From NCBI GenBank assembly GCA_913041495.1, contig CAJWHT010000021.1, positions 1-44,529 on the forward strand: 44,529 bases of DNA, written 5' to 3'. This document shows positions 1 to 44,529 of the stretch, in pieces (the first letter of the stretch is position 1; each line of letters opens with the position of its first letter). The DNA comes from an uncultured Desulfobacteraceae bacterium (GTDB taxonomy: Bacteria > Desulfobacterota > Desulfobacteria > Desulfobacterales > Desulfobacteraceae). The notes under the pieces are model-generated. The model was given only the letters and a program-made list of their open reading frames with translations, was not told where the DNA came from and did not search any database. Both the position numbers and the translations under genes were made by a program.

Positions 1-757
1 GAAGTATGGCGACGAGATGCTGAAGCGCATCCAGGATAGTCTCTCTGATAACCTCGTCATCCGTATCGATTTTTGCACCCACGGCCTTTTCCGCAATTTT
101 AAACACCAGATCCAGTATCTGTCCTTCATAGCGGCGGATCAAACGTTCCAGAAGCGTATCTGCGGTTTCAAGGCTCTCTTGGAGCGGCTCTATAATCTGG
201 GCAGCAGCCTCGCGAACTTCAGCTTCAGCCTGCTCACGCCCCTGGGTTGCGCCCGCTTCCAGGCCTTCGGCCTCCCCCTTGGCAAACCCTTCGGCTTCCC
301 CTTTTTTAAATCCTTCGGCCTCGCCTTTGGCGTGCCCTTCTTCAAATCCTTTGGCGTGACCCTCGGCCATGCCTGTGGCCCTTCCCTCTTCAAGCCCTTG
401 TTGAAACCCCTGCTCAAACCCGAGTTCCTCAGGAGAAGGCTCAGGCGGTTCATCTTGAACCTCAGCGTCATCCGGTTGATCGATATCGTCCGTGTCAACA
501 CCTGTATCGGGTTTAACGTCATCCGTTCCTTCAATGAGAGGTTTAAAAGGCTCTTCCTCTTTTTGCTTCTCGATTGAAAACAACGCCTTGAAAGAGACTT
601 CCTCCTGCTCAAAATCCTTAGGATCAAAAAGCATCTTGAACCGGTCCAGGTCAGGTTGCGCACCATCCGATTTCTGAAACTGCTCATCATCAAAGCTGTC
701 CAGTGCATTTACATCAATCTGCTGGAAATCGTCATTTTGATCAGACAAGGACATCAT
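1..757 (-). CDS. fliH: Flagellar assembly protein FliH, C-terminus cut by window edge
   Basis: FliH is the cytoplasmic stator and negative regulator of the export ATPase FliI, and it docks the ATPase complex to the C-ring. I translated this frame directly: 252 residues are visible, starting MMSLSDQNDD at 757 (a second ATG lies at 754) and open through base 1. The first ~110 residues are acidic and low in complexity. Residues 113-173 form a strict GxxxG ladder, followed by an Ala/Glu-rich helix and the start of the conserved FliH/V-ATPase-E-like C-terminal domain (LIRRYEGQILDLVFKIAEKA). The start overlaps the end of fliG by 17 bases, so translation is probably coupled. A purine-rich AAAGGAAAGG lies directly before the start. 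fliI would be expected just outside the window. Confidence 0.9.
   Translation of the reverse strand, partial: MMSLSDQNDDFQQIDVNALDSFDDEQFQKSDGAQPDLDRFKMLFDPKDFEQEEVSFKALFSIEKQKEEEPFKPLIEGTDDVKPDTGVDTDDIDQPDDAEVQDEPPEPSPEELGFEQGFQQGLEEGRATGMAEGHAKGFEEGHAKGEAEGFKKGEAEGFAKGEAEGLEAGATQGREQAEAEVREAAAQIIEPLQESLETADTLLERLIRRYEGQILDLVFKIAEKAVGAKIDTDDEVIRETILDALQHLVAIL
239..421 (-). repeat. In-frame 12-bp repeat coding for 16 glycines at i+4 spacing in FliH
   Basis: Within fliH, residues 113 to 173 place a glycine at every fourth position, sixteen in a row, with Ala/Glu/Lys/Phe between them (units such as GFEE, GHAK, GEAE, GFAK). GxxxG ladders are a known feature of FliH and are thought to let two helices pack closely in the dimer. 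The underlying DNA is a degenerate 12-bp repeat, a plausible site for slippage and length variation. Confidence 0.85.
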
Positions 758-1754
758 CCTTTCCTTTACCTAAGGTTATGGTGCCATCGGCTTCCAGTTC
801 CTTGGCTGCCCGGACCACTGCCTGCTGGGCTTCTTCAACTTCGGCCAGACGAACAGGCCCCATGGCTTCCAGATCATCTTTGAGCATCTCACCCGCCCGC
901 TGGGACAGGTTGGAGAATATCTTGTCCTTCATCTCTTCTGTGGCGGTTTTCAATGCATAGGTCAACTGCTGGCCTTCCACCTTCTTGAGAATTTCGCGCA
1001 TGGCCGTGTCATCAATATTGGTGAGATCTTCAAATACAAACATGAGGTTCCGGATTTCATTGGCCATTTCAGCATCATCTTCTTCGACGTATTCCATGAC
1101 CGAATCTTCCGTGGATTTATCCACACCATTGATAATATCCACCAGCACCTGAAGACCGCCGGCTTTGCCTCCGGGGCCGACAGCACCGCTGAGTTCCATC
1201 TTCAGCGCCCTGTCCACATCCCGTACCACGTCTTCTGAGATCTGTCCCAAACGGGCAATTCTCAAGGCGATGTCCCCTTTTTGCTCGTCCGGCAGACTCA
1301 TGAGAATCTCCGAGGAAATTTCCCCGGGCATATGGGCAAGGATCATGGCAATGGTCTGGGGATGCTCCCCTTCCACATACCCCGCCAGTGTACCGACATT
1401 GACATTCCGGCTCCAGATAAAAGGTTTGTCCTGTTTCTTTTTCTCCAGATCCTCAAGAATGGCCCTTGCATTTTCCTCCTTCAGCGTCTTTTGAACAACG
1501 TTCTTGATAAAGGAATCTCCCTCCACGATCATCTTGGCTTCACCCTCAAACCGCTCCACAAAGTCAATGGATACCGCCTTGAGCATCTCAGGGGTTATGT
1601 GGTCGATCTTTGTCATCTCAAAGGCAATCTCCGAGATCTCCTGCTCGTTCATCTTTGAGAAAACCTCGGTGGCATACTCCTCGCCCATGGCCATGAGAAA
1701 AACAGCCGCTTTTTGACAGCCCGTCAGGTTATTCGGATCCAATACGTCTACCAT
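741..1754 (-). CDS. fliG: Flagellar motor switch protein FliG
   Basis: FliG is the C-ring protein that couples stator movement to rotor rotation and binds FliF at its N-terminus. The 337 residues are normal for the family. The N-terminal domain starts with the typical LTGCQKAAVFLMAMGEE. The middle domain carries the EHPQ motif (GEHPQTIAMILAHM, near residue 130), and the C-terminal domain has the charged torque helix region (MREILKKVEGQQL). It starts 3 bases after the fliF stop and overlaps fliH by 17 bases, so it sits inside the flgB-fliH operon. Confidence 0.97.
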   Translation of the reverse strand: MVDVLDPNNLTGCQKAAVFLMAMGEEYATEVFSKMNEQEISEIAFEMTKIDHITPEMLKAVSIDFVERFEGEAKMIVEGDSFIKNVVQKTLKEENARAILEDLEKKKQDKPFIWSRNVNVGTLAGYVEGEHPQTIAMILAHMPGEISSEILMSLPDEQKGDIALRIARLGQISEDVVRDVDRALKMELSGAVGPGGKAGGLQVLVDIINGVDKSTEDSVMEYVEEDDAEMANEIRNLMFVFEDLTNIDDTAMREILKKVEGQQLTYALKTATEEMKDKIFSNLSQRAGEMLKDDLEAMGPVRLAEVEEAQQAVVRAAKELEADGTITLGKGKDDVLV

Positions 1755-1757
1755 GGT

Positions 1758-3473
1758 TTACTCCTCGGCATCCTCATCATCCTCGCTGATCCAGCCCTTG
1801 ATGATATTTACGGTTTTAATCAGGTCTTTATTCGCGTAATACCTGGCCTTTTCATTGGCTGACAGGTTGGCCAGGTAAGCCGCCTTTTCACTGGCAGTCA
1901 TCTTCCGGATGAATTCCTCTTTCTGCTCTTCGGTCATCATTTCAAGGAATTCGCGCTGCTGGTCCGCATCCATTTCAACAAATGTCGGCTCTTTGTCGTC
2001 TTCTTCAAGCAGTGCCAGTTCTTCGGGTGACGGCAGGGCTTCTTGTTCCACCGTGACCTTGATATCTCTGACGGTTTTGATGATCGGACGGATCACGAAG
2101 AGAAAGAGTACCAGTACCAGCAGAAGGTTGGCAATCAGGCGGCCGTACTCCTGCTGAACCATCTTCCATCCCGTCAGCTTGGACTCTCCGGTTTCCAGAT
2201 CACCGATGGAGGCAAAGGGAAAGCTTTCCATGGAAATCTGATCGTTCCTGTCCTCATTGTATCCCATGGCCTTGATAACGATATTTTCGAACTGCTTCAT
2301 CTCTTCCGGCGACCGCGGCACATACACCCGTTTCCGGTTTCCGTCTTCATCGGTCTGGAATTCATAAGAACCGTCAATGACGGCTGCCACGGACAACCTG
2401 CTCAATGTGGCCATGGGCTTTTGTGTTTCTCTGATCCGGCGGCTGATTTCATAGTTGACGGTATCATCGCTTTTGCTGATCCGCTCGTTGGTCTGCTCCC
2501 CGGTCTGGTCCTCGTCGGTGATGGGGTTGACGCTGGAGGGAATGCCGATGTCTTCGGTGGTCTGAACCACACGCTCGGCTTTATTTTTCCGGCTGCGGAC
2601 AAACTCGCCCCCCCGTTCAAAGGGATCATAGATCTCTTCATTGACGTTGTTCTTGGAGAAATCCATCTCCGATGTCACCCGGACAATGGCCTTGTCTTTG
2701 CCCACAATACGCTCCAGCATGGTCTGGATTCTCCGGGTCAGGTTTTCTTCGTACCGGACCTTGTACTGGTATTGGGCATCGGCCAGGTTTTCCGCATCAA
2801 TCCTAGCCTGCTCCTCTTCGGACTTGCCTTCAAAAAGAATCCGCCCTGCCGTATCAACGATGGTCACAAGTTTCGGGGTAAGATCCTGAACCGACGACGC
2901 CACCAGGTGGGCAATGGAGGCCACCTTTTCCTTATCCAGGTCTGAGAGGAGTTCCAGCAGGATCGATGCAGAGGGTTGCTTGGTTTCCTCCACAAAAACA
3001 GACTCTTTGGGCAAAACGATCATGACCCTGGCATTTTTAACCTCGTCAAATGCCTTGATGGTCCTGGCCAGTTCCCCCTGGAGCGCCCGCTTTTTGTTAA
3101 TCTTTTGAACAAACTCCGTTGTGCCGAATTCGGTTTTATCAAAAATCTCGTAACCGACCCCTTCTCCCTTGGGAATCCCTTCCTTGGCCATGGTCAGCCG
3201 GACATCATAGACCATCTTTTCCGGCACCATGATGGTCGTCCCGTCACCGGTCAGCCGATAGGGGATATTCGAGGATTTGAGCACCTCCACCACGGCAGAG
3301 GCATCTTCCTGGTTCAGCCCTGTATACGCCGCCCGGAACGTGGTCTTGTTTGTCCAGATAAACATCGTGGTAAACCCGGCAATCAATACCAGGGTAAACA
3401 CACCCAGGGCAATCTTCCTGGGAAGGGACATCTCTTTAAAGGTCGTGATAATTCTTTCAACAACGGGATTCAT
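1758..3473 (-). CDS. fliF: Flagellar MS-ring protein FliF
   Basis: FliF builds the MS ring in the inner membrane, the base on which the rotor and export gate assemble. The 571 residues show an N-terminal membrane helix (IALGVFTLVLIAGFTTMFIW), the periplasmic ring-building domains (for example GLNQEDASAVVEVLKSSNIP and the ARVMIVLPKESVF region), and a second membrane helix near residue 455 (LIANLLLVLVLFLFVIRPII). An acidic cytoplasmic tail ending ISEDDEDAEE is expected to bind FliG. It lies 23 bases after fliE and 3 bases before fliG in one operon. Confidence 0.97.
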   Translation of the reverse strand: MNPVVERIITTFKEMSLPRKIALGVFTLVLIAGFTTMFIWTNKTTFRAAYTGLNQEDASAVVEVLKSSNIPYRLTGDGTTIMVPEKMVYDVRLTMAKEGIPKGEGVGYEIFDKTEFGTTEFVQKINKKRALQGELARTIKAFDEVKNARVMIVLPKESVFVEETKQPSASILLELLSDLDKEKVASIAHLVASSVQDLTPKLVTIVDTAGRILFEGKSEEEQARIDAENLADAQYQYKVRYEENLTRRIQTMLERIVGKDKAIVRVTSEMDFSKNNVNEEIYDPFERGGEFVRSRKNKAERVVQTTEDIGIPSSVNPITDEDQTGEQTNERISKSDDTVNYEISRRIRETQKPMATLSRLSVAAVIDGSYEFQTDEDGNRKRVYVPRSPEEMKQFENIVIKAMGYNEDRNDQISMESFPFASIGDLETGESKLTGWKMVQQEYGRLIANLLLVLVLFLFVIRPIIKTVRDIKVTVEQEALPSPEELALLEEDDKEPTFVEMDADQQREFLEMMTEEQKEEFIRKMTASEKAAYLANLSANEKARYYANKDLIKTVNIIKGWISEDDEDAEE

Positions 3474-3496
3474 TTAAACGGCTCCTGAGCGTTAAA

Positions 3497-3793
3497 TTAT
3501 ACCTGCATCCGCATAATTTCACTATAGGCCGTCATGGCCTTGTTTCTTACCTGGGCCAGCACTTTCAGGGAGGTGCTGGCCTTGCCGAGGGCCTGCATGC
3601 CCTCATGGATACCCAAACGTCCCTGAATAACCGCCTCGATGGCGTCATCTGCCTTGTGCTGGTTATTGTTGACTTCCAGAACCGCCGATTCAAGGCGTTC
3701 CATAAATTCAGGGTTGCGTTTTTCAAGCGTTGCCGGTACGGACTCCCTGTAGAGGGATGTTTTTCCGGGTGTGATCTCATTTATTGCCGCCAT
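3497..3793 (-). CDS. fliE: Flagellar hook-basal body protein FliE
   Basis: FliE is the small adaptor between the MS ring and the proximal rod, and one of the first substrates of the flagellar export apparatus. The 98 residues match the family length. The C-terminal half has the conserved features NNQHKADDAIEAVIQGRLGI and the final QVRNKAMTAYSEIMRMQV. It follows flgC by 15 bases and precedes fliF by 23 bases, the standard order flgB-flgC-fliE-fliF. Confidence 0.97.
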   Translation of the reverse strand: MAAINEITPGKTSLYRESVPATLEKRNPEFMERLESAVLEVNNNQHKADDAIEAVIQGRLGIHEGMQALGKASTSLKVLAQVRNKAMTAYSEIMRMQV

Positions 3794-3808
3794 GGGATTC
3801 TCCTAAGC

Positions 3809-4306
3809 TTATTTACCGATTTCAAGGGCTTTGGTCACCATACTTTTGGTGTTTGAAAGAGCTGTGACACTGGCCTCATAGCTGCGTCTGGCCACCATCA
3901 TATCTGCGATTTCGGTCAGATGATCCACATTGGGCATTTTCACGTAACCGGTCTCAGGGTCCGCATCCGGATGGGCAGGGTTGTAAACCAGGTGGAAATC
4001 CTCCTGGGATCGGACAATCTCATCCACCACCACCCCGTTTCCGTTTTCCGGAGGCGGTCCTTCTCCCACCTCAATGGGATCTAACTCAATGCGGCCGATT
4101 TCCTTTCTCCGCATGTTTTTTTCAACGATGCTTTCAAAGGAGTCAATGTCTTTGCCCTTAAACACCACCATTTTTCTCCGGTAGGGTCCCCCCTCTTCGG
4201 TACGGGTGGTATCCACGTTGGCAAGATTTTCCGCAATTACGTTGAGTTTATGGCGGTGGGCTGCCAGGGCGGTACCGCTGATTCTTGATGCGCTCATTAA
4301 ATCCAT
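3809..4306 (-). CDS. flgC: Flagellar basal-body rod protein FlgC
   Basis: FlgC is a proximal rod subunit exported through the flagellar apparatus. Its 165 residues are somewhat longer than the enteric protein. The N-terminal rod motif is present (SGTALAAHRHKLNVIAENLA, NVDTTRT), as is the conserved C-terminal helix (MMVARRSYEASVTALSNTKS). The start is 3 bases after the flgB stop, so the two rod proteins are translationally coupled. Confidence 0.97.
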   Translation of the reverse strand: MDLMSASRISGTALAAHRHKLNVIAENLANVDTTRTEEGGPYRRKMVVFKGKDIDSFESIVEKNMRRKEIGRIELDPIEVGEGPPPENGNGVVVDEIVRSQEDFHLVYNPAHPDADPETGYVKMPNVDHLTEIADMMVARRSYEASVTALSNTKSMVTKALEIGK

Positions 4307-4309
4307 GGA

Positions 4310-4723
4310 TTATTTCCCTCCTTCATCGATGGCGTAGTTGAGGATGGTCATCTTCCTCAACAGCATCTCAATGGTAGATCTGTACTTCACGTTATTCTCC
4401 ATCAGGTGCATCATCTCCGTATCGATATTCACGGAGTCCAGATGGTGGATATCCACATCTTCACTTTCTTCTCCCTTTACCTCATAAGGCCCCACACCGT
4501 AGTTGGGAGACAGGTGTTTTTCATGGGTCTTGTCCACGTAATCCGGTTCCGGTCCTTCCATGGCCCGGGATAATGCGGCCTGGAAATCAATATCCTTAGG
4601 CGTGTACCCGATGGTATCCATATTGGCGATGTTGCCTGCAATCAGATTATGGCGTTTGGCTGAGATATCCAGGGTTTTGGATATCATTTGACTTGTCCGG
4701 CCGTAAATCCGTGAATCAATCAT
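4310..4723 (-). CDS. flgB: Flagellar basal-body rod protein FlgB
   Basis: FlgB is a proximal rod subunit and the first gene of the visible flgB-flgC-fliE-fliF-fliG-fliH operon. The 137 residues include the rod N-terminal signature (LDISAKRHNLIAGNIANMDT) and the C-terminal pairing helix (MHLMENNVKYRSTIEMLLRK). A purine-rich AAAGGGAG lies about 12 bases before the ATG. A well-formed -24/-12 promoter lies about 110 bases upstream, so the whole rod/MS-ring/switch operon is probably sigma-54 dependent. Confidence 0.96.
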   Translation of the reverse strand: MIDSRIYGRTSQMISKTLDISAKRHNLIAGNIANMDTIGYTPKDIDFQAALSRAMEGPEPDYVDKTHEKHLSPNYGVGPYEVKGEESEDVDIHHLDSVNIDTEMMHLMENNVKYRSTIEMLLRKMTILNYAIDEGGK

Positions 4724-4831
4724 CTTTCTGCATCTCCCTTTGGGTTGTCTCTAAGCGCTCTATCACCCGTGTAAGCTTCATACCCGGGCCAACAGTTGAC
4801 ACCAGTTGGAAAATCAATCAGAAAGAGGTAA

Positions 4832-4847
4832 TGCAATTCACATGCCG
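4832..4847 (-). promoter_or_regulatory. Sigma-54 (-24/-12) promoter of the flgB operon
   Basis: The minus strand reads CGGCATGTGAATTGCA, which fits TGGCAYRNNNNTTGCW at all but the first base and has the obligatory GG-N10-GC spacing. It starts 10 bases beyond the stop codon of the adjacent activator gene and points at flgB. The start site should fall near 4820, giving a leader of about 100 bases. Confidence 0.85.
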
Positions 4848-4856
4848 GATTTTAAT

Positions 4857-6236
4857 TCAGGTCTGTTCTTTGTACTCGTTGAGCTTGTTGCGGAGGGTTC
4901 TGACACTGATCCCCAGAATCTTTGCCGCATGGGTCCGATTGCCCTCGGTCTGATCCAGGGTTTTAAAAATCATCTTCTGTTCCATTTCTTTCAAAGAGCC
5001 GGAAGCCATGTCAACGGCACTTTCCGGCGTATTCACATCCATTGGAGGCGCAGGACTGTCACCAATATCCATCAGCAGGTCATGGGGCCTAATAACATCG
5101 GTCTCGGCCAGCAGAACCGCACGGTGAATGACATTTTCCAATTCCCGGACATTACCGGGAAATCCGTGATTGTACAACACTGCCGCAGCCTCATCCGTCA
5201 AACCCTTGACATCTCTCCCGTCAATCCTGCAATACTTTTTGATAAAGAACTCGCAGAGCAGCCGGACGTCCCTGCCCCGTTCCCGCAAGGGAGGAATGAC
5301 AAGCGGTATGGTATTGAGTCTATAAAACAGGTCTTCGCGGAAGGTCTGATTCTCCACGGCGGCCTTCGGATCACGGTTGGTGGTGGCGATCACCCGGACA
5401 TCCACATCCACGGACTGGGTGCCGCCCACCCGGTCCACCACCTTCTCCTGGAGGACCCTGAGCAGCTTGGCCTGCAGATGGAATTGCATCTCAGTAATCT
5501 CATCTAGAAAAAGTGTCCCCTTGTTTGCCAGTTCAAATTTTCCCATCTTTCGGGTCAGTGCGCCGGTGAACGCCCCCTTTTCGTGACCGAACAATTCACT
5601 TTCAAGCAGATTTTCAGGCAGGGCCGCACAGTTCACGGCGATAAACGGCTGGTCGCTTCGGCGGCTTTTTTCATGAAGGTATTTGGCAAACAATTCCTTG
5701 CCCGTACCACTTTCCCCCTGTATCAGCACCGATGCGGACGAATCAGCCACCCTGGCGGTAAGGGAGAGCAGTTGCTCCATCTTGGGATTACCGGTGATAA
5801 TCTGGACCTGTTTGTTTTTGGATTTTGACTGTTTTTCCCGGGGCTCGCCCGGCTCCGCCGCCTGTGACGCCCCCATGACCATGGCTTTTTTTATGCTCAG
5901 CTCAACCTGGCGGTCATCCACCGGTTTGATCAGGTAATCCACGGCCCCGTATTTCATGAGGGTCACGGCATACTCCACCACAGGGTCCGCCGTCAGAATT
6001 ATCGTCTTTACCGGCATATCTTCGCTGATGGTTTTCTTTAAGAAATCCACGGCAGAGAAATCGGGTGTGGCATCGTCCGCCACCACCACATCGGGTGTGT
6101 TCTCGGTCAGATACGCATCAGCCGCGTCGCCGTCGGGGGCAGCATCCACCAGATAGCCGAGGGACTCCAAAAGAGAGATATAGGCGATCCGCTCTTTGGG
6201 GTTTTCAATTATGAGGAAAATTCGTTGTCCTGGCAT
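4857..6236 (-). CDS. Sigma-54-dependent response regulator, NtrC/FlrC type
   Basis: This is a three-domain transcription activator of 459 residues. Residues 1-120 are a receiver with phosphoacceptor Asp54, Thr82 and Lys104. The usual acidic pair of the metal pocket is Glu11-Asn12 here, not Asp-Asp. Residues ~147-385 are an AAA+ domain with Walker A GESGTGKE (174-181), the sigma-54 contact loop GAFTGA (221-226) and FLDEI Walker B. The C-terminus is a Fis-type helix-turn-helix (NRTHAAKILGISVRTLRNKL). It lies directly upstream of the sigma-54 promoter of the rod operon, so the natural role is FlrC-like activation of flagellar genes. No partner kinase is adjacent. The TPR gene ends 16 bases upstream. 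Confidence 0.92.
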   Translation of the reverse strand: MPGQRIFLIIENPKERIAYISLLESLGYLVDAAPDGDAADAYLTENTPDVVVADDATPDFSAVDFLKKTISEDMPVKTIILTADPVVEYAVTLMKYGAVDYLIKPVDDRQVELSIKKAMVMGASQAAEPGEPREKQSKSKNKQVQIITGNPKMEQLLSLTARVADSSASVLIQGESGTGKELFAKYLHEKSRRSDQPFIAVNCAALPENLLESELFGHEKGAFTGALTRKMGKFELANKGTLFLDEITEMQFHLQAKLLRVLQEKVVDRVGGTQSVDVDVRVIATTNRDPKAAVENQTFREDLFYRLNTIPLVIPPLRERGRDVRLLCEFFIKKYCRIDGRDVKGLTDEAAAVLYNHGFPGNVRELENVIHRAVLLAETDVIRPHDLLMDIGDSPAPPMDVNTPESAVDMASGSLKEMEQKMIFKTLDQTEGNRTHAAKILGISVRTLRNKLNEYKEQT

Positions 6237-6252
6237 TAGTGCCGCGGGTCCT

Positions 6253-8922
6253 TCACGAGTTAATCATCGTTTCAGCCAAATCCATGGTGCTCAGCCGCTG
6301 CTGCGCCAGACGGGCCCAGACGGAATCATACGTGCCTGCCACCTGCTCAAAGGCCTCTTTTGCCTTATCCAGGATATTCCCTCTCTGGTAGGCGTCTCCC
6401 AGCAGAAAACCGATATTCGCCTTTGCCCGGTCCCCATCGGAGAACTGCAGGGCCTTTGAAAAGGCATCGGCTGCCTGGACGTAGGATTTTAACCCCAGAT
6501 AGGTACTGCCCAGGCTTTTGTAGGCCGTTGCCATGATCCCGTAATTTTTACCGGGGGCGGATGCGAATTCTTTTACCGCTTTGGCCCTGTATGCGGCAGC
6601 GCTTTTGAGGTCACCTTTTTGCTCGGCCACATCAGAGTGATACATGAGAATGTCCCCTCTTTCAAGTGGCTTTTTCGATCTGGTAAAGGCCCTGTCCAGG
6701 GCCTGGGCAGCCTTGGCGTATTGTTTTTTGGACAGATAGATATTGCCCATGCGTGTCAGGGCGTCCACGGAGTTGCCCTCCTTGGGATACCGGGCCGCAA
6801 AGGAGGCAAAAAGCTTTAACGCATCGTCGTCCCTGCCGGACTCGTCCATGGCCTGCCCCAGCCCGTAAAGAAGCTCGGGAGAACGTTCAGACCGTTTATA
6901 CTGTTTATAGGCGGTGATCAGATGGTTGAACGCCTCTTCGAAAAGGTTGGCCTTCAAGTATGCCGCCCCCACTTGAGAGGCGATGATCCGGCTGCTCATT
7001 TTATCCAGCTTGATATGTTCCAGTTCATACCGGTTCAGCACAGAGGTATACTCATCGGCTTTTAGCTGCTCTTTGAAAAGGGCTTCGTATGCCCGCTGCA
7101 TAAGTTTTACGGCCTCATACCTCAACCCTCTTGGGTGGGTGGACAGAAGGTCTTCTATTTCCTGGATACACTTGTTGTACTCCCCGTTTTTCTGGTAGAT
7201 TTCCGCCAGGCGCATCATGGCAATCCTGGCATAGGTATTTTCAGGAAACCGCGTTTTCACCATCTCGTATATTTCGATCTTCTCTTCGTCAGTTTTCAGG
7301 TACCGTGCAATACCGATTGACGCATTAATGAACCCTTGGGAATCCGGAAATTTTTCCCGGACCAGCTCGTAAATTTTAAGGGCCTTTTCCTCCTGATTAT
7401 CCATACCGTAGGCATCCCCTACCCGGGAAAGGATCATGTCCCGGTCAGGAATCTCCGGAAAGAGGTTTAAAAGCCGGATAAAGGTATCCCTGGCCCCTTT
7501 GCTTATGCCCAGCTCAAAATTGGCATTGCCGGCATATCTTAAGAGGTCCGGACTTTCGTATACTTTCTTGGCATCATTTTTTATCACGTAGTTGAATACA
7601 CTCAAGGCGTCATAGTATTGGCGCTTATCAAACAAGGCCTTACCGTATCCCACGCCGGCGGATGTAATATAGCTGTTATCCAGGGAGGATTGGAACACTT
7701 CCTTGTACAGCCTTAGCGCCTTGTCGGTATAATCTTTTTCATCGAATATCTCAGCCAGGTAAAACTGAACTTCCGGCATTCCCGTGTACTCGGGATAGCC
7801 GTTGCTGACGATGTTGAAATACCCTTCGGCAGCACTGATATTTTTCAGCCTTGCCTGAATCATGCCCACACCGGCATAGGCAAAAGGAACAAACCTGGAC
7901 TGGGGGTAAGAGACCAGTGCATCCTGAAACATCTGCTCCGCCTGCAGGAGACCTGCGAAATCATCCTCGGCAACACTCATGTAAAACACATATGCTTTGA
8001 GATAGTAGACCTGTTCCAGGCAGGAAAAATTCTCCTGAAACATATATTGGTCCAGAAGGGCGTAGGCCTCCTTGTACAATTCCTTCTTGATAAGTAAAAG
8101 CGCATTTTGTACCGGCTTTGCCTCGCATCCCATCAAGGGATCTTCCCCCCGGGCCATATCGCTGATATCCCCCCGGAACTCACTTTTCAGCCGTTTCGGC
8201 GCCACGTAGACAGGCGGCGCCTGGGGCGAATCAGCCCTGGAGGGTACGGGTTCGGGTTTGGGTTTTTTCCGTATTTCGGACAGGGAGGCAACATAGGGGT
8301 CCGCCACCTCCGGCGCCTGAGCCGCAGGTTCTTTCACCTGGGGTGCAGGACTTGCGGCAGCCGTCCTTTCAGGTTTCTGCGGCTTTGATTCTGGCACCAT
8401 TGCCACCTTAGGTGCCGGACGGTCCGCCATGGCGGAAATGCCCTGCGGCTTTTTCACCTCAGGCACGGGGGCTGCGGCAACCGCAGGCTGCCGTCCAGGA
8501 GTGGTCGTGGCTTTTCGATTGGTGTCAAGCCCCACTGTCAGACGGGTGTTTGACGCGTTAAACCCGGAGGTCAGTTTTCCATAGGACCGTTTACCCGCAA
8601 CCACCACGGCAACCACATCACCGTCCAGGGATTCCACACTGACGGAATCAATGGCCGGATGCTTTGCCCCAATGAGCTTATACCCTCTTGCCAGCCGGAC
8701 ATTTTTAATGGCCACCAAGACTTCACGGTCACTGATCCGGATGACCTTTATGGGTGATTTCCCGGTCACATCAAACGCCACTGACAACGGGACGTCCGTT
8801 ATCCGGATGCTTTTAATCTCGTTGAGCCTGGCCATGGCACTACCGGCAAGAATGAGCTGGGCGAGTATTACCAGGAATATTGCCCGACATATTGATGGGA
8901 TGGCAGTTGCTTGTGTATTCAT
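6253..8922 (-). CDS. Secreted tetratricopeptide-repeat protein, flagellar regulon
   Basis: This 889-residue protein has an N-terminal export signal (hydrophobic FLVILAQLILAGSAMA, residues ~16-32). A small beta-rich domain of about 100 residues follows (IKSIRITDVPLSVAFDVTG..., resembling AMIN-type domains). A Pro/Ala/Lys-rich linker spans ~135-245. From ~270 to the end there are many tandem TPR units (for example EKALKIYELVREKFPDSQGF and QYAKAAQALDRAF). Such proteins usually scaffold periplasmic or envelope assemblies. It has its own sigma-54 promoter and sits between two sigma-54 activators and the rod operon, so a role in flagellar or envelope assembly is likely. I cannot name a characterised orthologue. 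Confidence 0.85.
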   Translation of the reverse strand: MNTQATAIPSICRAIFLVILAQLILAGSAMARLNEIKSIRITDVPLSVAFDVTGKSPIKVIRISDREVLVAIKNVRLARGYKLIGAKHPAIDSVSVESLDGDVVAVVVAGKRSYGKLTSGFNASNTRLTVGLDTNRKATTTPGRQPAVAAAPVPEVKKPQGISAMADRPAPKVAMVPESKPQKPERTAAASPAPQVKEPAAQAPEVADPYVASLSEIRKKPKPEPVPSRADSPQAPPVYVAPKRLKSEFRGDISDMARGEDPLMGCEAKPVQNALLLIKKELYKEAYALLDQYMFQENFSCLEQVYYLKAYVFYMSVAEDDFAGLLQAEQMFQDALVSYPQSRFVPFAYAGVGMIQARLKNISAAEGYFNIVSNGYPEYTGMPEVQFYLAEIFDEKDYTDKALRLYKEVFQSSLDNSYITSAGVGYGKALFDKRQYYDALSVFNYVIKNDAKKVYESPDLLRYAGNANFELGISKGARDTFIRLLNLFPEIPDRDMILSRVGDAYGMDNQEEKALKIYELVREKFPDSQGFINASIGIARYLKTDEEKIEIYEMVKTRFPENTYARIAMMRLAEIYQKNGEYNKCIQEIEDLLSTHPRGLRYEAVKLMQRAYEALFKEQLKADEYTSVLNRYELEHIKLDKMSSRIIASQVGAAYLKANLFEEAFNHLITAYKQYKRSERSPELLYGLGQAMDESGRDDDALKLFASFAARYPKEGNSVDALTRMGNIYLSKKQYAKAAQALDRAFTRSKKPLERGDILMYHSDVAEQKGDLKSAAAYRAKAVKEFASAPGKNYGIMATAYKSLGSTYLGLKSYVQAADAFSKALQFSDGDRAKANIGFLLGDAYQRGNILDKAKEAFEQVAGTYDSVWARLAQQRLSTMDLAETMINS

Positions 8923-8966
8923 AACCTGTTCTTTGCCCTATGGGTTAATAGTTGGCAAACTATCAA

Positions 8967-8982
8967 AGCAAGTAATATGCCA
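8967..8982 (-). promoter_or_regulatory. Sigma-54 (-24/-12) promoter of the TPR-protein gene
   Basis: The minus strand reads TGGCATATTACTTGCT, a full match to TGGCAYRNNNNTTGCW with GG-N10-GC spacing. Transcription would start near 8956, about 35 bases before the ATG at 8922. It lies in the 171-base gap behind the receiver-less activator gene. Confidence 0.87.
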
Positions 8983-9093
8983 GATCCTTTTCCATGTATC
9001 ATATCAGATCAAGCCGGCAATTAAAAGCCTGTGAAAAAGGCAGATTAAGGTTATTTTTTTAACGGTGCTGGTGTGGGAAGGACGTCGGGTGTG

Positions 9094-10148
<1,055 letters not shown>

Positions 10149-10152
<4 letters not shown>

Positions 10153-10523
10153 TTCAAAATCTTTTTGAGTTTATCGGAAATGGCTTCTGCCGTGAACGGT
10201 TTCACAACATAGTTGGAAACCCCTGCCTGCACCGCTTCTATAACGTTCTGCTTCTGTGCTTCTGCGGTGACCATCAGGAAAGGCGCTGTTTTGTACTGGG
10301 AACTGGCACGAACCTTTTTCAAAAGTTCCAGCCCCGTCATTTTGGGCATGTTCCAATCAGATATGATCAAATCAATCTCCTGGCTTTCAAGGATCTCCCA
10401 GGCGGTTGTCCCATCATCAGCTTCCACAAGATTTTTAAAACCAAGCTGCTTGAGAATGTTCTTCAAAATACGGCGCATGGTAGCAAAATCGTCAACGATC
10501 AGAACCTTGATGGATGTGTCCAT
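10149..10523 (-). CDS. cheY: Chemotaxis response regulator CheY
   Basis: CheY is a single-domain receiver that, when phosphorylated by CheA, binds the flagellar switch. The 124 residues carry the full set of active-site residues: LIVDDFATMRR (acidic pair), IISDWNMPKMTG (phosphoacceptor), MVTAEA (Thr) and VVKPF (Lys). The DWNMP sequence is characteristic of true CheY rather than a generic receiver. The stop overlaps the start of the downstream activator by 4 bases. Good SD AAGGAGG precedes the ATG. Confidence 0.95.
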
Positions 10524-10561
10524 TGCCAGTAATTCCTCCTTAATTGGATTGTAACCCTTCT

Positions 10562-11023
10562 CTATCTGTCAAAACATACCTCAATTGTAAATTCCCCACC
10601 ATCGGTCTGGAATGGAATGGCAATTTTCGGCCCGTCCGAATAGTGGCGGATGGTATGATTTTTACCGGTGATCACCGACGGTATGGCCGCTTTAAACACC
10701 TTGCCGACCTCGTCAAGCTCCCGCCGTGCCTGGCCGGATATCATATTGGTCAGCTCCCCCACAGCATCTGCGATGTCCTCGTTCAAGGAATCCATCTTTT
10801 CCCCGAACATATTGGATACAACCGTAAGAATACAGTTTTCCTCAAAGGTGACGGCAATGGTGCCGTGGGCCACACCGGTCAGTCCCAGAACGCCGGTGAC
10901 GTCCCCCACCGCCACATTGTCTTTTTTAAGATACGGTTTGCCTGCCGTCACTGTTACAAATGCCATGGTCTCCAATACGTTTATGGTGGCGTTGATAAAC
11001 GGGTTTATCAGCTTTACGTCCAA
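10562..11023 (-). CDS. cheX: CheX-family CheY-P phosphatase
   Basis: CheX proteins dephosphorylate CheY-P. The 153 residues show the CheC/CheX fold and the catalytic E-x2-N motif in the helix VGELTNMISGQARREL. The N-terminus (INPFINATINVLETMAF) is typical of the family. It is followed within 40 bases by cheY, its expected substrate, and preceded by a PilZ protein, so the three are probably co-transcribed. Confidence 0.88.
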   Translation of the reverse strand: MDVKLINPFINATINVLETMAFVTVTAGKPYLKKDNVAVGDVTGVLGLTGVAHGTIAVTFEENCILTVVSNMFGEKMDSLNEDIADAVGELTNMISGQARRELDEVGKVFKAAIPSVITGKNHTIRHYSDGPKIAIPFQTDGGEFTIEVCFDR

Positions 11024-11044
11024 ACCTGTCGCCTCCCTTTAAGA

Positions 11045-11395
11045 TCAGGATCCCTCATCGCTGTTGTACCGCACGATATTCCGCAAATGGGCAAAGGTAT
11101 CCACATCCATGGACTCAAAGCGAATCCCCACCCCCGTATCCGTCTGCCTGACGATGCAACCCTGGATCTCAAGCCTGAGGTCCTCCACCCCGCCGCTCAG
11201 ATAAATATTGGCCACACAACGGGTATCCAGAGCAAATTCCTGGTTTGTCTGGGCAAACACCCCGTTTATACTCAAATCCTTTGAACTGGCATCCAGGATT
11301 ACTTCTTTTCCCTCTGCCGTGAGTATAATTTCTATCCTGGTAGTAAATCCCACCCGGGGTTGTTTCCGCCTGTCGTCCTTATTTGGATTATCCAT
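11045..11395 (-). CDS. PilZ-domain c-di-GMP-binding protein
   Basis: The 116 residues form a stand-alone PilZ domain. Both c-di-GMP contact motifs are visible: RKQPR (the RxxxR switch, residues ~10-14) and DLSINGVFA (the D/NxSxxG motif). The position between an HD-GYP phosphodiesterase gene and cheX-cheY suggests a c-di-GMP readout on motility, like YcgR-type brakes, although the YcgR N-terminal domain is missing. Confidence 0.88.
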   Translation of the reverse strand: MDNPNKDDRRKQPRVGFTTRIEIILTAEGKEVILDASSKDLSINGVFAQTNQEFALDTRCVANIYLSGGVEDLRLEIQGCIVRQTDTGVGIRFESMDVDTFAHLRNIVRYNSDEGS

Positions 11396-11478
11396 GGAAG
11401 ATTTACTCCATTCAATAAATCGTCAGAGCTGTCATGCTCGCAATCAAATTAGCATATTTTAATTTTAGTCTCAAGCCA

Positions 11479-13005
11479 TTAAACATCATCCGACAGCTCT
11501 TGATCCGCAATCCTTACAAAGGCCTCAACCGCTTTGGGATCAAACTGGGTTCCGGAATTTTTCCGGATCGTTGAAACGGCATCCGCCTTGGCCATTTTTT
11601 TCCGGTATGCCCTGTCAGACGCCATGGCGTCGTAACAATCAGCCACAGCCATAATACGGGCCAGTTTAGGAATATTTTCTCCTTTAAGACCATCCGGATA
11701 TCCTTTACCGTCATAGCGTTCATGGTGATGCCGGATGATTTCCATTTCCCTGTCCCATAACCCCAGTTTACTTATAATATCCGCCCCGATCACCGGGTGT
11801 TCCTTGATTTTCTCGTACTCATCCTCCGTAAGACGCCCGGGCTTTAACAGGATATCGTCGCGGATACCTATTTTACCGATATCATGAAGGCTGCCGGCAA
11901 AATTGATCACATCAAGTTCTTCATCGGAACATCCCATTTCCTGAGCAATCATATGGGCATACTTGGCCACCCGGGTGGAATGTCGGCGCGTATACAGATC
12001 CCGCACCTCAAGGGCTGTAACAAAAGCATAAAGGGTTGAAAAAAGATTCTCGTATATATTTTCATACAGGGCAATATTTTCAATGGCGGACGCCGCCTTC
12101 TGGGTGATGAAGTTCATGTAATAGATATCTTTTTCACTGAACTTGCGCTCTTCATTAAAAATAAAGGCGGAGGCCACACCGAAAATCTTATCCCGGATTT
12201 TCAGGGGAACCACCATGAAGGAGCGAACCGGATCTTTGAGGGATTTTCTGGCATCTGTCATGAGACAGGGATTCTTGTCGGTTTCAAGGCAGTCTACAAT
12301 GTAGTCTTTAACCGGCTCTGTGACATCCATTCCAAACGTCTGGCGGACTTCTTCGGTATGAAACTGGGAACTGGACTTGGCCACAAGAACCAGAGAGGCG
12401 TCCTGCTCGGAATAAATATGAAAAAACACCTTATCGGCCTTGAGGACCTCAACACCAAGGTCCACCACCTTACTGAAAATGTCGTAGCTGGAATCGGAGG
12501 CAGCGAAATCTTCCATCACCCGGTTCAGTGTATTGACCTCTTCCACCCGCCGCAACAGCTCATTGTTCAACTGCCGCAACCTTTCCTGCCGTTCCACTTC
12601 CTCTTTTAGAATCAGATTTTCAACAAAAAGTTCCCGTTCCCTCAAGATGCGCTTCAGGGTCAATTCCATCTGCTCCAGATTCACAGGCTTGATCAGGTAA
12701 TCCACCACCCCGTTTTTCAGGGTTTGAATGGAATTTTCCAGGGAAGGATACCCTGTCATCACCACGACGGGAAGGGTGCTTTCGATCTGGCGGACCTTTT
12801 CAGCCAGCTCAAGGCCGTCCATGATCGGCATATTGATATCGGTGAAAATACAGCCGATTTTTTCTTGTTCAACGATCTTTAGGGCTTCAACCCCGTTACT
12901 TGCAGTATAGACCTCATACCCTTTTCGCTGAAAGTATCCTTCTGTTACATCCAGAATACCTTCCTCATCGTCAACAACCAGAATCTTAATCGTCTCTGTG
13001 TTCAT
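11479..13005 (-). CDS. Response regulator with GAF and HD-GYP domains (c-di-GMP phosphodiesterase)
   Basis: This 508-residue protein hydrolyses c-di-GMP by family knowledge. Residues 1-120 are a receiver with the acidic cluster VDDEEG, phosphoacceptor Asp56 and KPVN lysine. A coiled coil follows, then a GAF domain (~160-310). The HD-GYP domain holds the HD pair at H374-D375 (LHDIGKIG) and the signature HHERYDGKGYPDGL. It is the first gene of the minus-strand motility block and is divergent from the Lrp gene. I found no convincing -24/-12 element in front of it. Confidence 0.93.
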   Translation of the reverse strand: MNTETIKILVVDDEEGILDVTEGYFQRKGYEVYTASNGVEALKIVEQEKIGCIFTDINMPIMDGLELAEKVRQIESTLPVVVMTGYPSLENSIQTLKNGVVDYLIKPVNLEQMELTLKRILRERELFVENLILKEEVERQERLRQLNNELLRRVEEVNTLNRVMEDFAASDSSYDIFSKVVDLGVEVLKADKVFFHIYSEQDASLVLVAKSSSQFHTEEVRQTFGMDVTEPVKDYIVDCLETDKNPCLMTDARKSLKDPVRSFMVVPLKIRDKIFGVASAFIFNEERKFSEKDIYYMNFITQKAASAIENIALYENIYENLFSTLYAFVTALEVRDLYTRRHSTRVAKYAHMIAQEMGCSDEELDVINFAGSLHDIGKIGIRDDILLKPGRLTEDEYEKIKEHPVIGADIISKLGLWDREMEIIRHHHERYDGKGYPDGLKGENIPKLARIMAVADCYDAMASDRAYRKKMAKADAVSTIRKNSGTQFDPKAVEAFVRIADQELSDDV

Positions 13006-13151
13006 CCACCCAATCCGTATGTTATTCGGTCCAGTGCAATAGAGTAAATGTATATGAAACCTTGGGTTTTATCAACAAAAAACCAATAAGCCCGCCGCCG
13101 AAAAGACAAGAACATTATTCTCAGTAACCACCGCATATTAAAACAAAATTC

Positions 13152-13180
13152 TTGACACAACAAATGAAAATGAATATTTT
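13152..13180 (+). promoter_or_regulatory. Sigma-70-type promoter of the lrp-lysA-cutA unit
   Basis: TTGACA at 13152-13157 and TATTTT at 13175-13180 are separated by exactly 17 bases. The start site would be near 13187, about 38 bases before the ATG of the Lrp-type gene. The surrounding 219-base gap is AT-rich and divergent from the HD-GYP gene. Confidence 0.7.
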
Positions 13181-13224
13181 ACGGTTTTCACCCAAAGCAA
13201 ACATATAATAACGGTTGAACAGAT

Positions 13225-13683
13225 ATGGACACAACAGATCTGGAAATACTAAAGATCCTTCAAAAAAAGGCCAGGATCCCCAACGTTGAAGTGGCCCGCA
13301 CCATCGGTATGGCCCCTTCGGCCATTCTGGAAAGGATCAAAAAGCTCGAAGCCCGGGGGGTTATCCAGGGATATGAAGTACGGCTTAACCCTGAGATGTT
13401 CCACTGCGACATGACCTCTTTTATCCATGTCCAGGTGAGCGCCCCATGCCGCGTCCGGGAAACAGGCAAACAGCTCTCCGTCATTGAACAGGTCCAAGAA
13501 GTACATTACCTGGCCGGAGAAGACACCCTGATGGTCAAAGTAAAAACCGCGGACAACAAAGAACTGGCCCAAATCATTCAAGAAAAAATCGCCGCCCTGG
13601 AAGCGGTGGTAAACACCCGGACAACCATCGCACTTTCCACCTTCAAGGAAAGCGCTAAAATCCGGCTGCCCGACCAAATATAA
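13225..13683 (+). CDS. Lrp/AsnC-family transcriptional regulator
   Basis: The 152 residues have the standard layout. An N-terminal winged helix-turn-helix (MDTTDLEILKILQKKARIPN, then VARTIGMAPSAILERIKKLE) is followed by a RAM/effector domain (~65-150) with the VHYLAGEDTLMVKVKTADN segment that forms the amino-acid site. These regulators sense amino acids as octamers. Its gene runs 37 bases ahead of a diaminopimelate-decarboxylase-like gene, so control of lysine or related amino-acid metabolism, plus autoregulation, is likely. No strong SD precedes the start. Confidence 0.93.
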   Translation: MDTTDLEILKILQKKARIPNVEVARTIGMAPSAILERIKKLEARGVIQGYEVRLNPEMFHCDMTSFIHVQVSAPCRVRETGKQLSVIEQVQEVHYLAGEDTLMVKVKTADNKELAQIIQEKIAALEAVVNTRTTIALSTFKESAKIRLPDQI

Positions 13684-13720
13684 ACCGGCAACCGGCACGT
13701 ATATATAAGGAACACACACC

Positions 13721-14980
13721 ATGCCCATGTCATCCGCATTTAAAAACAGACTGACACCCATCCTCCCTGATGTGGTGGATACCTTCGGCACCCCTTTCCA
13801 CATTTACGATGAAGCAGGGATACTTGATACCTGCGACCGCCTGAACCAGGCCTTTTCCGCCATTGACGGATTCAAGGAATTTTTTGCTGTCAAAGCCCTG
13901 CCCAACCCGGCGATCATGTCCCTGCTCAAAAGTAAAGGATTCGGATTTGACTGCTCGTCAATTCCGGAACTCACCCTGTCCCGCCGGGTGGGCAGCCGTG
14001 GAGACGATATCATGTTCACCTCCAACAACACCAGCATCGCCCAGTTCAGTGCCGCACTGGACCAGGAGGGCTGCATTATCAACCTCGATGACATCTCCCT
14101 TTTGCCCAAACTGCCTGAGGTGCCCGAATTGCTTTGCTTCAGATACAACCCCGGCGCAAAACGAAGCGGCAACAGCATCATCGGCAACCCTGTGGAAGCC
14201 AAATACGGCGTCAGCCACGACCAGATATTCAGGGCCTATGAAGCAGCCATGAAAATGGGCGTAAAACGGTTCGGCATCCACACCATGCTCGCCTCCAACG
14301 AACTCAACCACCAGTATATGATTGATACGGCAGACATGCTGCTGGCCCTGATTCAGGAACTCCACGACCACCTCGGTATCCGGTTTGAGTTCATCAACAT
14401 CGGCGGAGGTCTGGGGATTCCGTACACACCGGACGCCCCCCGGTTCAACATCCAGGGCATGGCCGAAGGTATTGTCCGCTCCTTTGAGCGATTTACCGCT
14501 CAAAACCAGTGGGCGCCCAAACTCTACATGGAAAGCGGCCGGTACATCACAGGCCCCCATGGCGCATTGGTCACCACCGTCATCAACCACAAGGAAATAT
14601 ACAGAAACTACGTGGGGGTGGATGCCTCCATGTCATCTCTGATGCGCCCGGGGATGTACGATGCCTACCACCACATCCACATCAACGGCAAGGACGATGG
14701 CTTGCCCCTACGCACCGTTGACGTTGTGGGCGCCCTGTGTGAGAATAACGATAAATTTGCCGTTCAGCGGGAACTGCCAAAAACCGAAGAGGGAGATCTC
14801 CTGGTGATCCATGACACCGGTGCCCACGGCCACGCCATGGGCTTTAACTACAACGGCCATATGAGACCGAAAGAGCTGCTGCTTCGCTCCGATCTCACCG
14901 TTGAGATGATCCGCCGGGCGGAAACCATGGATGATTATTTCGCCACACTCAATTTTGAACCCAAAACATTTCGGGGATAA
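13721..14980 (+). CDS. lysA: PLP-dependent decarboxylase, diaminopimelate decarboxylase (LysA) family
   Basis: LysA removes CO2 from meso-diaminopimelate to give lysine. The 419 residues form an alanine-racemase-fold barrel followed by a beta domain. The PLP lysine is Lys58 (FFAVKALPNPAIM). The glycine loop is NIGGGLGIPY, and MESGRYI takes the place of the usual EPGR motif. The C-terminal partner-site Cys-Glu (GALCENNDKFA) and the GAHGHAMGFNYNG segment are present. The EPGR variant and the Lrp neighbour leave room for a related amino-acid decarboxylase, so the substrate is a family-level call. SD AAGGA lies 9 bases before the ATG. Confidence 0.8.
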   Translation: MPMSSAFKNRLTPILPDVVDTFGTPFHIYDEAGILDTCDRLNQAFSAIDGFKEFFAVKALPNPAIMSLLKSKGFGFDCSSIPELTLSRRVGSRGDDIMFTSNNTSIAQFSAALDQEGCIINLDDISLLPKLPEVPELLCFRYNPGAKRSGNSIIGNPVEAKYGVSHDQIFRAYEAAMKMGVKRFGIHTMLASNELNHQYMIDTADMLLALIQELHDHLGIRFEFINIGGGLGIPYTPDAPRFNIQGMAEGIVRSFERFTAQNQWAPKLYMESGRYITGPHGALVTTVINHKEIYRNYVGVDASMSSLMRPGMYDAYHHIHINGKDDGLPLRTVDVVGALCENNDKFAVQRELPKTEEGDLLVIHDTGAHGHAMGFNYNGHMRPKELLLRSDLTVEMIRRAETMDDYFATLNFEPKTFRG

Positions 14981-15007
14981 AACACCAAAGATGAGACAGG
15001 TGATACC

Positions 15008-15319
15008 ATGACGTATTGCATGATTCTGACAACCTGTTCAACTGAGGCCGATGCCGGAAATCTGGCATCGGCCCTGGTGGAAAAAAAACTTGCCGCCTGT
15101 GCCCAGATCCATCCGGTGACCAGCGTGTATACCTGGGAGGGTGAGGTTCACAAAGATCCGGAATTTCGCCTGATCATTAAAACAAAGTCATCATTATATG
15201 ACAGGGTGGAACATTTCATCAGGGAAAACCACAGCTATGAGGTCCCCCAGATCGTCATGATCCCTATGGGAAAAGGGCTTTCGGAATACCTGAACTGGAT
15301 CGACGAGACAACGCTTTAA
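15008..15319 (+). CDS. cutA: CutA1 divalent-cation tolerance protein
   Basis: CutA1 is a small trimeric protein of the ferredoxin-like/PII fold, linked to copper tolerance but of unsettled function. The 103 residues carry the family pattern: LTTCSTEADAGNLASALVEKKLAACAQI, the VYTWEGEVHKDPEFRLIIKT strand, and the C-terminal HSYEVPQIVMIPM. It follows the decarboxylase gene by 27 bases and is probably the last gene of that unit. Confidence 0.95.
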   Translation: MTYCMILTTCSTEADAGNLASALVEKKLAACAQIHPVTSVYTWEGEVHKDPEFRLIIKTKSSLYDRVEHFIRENHSYEVPQIVMIPMGKGLSEYLNWIDETTL

Positions 15320-15346
15320 GCAGCAGTGCTGTGGACCACCTGAGAA

Positions 15347-16210
15347 TCAGTCAAACTTTTTCGCCACAAAGGCCCGGGCCTTTTCCGGGTCATCTCCGCG
15401 GCACTGCCCTTTTTCCAGAGCAAATTCAAGGGCGCGTTCCCGGTCTTTCCCGTTAACTGCGAGCCACATCAGGCCTGACAATGCTCCCATACCATGGGGA
15501 TTCAACTCACGGGCCTTTAAAAATGCGGACTTGGCACCTGCAAAATCCCCATTTTTATACCGTCCCCATCCCAAAAGATTTTGAATGAGATAGGAGTCCG
15601 GTGACAGTTCAACCGCCCTATGGAAACTGGTCAGGTCGATGGTCGCCACATCCTTGTTCACGTAACTTCGATAAAGACACAAAAGCCCATGCCCTAGCTG
15701 ATCCATCCCTTCCGGGGACATGGGTTCGTCCCATCCCCCTGCATCCCTGCCGCCGTATCCAAGTCCTGTGTCATCAAGCCAGTTGAAAAATGCACCACGA
15801 AATCCTTTCAACCCATCAGAAAATGTCAGCGAGAAATCATTTTCCACGGCCATATGGTCACGGGTATCGTGGATCACCGTCCGGATGGGAATATTGCCGT
15901 CTGCGCCTTCCCCATAACAACCCTCCACCCAGAAACGCACCTTTTCCCGTTCCCCCAGTGCCTGAATATCCGGATAAGGCTTGTTGCCAAAGCAATAGGC
16001 CGCTAATGCCCCCGTGTCCGGAAAAATATTTTTCACCCGCCATCCGAACCAGCACTCCAAAAATCCCGGGTGGAGGCAGAAAAGATTTCCCAGAAAAAAA
16101 TGGATGCCCAATCCCCTGCCGTCCGATTCCGATTGTCCGATCTCATGCCGGAAGGGCATAACGATGATCTTGTCCCTGCCCTCCCCTGCGGCCACTTTTG
16201 ATCCCGGCAC
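15347..16210 (-). CDS. TPR-containing protein of unknown function
   Basis: The reading frame starts at a GTG (16210) with GGGAGG just upstream, 9 bases after the lipoprotein stop, and gives 287 residues. An internal ATG at residue 18 is an alternative start. The first ~190 residues are aromatic and Gly-rich with no motif I recognise. The C-terminal third has TPR-like helices (LTSFHRAVELSPDSYLIQNL and GDFAGAKSAFLKARELNPHG). It is tightly linked to a lipoprotein gene, suggesting a joint envelope role. No function can be assigned. Confidence 0.7.
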   Translation of the reverse strand: MPGSKVAAGEGRDKIIVMPFRHEIGQSESDGRGLGIHFFLGNLFCLHPGFLECWFGWRVKNIFPDTGALAAYCFGNKPYPDIQALGEREKVRFWVEGCYGEGADGNIPIRTVIHDTRDHMAVENDFSLTFSDGLKGFRGAFFNWLDDTGLGYGGRDAGGWDEPMSPEGMDQLGHGLLCLYRSYVNKDVATIDLTSFHRAVELSPDSYLIQNLLGWGRYKNGDFAGAKSAFLKARELNPHGMGALSGLMWLAVNGKDRERALEFALEKGQCRGDDPEKARAFVAKKFD

Positions 16211-16219
16211 ACTGCCTCC

Positions 16220-16855
16220 CTATATTTTAAGCTCACTGAGACTCAGTTCGGTGACCCGGGTGATATTTTCCCTAAGATCAGCCTCAAAGGCGGCCTGCTG
16301 TTCTCCACTCAATGATTCCCAACGTTCCGGCAGCATATCCATCCCCAGGGCAGAATACCTTTCCCGGCGTTCGGTGACGATCACCCGGCTGCTGTTCCGG
16401 CGTTTCAAGATGAGCTGCATGGCCACATAGGACCTGGCAGGTTGATTGATCAGGCCGAGCAGGAACTTCCGGTCCAAAAATCCGCAGCCAAATACCGTCT
16501 CCGACTTGAACACCTGCCGGGGGACAATCTCTATCAGCATATCCACCTGGCCGGATGCCAGCACAGCCTCGTCCGCCACATTTTTTGTCTCATACCCTTT
16601 ATCCGCAAGATGTGCGGCAACCGTTGTCGTAAACTGATCTTTAACAGACAGGGAATCCATCCTGTAGGATCTATGCCCGGCCACAAGGGTTCCCTTTTTC
16701 AAATAGAGCGGGTGTTCCGGAAAATGGTTTAAAATCCCAAAGACTTTGGGCGGCAGCCCCGAATCTTGGTCAGGCCAGAGCATATTCCATATCCCGCAGC
16801 CGGACAGCATCAGGGCTGCCGTTATCACAAAAACAATCTGTCTTAGAGTGCTCAT
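16220..16855 (-). CDS. Putative lipoprotein of unknown function
   Basis: The likely start is the ATG at 16855 (MSTLRQIVFVITAALMLSGC), giving 211 residues with a classic signal peptide and lipobox LSGC. An in-frame upstream ATG at 16903 would bury the signal and is less likely. The body (residues ~40-205) mixes beta strands and helices and ends in a charged helix (ENITRVTELSLSELKI). It resembles small envelope lipoproteins that accompany transport or polysaccharide systems, but I do not recognise the family. Confidence 0.72.
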   Translation of the reverse strand: MSTLRQIVFVITAALMLSGCGIWNMLWPDQDSGLPPKVFGILNHFPEHPLYLKKGTLVAGHRSYRMDSLSVKDQFTTTVAAHLADKGYETKNVADEAVLASGQVDMLIEIVPRQVFKSETVFGCGFLDRKFLLGLINQPARSYVAMQLILKRRNSSRVIVTERRERYSALGMDMLPERWESLSGEQQAAFEADLRENITRVTELSLSELKI

Positions 16856-16931
16856 CTTTTTTCCCCGGATGTCAGGCGTGATTTTTAGATTTGATACTAA
16901 CATCCTTTAACAGCAGGGGTAAAGACCTGGA

Positions 16932-17171
16932 TCATTCTCTTTCGTTTAGTTCAGGAATTCCCTGCGCCACGCACGGCCTTGGCGCGTACCGGTATTTCAT
17001 GGCCTCTCCCTGGCGTATCAGGAAGTTCCCGGCCCCGATCCACAGCCTTGCCCAGACGCCCTGCCCTTGCTTTTTTTGCGACGATCGCAGCTGCCTGAGG
17101 CGGGCCTCATTCTCAAATTCCTTCTGCCTTTCTTTTGCCATGATTTCCAGAAAATAGGCGTCGTTTGACAT
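16932..17171 (-). CDS. Small hypothetical protein
   Basis: The start at the ATG 17171 is chosen because AAGGAGGAGG lies directly before it, giving 79 residues. The N-terminal half is a charged helix (MSNDAYFLEIMAKERQKEFE then NEARLRQLR). The rest is short, with a WARLWIGAGNFLIRQGEAMK segment that could be amphipathic. It is 38 bases after the MocR-type gene and 76 bases before the lipoprotein gene on the same strand. Function unknown. Confidence 0.55.
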   Translation of the reverse strand: MSNDAYFLEIMAKERQKEFENEARLRQLRSSQKKQGQGVWARLWIGAGNFLIRQGEAMKYRYAPRPCVAQGIPELNERE

Positions 17172-17209
17172 GCCTCCTCCTTTCCGTAAAGACACTCGAA
17201 GTGTTACAA

Positions 17210-18745
17210 TTAAAAATGCCCCAGACCGCTCAGTCCCGAATCACCGGGAGGCTGACGCAACAACTCTTTAACCGCATCCGCCAGCACCTCCACCCCTTCC
17301 GTAATACGCTCCCGGCCGGTCCATGCCCAACTTAGCCGAAAGGCGTTGACGAAGCGTTGGTCCATATCAAACACCGGTCCGGGAACCAGATTGATCCCCT
17401 TGTCCAGCACCGAAATCAACAGCGCCACGCTGGAATATCCTTTTGGGAGGGTGACCCAGAGGGCAAAGCCCCCGTTGGGACGGGTCCATTCAACCCCCTC
17501 CGGCATCAATTGTTCAAGACAGGACAGCATGGTATCCCGCCGTCTGAGATAAATTTCCCTGACCCTTTCCAGATGACGATCATAGGCCCCGGAACGAAGG
17601 TATTGAAGGGCAACACCCTGCATCAGTGGCGGGCCGGTCTGGGCCATGAGACGCTTTATCCTGGCAAACTCCGTGATCCGCCGCCGGGAACCGATCATCC
17701 ATCCCAGACGGATTCCCGGCATCAAGGGTTTGGACAAGGATGAAATCACGATGACCCGCCCTTCACCCAGCAGGTTGATCATGGGCTTGGGAGGCTTGCC
17801 TTCAAACCGCAGATCCTGATAGACCTCATCCGAAAGGATGATACCGTTGTTCTTTTCCGCCCAGGCAGCTATTTTCCGGCGCTGCTCCGCCATGACATCT
17901 TCACCCACGGGATTGTGGAAATCCGGGCAGATGCTCAACAGATGAGAATTCGGCCCGGAGAACCGCTTCAGTTGTTCCGCCACATCCCATCCCCTGTCGC
18001 CGATCACGGTGTCCACCCAATTGCCGTTGCCCACAAAGGCATCCACTATTCCCTGGAACCCAGGAGCCTTGATGATTACCTGCCGGCTTTTTTCCGCCGC
18101 ATCCCTGGCCACAATGCAGGCCCCCTGCTGAGCGCCGTTGGTGATCAGCACCTGTTCAGAAGAAATCCTAACCCCTTTTTCTTCGTATCGCGCTGCAAGG
18201 GTTTCCCTAAGCGCAGCCATCCCCCGGAGATCACCATACTCCGTATATCTGCGGGTATCATCTGCCATGGTGGCAGCCACCATTTTTTCAAACACCCCGT
18301 CTTCCAACAGCCCCGGATCGGGGACCCCTTTGGAAAAATCAATGACGCCGGGCTGGGATGCCACGTTCATCAAGTCGCACAACCCTTTGGACACCCGTTG
18401 CCGGAACTGTCGGGCAGCCTGAGCCGGCCGAATCAGTCGACCGGGCTCGGAAAGGGCAACAGAAGGGATGCGGTCCGGTCCGCCACCCAGTGCATCAATG
18501 TCGGCAGCCTCCGAAATAAATGTTCCCCTCCCAACATGACAATGGGTCAAGCCCTGCGCGTTTAGATCTTCCATGGCCCTGCGAATGGTTGCCTGGGTAA
18601 CGCCGACCTCCTTGGCAAAGGCTGACACCGCTGGCAGTTTATCCCCCGGTGACAACGCCCCGTCCAGAACGGCCTGCCGGATACTGTCACGGATCTGAAC
18701 ATACAAGGGTTTGCCTGATTTCTTGTCTATCTGTATGGATACCAT
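17210..18745 (-). CDS. MocR-type regulator: GntR winged helix fused to class I aminotransferase
   Basis: The 511 residues begin with a GntR DNA-binding domain (LYVQIRDSIRQAVLDGALSP and the recognition segment VTQATIRRAMEDLNAQG, residues 10-75). An aminotransferase fold follows with FHNPVGEDV, the Asp of LSDEVYQDLRF, and the PLP lysine in SSLSKPLMPGIRLG. MocR proteins use PLP adducts as sensors and usually control a nearby amine, vitamin B6 or transport gene. Here no enzyme is divergent, so the target may be the three small genes downstream or distant. A strong SD (TAGGAGGGG) precedes the ATG, and an 11-bp tandem repeat overlaps its promoter. Confidence 0.92.
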   Translation of the reverse strand: MVSIQIDKKSGKPLYVQIRDSIRQAVLDGALSPGDKLPAVSAFAKEVGVTQATIRRAMEDLNAQGLTHCHVGRGTFISEAADIDALGGGPDRIPSVALSEPGRLIRPAQAARQFRQRVSKGLCDLMNVASQPGVIDFSKGVPDPGLLEDGVFEKMVAATMADDTRRYTEYGDLRGMAALRETLAARYEEKGVRISSEQVLITNGAQQGACIVARDAAEKSRQVIIKAPGFQGIVDAFVGNGNWVDTVIGDRGWDVAEQLKRFSGPNSHLLSICPDFHNPVGEDVMAEQRRKIAAWAEKNNGIILSDEVYQDLRFEGKPPKPMINLLGEGRVIVISSLSKPLMPGIRLGWMIGSRRRITEFARIKRLMAQTGPPLMQGVALQYLRSGAYDRHLERVREIYLRRRDTMLSCLEQLMPEGVEWTRPNGGFALWVTLPKGYSSVALLISVLDKGINLVPGPVFDMDQRFVNAFRLSWAWTGRERITEGVEVLADAVKELLRQPPGDSGLSGLGHF

Positions 18746-18757
18746 AGCCCCTCCTAA

Positions 18758-18787
18758 ATTAATACAGCATTAATACTGTACTAATAA
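18758..18787. promoter_or_regulatory. Candidate MocR operator: three 11-bp direct repeats
   Basis: Read on the plus strand, ATTAATAC occurs at 18758-18765 and 18769-18776, and a degenerate copy ACTAATAA at 18780-18787, each spaced by three bases (11-bp period, one helical turn). MocR-family proteins commonly bind same-orientation repeats. The array covers the -10 region of the gene's own promoter, fitting autoregulation. Confidence 0.6.
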
Positions 18788-18799
18788 CGAAGAGGTCAA
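18770..18799 (-). promoter_or_regulatory. Sigma-70-type promoter of the MocR-type gene
   Basis: On the minus strand TTGACC (18799-18794) is followed after 18 bases by TATTAA (18775-18770). It lies within 30-55 bases of the start codon, and its -10 box is embedded in the direct repeats. Confidence 0.55.
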
Positions 18800-19012
18800 G
18801 CAGAATTTGACAACGGCCTATGCCATCTTTTTAAAGATTTGCTATGGGAAACTGCATGTCGGCTTTATAAACAGGGGGAGGGACACAAATATGAAAAAGG
18901 AGTGATAAAGGCAGCAGAGAAAAAACAGCGGTATAGCGACACCTGAAAAGATAATTCAGCTCTACCGCCGAAAATGACTTAAAGCAAAAAAAGCGTGAAA
19001 AAAAAGAGCGTA

Positions 19013-19324
19013 TCAATCATCTAAAAGATGTTTAACACTTTCATAGGACATCGAGGCATGCGCCTTGCCCAAGGCTGTAGAACGCCCTAAGGCCTGCATC
19101 TTTGTGAAGATGTCAGTTTCATCGGTGAAGTCAAGCTCCAGCGATGCGGCACGGCCCTCGTCTGAGAGGCTTACGGTGGCTGCCCCAGCGGGCATCTTTT
19201 CCAGCGGCGCTCCTGCCGCCCCTTTTGCTTGCGCCGCCTTGTTTTCCGGCAGAAGGTGTGACGGCCCCTGTTGGGACAGGTCAATGTTGGTTTTCTGGTA
19301 ACTTACATCGGGATTGATTTCCAT
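19013..19324 (-). CDS. Small orphan protein under a sigma-54-type promoter
   Basis: The 103 residues start MEINPDVSYQKTNIDLSQQG. They have an Ala/Pro/Gly-rich middle and a more conserved-looking C-terminus (VSLSDEGRAASLELDFTDET ... HASMSYESVKHLLDD). It is probably cytoplasmic and partly disordered. There is no membrane segment, and I do not recognise the family. A good -24/-12 element lies about 65 bases upstream, which ties it to the same regulatory class as the flagellar and TRAP genes. The short helical C-terminus recalls small flagellar or chemotaxis accessory proteins, but that is a guess. Confidence 0.6.
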   Translation of the reverse strand: MEINPDVSYQKTNIDLSQQGPSHLLPENKAAQAKGAAGAPLEKMPAGAATVSLSDEGRAASLELDFTDETDIFTKMQALGRSTALGKAHASMSYESVKHLLDD

Positions 19325-19386
19325 GGCATCCTCATCTTATTTGTACCGTTATCACAGTTTTTTTATTGGGTCCGGCAAAAGAACAA

Positions 19387-19402
19387 AGCAAATTCAATGC
19401 CG
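19387..19402 (-). promoter_or_regulatory. Sigma-54 (-24/-12) promoter of the 103-residue orphan
   Basis: The minus strand reads CGGCATTGAATTTGCT: GG-N10-GC spacing with TTTGCT at -12, missing only the first T and the purine at position 7 of TGGCAYRNNNNTTGCW. It is nearly the same as the flgB promoter. Start site expected near 19375, leader about 50 bases. Confidence 0.7.
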
Positions 19403-19554
19403 AACTTCAACCCGCTGTATACATAAAGAAAATAGATAAACGGACAGAGATTGAAGGGAAAGAATTGCCGGTAAACGCGGTGGATTCTTCCATGGGTAAG
19501 CAAGGTTGTTCCCTTTGCTTTACACCACGTCCCATTATTGCTAATGAAAGTGCC

Positions 19555-21351
19555 ATGAAGACAAATTCCGATATCCCCCCCCAAAAGCTCACCGGTAATA
19601 ATCTGCTGCGTCTGGTGCTTATTCTTGCCACGGCAATTGCCATCATCTTTTTATGGGCAAGATCGAACGGGCTGTCTGAACTTCGCAGCATCGCCGCAGA
19701 ACGGCTGGTCTTATACAAAGGCACCCTGAACTCGGCCCTGGAAAAATACAGGTATCTTCCCTACTTTCTGTCCAGAGACGAAACCGTGGTCCAGATGCTT
19801 TCCGGCCGCTCCGGCAAAGGTGTTGTGAACACACTGCTTGAAACCGCCAACAAAAAGGCGGGCTCGGCCCAGATTTTTATCATGGATAAAAACGGGGAGA
19901 CGGTCTGTGCCAGCAATTGGAACACTTCCACCACCTTTGTGGGGCAAAATTACGGCTTCCGGCCCTACTTTAAAGACGCCATGGCCGGGGGTGAAGGGGG
20001 ATTTTACGCCATCGGGGCAACCACGGGAACTCCCGGATATTTCATGTCCCATCCTGTTTATGACTTCCAAAAAGCAGCAGGTGCCGCCCCCATCGGCGTG
20101 GTGGTGGTGAAAGTGGATCTCTCCGGGCTTGAACGGCACTGGATGGAAGGCGGTGAAATTGTTTTCGTGTCCGATGCCAACGGGGTCATCTTCCTGTCGG
20201 GGAATCCCGGCTGGAAATACAAAAGCCTTCTTCCCCTGTCTGCGGAAATACTGAAAAATATCCGGCAGCGAAAGCAGTACAAGGGAATCAACCTGACACC
20301 CCTGCCACTGGAAAGAGGCTCAGCCGGGCAGGACAATTGGATACGCATCGGCACAGAGAAATTTTTTCTGGGCAGCCTCTTTCTGGAGTCCTTCAACTGG
20401 CAGCTCAATTACCTCATTCCCTGGAACCGCCTGGAAAAACAGGTGAACTTCGCCCTGTACATTTCATCGGCGGCCGGGGTGCTGCTGATCCTGAGCATTC
20501 TTTTCGCCCAGGAACGCCGATTGAAAAAGCTGTCCCAGCAGAAAGCCATGGAGGCGGAAAAAATCGGCCGGATCAACCGGAAACTCAAACGGGAGGTGGA
20601 AGAACGGCGCAGGACAGAGACCCACCTGCGGCAGACTCAGGAGGAATTGGTGCAAAGCGCAAAACTTGCGGCACTGGGGCAGATGGCGGCCGCCATCGTT
20701 CATGAACTGAATCAGCCCATCTCAGCCATCCGCACTTATGCGGCCTCCTGCAGGCTGATGGCCGGCCAGGGAAAGACCGAAGATCTAACTGCCACCCTGA
20801 TGTCCATCTCTGACATCACCAAAAGTATGGAGGGCATTACCCGGCAGCTCAAGGATTTCTCCAGAAAATCCCCCCTGGACATGAGGCCGGTCAATGTGGA
20901 AGCGCCGGTGGCCCGGGCAGTGGATCTCATGCGTTACGCCATTGATGAGGCGGGCTGTAGCCTTTCCATCCGTAAACCGGAAGTACCGCTCTCCGTGATG
21001 GGCGACCGGCTCCGGCTGGAACAGGTATTTGTCAACCTGATCAAAAACAGCCTTGATGCCATGGCCGGGCAGGAAAACAAGATAATATCCGTCCGGTTCC
21101 GGGAGGAAGACGATACGGTCTGCATCCACTTCCGGGATTCAGGGCCGGGCATCGAACCGGATCTGAAGGACAAAATCTTCACCCCCTTTTTTACCACCAA
21201 GGCTAAAGGAGACGGTTTAGGCTTGGGCTTGTCAATTTCGGCAGGGATTGTTAAAGAAATGTCCGGAAGACTTGCACTGGAGGAAGCCCGCGGCCCCGGG
21301 GCGTCATTTTCAATCCGCCTCAGAAAGGAAACCCTCAAGGATACCCCATGA
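19555..21351 (+). CDS. DctB-like sensor histidine kinase
   Basis: The start at 19555 (MKTNSDIPPQK) places a membrane helix at residues ~17-35. Longer in-frame starts back to 19366 look non-coding. A periplasmic Cache/PAS-like sensor spans ~36-285 (FIMDKNGETVCASNWN, GFRPYFKDAM, FMSHPVYD), as in DctB. Then come a second helix (VNFALYISSAAGVLLILSIL), a coiled coil, the phosphoacceptor His383 (VHELNQPISAIRTYA), an N box (NLIKNSLDAM) and the G boxes DSGPGIEPD and GDGLGLGLSIS. It overlaps the next gene by 4 bases. It should sense the ligand taken up by the downstream TRAP system, probably a carboxylate. Confidence 0.9.
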   Translation: MKTNSDIPPQKLTGNNLLRLVLILATAIAIIFLWARSNGLSELRSIAAERLVLYKGTLNSALEKYRYLPYFLSRDETVVQMLSGRSGKGVVNTLLETANKKAGSAQIFIMDKNGETVCASNWNTSTTFVGQNYGFRPYFKDAMAGGEGGFYAIGATTGTPGYFMSHPVYDFQKAAGAAPIGVVVVKVDLSGLERHWMEGGEIVFVSDANGVIFLSGNPGWKYKSLLPLSAEILKNIRQRKQYKGINLTPLPLERGSAGQDNWIRIGTEKFFLGSLFLESFNWQLNYLIPWNRLEKQVNFALYISSAAGVLLILSILFAQERRLKKLSQQKAMEAEKIGRINRKLKREVEERRRTETHLRQTQEELVQSAKLAALGQMAAAIVHELNQPISAIRTYAASCRLMAGQGKTEDLTATLMSISDITKSMEGITRQLKDFSRKSPLDMRPVNVEAPVARAVDLMRYAIDEAGCSLSIRKPEVPLSVMGDRLRLEQVFVNLIKNSLDAMAGQENKIISVRFREEDDTVCIHFRDSGPGIEPDLKDKIFTPFFTTKAKGDGLGLGLSISAGIVKEMSGRLALEEARGPGASFSIRLRKETLKDTP

Positions 21352-22706
21352 CAACACCGGATATCTACATTGTTGATGATGACAAGGCCATGCGGCAGTC
21401 CACCCGCCAGTGGCTGGAACTTGCCGGATATAGGGCGAAGGATTTCGACCGGGCCGGCAAGGTGCTGGATAGTATTGACCGGAACATGAACGGTATCATT
21501 ATCTCCGATGTGAAAATGCCAGGGATGGACGGGCTTGAGTTTCAAAAAGCCCTGGCGGATATCGATCCGGATATCCCGGTGATCCTCATCACGGCCCACG
21601 GTGATATTTCCATGGCCGTGGAGGCCATCCGCAACGGAGCCTACGATTTCCTGGAAAAACCCTTTGAACCGGAACGGATCCTGGACTCCGTACAACGGGC
21701 CGTGGAAAAACGGCGGCTGGTCATGGAAAACCGGGAACTGCGCAGCCAGCTCACTGCGGCCCAGGGCCTGGACGCCCGTCTGGTGGGCGGTAACAATAGA
21801 ATGCGGGCCCTGAAACAGCAGATCATGGGGCTGGCCCCCACCGAGGCCACCATCATGATCATCGGTGATACCGGTACCGGCAAAGAAGTGGTGGCCCGCT
21901 GCCTTCATGACTGGAGCCGGCGCAAGGATGCCCCGTTTCTGGCCGTCAACTGTGCCGCCATCCCCGCCACTATGGCGGAAAGTGAATTATTCGGTTATGA
22001 GGCAGGCGCATTCACCGGCGCCCGGCAAAGCCACCGGGGCAAGCTGGAGGCCGCAGCCGGCGGCACCCTCTTTCTGGATGAACTCTCCTCCATGCCCCTG
22101 GAGATCCAAGGCAAACTGCTCAGGGCCCTGGAAAGCCGGCGGGTAACCCGCCTGGGGTCCAACACCCCCAAGCCTCTGGACTTCCGCCTGATCACGGCCA
22201 TGAACATCACACCGGACGAGGCCATTGAATCGGACAAGCTGAGAAAAGACCTCTATTACCGGCTAAACACCATGGAACTGACCATTCCGGCCCTAAGGGA
22301 CCGCAAAGAGGACATCAGCCCGCTTTTCTCCCTCTTCCTTGAACGGGCGGCAGAGATGTACGACTGCCGGCCGGATATGCCGGGGCCTGCCGGTTTTTCC
22401 GCCCTCATGGCCCATGACTGGCCGGGCAACGTCCGGGAACTCAAAAGCGTGGCAGAACGGTATGTGCTCTCGAACCTTGCCAGAGAAGAACGGCTCTCCA
22501 AACTCTTGGCTCCGGACACATCAGCCGAAGATCTGAAAGGGGCGTCCCTGCCGGAACAGGTCCGCCACTTTGAACGCCACCTGATCAAGGATGCCTTGAA
22601 ACGCCACAGCGGACAGATCAGCAAAGTCATGGCGGAACTGGGGATCCCCAGACGGACCCTGAACGAAAAGATGGCCAGGTACAGCCTGTCCAAAGACAAA
22701 CTTTAG
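21348..22706 (+). CDS. DctD-like sigma-54-dependent response regulator
   Basis: The 452 residues carry a receiver with Asp10-Asp12, phosphoacceptor Asp54, Thr82 and Lys104. The AAA+ domain follows with Walker A GDTGTGKE (173-180), GAFTGA and FLDELSSM. The C-terminal helix-turn-helix is SGQISKVMAELGIPRRTLNE, in the LG-PR-TL style of DctD. Its ATG overlaps the kinase stop, so the pair is translated together. A near-perfect sigma-54 promoter with palindromes upstream follows this gene and drives the TRAP genes, so the target is visible in the window. Confidence 0.92.
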   Translation: MTTPDIYIVDDDKAMRQSTRQWLELAGYRAKDFDRAGKVLDSIDRNMNGIIISDVKMPGMDGLEFQKALADIDPDIPVILITAHGDISMAVEAIRNGAYDFLEKPFEPERILDSVQRAVEKRRLVMENRELRSQLTAAQGLDARLVGGNNRMRALKQQIMGLAPTEATIMIIGDTGTGKEVVARCLHDWSRRKDAPFLAVNCAAIPATMAESELFGYEAGAFTGARQSHRGKLEAAAGGTLFLDELSSMPLEIQGKLLRALESRRVTRLGSNTPKPLDFRLITAMNITPDEAIESDKLRKDLYYRLNTMELTIPALRDRKEDISPLFSLFLERAAEMYDCRPDMPGPAGFSALMAHDWPGNVRELKSVAERYVLSNLAREERLSKLLAPDTSAEDLKGASLPEQVRHFERHLIKDALKRHSGQISKVMAELGIPRRTLNEKMARYSLSKDKL

Positions 22707-22769
22707 TCCCCAAAACCTAAACCGGCCAAAGCCATCGGCAAAAATCCGCCCACGGCCCGACCGGATTTC

Positions 22770-22812
22770 GGCAGATATCTGCCCAGCGCAAATCGTTGCA
22801 AGCCAAAACGAT
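22770..22812 (+). promoter_or_regulatory. Two palindromes: candidate upstream activator sites
   Basis: GGCAGATATCTGCC (22770-22783) is a perfect 14-bp palindrome. A second inverted repeat (22792-22812) has arms ATCGTT and AACGAT around a 9-base spacer. Both lie 35-75 bases upstream of the -24 box, where enhancer sites for a DctD-like activator are expected. Whether either binds the regulator is inference. Confidence 0.5.
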
Positions 22813-22845
22813 AGAATTTACAGTATATTACCTATCACATCCACC

Positions 22846-22861
22846 TGGCACAGCCTTTGCT
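22846..22861 (+). promoter_or_regulatory. Sigma-54 (-24/-12) promoter of the TAXI-TRAP genes
   Basis: TGGCACAGCCTTTGCT matches TGGCAC-N5-TTGC exactly with GG-N10-GC spacing. The start site should be near 22872, giving a leader of about 65 bases to the binding-protein ATG. The SD AGAGGTG precedes the gene. Confidence 0.93.
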
Positions 22862-22938
22862 CTAACCCAGGTTCAAATGAATGACACCGGATATCCCGGA
22901 ACCAAGATGAGAACCCTTTAACATGTAGAGGTGACACA

Positions 22939-23976
22939 ATGAAACAGTCCAAAAGTAAGATGTGCAAAAGATTTCTGGCAGCAACTTGTCTTCTGGTAGC
23001 AACCCTTTGTTTTGCCATGCCCGCCACAGCAGCCAAGGCAGACCGCAGCTACCTGCTGACAACGGCCAGTACCGGCGGCACATTTTATCCGGTGGGGGTG
23101 GCCCTTTCCACCCTGATCAAAGTCAAGCTGCAGCCCAAGCATAAAATCGGCATGTCCGCCATCAATTCCGCAGGCTCGGGGGAAAATGTCAAGCTGCTCC
23201 GGGAAAACGAGGCACAGTTCGGAATCCTCCAGGGACTATACGGTTACTGGGCCTGGAAAGGCATCGGCGCGGTGAAATCCGACGGCCCCCAGAAAAATTT
23301 GAGATCCATCACCATGCTCTGGCAGAATGTGGAGCAGTTCACCATGCTGGCCAAATATGCCAAAACCGGCACCATAGAGGATCTGGCTGGCCTGAAAGGC
23401 GAACACCTGGCCCTGGGTAAAAAGAACTCCGGCACCCTGGGGTCCAACACCTTCCTGTTGAATAACCTGGGACTGAATCCTGCAGAAGACTTCAAACTGG
23501 TCCACGTGGGATACGGCCCCAGTGCCGACGCCCTCCAGAACGGCCAGGTGGTTGCCATGAGCACTCCGGCCGGTGTCCCCACAGGGGCAGTGACCCGCGC
23601 AGTGGCCACCATGGGAAATAAACTCACCTTTCTTAACTTTACCGACGAACAGATGGTGAAGGCGGACGGCGGCCTTGATCTGTGGACCCGCTTTGTGATC
23701 CCGGCAGGCACCTATCCCAAGCAGACCGCGGATATCAAAACCATTGCCCAGCCCAACTTCCTTGCGGTTCGGGCCGATGTGGACGAAGAGGCCGTATACC
23801 TGATCACCAAAACCATCTACGAAAACCTGCCCTTCCTCACCGCCATCCACAAGGCCACCAAGGCCATGTCCCTGGATAAATCCATCAAGGGCCTGCCCAT
23901 GCCCCTGCATCCGGGTGCCCTGCGCTACTACAAGGAAGCCGGTCTGACAATTCCGGAACGTCTGGTGACAAAATAA
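22939..23976 (+). CDS. TAXI-family TRAP transporter solute-binding protein
   Basis: The 345 residues begin with a signal peptide (KRFLAATCLLVATLCFAMPA, cleavage probably after ATAA). A TAXI-type periplasmic binding fold follows: LTTASTGGTFYPVGVALSTL, then INSAGSGENVKLLRENEAQF, then LALGKKNSGTLGSN. TAXI proteins bind carboxylates or amino acids such as glutamate and feed a fused TRAP permease without a separate small subunit, exactly the arrangement here. Expression should depend on the DctB/DctD-like pair. Confidence 0.94.
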   Translation: MKQSKSKMCKRFLAATCLLVATLCFAMPATAAKADRSYLLTTASTGGTFYPVGVALSTLIKVKLQPKHKIGMSAINSAGSGENVKLLRENEAQFGILQGLYGYWAWKGIGAVKSDGPQKNLRSITMLWQNVEQFTMLAKYAKTGTIEDLAGLKGEHLALGKKNSGTLGSNTFLLNNLGLNPAEDFKLVHVGYGPSADALQNGQVVAMSTPAGVPTGAVTRAVATMGNKLTFLNFTDEQMVKADGGLDLWTRFVIPAGTYPKQTADIKTIAQPNFLAVRADVDEEAVYLITKTIYENLPFLTAIHKATKAMSLDKSIKGLPMPLHPGALRYYKEAGLTIPERLVTK

Positions 23977-23999
23977 CCTGAGACGGCCCTGAATCAAAT

Positions 24000-24023
24000 G
24001 GCTGCCGCCTTCAGGCGGCAGCC
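24000..24023 (+). repeat. Strong intercistronic hairpin between binding protein and permease
   Basis: GGCTGCCGCC (24000-24009) and GGCGGCAGCC (24014-24023) form a perfect 10-bp GC-rich stem with a TTCA loop. It starts 23 bases after the binding-protein stop. There is a GAAAAACCCC tail but no T-tract. A stem here would stabilise the upstream mRNA and lower permease expression. Confidence 0.75.
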
Positions 24024-24047
24024 GGAAAAACCCCAATGTCGAAACGC

Positions 24048-24086
24048 AGCAGCAAAGCGGCGTAGAAGCACAGCAGCGAAGCAGCG
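24048..24086 (+). repeat. Imperfect 15-bp direct repeats in the TRAP spacer
   Basis: AGCAGCAAAGCGGCG (24048-24062) and AGCAGCGAAGCAGCG (24072-24086) differ at two positions and sit in an AGC-rich, low-complexity stretch before the permease SD. With the adjacent hairpin it looks like an intergenic repeat unit rather than coding DNA. Confidence 0.5.
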
Positions 24087-24111
24087 CAGCGTGAGTGAAG
24101 GAGGCCAGGCC

Positions 24112-26190
24112 ATGGAAGAGACGGATCTGAGGGAAAAAACATTGCTGGTACTTGGGGCGGGAATCGCCCTGGTGCACATCTATTTCAACACCATCGGCAT
24201 ACTGCCGGGACTGTGGCGGAACGCCATCCACTTTGCCGGTTTTGCCCTCATGTGCCCGCTGGTTTATCCCTTGTCCATACGGGGCAATTCTTCCAAAGCA
24301 ACTTTAGGCCTGGATATTGTTTTGGGTATCCTGGCAGCCTTTTGCGCCGTCTACATGGTTGCCATGGAAGATGCCATTTACGACCGGGGGGTCCGGATGG
24401 TCCTTCCCGAGTGGGTGGCCGGCGTCATCCTGATCCTGGCCGCCATCGAACTCACCCGGCGGACCACCGGTATGATCATTCCCGTACTCATCATCCTGGG
24501 CCTGACCTACGTGGGATGGTGGGGCGGACTGCTGGACGGCATTTTTTCCTTTAAAAGCATGAATCCGGAAACCATCCTTTTCCGCAGTGTTTACGGGGAC
24601 GACGGGATCTTCGGCAACATCGCCAGCATCTCCTCCACCTTTGTTTTTATGTTCATCCTCTTCGGCGCCTTTCTCTTGAAATCCGGTGCCGGAGACTTTG
24701 TCATTGACCTGGCCAGGTCCGTGGCCGGCAAACTTCCCGGCGGTCCGGGGCTCGTGGCGGTATTTGCGTCGGGCCTCACCGGGACCATCTCCGGATCAGC
24801 CATTGCCAACACCGCCTCCACCGGGGTCATCACCATTCCCCTGATGAAAAAGGCGGGATTCCCGGCCAAATTTGCCGCAGGTGTGGAAGCGGCCGCCTCC
24901 ACCGGCGGCCAGATCATGCCGCCCATCATGGGTGCCGGGGCTTTTGTCATGGCCAGTTACACCCAGATTCCTTACACCACAATCATTGCCGTATCCGTAC
25001 TGCCGGCTATCCTCTACTTTGCCACAGTGGCCTTTTTCGTGATTATTGAGGCCAAACGCAACGGGATTCAGACAACGGACACCGAGGATACCCCCAGAGC
25101 CCTTGCGGTTTTAAAACAGGGCGGCCTGCCCTTCCTGATCCCCATTGCCCTGCTCATCGGCATGCTGATCTCAGGCTTCACCCCCTCCTATGCCGCAGCG
25201 GTTTCCATCCTGGCCGTGGTGGTATTTTCCTGGTTCACCCCCAATAAAATCGGCCCCAAGGGTATCTTCGAAGCCTTGGGACTGGGGGCAAGGAACATGG
25301 TCATGACCGCCATCCTGCTCTGCTCAGTGGGACTGGTGGTGAACGTCATTGCCACCACAGGGGTGGGCAACACATTTTCCCTGATGATCAACAACTGGGC
25401 CGGCGACAGCCTGATGATCGCCTTTGTCCTCATCGCCCTGGCCTCACTGATTCTGGGCATGGGGCTGCCGGTTACCGCCTCCTACATCGTACTTGGCACC
25501 TTGTCGGCCCCGGCCCTGTACAACCTCATCGTTGACGGCCAGATCATCCAGATCATGATGGACGGCAGCTTTCCCGAACAGGCCAAGGCCCTGTTCATGA
25601 TCGTCAAGCCCGAGGCCATGGAGATGCTCTCCGCCCCCATGGCGGAATCCGCGGCCAGGGACCTTATGGCCCTGATGCCCCTGGAACTTAAATCCAGCAT
25701 CCGGGAAAGCGTGCTTCCCGGCCCTGTCCAGACCTATGCTCTCCTGTCCGCCCACATGATCATCTTCTGGCTCAGCCAGGACAGCAACGTCACCCCGCCG
25801 GTCTGCCTGTGCGGATTCACCGCCGCAGCCATTGCCAAAACACCACCCATGGCCACCGGCCTGGCCTCATGGAAAATCGCCAAAGGCCTTTATATCGTTC
25901 CCCTGCTCTTTGCTTACACCGCTATTCTAAGCGGCAGCCTGGCGGTGAAGCTGGAAATCTTCGCCTTTGCCCTGGTGGGTCTTTTTGCCATTGCCTGCGG
26001 CCTCCAGGGACATATGAAATCACACCTGTCACCGGCTGTCCGGGGGCTTTTAACCGCAGCCGGTACAGCCATGCTCTGGCCGGGTATGATCTGGGTTCAC
26101 CTGGGAGGGGTTGCTGTCTTTGCCGCGGTGTGGGTAATGCACGGCAACACCGCGGCCGGCAATTTAAAACCCGGGACAAGTTCCGGGTAA
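24112..26190 (+). CDS. TRAP transporter fused permease (TAXI type, small + large subunits)
   Basis: I place the start at the ATG 24112 because AAGGAGG lies 7 bases upstream and the preceding in-frame residues are repeat-derived and basic. This gives 692 residues. The N-terminal ~170 residues hold the four-helix DctQ-like part. The rest is the DctM-like large subunit with many membrane helices and characteristic loops (VFASGLTGTISGSAIANTA, AASTGGQIMPPIMGAGAFVM, LILGMGLPVTASYIVLGTLS). It imports the TAXI ligand with an ion gradient. It ends 4 bases short of the convergent TauE/SafE stop. Confidence 0.94.
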   Translation: MEETDLREKTLLVLGAGIALVHIYFNTIGILPGLWRNAIHFAGFALMCPLVYPLSIRGNSSKATLGLDIVLGILAAFCAVYMVAMEDAIYDRGVRMVLPEWVAGVILILAAIELTRRTTGMIIPVLIILGLTYVGWWGGLLDGIFSFKSMNPETILFRSVYGDDGIFGNIASISSTFVFMFILFGAFLLKSGAGDFVIDLARSVAGKLPGGPGLVAVFASGLTGTISGSAIANTASTGVITIPLMKKAGFPAKFAAGVEAAASTGGQIMPPIMGAGAFVMASYTQIPYTTIIAVSVLPAILYFATVAFFVIIEAKRNGIQTTDTEDTPRALAVLKQGGLPFLIPIALLIGMLISGFTPSYAAAVSILAVVVFSWFTPNKIGPKGIFEALGLGARNMVMTAILLCSVGLVVNVIATTGVGNTFSLMINNWAGDSLMIAFVLIALASLILGMGLPVTASYIVLGTLSAPALYNLIVDGQIIQIMMDGSFPEQAKALFMIVKPEAMEMLSAPMAESAARDLMALMPLELKSSIRESVLPGPVQTYALLSAHMIIFWLSQDSNVTPPVCLCGFTAAAIAKTPPMATGLASWKIAKGLYIVPLLFAYTAILSGSLAVKLEIFAFALVGLFAIACGLQGHMKSHLSPAVRGLLTAAGTAMLWPGMIWVHLGGVAVFAAVWVMHGNTAAGNLKPGTSSG

Positions 26191-26209
26191 TACATCATAT
26201 CACCGGAAC
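26180..26209. terminator. Inverted repeat at convergent gene ends
   Basis: GTTCCGG (26180-26186) and CCGGAAC (26203-26209) form a 7-bp stem with a 16-base loop spanning the facing stop codons of the TRAP permease and TauE/SafE genes. There is no T-tract on either side, so it is a weak candidate for a shared terminator. Confidence 0.35.
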
Positions 26210-26944
26210 GGCCAGCCCCTTGAGAATGAGCCGGAGGGAAACCACCACGAGCAACAGCCCCAGGATGCGGCGGAACATCCCCTCTGAAATGAGATTAAAG
26301 GTGCGGTTTCCCAGCCAGATACCGCCCCCCATGGCCGGCAGCATCAGCAGCCCCCAGACCAGCACCTGTTGGTTGAAGAGTCCGGCTGCTATAAAGGTGG
26401 CGGTCTGTGCCACGGCCGCCGGTATAAAGATCAGCACAAGCAGGCGCCGCAGACGCCGTTTGTCCAGTGCCCGGGAGAAATGGAGCACCAGGGGCGGCGC
26501 ATTGATACCGATGAATCCCCCGCAGAACCCGGCGAAACAACCAACGCAAAGATCCGGTAAAGCGGCTGCCCCCGGTGCCTCGCAGGTCTCCCGGGGGGCA
26601 GGCACCCGGATGAGGAACCAAAGGGCCGTCAACAGAAATGCACCGCCCAGTATCAACTGGAACAGACGGCCCGGCACCGCACTCAGTGCGATCGCACCGG
26701 CCACAGAGCCTGCCACCATCAAAACCGAAATGGGCACCCAATACCGCCGGGACAGGGGCAAAGGATCCACCCGGACCATGCTCAGTCCCCCGAAAATATT
26801 GATAAATGAGGCCAGCACCACCGTAAGCCTGGGCTCAATGAACACGGATCCCAGGGCAACGATGACGGTTGTCGTACCGGTTCCGGTCACCCCTTTAAGA
26901 AAAAAAGCGGCCAGCGCCACCAGGGGGATTAAAAAATATTCCAC
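26195..26944 (-). CDS. TauE/SafE-family membrane exporter
   Basis: The 249 residues form about eight membrane helices in the two-repeat TauE/SafE pattern. Repeat starts are visible as FFLKGVTGTGTTTVIVALGS and CFAGFCGGFIGINAPPLVLH. The family exports small organic sulfonates or sulfite and related anions. The gene converges on the TRAP permease. A sulfur-anion exporter beside a TAXI importer would fit sulfonate metabolism, but nothing else here supports that. Confidence 0.88.
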   Translation of the reverse strand: MEYFLIPLVALAAFFLKGVTGTGTTTVIVALGSVFIEPRLTVVLASFINIFGGLSMVRVDPLPLSRRYWVPISVLMVAGSVAGAIALSAVPGRLFQLILGGAFLLTALWFLIRVPAPRETCEAPGAAALPDLCVGCFAGFCGGFIGINAPPLVLHFSRALDKRRLRRLLVLIFIPAAVAQTATFIAAGLFNQQVLVWGLLMLPAMGGGIWLGNRTFNLISEGMFRRILGLLLVVVSLRLILKGLAVPVI

Positions 26945-27144
26945 AAGTCATCTTCCGATTGGTTAATACCTGTATCACCACCGGGCAGAACCATAGCCGA
27001 CCACGGCACCTGACGCAAGCAAAAGCCAAAAATTCGCCGGTGCGCAAAAAACATCCCCTTGCCAATCCGGGGCTAAGTTTGAGATAACAAAAGGGAAATC
27101 CTTAGCCGGCCGCGAATCCGACCAACTTCCGGAGGGCAGTTGAA

Positions 27145-28713
27145 TTGCATCAAAAACTGGTTCCCCTTTTAATCGTCTTCGCCCTATTTGCTTCGGGGTG
27201 TGCAGGCACGCTTCCTGACAGGACCCGGGCCCCAAATTCCTATGCAATTCCAAAGACCTTGGACACACGGCTGGGACAACTGGCTGAGGCGCAGACAACC
27301 GGCCGGGAAGACAATTCAGGGTTCCACCTGCTTTCAGGGGGGCTTGATGCATTTGTGGCACGGGCATTCATCGCCGAGCATGCCCAGGTGAGCCTGGATG
27401 TTCAATACTATCTTTACAATAACGACCTGGTGGGCCGGCTTTTTACCTGGCAGTTGATCCGGGCGGCGGAACGCGGGGTCCGGGTCAGGCTCCTGGTGGA
27501 TGACATGGACTGGGAAGGCCGGGATATGAATGCCTCGATCATGGCCCATCATCCCAACATTGAAATACGCATTTTCAACCCCTTCAGCAGAGGTGTATCA
27601 CGGATATCCCAGTTGATCGCCCGCTACGGCACCGTAACGCGGCGGATGCACAACAAATCCGTCACGGCAGACAATCAGGTCACGATTCTGGGCGGCAGAA
27701 ACATCGGGGACGAATATTTCCAGGCCAACCCGGACCTTGCCTTCACAGATCTGGACGTCCTGGCCATCGGCCCGGTGGTAAATGAAGTATCCCGTTCCTT
27801 TGACAGATACTGGAACAGTGATCTTGCCTTTCCGGTCCACCTGCTGAACCCGTCTAAAATCAACCCACATCAATTTGATGCCGCAAGACTTGAACTTGCA
27901 ACATTCATCAAGCAACAATCGGATTCCGCGTATATATCCGCCATGGGCAATTCAAAGCTGGCAAAGCAACTGCAACAGGGGCAACTGGATTACCACTGGG
28001 GACCGGCCTCAATCGTCTCCGATCAGCCAGAAAAGATATCCACAGGATTTGAACAGACAGAGTATCATCTTGTCCCGCAACTGGCACCCCACTGGGAAGC
28101 TGTGAAAAACGAGCTTCTTATATTTTCCCCCTACTTCGTGCCCGGCAAAGAGGGGACCGCCTTTTTGACGGAATTGGTTCGCAGGGGCGTCCGGGTAAAA
28201 ATACTGACAAATTCACTTGCCTCCAACGACGTGCGTATTGTCCATTCCGGATATATAAAATACAGAACAAAACTTCTCAAAGGCGGGGTGGAACTGTATG
28301 AGATGAATACAAAAAGAAATGCCGGAGAAAAAGATTCCTTTTCCGGCGCCTCGGTATTCAAAGGCTCGGGCAAGGCCAGCCTCCATGCCAAATCATTTGT
28401 TTTTGACCGGGAAAAAGTTTTCATCGGTTCCTTGAACCTTGATCCCAGATCCATTTACCACAACACTGAAATCGGGGTGTTGCTGACATCCCGGGGGCTT
28501 GGCCAGACAATGGGAGAGGGGTTTGATACCATGACCCAGACCCGGGCATTCAGGCTGGAACTTGTGACGGACCGTTACGGCAAAAGCCGCACGCTCTGGC
28601 ACGGCACGGTGGATGGAAAAACAAAAACATTTTCCATGGAGCCTTACAGCAGCCTCTGGGACCGGTTTAAAACCAACCTTTTAAGCCTGCTTCCCCTGGA
28701 ATCCCAACTGTAA
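27145..28713 (+). CDS. Phospholipase D-family lipoprotein, ClsC-like
   Basis: ClsC-type proteins make cardiolipin from phospholipids by phosphatidyl transfer. This one starts at a TTG (27145) with GGAGG 9 bases upstream. Residues 1-19 are a lipoprotein signal with lipobox ASGC (Cys19). Two HKD motifs are intact: H169-K171-D176 (MHNKSVTAD, then GGRNIGDEYF) and H414-K416-D421 (LHAKSFVFD, then IGSLNLDPRS). The 522 residues are normal for the family. It is a membrane-anchored transesterase or hydrolase, next to the lipid locus but on its own transcript. Confidence 0.9.
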   Translation: MHQKLVPLLIVFALFASGCAGTLPDRTRAPNSYAIPKTLDTRLGQLAEAQTTGREDNSGFHLLSGGLDAFVARAFIAEHAQVSLDVQYYLYNNDLVGRLFTWQLIRAAERGVRVRLLVDDMDWEGRDMNASIMAHHPNIEIRIFNPFSRGVSRISQLIARYGTVTRRMHNKSVTADNQVTILGGRNIGDEYFQANPDLAFTDLDVLAIGPVVNEVSRSFDRYWNSDLAFPVHLLNPSKINPHQFDAARLELATFIKQQSDSAYISAMGNSKLAKQLQQGQLDYHWGPASIVSDQPEKISTGFEQTEYHLVPQLAPHWEAVKNELLIFSPYFVPGKEGTAFLTELVRRGVRVKILTNSLASNDVRIVHSGYIKYRTKLLKGGVELYEMNTKRNAGEKDSFSGASVFKGSGKASLHAKSFVFDREKVFIGSLNLDPRSIYHNTEIGVLLTSRGLGQTMGEGFDTMTQTRAFRLELVTDRYGKSRTLWHGTVDGKTKTFSMEPYSSLWDRFKTNLLSLLPLESQL

Positions 28714-28834
28714 TTTAGTTGATACGCCAAAAACCCGGGATCGCAGAAGGTACAAAGCGGTTCCGCTCTCACCGCAGGATCCGGATCTTAAAACCTTTCG
28801 ATGAAAGTCAGGGCATAGCGCTAAAACCGGCCGG

Positions 28835-30598
28835 CTATTTCATCTCAATATGTGAGACACATTCTGTCGCATCAGGGTTTTCACGGGCATGGGACTCATA
28901 GGTCCATCCGTCCCACACATTTTCAATGATCTGCTCCAGCAGGGGATGGACCAGGTTTTCCGCCTGCTTGCCGTAAAGCAGGTCGATATGGTTGGCCCCC
29001 TCAATGATGAAATCAATGAGCTGGCTTTTTTCCGGAAGGATCTCCACCTTGCGCAGATCATCCACATGTTCCAGACGGTAAACCTTCTTGTATTTATGGG
29101 GATAAAACCGGCTGTAGCGGACATTGTGCAGCGGGGCAAGGCAGTCTTTGGCACCCCAGAAATGAAACAAGGGGATATCCTTGGGAAAAAATGAGTAATG
29201 GTGGGTGTAGTTCAGTTCGGATCTGTCCATCCGTTTAAAACCGTTTCCGTCATACACCGCCTTGAGAAACTGGAACCCCAGCCCCAGGGGAATGGACTCG
29301 GTGGCCACTTCCAGGTAACGCTCCACAAAATGCTTGTCCCCCTTGTGGTTTTCCGGGCAGATCAGGAAGTTCAGGCCGCCCACGTCCCGGTTGTAGATGG
29401 AACGGGAAACGGTCTTCACCAAGGGCAGACGGGTGACCAGCATGGCCGCTTCCTGGATGGGGATATGGGAAAACCTGAAAATCCGGGCCAGGTGGTTCAA
29501 CCACAGGGCCGAGGGGAAAAAGACATGGGAGTTCCTGTCAAAGCGCCGGGGTGACCCTAAAGAGACAATGCCCTTAACGGTTTTCATGGACGCCTTTGCC
29601 ACGGATTCCGGCGGCAGCACCCGGTCCAGCTCCCGTTTCCGTTTCTCCGGCATTTTAAGTTTGTCAAAATCCTGTCTCAAAGCCCAGTTCAGGACCATGT
29701 TTTCCGACACCAGCCCGCCCATGCTGTGTCCCACAAGAATGGAAGGCTTGCCGCAGCTTCTCTGGGTAATAAAGTTCAGCACTGTTGGCAGATCGTGGTC
29801 GATCAGGGTATCCACGGTGTAGTTGGGGTCAAAGCGGCCGCCGTTGACACCCACCCCCCGGGGATCGAACAGATATGTCCAGTTTTTATTGTCTGCCAGA
29901 TTTTTGGCAATGGAGTAGCGGTTGCTCATGTCCCAGCAGTAGGAATTGTTGGCAAAACCGGGAACCAGAATCACCGAAGGGTTGCTGTCTCCGGCTGTGA
30001 CCCCTTCCATTTCCAGAAGCCGCCGGAACTTTATGGATTTCCCTTTTTCAGTGAAATCCTGGTAGTAGACGATCTCATAATCCCCACGGCCGTTTTGCTC
30101 CCGCTCATCCACTTCGCTTTCAAAATAGGCGGGCTGGCGTGCCGATTTGAGGGCCTCTTTCACGATGTTGCGGCGGAAGGCTTCACTGTAGATGTCTTCC
30201 GTGTACTTGGCATCGATATTCAGCCGTTCCTCGGTAATCCGCGTCAGGCTGGAGCGCTCCAGAAGAATTATCTCCTCGGTGAGTCTGATCTCACCGTTTT
30301 CAAGCTCTTCGAAAAGGATATTTTTGATGACGTCCCTGGGAATGACGATCCGGGCCACCCGGGAGAAGATGTGATAGAGGGTCAGGGCAAGTTTGCCCAC
30401 GGCCTTTTTCCGGATCTCCTCTCTGGAAACGATGAGTTCCGGGGCCACGGGCAGCCCCAGTGAGAGCTGCCCCTTGTAAATTTTGCTGTAGGTATCATAT
30501 CCCAGATTGATAATCTGGGTAGGAATTTCGTTTACTGCCAGCCGGACGGCGGACTGCCTCAATCGGCCAAGGGATGTCACAAATGTCATTGTCGCCAC
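28835..30598 (-). CDS. Alpha/beta hydrolase (lipase/esterase-like), lipid locus
   Basis: The 587 residues start at a GTG without clear SD; an ATG at residue 4 is an alternative. The N-terminal ~200 residues are helical and specific to this protein. The hydrolase core begins at VILVPGFANNSYCWDMS, with the nucleophile elbow GHSMGG (Ser292), Asp485 (GAKDCLAP) and His537 (GANHIDLLYG) as triad. PHA synthases have Cys in place of Ser, so this is a hydrolase and not PhaC. It follows the two AAR-like genes by 76 bases. By context it may remobilise wax ester, triacylglycerol or PHA, or act as a thioesterase. Confidence 0.85.
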   Translation of the reverse strand: MATMTFVTSLGRLRQSAVRLAVNEIPTQIINLGYDTYSKIYKGQLSLGLPVAPELIVSREEIRKKAVGKLALTLYHIFSRVARIVIPRDVIKNILFEELENGEIRLTEEIILLERSSLTRITEERLNIDAKYTEDIYSEAFRRNIVKEALKSARQPAYFESEVDEREQNGRGDYEIVYYQDFTEKGKSIKFRRLLEMEGVTAGDSNPSVILVPGFANNSYCWDMSNRYSIAKNLADNKNWTYLFDPRGVGVNGGRFDPNYTVDTLIDHDLPTVLNFITQRSCGKPSILVGHSMGGLVSENMVLNWALRQDFDKLKMPEKRKRELDRVLPPESVAKASMKTVKGIVSLGSPRRFDRNSHVFFPSALWLNHLARIFRFSHIPIQEAAMLVTRLPLVKTVSRSIYNRDVGGLNFLICPENHKGDKHFVERYLEVATESIPLGLGFQFLKAVYDGNGFKRMDRSELNYTHHYSFFPKDIPLFHFWGAKDCLAPLHNVRYSRFYPHKYKKVYRLEHVDDLRKVEILPEKSQLIDFIIEGANHIDLLYGKQAENLVHPLLEQIIENVWDGWTYESHARENPDATECVSHIEMK

Positions 30599-30674
30599 GT
30601 GGTACCAGGGATTTCCATGACAATGAAAATGTCCCGGACATAAAAGTTAACTATCGCCCCGCACTGCTACAGGG

Positions 30675-32735
30675 CTAACTTGCCGCCTTGCCCCGCTGGA
30701 TTTCGGCCTGGGAACGCACCCAGGCAATTTCCTCGCGGCCCAACGGCCCTTCAACACCGGAAATGGCTGACAGCTTCATACCATGCTTGATGCCCAGCTT
30801 GTAAATTTCCTTGACCTTGTCCCATTGGGTTTGACTCCCTTTGGTAAAGGCCTCGAACCGGCCTTCAAGGGTCAGGATAATGGTTTCCGCAAGGCCGGCA
30901 TAGGCCACACCGTGGGGCAGGCCGATATCCTTCATCTCAATGGCCTCACCCGGCAGTTCAATCTCGCCGCCGGTGATCACCAGCACGTCCTGGCGCTTGG
31001 CCACGTCATCCCGGTTAAAGACCATGGGCCGGGTGATGTCCGTCACCACACAGCCGGGTTTGAACCGCATGATATCGATGCTGTCCTTGGCACCGGCACT
31101 GGCAATGACCACCACATCCATGTCATCCAGGTACCGGTCCACCCGCGTGGAGACCGACAGCTTGACATCCGGCCGTTCTTCTTTGAGTTCATCCTGCAAT
31201 GTCAGCAGCTTGGCCATGTTCCGACTAACAATATATACTTCTTCAAAGGCAGTTGCAAGCAGTCTGGAACATATGGCGCCCACATCGCCTGTGGCACCGA
31301 TGACCATGGCTTTGGCCCTCAGGGTCTTGCCGTCTTTTAACGTGACCAGCCCCATCTGCCGGACCGCTTCCGCCGTGGCCCACAATGCGGTGGATGCGGT
31401 ATAGGAATTGCCCGTGGTAATGGGAAGAGGGGCGCTTTTTCCGGTTTCCAGATCCGGTCCCAAAATGCCTTTGGGCATCATGGACACCCCCATGACCTGG
31501 GCCCCCAGCCGCTTGGCCATCTCTGCAGCCTTCAGGACTTTTTTCCGTGTGAATTCAGGGGGATGTTTCTGCATCTCGTCACTGGTCTCGCCGATGCTGA
31601 TCAGCCAGCCCTCGGCTTCAACCCCGGTGGAGGATTTCACCCCCCGCACCTTGGAGTAAACAAAAGGCGGCGTATAGGCCATGGCCTTTTCAATGGCCAG
31701 GATACTTTTGGGAGATACCGATGTGACCATCTCCACGGCCCGCAGCTTTTTAAGCTGGTTCCGGAACAGGGGGTGGATCAGATAGGCAAACCGGTTCACC
31801 CGCTTATCCTGCTCAAAGGGATAGATGATCCTGGGATCAAGCCGTTGTTCGCTGATGATTTCCAAAAGGTCGTCCTTGAGACCGTCTCCCTTGGAGACAT
31901 CCATGGCCCCTACCATGAGCGCTTCGGCCACCACGTCTTCTACAACCTCTGGGATGAGTTTAGGGGTGGTGTCGATGATGGTTTCCACACCCAGCTGGGC
32001 CAGAAGGTCCACCCGGTCTTCATAGGCCGTTGCCGTAATAACGGTTTTTCCGGCCAGTTCCTCTTCCATGCACAGGTCCAGGTACTCATAAAATCCCAGG
32101 TGGGGAATGACCAGGATATTGGCCTTTTTCACGGCATGGCGCAGCAGGTAGCGGTTGGCCGCCCGGGCCGGTTTTTTCATGGGAAAAATTTTGCCCACCG
32201 GCAGCATTTTCAGCAGTTTTTTCGGCCGGCCCGCATAAAATTCGAGTTCCTTGAGGGAGCCCAGCACCGCCGGCACCTGGCTTTCCACCACCGGGTCGGC
32301 AAACATCATATTATCCGTATATTCTGCCATTACCCGGGCCAGGGTGGCATTGGCCACACCGGACATAAACAGCACATTGGCATTGGTGAAATAGTTGTCC
32401 TGCGAAAACTGGATATTTCGGATACTCCAGGCCTGGCTGACCTGGTGCAGGGTTTCACCGGTGGTGACAACGGTATGCAGACGGTCGCACAGTGCCAGAA
32501 GTTCCCGGGTTTTCTTGTGTAAAACCCCTCTGGAGCCCAGGGCGGACGGATACTCGATCCCGCTGATGCACAGGACGTCCGCCCGCTTATTCCACTTGAG
32601 CAGCAGGTCTTCGGCCTTGGTCATGTCCTCGTCGGTGCCGAACCTTTGGATGGAAAACATCTGTCCGCTGAACTCAGCTGTCAGGTCATAATCCTCGCTC
32701 ACCGGTCCCAGACTGATATTGACGATTTTCTTCAT
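30675..32735 (-). CDS. AAR-like fusion reductase, paralogue with Gly in place of catalytic Cys
   Basis: This is a 686-residue protein. The N-terminal ~340 residues (KIVNISLGPVSEDYDLTAEF..., RFGTDEDMTKAE) look like a separate Rossmann-type domain, reminiscent of proteins annotated as quinate 5-dehydrogenase. The C-terminal half matches acyl-ACP reductase: TTGNSYTAS (440-448), nucleotide loop GATGDVG (480-486), IVSRNMAKLLTLQDEL, GGEIELPG and the C-terminal GIKHGMKLSAIS. At the AAR catalytic-Cys position (Cys294 in Synechococcus) it has Gly614 (YAGLAET). It is therefore unlikely to form an acyl-thioester itself and may be a partner subunit of the upstream paralogue, 15 bases away. Confidence 0.8.
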   Translation of the reverse strand: MKKIVNISLGPVSEDYDLTAEFSGQMFSIQRFGTDEDMTKAEDLLLKWNKRADVLCISGIEYPSALGSRGVLHKKTRELLALCDRLHTVVTTGETLHQVSQAWSIRNIQFSQDNYFTNANVLFMSGVANATLARVMAEYTDNMMFADPVVESQVPAVLGSLKELEFYAGRPKKLLKMLPVGKIFPMKKPARAANRYLLRHAVKKANILVIPHLGFYEYLDLCMEEELAGKTVITATAYEDRVDLLAQLGVETIIDTTPKLIPEVVEDVVAEALMVGAMDVSKGDGLKDDLLEIISEQRLDPRIIYPFEQDKRVNRFAYLIHPLFRNQLKKLRAVEMVTSVSPKSILAIEKAMAYTPPFVYSKVRGVKSSTGVEAEGWLISIGETSDEMQKHPPEFTRKKVLKAAEMAKRLGAQVMGVSMMPKGILGPDLETGKSAPLPITTGNSYTASTALWATAEAVRQMGLVTLKDGKTLRAKAMVIGATGDVGAICSRLLATAFEEVYIVSRNMAKLLTLQDELKEERPDVKLSVSTRVDRYLDDMDVVVIASAGAKDSIDIMRFKPGCVVTDITRPMVFNRDDVAKRQDVLVITGGEIELPGEAIEMKDIGLPHGVAYAGLAETIILTLEGRFEAFTKGSQTQWDKVKEIYKLGIKHGMKLSAISGVEGPLGREEIAWVRSQAEIQRGKAAS

Positions 32736-32750
32736 TGTTTACCCACTCCC

Positions 32751-34862
32751 TTAAGCTGTCTCAACGTCTGTTTCAATCTGCGCTTCCACGGTGCCGTCCG
32801 CGGCATTGGCTCCGGCCCTGGCCGCCAGGGCCAGTTCCCGGACCTTCCGAATCTCTTCATCGCTGAAGACACCGTTGACACCGGATATCGCAGCCAGTTT
32901 CATACCGTGCTTGAGACCCATTTTATAAATATCACGGACCTTTTCCCACTCAATGTCCCGGCCGATGGTAAAGACTTCATAGCGCCCCTCCAGGGCCAGT
33001 ACAATGGTTTCCGCCAGGCAGGCGTACACCACTTTCTTGGGCAGGCCGATATTTTTCATTTCCGGGTTGCCGGGCAATTCGATCTCGCCGGATTCGATCA
33101 CCAGGACGTCCGGCCGCTTGGCCACATCCTCCGGGGACAGGTCCAGGGGCCTTGCCACATCGGTGATCACACAGCCCGGCTTTACCTTGGTGATATCCAG
33201 CACCTTTTTGCCCGCCCCGGACGTGGCGGTAACGATCACATCCATATCCGGCAGATACCGGTCCGGTTTTGTGGTGATTTTCAGCTTAACCCCCGGGGTT
33301 TCCTCCAGGATGGCCTGTTGCAGGGCCAAAAGTTTGGCCGTGTTGCGGCCGGCGAGAATCACCTCGTCAAAGGCTTTGGCCAGCAGGCGGCAGCAGACGG
33401 AGCCGATGGCCCCCGATGCCCCCAGCACCATGGTTTTACCGGCGATTTTTTTGCCGCTCTCAATCTCTATCAACCCCATGCGGCGTACCGCATCCGCAGC
33501 CGCCCAGAGTGCACCGGAAGCCGAATAGGAGTTACCTGTGGTAATGGGGATATCCGCCTTTTTGGCCACGGTGAGCCCGGCATCCCCCACCACTTTGGTG
33601 AAGGCCCCAAGCCCCATGATCTGTGCCCCCATGCGCTTGGCCATTCTCGCTGCCTGGAGCAATCGTTTATAGGTGAATTCGGGCGTGTGGGACAGCATCT
33701 GCTTGGGTGTCCCCCCCACTGTAATGAGCCAGCCTTCGGCCTCTGCCCCTGTGGGGGATTTAATTCCGGTTACCTTTGAATACACCCAGGGCGGAGCATA
33801 GGCCACCACCTTTTCCACAGCGTCCAGAAACACCGGCGGCGCAAAGCCGCTGACGAAATCCACCGCCTTGTCTTTCTTTAAAAATTCCTTGGACAGGGGA
33901 TGGATCACAAAGGCAAACCTGTGGACACGTTTTTCTTTTCCGGAGGGGTAAACGATCCTGGGATCCATCCGTTGCATGCTGATAATCTCCAGGATGTCGT
34001 CCGGATGAACCATGTCGGATTTTTTCTCCAGGGCCGCCAGGATAAGTGCTTCGATCACGTTGGGAGAGACCACCCGCTGAAGGATTTTCGGTGTGGTATC
34101 GATGATAACGTCCACCCCGCGGGCCTTGAGAAATTCCACCCGGTCGTCATACACCGTGGACGAAATAATGATTTTGCCGCCGAGTTCTTCAATGGAGGTA
34201 TCCTCGAGAAGACGGTAAAATCCCTGGTTGGGCACCACGATAATATTGGCCTTCTGCATGGCCTTTTTCAGAATGTACTGGTTCCACTTTTTCAGGGGTA
34301 CCACAGAGGAGGTCAGCCGTTTGCCGGGCAGCCAGTCAAGAATTTCATGGGCCCCTTTGGCATATCTTTCAAACCCCTTGAGGGAATGGACCAGCTTTGA
34401 GATATCATTTTCGATCAGGGGATCGGCAAAGGTCAAATTGTCCGTGTATTCTGCCATGACCTTTGCCATGTTGTAATTGTTCAGTCCGGAGAGAAACAGC
34501 ACTTTCTGGTTCTTGAAATAATCCTTGAACTTGTGCTCCACAAACCTTAGGGACCATTCATAGGCCACATCCCTCAAGGCGGCACCGGTGGTGACAGGCG
34601 TCTGGATTTTCCGTCCCAGGCGCTTGATCTTATCGTCATGGCGCCGGGTCAGATACCCGGATGAAATGGCCGGTGGAAACTTGACCTGCCCCACGCCGAT
34701 GGCATCTGCGTTTTTGTCGCTTTCCAGCAGAAGCTGGGCAGCCTTGTCACGGCTGCCGTCCGTTCCGATTCTCTTGACCATGAACTGCTGACCTAAGAAT
34801 TCGGTTTCAAATTCATAGTCGTATTTGCTGGGACCGAGACTGATACTGATTACCTGTTTCAC
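32751..34862 (-). CDS. AAR-like fusion reductase, catalytic Cys retained
   Basis: This 703-residue protein starts at a GTG with GGAGG 5 bases upstream. It has the same two-part build as its downstream paralogue: an N-terminal Rossmann-type domain (SISLGPSKYDYEFETEFLGQ) and a C-terminal acyl-ACP-reductase-like half. Visible are TTGNSYSAS (441-449), GASGAIG (481-487), SGEIELPG and the catalytic-type Cys615 in YACLAETIVLALEG, which aligns with Cys294 in FACFAE of Synechococcus AAR. AAR reduces long-chain acyl-ACP or acyl-CoA to fatty aldehyde with NADPH. Here such a product would feed the alcohol dehydrogenase and wax synthase of the locus. The substrate and the N-terminal domain's role are inferred. 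Confidence 0.82.
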   Translation of the reverse strand: MKQVISISLGPSKYDYEFETEFLGQQFMVKRIGTDGSRDKAAQLLLESDKNADAIGVGQVKFPPAISSGYLTRRHDDKIKRLGRKIQTPVTTGAALRDVAYEWSLRFVEHKFKDYFKNQKVLFLSGLNNYNMAKVMAEYTDNLTFADPLIENDISKLVHSLKGFERYAKGAHEILDWLPGKRLTSSVVPLKKWNQYILKKAMQKANIIVVPNQGFYRLLEDTSIEELGGKIIISSTVYDDRVEFLKARGVDVIIDTTPKILQRVVSPNVIEALILAALEKKSDMVHPDDILEIISMQRMDPRIVYPSGKEKRVHRFAFVIHPLSKEFLKKDKAVDFVSGFAPPVFLDAVEKVVAYAPPWVYSKVTGIKSPTGAEAEGWLITVGGTPKQMLSHTPEFTYKRLLQAARMAKRMGAQIMGLGAFTKVVGDAGLTVAKKADIPITTGNSYSASGALWAAADAVRRMGLIEIESGKKIAGKTMVLGASGAIGSVCCRLLAKAFDEVILAGRNTAKLLALQQAILEETPGVKLKITTKPDRYLPDMDVIVTATSGAGKKVLDITKVKPGCVITDVARPLDLSPEDVAKRPDVLVIESGEIELPGNPEMKNIGLPKKVVYACLAETIVLALEGRYEVFTIGRDIEWEKVRDIYKMGLKHGMKLAAISGVNGVFSDEEIRKVRELALAARAGANAADGTVEAQIETDVETA

Positions 34863-34874
34863 ATTTTCCTCCGA

Positions 34875-35123
34875 TTACCCTTTCCGTACCTTTATCCAAT
34901 CCGTACCGTTATCCTGAATCGCGCTGGCCGGACAGAGGCGAATCATTTCCGCCACCAGCTCCAATTCCCCGTCATTTTCCGGCTGCCTGGCCACGTATTC
35001 ATACCCGTCGTCGTGATTGGTGGAAAATATGGCCGGGACAGCCGCGGCGCACAGGGAACAATTGATGCAGTTATCATCCACAAAAAAACGTCCCTTGCAA
35101 TTATCCGGCAGCTTTTGGGCCAT
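34875..35123 (-). CDS. Single [4Fe-4S]-cluster ferredoxin
   Basis: The ATG at 35123 gives 82 residues; longer forms in this frame overlap the acyltransferase gene and read as its shadow. The cluster ligands are Cys19, Cys22, Cys25 (CINCSLC) and Cys64 (LCPASAI). The position that holds the second-cluster Cys in 2[4Fe-4S] ferredoxins is Val29, so one cluster is expected, as in Desulfovibrio-type ferredoxins. It starts 16 bases after the acyltransferase stop and ends 12 bases before the Cys-type reductase, so it is firmly inside the lipid operon. It may deliver electrons to the reductases. Confidence 0.88.
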   Translation of the reverse strand: MAQKLPDNCKGRFFVDDNCINCSLCAAAVPAIFSTNHDDGYEYVARQPENDGELELVAEMIRLCPASAIQDNGTDWIKVRKG

Positions 35124-35139
35124 GGTTCCTGAAGCCTTC

Positions 35140-36849
35140 TTAATCCGACAAATCCCGCATGATCTGCCGGACATCCCGAAGCAGGCTGTCTTCCTCCTGG
35201 AAGTGCATATGTGCCCGGCAGTAGGGCGTGCCGTCAACGGCATGGTTCCTACAGGGCTTGCCCGCCTTGGTATAGGCCTCACACATGGCGGGTTCTGCCG
35301 CGCCCTTGCCGTTGCCTTTTTCTTTTGTTTTCTTATCCCCCTCGCCGGCCAGGGCTTTTTGAGAAACCTCCTGCGTCTTTGCCTTTTTCTTTGCCTCAAA
35401 TCCGTCGTGCAGCACCAGGGGGCCTTCGTTGATTTTACCGGACTGAACAATATCGATCAGATAGTTGAACTCATCCTCAAACCCTTCAAGGAAGGTTTCC
35501 GGATCAGGCATCAATCCCTTGTCAGAGGCAATGCCGATGGTCACGGAGTTGTTGTAGCTAAAGATGCTGATACCAAGTCCCACAACCCCGGATCTGGGCA
35601 CCCAGAACATGATGTTGGAAATTTCCTTGCCGGCAAAATACAGGGGTTTTCTGGGTCCCGGTACATTTGTCATCACGGCCGAGGCCTTGTTGCCGAAAAA
35701 CTGAGCAGCCTGCTTAGCCACGGTGGACGGGAATACCCCGATGGCCGAGAGCAGCCCGAAGTTCACCCAAGGATCGGCCGAGGTTTTGAGTTTATTCATC
35801 CGCCGCTGCACCTCTTTGAGCCGCAGTATGGGATCTTCCAGGTAAACCGGCAGTTTTAAAAAGACCAGGGAGAACTTGTTGCCCAGTTCAAACTCGGTAC
35901 CCGGTTTTCTGATATTCACCGGCACGGCCACCTTCAGGTCCAGCTCGTTGATCGGGGTATTCTTTGTTTTCAGGTAACGCCGCATGGAACCGGTCACCGT
36001 TGCGATGAGCACATCGTTCAGTGTGGCGGAACTGATGGCCTTGCCCAGTTTCTTGACCCTGTCCAGGGGTATGGGCTCCGTCCAGGTGACCTGTTTGGCC
36101 ACTTTCAGCTTTCCTTTGAACGCGGTGTCAGGATCGGTGCTCATGGCTGTATGCCGCGACAAAACACCTGCGACATCGGAAGGAATACCTGCAACGGTCT
36201 TTAACATACACGTCACGGATTTGGGATTTCGTGCCGCCTTTTCCACCTCCCGGATAATCTTCCGGCTGATTTCCTGGCCTTTTTTCACCTGTTTTCGCGT
36301 GGTGGATATCATGGAATTAAAAGACACCTCCGGAAGCCTTCGGCGCTGACGGTGCTGGGGTTCAACCGCCTTGGGCCAGGGCGCATCCGCTTCCATATCT
36401 GCCGTGGAATGGAGCACGTGCATCAGGGCGATGCCATCGGCGATACAATGGTGAAGCCTGAAAAACAGGGCGCATCCGTCCCCGTAGTTTTCGATCAGGT
36501 GGATATCCCACAGGGGTTTATTCCGGTCAAGTGCCGTGGTCATCAGGTCGGAGACCATGGCGGAAAGTGCGTTTTTATCCCCCGGTGCCGGCAAGGCCAC
36601 CCGGTGAAGGTGGGATGCCAGGTCATAGTGCTTGTCGTCCACCCATTTGGGCAGTCCAAGCCCCGTCAGGGGGCGCACCACCTTCTGACGAAACCTGGGG
36701 AAACTGGCAAGACGGGCCTCCACTGTCGCATACAGACGATTATAATCCAGCGGCTCCTTAAACTCCCAAAACCCGGTAATCACCATCAGATTTACCGGGG
36801 AATCCATTGACAACCAGAAATTATCCGCCTGTGTCATCGTCTCAGACAT
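35140..36849 (-). CDS. Wax-ester synthase/diacylglycerol acyltransferase with zinc-type C-terminal tail
   Basis: WS/DGAT enzymes join acyl-CoA to fatty alcohol or diacylglycerol. The 569 residues have the family start (DNFWLSMDSPVNLMVI), PLWDIHLIE near 112, the catalytic HHxxxDG as H133-H134...D138-G139, and NVPGPRKPLYFAG towards the C-terminus of the acyltransferase. After a Lys/Glu-rich linker (~485-520), residues 523-548 form Cys-x9-Cys-x10-Cys-x3-His, like the small DUF5763-type zinc motif. That tail is unusual in this family. GGAGGT lies 6 bases before the ATG. It is the first gene of the minus-strand lipid operon. Confidence 0.93.
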   Translation of the reverse strand: MSETMTQADNFWLSMDSPVNLMVITGFWEFKEPLDYNRLYATVEARLASFPRFRQKVVRPLTGLGLPKWVDDKHYDLASHLHRVALPAPGDKNALSAMVSDLMTTALDRNKPLWDIHLIENYGDGCALFFRLHHCIADGIALMHVLHSTADMEADAPWPKAVEPQHRQRRRLPEVSFNSMISTTRKQVKKGQEISRKIIREVEKAARNPKSVTCMLKTVAGIPSDVAGVLSRHTAMSTDPDTAFKGKLKVAKQVTWTEPIPLDRVKKLGKAISSATLNDVLIATVTGSMRRYLKTKNTPINELDLKVAVPVNIRKPGTEFELGNKFSLVFLKLPVYLEDPILRLKEVQRRMNKLKTSADPWVNFGLLSAIGVFPSTVAKQAAQFFGNKASAVMTNVPGPRKPLYFAGKEISNIMFWVPRSGVVGLGISIFSYNNSVTIGIASDKGLMPDPETFLEGFEDEFNYLIDIVQSGKINEGPLVLHDGFEAKKKAKTQEVSQKALAGEGDKKTKEKGNGKGAAEPAMCEAYTKAGKPCRNHAVDGTPYCRAHMHFQEEDSLLRDVRQIMRDLSD

Positions 36850-37118
36850 ATGCCACCTCCGGGAAAAGTATTAATAGTAAACGCAACCCTTTTGAATCTA
36901 TTTCCACAATTTGAGCCCCAAAATATGCGTTTCGAAATTATGAACAAATTATAACGAACAGCTCCCTTCATACCGTCTCTTCGAAGAAAAAGTCAACACT
37001 TTGTTTTATGATTGCTAATTTTTTTGAACACCCCCCCGCAGCCATCACAACCCATTTATTTTTAGGCATATTAGATCAGCTGACCTATAAAAAAAATAAA
37101 AAAATTATCAAAAAAAAC

Positions 37119-37147
37119 TTGACACATATAACGCAATGCATCATATT
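37119..37147 (+). promoter_or_regulatory. Sigma-70-type promoter of the phasin/PhaR operon
   Basis: A perfect TTGACA (37119-37124) is followed after 17 bases by CATATT (37142-37147). An A-rich stretch resembling an UP element lies directly upstream. The start site would be near 37154, with a leader of about 68 bases that contains the inverted AACGCA/TGCGTT half-sites. Confidence 0.68.
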
Positions 37148-37175
37148 TGCGTCATGACACACTGCGTTAAATCAG

Positions 37176-37191
37176 CGCATAAAATATGCCA
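37176..37191 (-). promoter_or_regulatory. Possible sigma-54 box towards the wax-synthase operon
   Basis: The minus strand reads TGGCATATTTTATGCG: GG-N10-GC spacing with 14 of 16 consensus positions. It would give a leader of over 300 bases to the acyltransferase gene and overlaps a short inverted repeat, so it may be chance. Confidence 0.3.
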
Positions 37192-37221
37192 TCGGTATTT
37201 ACGATAACCAGGAGGACAAAA

Positions 37222-37776
37222 ATGACTGCAACGAAAAAAGACGACAAAGCTTCAAGATTCTACGTGACGAAAACCATCAGCGACGCCAGGGCCAAGCTTG
37301 AAGACAAGGTCAACACCGCCAACGAAAAGTACATTGAAACGCCGGTAAAGAAAAGCCGCGAATTCATCTCGGAGCTGAAAGCCGACCCTGTAAAAACCAT
37401 TGAGGATCTCATTGACGACGGCAGAGAAGCCATTGAGCGGGAAGCCAACGCCCGGATGGACAGCCTCAAGGAAAAGGTTGAAACCAGAAAGACCAAAATG
37501 CGTGAGCGGCTGGACAAGATCAACCAGGAAACCCGAAAGGTATACGAAGGCATTGAAAAAGATGCCCGCCTTGTTGTGGACGATATGATTGATGCCGGTA
37601 AAAAGCAGCTGGACCGCATTCCGGGTAAAAAGAAAGTTGAAAAAAGGCTTTCTGCCACCCTGAGCGCCATCCCCTCTAAGCTGAACCTGCCGTCCAAGGA
37701 AGAAATCGAAGGCCTTGTGGCCGGGATTAACGGTGTCAGCAAAAAAGTTGACGATCTGAACCGGGATTTTTCATAA
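37222..37776 (+). CDS. Phasin-like granule/lipid-droplet coat protein
   Basis: The start is the ATG at 37222, with AGGAGG upstream, giving 184 residues. The protein is almost entirely charged amphipathic helix (EKYIETPVKKSREFISELKA, DARLVVDDMIDAGKKQLDRI), with no signal peptide or membrane segment. Its C-terminus has an LPSKEEIEGL...VSKKVDDL coiled-coil motif that recurs in the next two proteins. Phasins coat PHA granules, and similar helical proteins coat lipid droplets. The position at the head of an operon with PhaR-domain proteins, and facing a wax synthase, supports a granule-coat role. Which lipid it coats is not shown. Confidence 0.78.
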   Translation: MTATKKDDKASRFYVTKTISDARAKLEDKVNTANEKYIETPVKKSREFISELKADPVKTIEDLIDDGREAIEREANARMDSLKEKVETRKTKMRERLDKINQETRKVYEGIEKDARLVVDDMIDAGKKQLDRIPGKKKVEKRLSATLSAIPSKLNLPSKEEIEGLVAGINGVSKKVDDLNRDFS

Positions 37777-37801
37777 GCTTAATATATAAAAAGGAGGCAC
37801 C

Positions 37802-38308
37802 ATGCTGAAAATTAAAAAATATGCCAACGGCAGGTTCTTCAACACTGAAGAAAAAAAATACATCAAACCTGAAGAAATGGCCGAACTGGTCAAGAAGGGC
37901 ACAGAGATGAAAGTGACCCTGACCAAAACCGGAAAAGACATTACGGAAAAGGTCAAAGCCCAGTTCTCCGAAGAAAAAGCCGCCAAAACCAGCAAAAAGA
38001 CCAAGGCCAAAGCCAAGAAAAAAACTGAGCTTCCGTTCATTAAAACCGATAAACTGGTAAAATGGATCGGTGATACCATTGACCAGAAAATTGAAAAGCT
38101 CATGGATGTTATCAAGCTGCCGTCCCGTGACCAGGTGACCCAGCTCGATCAGAGCATCAAAGAGCTGAACAAGAAGATTGACGAACTGAAAAAAGCCCAG
38201 GAAAAAGCGGCCAAGGAAACCAAGCCCGCTCCTAAAAAATCCGGCACCCCCAGCACAGCGGCAGCAGCGGCTGAGGCTGCAGCCAAGAGCCCTGCACCCA
38301 AGGCCTGA
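37802..38308 (+). CDS. Short PhaR-N-domain protein with coiled coil and Ala/Pro/Lys tail
   Basis: The 168 residues begin with a divergent PHA-synthesis-regulator DNA-binding module (IKKYANGRFFNTEEKKYIKP). A lysine-rich linker, an amphipathic segment (DKLVKWIGDTIDQKIEKLMD), a coiled coil starting LPSRDQVTQL and a low-complexity tail rich in Ala, Pro and Lys follow. The tail resembles the histone-like tails of PhaF-type granule proteins that also bind DNA. A strong AAGGAGG precedes the ATG, 25 bases after the phasin-like gene. It may tether granules to DNA or modify the next regulator; this is inference. Confidence 0.75.
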   Translation: MLKIKKYANGRFFNTEEKKYIKPEEMAELVKKGTEMKVTLTKTGKDITEKVKAQFSEEKAAKTSKKTKAKAKKKTELPFIKTDKLVKWIGDTIDQKIEKLMDVIKLPSRDQVTQLDQSIKELNKKIDELKKAQEKAAKETKPAPKKSGTPSTAAAAAEAAAKSPAPKA

Positions 38309-38336
38309 GTCCCCCGAACATTTGCGACCTTGACAA

Positions 38337-38372
38337 AACCTGCCGGACCATGACTTTATAGTCCGGCAGGTT
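38337..38372 (+). repeat. Perfect 12-bp inverted repeat before the phaR-like gene
   Basis: AACCTGCCGGAC (38337-38348) and GTCCGGCAGGTT (38361-38372) are exact complements around a 12-base loop, 28 bases after the preceding stop. No T-tract follows, so it is either an mRNA-processing hairpin or a protein-binding site. Its arms contain CTGC and GCAG, the elements reported for Paracoccus PhaR sites. Confidence 0.65.
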
Positions 38373-38422
38373 GACGCAGCCCGCCAAAAGCCTAAAAACC
38401 CACGGCCGGCAGGTTTACGCAG
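38363..38422 (+). repeat. 17-bp direct repeat upstream of the phaR-like gene
   Basis: CCGGCAGGTTGACGCAG (38363-38379) recurs as CCGGCAGGTTTACGCAG (38406-38422) with one mismatch and a 43-base period (about four helical turns). The first copy overlaps the right arm of the inverted repeat, and the second ends 26 bases before the phaR-like ATG. An operator for PhaR autoregulation is likely. Confidence 0.6.
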
Positions 38423-38448
38423 GACGGATTTGTTTTGGAGGAGGTAAG

Positions 38449-39078
38449 ATGCACCGGATAAAAAAGTACGCCAACAGGAAACTATACGACACAACGGATA
38501 AGAAGTACGTCTCCAGGAAACGGCTCTCGGAGCTGATCCGCAAAGGCGAGGATATCGTCATCATCGACAATGAAACCGGCGAAGATCTGACCGCCTCCAT
38601 TGTGTCCGGACTCATCGCCGCCAACAGCGGCAAATCAGGCGGCAAAGTTTCCTCCGGCATACTGATTCAGCTTTTCAGAAAGGGCGGAAATGCCGTCACA
38701 GATTACGCCAAGCGCTACGTCTCGCTCTGGCAGAAATCTCTTACCCTGGCCGAAGATGAAATTGACACCATGGTGAAAACCCTGGTGCGGAACAAGGAGC
38801 TGACACGGGCGGAGGGAAACCGGCTCAAAAAGGAAATCCTGGGGTTTACCGCCTCCGTGAAAGACTGGATTTCGGACATCATCGATGCCAGACTCAAGGA
38901 GGTCATCTCTGCGGCCAACCTGGCCTCGAAAGACAATTTTGACGACCTTCACGCCCGCGTCCAGACCCTGGAAGAAAAGCTGGCCTACTACGAACAACTG
39001 CATTCAGAAGAACAAAACACCACGAAGGTGGCGCCCAAAGAAGATGGTGCCACTGAAACGCCCACAGAGAAACCATAG
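38449..39078 (+). CDS. phaR: Polyhydroxyalkanoate-synthesis regulator PhaR-like protein with phasin-like C-terminus
   Basis: The ATG at 38449, behind GGAGGAGGT, gives 209 residues. Residues 1-62 are the PHB-accumulation-regulator DNA-binding domain (HRIKKYANRKLYDTTDKKYV, then LSELIRKGEDIVIIDNETGE). Residues ~85-150 are amphipathic helices typical of phasins (YAKRYVSLWQKSLTLAEDEI). The C-terminus is a coiled coil (LASKDNFDDLHARVQTLEEK) shared with its two neighbours. PhaR represses phasin genes when granules are absent and binds granules when they form. No PHA synthase is in the window, so it may instead sense wax ester or triacylglycerol surfaces. Confidence 0.87.
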   Translation: MHRIKKYANRKLYDTTDKKYVSRKRLSELIRKGEDIVIIDNETGEDLTASIVSGLIAANSGKSGGKVSSGILIQLFRKGGNAVTDYAKRYVSLWQKSLTLAEDEIDTMVKTLVRNKELTRAEGNRLKKEILGFTASVKDWISDIIDARLKEVISAANLASKDNFDDLHARVQTLEEKLAYYEQLHSEEQNTTKVAPKEDGATETPTEKP

Positions 39079-39157
39079 CGCACAATGAAATAAAGCAACC
39101 TAAAAAAACACATACACCGCCAGCCAACCCAACACTTATAATATAAGGATAAGACCC

Positions 39158-40999
39158 ATGCTCCCGGATTATTTTGAGTTTTCCCTTCCCACAAAACTGG
39201 TATACGGCATCGGCATCCTGGACTCCATCCAGGGTGAGGTGGCCGGATTCGGTAAACGCAACGCATTATTGGTCACCGATGAAATCCTTTTAAAAACCGG
39301 GTTGGTGGATAAGGTGAAAGAAGGCCTTCAAAAAACGGACATCCGGGTTGCAGCCGTATTCGACAAGGTCCCCCCCAACTCGGATATCGCAGCGGTAACA
39401 GCCTGTGCCAAAGCAGGAAAGGCGGCCAAGTGCGACATGGTGATCGCCGTGGGCGGGGGCAGCGTAATCGATACGGCCAAAGTGTCCAACCTGATGATGG
39501 TCAAGGGCGGAAAACTTTCAGACCATATGGGCGCCTACCTCCTGGATAAATCAGAGGCGCTTTTGCCCTTCATCGTCATCCCCACAACGGCGGGCACCGG
39601 TTCCGAAGTCACCAAAGTGGCCGTCATCGCAGATCCGGACAACGACGTTAAACTGCCCTTTGCCGAAGATCAGTTCCTGCCCCAGCTGGCCATCCTTGAT
39701 CCCTGGATGACCGTTTCCATGCCCCCGAAGCTTACGGCCTATACCGGCATGGATGCCCTGGTGCATGCCGTAGAAGCCTATGTGGACAAAGAGTGGTCCC
39801 CGGCATCCGACGCCCTGGCCCTCCACGCCATAAAACTGATCACAGAAAACATCCTGATCGCCGCCCACAGCCCGGAGAACCTTGAAGCCAGAGGGGCCAT
39901 GCAGGTGGGCTCATTCCTTGCCGGAGTCGCCTTTTCCCACTCCATGGTGGGGATGGTCCACGGCATCTCCCATGCCCTGGGCGGGGTTTACCATATTCCC
40001 CACGGACTGGCCAACACCCTCATCCTGCCGGAAGTCATGGCATACAACCTGGATGCCCGGGTGGACAGGTACGCCGATGTTGCCCTGGCCATGGGGGTAT
40101 CCTTTCCCACCATCGTCAGCGACAGTCAGAGTGTCATCAAAACAGGCGCCCTGGACCTGGTGTCCAAGGCTGTCAGGAAAACAAGCCTGACCACGTTCAA
40201 ACGCATCGTGGATGAAAAATCCCATAAGGTACGGGATTTTGCCGTCCAAAAATTGTCTAATTTCGGCTTTGTGGACGGATGGATCCGCCGCCAGGCCGCC
40301 CTTGCCGGCATCGAAAAGGTACGTCTGCTCAACCGCCAGCTCGCCTTTCTCACCGCCATGCCCCTGAATCTGAAAGATGCCGGCATTGACGATGAACTGG
40401 ACCGCCTGGACCAGGTGGCCCAAACCGCCATGGAAGACGGTTCCATGCTGTATAACCCGGTGGAACCGGACCCGGAAGCCGTGATGGACATCGTGGAACG
40501 GGTTTATTTTTCAACAGAAATTCCTTTGGAAGTCACCCCGGAGGATCTGAAACCCTCTGGCACCGCCACCTCCAAAACCGACGGCCCGTCCAACGTCTTC
40601 AAGGACAGCGAGATGCTCTGCGACGTGCTGACACAGTTTTACGAAAAACTGAACAACACCCCCGGAATCGGGCCGAACCTGGCCCGGACCAACCTCTGCG
40701 TCCAGTTCAGATACAAAAACCCGGATGCCGTCATCACCATCGACGCCACCGGTGACGACACCCGCATTATTGCAGGAGACTTTGACGGCACACCCGAGGT
40801 GACCATGTCCATGAATGCGGACTTTGCCCACAAGTTCTGGCACGGCAAAGCCAACCTGGTGACGGCCTTGACCCGCCGCCAGGTCAAGGCCAAGGGCAAC
40901 GTACCCAAAACGCTGAAGCTGCTACCCATCCTCAAGCCGGCCTACGACCTGTATCCGGCATTTTTAAGAGAAAAAGGACTGGACGACCTTATCATGTAA
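39158..40999 (+). CDS. Iron-type alcohol dehydrogenase fused to an SCP2 sterol/lipid-carrier domain
   Basis: The 613 residues start with a group III iron-type alcohol dehydrogenase: nucleotide loop GGGSVIDTAK (99-108), TTAGTGSEV, and metal ligands Asp199, His203 (GMDALVHAVEAY), His268 and His282 (VHGISHALGGVYHIPHG), matching FucO spacing. A ~100-residue helical insertion (~320-430) interrupts the C-terminal lobe. Residues ~485-600 are an SCP2-type lipid-binding domain (YKNPDAVITIDATGD, FDGTPEVTMSMNADFAHKFW). A tethered lipid carrier suggests long-chain aldehyde or alcohol substrates, placing it between the AAR-like reductases and the wax synthase. Direction and substrate are inferred. Confidence 0.88.
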   Translation: MLPDYFEFSLPTKLVYGIGILDSIQGEVAGFGKRNALLVTDEILLKTGLVDKVKEGLQKTDIRVAAVFDKVPPNSDIAAVTACAKAGKAAKCDMVIAVGGGSVIDTAKVSNLMMVKGGKLSDHMGAYLLDKSEALLPFIVIPTTAGTGSEVTKVAVIADPDNDVKLPFAEDQFLPQLAILDPWMTVSMPPKLTAYTGMDALVHAVEAYVDKEWSPASDALALHAIKLITENILIAAHSPENLEARGAMQVGSFLAGVAFSHSMVGMVHGISHALGGVYHIPHGLANTLILPEVMAYNLDARVDRYADVALAMGVSFPTIVSDSQSVIKTGALDLVSKAVRKTSLTTFKRIVDEKSHKVRDFAVQKLSNFGFVDGWIRRQAALAGIEKVRLLNRQLAFLTAMPLNLKDAGIDDELDRLDQVAQTAMEDGSMLYNPVEPDPEAVMDIVERVYFSTEIPLEVTPEDLKPSGTATSKTDGPSNVFKDSEMLCDVLTQFYEKLNNTPGIGPNLARTNLCVQFRYKNPDAVITIDATGDDTRIIAGDFDGTPEVTMSMNADFAHKFWHGKANLVTALTRRQVKAKGNVPKTLKLLPILKPAYDLYPAFLREKGLDDLIM

Positions 41000-41010
41000 T
41001 GACGCAAAAC

Positions 41011-41034
41011 GGCCCCGTAACGCCATAAGGGGCC
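41011..41034 (+). repeat. Hairpin after the alcohol dehydrogenase gene
   Basis: GGCCCC (41011-41016) and GGGGCC (41029-41034) form a 6-bp stem with a 12-base loop, 11 bases after the stop. There is no T-tract. It may attenuate read-through into the CoA-transferase gene, which lies 130 bases downstream of the dehydrogenase. Confidence 0.4.
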
Positions 41035-41129
41035 ATAACATATTAACTTATACCCCGCAGACAATCAGGAACCTTCACCACCAACCCTCTTGGTACGTCC
41101 GCGGCACGCAACACAGGGGCAAAAGAATT

Positions 41130-43325
41130 ATGACATCCGAAAAACCTTTATTTTTTACCGACCCGGACGATCTGGCAGAATTCGTAATTGATAAAATGGG
41201 GCTGGATATCAACGTTGGCATGGTCCTGGGCCTGGGAAAGCCCAATCACATCGCCAACGCCCTGTTCAACAAAGCCATGGAAAATCCGGCCATCAATTTG
41301 CAGATCCTTACCGCCATCTCTTTGGAACCGCCCTCCTGGTCCAGCGAACTGGAACGACGTTTCATGCAGCCCTTAGTGGAGCGCATCTGGGAAGGGTATG
41401 TGGACCTGGACTACATTAAAGCGGTCCGGAAACGGGCCCTTCCGCCCAACATTAAGGTCAGCGAATTCTTTTACAAGGCCGGGGGCTTTCTCAACGACGT
41501 CCACATGCAGCAAAACTACATCTCCACCAACTATACCCATGCCAGCAGAGACCTTAAGGCCAACGGCATGAACGTGGTGGCCCAGCTCCTTTCCAAACAG
41601 GACATCAACGGCAAAACCATGTACTCCGCCTCCTGCAACTCAGACACCAGCCTGGACGCCTTCAAGCAGATGAAGGAATACCAGCGCCAGGGCAAGCGGG
41701 CCCTGAATATCGGGCAGATAAACGCCAATCTCCCCTTCATGTACGGGGACGCCGTGGTCCCGCCGGACACCTTTGACGCCATCCTGGAAGGCCCGGAATA
41801 TCATTTCGGCCTGTTCGGCGCCCCCCGGGAATCCGTCAACACCACGGATTATACCATCGGCCTGCACGCCTCCAGCCTGATTCAGGACGGCGGCACCCTC
41901 CAGATCGGCATTGGCTCCCTCGGGGATGCCATTGCCTACGGCCTCAAGATGCGGCATACCCAAAACGACCTGTACAACCAGGCCCTCAAAGATTTCGGTG
42001 TGACGGATAATTTCGGAGATGTGGTCCGGTCGGTGGGCGGCACCGCCCCATTTGAAGAAGGCCTGTATGCCTGCACGGAGATGCTCGTGGACGGATTTCT
42101 CCACCTGTACGACGCCGGTATCATGAAGCGAAAGGTTTACGACAGCATCCCCCTGCAACGCCTGCTCAACGAGGGCAGAATCCGGGTCAACCAGAAGGTG
42201 ACGCCCGAACTCCTGGACCTTCTTCTGGACAACCATGCCATCCATCCCACCCTGACCCGCAAGGATTTTGACTTCCTGCAGGAATTCGGCATTTTTAAAC
42301 AGGAACTTGCCTGGAACAACGGGCAAATCGAAATCAACGGAGAAAGCGTGACCCCGGACCTCAGGGACGTGGCTGTACGGGAGCGCATCAACGACACCTG
42401 CCTGGGCGACAGGCTGGTTGACGGCTACTGGGCCCATGCCGGCTTTTTCCTGGGTCCCAGGGACTTTTACAACGCCCTCAACGCCATGCCGGATGCAGAA
42501 CGGGCCGGTATCAATATGACGTCCGTGCTTCATACCAACCAGCTATACGGCAACAACCCATACGCCAGCGAAGAGCTCAAACTCCTCCAGCGGGGCAAGG
42601 CCAGATTCATCAACGCAGGTCTCATGGTCATGCTCTCCGGTGCCGTGGTATCAGATGGTTTGGAAGACATGCGGGTGGTCTCCGGGGTCGGCGGACAGTA
42701 CAACTTCGTCTCCCAGGCCCACGCCATTGAAGACGCCCGGGGCGCCATCATGATCCGCAGCACCCGGACCAAGGGCAGCGAGACCAGTTCCAACGTGGTT
42801 TTTAATTACGGCCATACCACCATCCCACGGCATCTGCGGGACATCATCATTACGGAATACGGCATCGCCGATCTCATGGGAAAAAGTGACAACCAGGTCA
42901 TCAAAGCCCTCCTGAACGTCACCGATTCAAGATTCCAGGACGGCCTTTTGCAAAAAGCCAAAGCAGTAAAAAAGGTGGAAGCCTCCTACCAGATCCCGGA
43001 CCGCTTCAGGAACAATACCCCCCAGCGCCTGGAGGACACCATGGAAAAATTCAAGGCAAAAGACCTCTTCCCGGTCTTCCCCTTCGGCACTGCCTTCACA
43101 GAAGAAGAAATCGTGATCGGCAAATCCCTGCGCATGTTCAAGGAAAAAATGGCGGACAGCAAACTCGCCGTCGTCCCGGGTCTTCTGGGCCAGATGGTAT
43201 CAGCCCCTCCCGCAGCAGCCCGGCCATACCTGGAGCGCATGAAGCTGGACAACCCGTCCGACCGGAAGGAAAAACTCATGCAGAAAATCGTTCTTACGGC
43301 CCTGAAACAGGCCGGAGAAATTTAA
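41130..43325 (+). CDS. Acetyl-CoA hydrolase/CoA-transferase family protein, long form
   Basis: The 731 residues belong to the acetyl-CoA hydrolase/4-hydroxybutyrate CoA-transferase family. Visible are the CoA-site loop LQIGIGSLGDAIAYGLKMRH, the GGQYNFVSQAHAIEDARGAI region and the C-terminal EYGIADLMGKSDNQVIKALL. Common bacterial forms have about 430-520 residues; the extra length is in the N-terminal ~200 residues and inserts around 290-400. Members move CoA between acids or hydrolyse acyl-CoA. Last in the plus-strand lipid operon, it could activate or release acyl groups, or clear acetyl-CoA. The substrate is not evident. Confidence 0.87.
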   Translation: MTSEKPLFFTDPDDLAEFVIDKMGLDINVGMVLGLGKPNHIANALFNKAMENPAINLQILTAISLEPPSWSSELERRFMQPLVERIWEGYVDLDYIKAVRKRALPPNIKVSEFFYKAGGFLNDVHMQQNYISTNYTHASRDLKANGMNVVAQLLSKQDINGKTMYSASCNSDTSLDAFKQMKEYQRQGKRALNIGQINANLPFMYGDAVVPPDTFDAILEGPEYHFGLFGAPRESVNTTDYTIGLHASSLIQDGGTLQIGIGSLGDAIAYGLKMRHTQNDLYNQALKDFGVTDNFGDVVRSVGGTAPFEEGLYACTEMLVDGFLHLYDAGIMKRKVYDSIPLQRLLNEGRIRVNQKVTPELLDLLLDNHAIHPTLTRKDFDFLQEFGIFKQELAWNNGQIEINGESVTPDLRDVAVRERINDTCLGDRLVDGYWAHAGFFLGPRDFYNALNAMPDAERAGINMTSVLHTNQLYGNNPYASEELKLLQRGKARFINAGLMVMLSGAVVSDGLEDMRVVSGVGGQYNFVSQAHAIEDARGAIMIRSTRTKGSETSSNVVFNYGHTTIPRHLRDIIITEYGIADLMGKSDNQVIKALLNVTDSRFQDGLLQKAKAVKKVEASYQIPDRFRNNTPQRLEDTMEKFKAKDLFPVFPFGTAFTEEEIVIGKSLRMFKEKMADSKLAVVPGLLGQMVSAPPAAARPYLERMKLDNPSDRKEKLMQKIVLTALKQAGEI

Positions 43326-43384
43326 ATAAAATGCCTGACGGCTTAAAACACTTCGTCAAATTTATGGGGCAGTTCCCCCAAAAA

Positions 43385-43428
43385 AACAAGGGCCGTTTTC
43401 CGGGATTTCCCCCGGATAACGGCCCTTG
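43385..43428. terminator. Strong bidirectional intrinsic terminator
   Basis: ACAAGGGCCGTT (43385-43396) pairs perfectly with AACGGCCCTTGT (43417-43428), and an inner CCGGG/CCCGG stem extends it. On the minus strand it runs into a T-tract (complement of A43380-A43385). On the plus strand it is followed by TTCTAATT. It ends the lipid operon 60 bases after its last stop and the small minus-strand gene 20 bases after its stop. Confidence 0.88.
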
Positions 43429-43447
43429 TTCTAATTACGGCTAAACG

Positions 43448-43642
43448 TTAGCCAACACGGAACTCATCCCGAAATGCGGATGAGAGATCCTGCCTTTTTC
43501 TGTTTTTTGCCTCTTTTTCGCCTTTCAACGGGATCAGATAATCACTTGAACTGCCGAAAGGCGTGCCGATCCAGGATTGATTCCCGAAACTCAGCAGGGT
43601 ACATAACCCCTTGCTTCCGGACATTTTACGAAAAATAGTCAT
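43448..43642 (-). CDS. Small hypothetical protein
   Basis: The 64 residues (MTIFRKMSGSKGLCTLLSFG... ending SAFRDEFRVG) have a short hydrophobic and Gly/Ser-rich first half and a charged second half (KGEKEAKNRKRQ). No known motif. GGAG lies 11 bases before the ATG. An intrinsic terminator with its T-tract on this strand lies 20 bases after the stop, which supports a real transcript. Confidence 0.5.
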   Translation of the reverse strand: MTIFRKMSGSKGLCTLLSFGNQSWIGTPFGSSSDYLIPLKGEKEAKNRKRQDLSSAFRDEFRVG

Positions 43643-43736
43643 AACTCATACTTCTCCTTCATTAAAATACAACAACATGCCGTTAAACCGCATACCCGGC
43701 ACCACCATTCCATAGGGAATGACACCTCAAGAATAA

Positions 43737-43751
43737 TGACGCCTTGCGTCA
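43737..43751. repeat. Short inverted repeat TGACGC-CTT-GCGTCA
   Basis: A perfect 6-bp inverted repeat with a 3-base spacer lies in the 283-base gap between two divergent small genes (43643-43925), about 95 bases upstream of the minus-strand start. It could be an operator. I see nothing else firm in this AT-rich gap. Confidence 0.35.
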
Positions 43752-43925
43752 GAGTCAAATGATTTTTCGGTTAAGACACAAATAAATATGATTCATAAAT
43801 TCAAATAGTTTAAAAAATTCAACGCAGATTAAGAAAATCTCAAGAATGTATTTTCCCCATCAACATAAGCGACATCTTGTTCCGGCAATCACCTTATTAT
43901 GCAATTAAGCTTACAAGGAAACACT

Positions 43926-44012
43926 ATGAAAACGATAGTAGCAGTTGATTTCTTTGATGGCGCAGTGCCCGGGCGGACTGCCAAGGCACTGTGTCAGGAG
44001 TTTATCGCATGA
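43926..44012 (+). CDS. Very short reading frame, possible gene remnant
   Basis: The ATG at 43926 follows ACAAGGAAAC and gives 28 residues, beginning MKTIVAVDFFDGAVPGRTAK. The beginning looks like the first beta strand and loop of a larger alpha/beta protein, but a TGA stops it at 44010-44012. Either a short peptide or the truncated 5' end of a lost gene. Confidence 0.3.
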   Translation: MKTIVAVDFFDGAVPGRTAKALCQEFIA

Positions 44013-44020
44013 GCACTGTT

Positions 44021-44215
44021 TTATTGAGTAGAATCTCCAGCTACTTTTATGAATCTTTTCGCTTCAGCAATGGCAGCCTGTTTTATAGTTCCCATGTCTT
44101 CTGTATCTTCGATATCCAAACGTACTTCAATCAATGCAACCAAACCAGGTTTGCTGTGATCGATAATCTTAACATCTGCCACATTCCCATCAATGCCTAT
44201 GAATCGGGTTTCCAC
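44021..44215 (-). CDS. Small hypothetical protein with GTG start
   Basis: The GTG at 44215 lies 7 bases after AAGGAGG. The 64 residues (METRFIGIDGNVADVKIIDH, then VALIEVRLDIEDTEDMGTIK) alternate strands and helices in a compact alpha/beta pattern that ends in an Ala/Lys helix. It looks like a genuine folded small protein. I do not recognise the family. Confidence 0.58.
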   Translation of the reverse strand: METRFIGIDGNVADVKIIDHSKPGLVALIEVRLDIEDTEDMGTIKQAAIAEAKRFIKVAGDSTQ

Positions 44216-44449
44216 TTTGTTTCCTCCTTAAATTTTAGTTTTACCTCCTCTTGGCCTGGACGGCTTATCAACAAAAATAAAGCAGCCACCTCGAATGCCA
44301 AGCATAAGTATTTGAAATAATTTCATATATTTCATATGAAGCTTGTATTTACATGCACGAAATATAATTCCAATTATAAACAACTTAACAGGGCATTAAG
44401 TAGACTCAGCTTGTTAGAGGCAGCTTTGTGATAGTTCGGTAAACTGATT

Positions 44450-44529
44450 ATGAGAAATTTCTATGAAATTGGAGGTGCTCTCACCGACGCTGCTTTCAGG
44501 CATAAGTACAACTTTAGCACGATAGAAGC
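44450..44529 (+). CDS. Possible 5' end of a gene running off the window
   Basis: An ATG at 44450 opens a frame to the last base (MRNFYEIGGALTDAAFRHKY...). No clear SD precedes it, so this is tentative. The 234 bases before it (44216-44449) are AT-rich and show no gene. Confidence 0.3.
   Translation, partial: MRNFYEIGGALTDAAFRHKYNFSTIE

Follow-up and report, generated by a model that had tools for sequence, protein, structure and literature searches.

A probable anaerobic wax-ester storage locus with PHA-type coat and regulator proteins in Desulfobacterales

Results

Ten genes in two facing operons

The window, a stretch of 44,529 nucleotides from an uncultured Desulfobacteraceae bacterium (assembly GCA_913041495.1, contig CAJWHT010000021.1), comes from a host that is probably a sulfate reducer. 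On its minus strand lie genes for a wax ester synthase/DGAT (WS/DGAT; 35140-36849), a single-cluster 4Fe-4S ferredoxin (34875-35123), two reductases, R1 (32751-34862) and R2 (30675-32735), and a serine hydrolase (28835-30598). Facing them on the plus strand are genes for a phasin-like protein (37222-37776), two PhaR-domain proteins, PR1 (37802-38308) and PR2 (38371-39078, with a possible start at 38449 by inspection), an iron-containing alcohol dehydrogenase fused to SCP2 (ADH-SCP2; 39158-40999) and a CoA-transferase/hydrolase family protein (41130-43325). An ORF check of the window found all ten genes open and in this order, confirming the two facing operons of the preliminary description. 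Its recurrence in many named records of Desulfobacterales takes the arrangement beyond chance. Contamination is an unlikely source of the contig: its FliF protein was nearest to those of the same-genus genomes G011 (89%) and G008 (85%) among 98 genomes searched. Neither R1 nor WS/DGAT was present in any of 18 same-genus relatives.

The WS/DGAT (569 aa) scored 379.8 bits against TIGR02946 (cut-off 309.95), matched PF03007 (143.7 bits) and PF06974, and carries the HHxxxDG active-site motif as HHCIADG at residue 133. It ends in a Cys/His knuckle-like tail, whose motif is found in 25 of 32 cluster members. For the ferredoxin (82 aa, PF13370 at 56.0 bits) the reading frame was corrected to the one encoding CINCSLC, in place of a 191-aa frame overlapping WS/DGAT; a ferredoxin lies less than 1 kb from R1 in 50 of the 80 named loci. 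The hydrolase is an alpha/beta protein and a candidate lipase/esterase, with S292, D485 and H537 invariant in 22 of 22; a sequence search of the PDB at E 0.01 gave no relative. ADH-SCP2 matched PF00465, PF25137 and PF02036; its SCP2 domain was over cut-off, and its dehydrogenase part has solved relatives. The CoA-transferase family protein (PF13336, 121.4 bits) has 4-hydroxybutyrate CoA-transferase relatives, and its gene adjoins ADH-SCP2 in L037 (a short piece) and L115. No fatty-acid-activating ligase was identified at 14 loci, in a scan of the ten locus genes, their scanned flanks and part of the window's ORFs.

Two unequal reductases

R1 (703 aa) and R2 (686 aa) scored 79.4 and 60.9 bits against the acyl-ACP reductase (AAR) model TIGR04058, weak matches that fall short of the family cut-off of 449.7 and fit the label "AAR-like" originally given to both. 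Each keeps the NAD(P) loop GxxGxxG (GASGAIG in R1, GATGDVG in R2). C615 of R1 aligns with the catalytic C294 of AAR (6jzu; position counted by hand), the residue described in PMC7089970 as carrying the acyl group. This cysteine, common to R1 and AAR, is replaced by glycine in R2. Since R2 is thus without the acyl-thioester nucleophile, the pair of reductases is present as described, but its members are not equivalent. All R2 sequences fall into one clade (29 rows, SH-aLRT 100), with glycine at the catalytic site in 27 of the 28 rows readable there, and at the fetched loci R2 is always accompanied by a Cys-bearing R1.

The N-terminal half of R1 (about 310 aa) matched no Pfam family over cut-off. 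Its alignment with the C-terminal half scored 28.3; the highest score among 100 shuffles was 26.3, and reversing the C-terminal half gave 21.3. Because this signal is weak, an internal duplication in R1 is only suggested. PF00368, the HMG-CoA reductase family to which FcrA belongs, had no match in R1 or R2. It was found in three of the 26 R1 carriers, one of them G000, and the host has an HMGR-family protein. PF07993, tried as a test for FarA/AcrB, matched 14 of 14 controls and is therefore uninformative; these two enzymes may be present as well.

R1 and WS/DGAT occur together

Among 145 relatives, R1 and WS/DGAT were both present in 25 genomes and both absent from 118, with a single exception each way. 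In the R1-only genome (G028), a WS/DGAT fragment adjoins R1 (L034), and G063, the genome with WS/DGAT only, has a completeness of 52%. This almost perfect coupling supports the earlier proposal of a locus for neutral lipid that has a dedicated coat and regulator and a conserved neighbourhood. According to our reading of the search outputs, R1 and the WS/DGAT catalytic domain lie on separate contigs in 9 of the 25 co-carrying genomes.

Enough flanking sequence for assessment was available at 54 of the 80 named loci, 24 with an R2-clade reductase and 30 without. WS/DGAT was found at 22 of the former and two of the latter, and a phasin- or PhaR-type gene at 24 and one, respectively; R2 and a local WS/DGAT were both missing from 28 of the 54 loci. 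Across the phylum, in a sample of 395 genomes, WS/DGAT occurred in 17, with a match over cut-off in 15, and the R family in three, two of which had both, so most WS/DGATs of this sample do without R1; the remaining R-family genome, G220, had no WS/DGAT match.

A conserved promoter element linked to divergent PhaR genes

PF07879 (PHB_acc_N, a DNA-binding domain) exceeded its cut-off of 25 in PR1 (53.6 bits) and PR2 (70.7 bits); against TIGR01848 (PhaR) the two proteins scored 43.5 and 58.8 bits, short of the cut-off of 109.45. The phasin-like protein matched PF05597 at 24.4 bits, under the cut-off of 28.8, as did the weakly phasin-like C-terminus of PR1 (23.8 bits). By eye, the start of the phasin-like gene is most likely at 37222, where AGGAGG precedes the ATG, and not at 37186.

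Between the two operons, at 37118-37172, lies an element composed of TTGACA (-35), CATATT (-10), a PhaR-type box, CGCAATGCA, at 37132-37140 in the phasin promoter, and a second, degenerate box. It is conserved at 39 sites in 31 of the 145 genomes, with one site in the host genome, and the reversed control gave none. The consensus YGCRNYGCR, the core of the PhaR motifs presented in PMC6201568 and PMC12542648, fits 38 of the 39 sites; in 16 of 18 promoter regions, none of the palindromes CTGC..GCAG, TGCA..TGCA and TTGC..GCAA was present. Of 57 divergent PhaR-type genes, 45 have the element no more than 3.5 kb away; of 44 canonical ones, none does. The two classes were split at 86 bits, a value set after seeing the scores. 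At eight sites there was no PhaR-type gene on the same contig. We regard the box as a putative operator for PR1/PR2.

Discussion

Proposed storage system and its alternatives

Judging from sequence, the locus probably serves the anaerobic storage of wax ester, possibly mixed with triacylglycerol, with coat and regulator proteins repurposed from a PHA-type system; it is the reductase that leads us to favor wax ester over triacylglycerol. R1 would accept an acyl thioester onto Cys615 and reduce it with NADPH to the fatty aldehyde, with the ferredoxin as its presumed redox partner. ADH-SCP2 would then convert the aldehyde to the alcohol, the chain being held by the SCP2 domain, and WS/DGAT would join alcohol and acyl-CoA. 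With its nucleotide site kept, R2 may act as a dedicated non-acylating partner of R1, whether as a scaffold, a channel or possibly an aldehyde-reducing half. The phasin-like protein would coat the lipid body and the serine hydrolase mobilise the stored lipid, while PR1/PR2 would repress the divergent promoter via the PhaR-type box until drawn onto the lipid surface, as PhaR is on PHA.

We consider it an even question whether this amounts to a hitherto undescribed mode of wax-ester storage in Desulfobacterales, one in which a new type of acyl reductase, perhaps made of two fused AAR-like halves, works with a Cys-less twin and a ferredoxin to supply wax alcohols without O2, and PHA-type coat and sensor proteins have their own operator. 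On the same reading, those proteins and that operator would therefore represent a biopolymer-granule sensing circuit moved to a liquid-lipid store.

A fairly unlikely alternative is that the phasin-like protein and PR1/PR2 are PHA-granule proteins whose genes stand beside WS/DGAT for historical reasons. The preliminary description had argued from the lack of a visible PHA synthase. PhaC indeed has no match on the window's contig, but the argument fails for the host because a class III phaC (428 bits) lies elsewhere in its genome, on contig C41; with a canonical-type PhaR (93.9 bits) on C39 as well, the host's phasin-like and PR proteins could serve PHA. PhaC_N was present in the host and 19 others of the 26 WS/DGAT genomes. 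The six WS/DGAT genomes with no PhaC_N match all retain divergent PhaR and the element, and none has canonical PhaR; in four of these, with a completeness of 94-98%, a class III PhaC match was likewise absent and the divergent pair was kept together with the element. Canonical PhaR, by contrast, was accompanied by PhaC in all of its 43 genomes and by the element at none of its 44 genes. For the divergent type, PhaC_N was present in 26 of 36 genomes and absent from 10. Since 11 of these 36 genomes have no WS/DGAT, the divergent PhaR part is not confined to wax; genomes that keep divergent PR genes but have no WS/DGAT include G011, G020 and G077, the latter two with phaC.

We judge it unlikely that the main product is triacylglycerol, with WS/DGAT acting as a DGAT and R1, R2 and ADH-SCP2 in a side pathway. 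WS/DGAT enzymes are commonly bifunctional, which favors this possibility; against it, R1 tracks WS/DGAT genome by genome, although it is unneeded for DGAT activity alone, and no Kennedy-pathway gene was present among the ten locus genes scanned.

A role of the reductases in supplying alkyl ether lipids, and not storage wax, is quite improbable. Ether lipids occur in some sulfate reducers, and at R1 loci of a second kind (L074, L082, L086-L089, L092-L094, L096-L098, L102 and L106) R1 adjoins a glycerol-kinase-like and/or ParA-like gene with no local WS/DGAT, as this explanation would have it. However, every R1 genome among the 145 relatives has WS/DGAT, counting the fragment in G028, and the Cys-less R2 clade mostly adjoins WS/DGAT.

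A catabolic locus, for uptake and oxidation of waxes, alcohols or aldehydes, is very improbable: the serine hydrolase, iron-containing dehydrogenase and CoA-transferase could run degradatively, but WS/DGAT, the acylation cysteine of R1 and the coat and regulator proteins would point to synthesis and storage. Finally, we rejected as highly improbable a roleless, decaying R2, which has lost its catalytic cysteine and, in most of the pairs compared, shows a slightly higher rate of evolution than R1, but has a single origin, keeps the NADPH motif and the clade's near-uniform glycine, and is under purifying selection (dN/dS 0.04-0.13 in five pairs).

Wax-ester storage remains our preferred reading, and wax serving sulfate reducers as a sink for electrons would bear on sediment carbon storage. 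For Deltaproteobacteria, PMC10351704 (2023) gives wax-ester or triacylglycerol accumulation as unreported and gene neighbourhoods there as impossible to analyse. Among the open-access papers searched, we found none on wax ester and phasin in Desulfo- taxa, or on wax ester in Desulfobacula.

Comparison with known systems

Some 300 residues in the C-terminal half of R1 align with AAR (TIGR04058; PDB 6JZQ, 6JZU, 6JZY and 6JZZ), the NAD(P) loop and catalytic cysteine among them. Unlike AAR, R1 has the extra N-terminal half, scores far below the family cut-off, and has a Cys-less partner and a ferredoxin in its operon; why such a twin is retained beside a catalytic enzyme is a mechanistic puzzle. 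The best-scoring relative of R1 and R2 is the N-terminal region of PigE, of the prodigiosin pathway (NF053554, 183 and 123 bits), which is also the best PDB match (4ppm), but they match that N-terminal part only, their scores are well short of the cut-off of 850 for the family, and PigE serves another pathway.

The FarA, AcrB and FcrA wax-ester pathways likewise combine WS/DGAT with a fatty acyl reductase, as outlined in PMC11948995, whereas R1 is of another family. The figures given there place FarA, AcrB and FcrA in 1%, 31% and 26% of sampled WS/DGAT bacteria, with a large share having none of these three counted reductases. R1 is a concrete candidate reductase for one WS/DGAT lineage without them.

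With the PhaP/PhaR system of PHA granules, the locus shares the PHB_acc_N domain, a phasin-like protein and a YGCRNYGCR box at the phasin promoter. It differs in that its proteins are tied to WS/DGAT and a distinct element, are kept in genomes without a PhaC match, and coexist in the host with a separate canonical-type PhaR. A response of PR1/PR2 to wax bodies, if real, would make PhaR-type sensing that of a general surface sensor, not one specific to PHA.

Gene content of the divergent locus

The genes named in the preliminary description were all confirmed in the window, the start of the phasin-like gene (37222-37776, plus strand) being moved. The minus-strand operon comprises WS/DGAT (35140-36849), ferredoxin (34875-35123), R1 (32751-34862; the AAR-like reductase with catalytic Cys615, AAR being the cyanobacterial acyl-ACP reductase), its paralogue R2 with Gly at that site (30675-32735) and a Ser hydrolase (28835-30598). 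The first four genes are separated by gaps of 12 to 16 bases, and hydrolase residues S292, D485 and H537 are kept in 22/22 aligned sequences. On the plus strand, the phasin-like gene is followed by the PhaR-domain (PF07879) proteins PR1 and PR2, Fe-ADH-SCP2 and a CoA-transferase family protein. Gene content, conservation, co-occurrence, the loss of Cys in R2 and the promoter element are observed here; we treat the enzyme activities, product, coat and regulation of the locus as predicted throughout. The upstream part of the window (741-6236) carries the flagellar genes FliG, FliF and basal-body rod with a sigma-54 response regulator. We infer sulfate reduction by the host from the probable members of its family (f1), Ca. 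Desulfobacula maris (L032) and Desulfamplus magnetovallimortis (L042).

R1 and WS/DGAT co-occur

The expectation that R1 and WS/DGAT belong together in relatives held at the level of genomes and partly at that of neighbourhoods. Among 145 relatives, R1 was found in 26 genomes and WS/DGAT in 26, with 25 in common (Fisher p 8.6e-26, a statistic that ignores kinship); by our reading of the matches, 16 of these 25 genomes have both on one contig, no more than 10 kb apart, and nine have them on different contigs. A phylum-wide sample of 395 genomes limits this coupling: the R family occurred in three and WS/DGAT in 17 (15 over the cut-off), both being present in two. Since WS/DGAT matches adjoining R1 score about 124-145 bits, and the best match exceeds 150 bits in 12 of the 15 phylum-sample genomes with WS/DGAT and no R, the R1-linked form looks like a subfamily of its own, as judged from these scores. 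This form, the window's protein included, carries a knuckle-like C-terminal Cys/His tail (C-x-A-x-T-K-x-G-x-x-C...C-x-x-H type) in 25 of 32 members of the WS/DGAT cluster. Two loci (L061:8193-10427 and L107:10866-13136) encode a second, longer WS/DGAT-like protein lacking HHxxxDG, and both also carry a Cys-less reductase.

The order WS/DGAT, ferredoxin, R1, R2, hydrolase recurs, among the matches listed, in Desulfobacula, Desulfamplus, Desulfosudis and other Desulfobacterales. Of our 80 named loci, the best 80 of at least 530 matches in a scan of genome contigs, 50 have the ferredoxin no more than 1 kb away from R1, including some without WS/DGAT. Three further genes are conserved neighbours among these best 80 (e.g. 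in L032 and L049): a patatin-like gene in 18 loci, an ABC1-kinase-like gene in 16, with identities of 21-29% for many of them, and, in 21, a gene for a 224-aa protein outside any Pfam family; a search for these three in the window found none. A second type of R1 locus (L074, L082, L086-L089, L092-L094, L096-L098, L102 and L106) combines a glycerol-kinase-like gene, ferredoxin, R1, a ParA/MipZ-like ATPase and a 129-aa protein, with no local WS/DGAT, a Ser hydrolase nearby in some and a gene set that varies by locus.

R2, a Cys-less paralogue and probable partner of R1

R1 can be aligned to acyl-ACP reductase and PigE, its C615 standing opposite C294 of AAR (position counted by hand). In the work describing AAR, C294 is the acyl carrier, and C294S still binds stearoyl-CoA and cannot be acylated (PMC7089970). 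Over 113 aligned rows, this site is Cys in 82, Gly in 27, Ser in two and cut in two. In a tree of 112 rows (a quick search with SH-aLRT support only; the L034 R2 fragment was left out for its short length), 29 rows form the R2 clade, with Gly in 27, Ser in one (L105) and one unreadable; the 83 rows outside it are all Cys except L108 (Ser). A Cys row accompanies the R2-clade row in 29/29 loci, window included, in a collection retrieved with an alignment led by R1, which could miss loci with R2 alone. R2 keeps the nucleotide loop and has changes at other nearly fixed sites, including F421L and T422P. Five R2 pairs gave dN/dS estimates of 0.04-0.13, and four R1 pairs 0.04-0.07, the fifth R1 pair being saturated. 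Loss of the Cys within a single clade, together with low dN/dS, indicates that R2 is an old partner under selection, predicted from its sequence to be incapable of forming an acyl-enzyme. The N-terminal half of R1 (32751-34862) weakly resembles its C-terminal half, possibly an internal duplication.

We examined which genes accompany R2 in the 54 of the best 80 loci (of at least 530) with enough flank by thresholds of our choosing, counting WS/DGAT as present at 40% identity or more. WS/DGAT was found in 22 of 24 loci with an R2-clade reductase (exceptions L051 and L052) and in two of 30 without (L067 and L103). A phasin- or PhaR-type gene was present in 24/24 versus 1/30, and the hydrolase in 20/24 versus 6/30.

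A conserved element between the operons

Alignment of six close promoter regions revealed a conserved palindromic block, the element (37118-37172), lying between the two operons. A matrix built from these regions (the window and five of the 22 scoring loci) scores above 5 in 22 loci beyond the window; the window element scores 80.3, and the highest score among ten letter-shuffled windows is -21.9. The element lies 5' of the phasin-like gene in 21 of the 22 loci, or of PR1 where no phasin was found (L039), including loci where WS/DGAT does not adjoin; at the L033 element, the locus is interrupted by the contig end. The window copy overlaps a TTGACA/CATATT promoter and contains CGCAATGCA, matching the PhaR cores TGCRNYGCASMA and NYGCRNYGCRN given as motifs in PMC6201568 and PMC12542648. 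The first box meets the strict motif in 23/23 matrix-found elements, window included, and the second in 7/23, or 21/23 with the relaxed motif.

The bare PhaR box is not enriched across the window (4 matches, 10.2 expected), so the weight of the box rests on the longer element. Allowing up to two mismatches, the longer pattern gave 39 sites in 31 of the 145 relatives, one site in the host genome and none for the reversed control. One position was left free in the pattern; there, 39/39 sites have a purine, as the PhaR motif predicts. A WS/DGAT domain lies within 1 kb at 16 of the 39 sites and a PhaR-type gene within 3 kb at 31, all 31 of the divergent type; at the remaining eight, the contig holds no PhaR-type gene.

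Two PhaR types and PHA synthase

PF07879 matches were split into canonical and divergent PhaR at 86 bits, a value chosen after the scores were known and not a sharp one, as G105, G122:C34 and G123 (84.9-85.9 bits) could be assigned either way; the element adjoins the G122:C34 gene. Canonical PhaR comprises 44 genes in 43 genomes, always alongside PhaC_N, the PHA synthase (PhaC) domain. The element lies within 3.5 kb of 0/44 canonical versus 45/57 divergent genes. Of the 26 WS/DGAT genomes, 23 carry the element and 25 a divergent gene (24 if G123 is counted as canonical), as do 11 other genomes.

PhaC_N gave no match in six of the 26 WS/DGAT genomes (G034, G035, G054, G060, G061 and G066), and all six have divergent PR and the element and none canonical PhaR. 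A class III PhaC search found no match in G034, G035, G061 and G066 (94-98% complete), and only matches below the cut-off in G054 and G060 (69% and 72% complete). The host itself has a class III phaC and a canonical-type PhaR away from the locus. Divergent PhaR-type genes also occur in G011, G107, G121 and G126, where neither WS/DGAT nor PhaC_N gave a match.

Possible loss behind a patchy distribution

R1 and WS/DGAT were found in 0/18 same-genus relatives, and carriers and non-carriers alternate within two genera (g10 and g14), a pattern that speaks against a single inherited block. Judged by FliF, the contig looks native to the host. In G011 (same genus), phasin-PR1-PR2 and the element are kept on a short contig of 3140 bases, with no WS/DGAT upstream of them. 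In G020 (L113, 8430-8730), a hydrolase piece (residues 483-541) directly adjoins phasin-PR1-PR2-patatin and, from its sequence, looks like a deletion scar of the minus-strand operon. Gain of the locus is a possible source of the patchy pattern; because of the remnants in G011 and G020, loss from an older locus could lie behind part of it.

Comparison with known systems

FarA, AcrB and FcrA are reported in 1%, 31% and 26% of sampled WS/DGAT bacteria (PMC11948995); PF00368, the FcrA family, occurs in three of our 26 R1 carriers, host included. Neutral-lipid accumulation in Deltaproteobacteria is unreported according to PMC10351704. The same source describes a betaproteobacterial scaffold on which WS/DGAT is accompanied by a putative phasin gene, so a phasin near WS/DGAT has a precedent.
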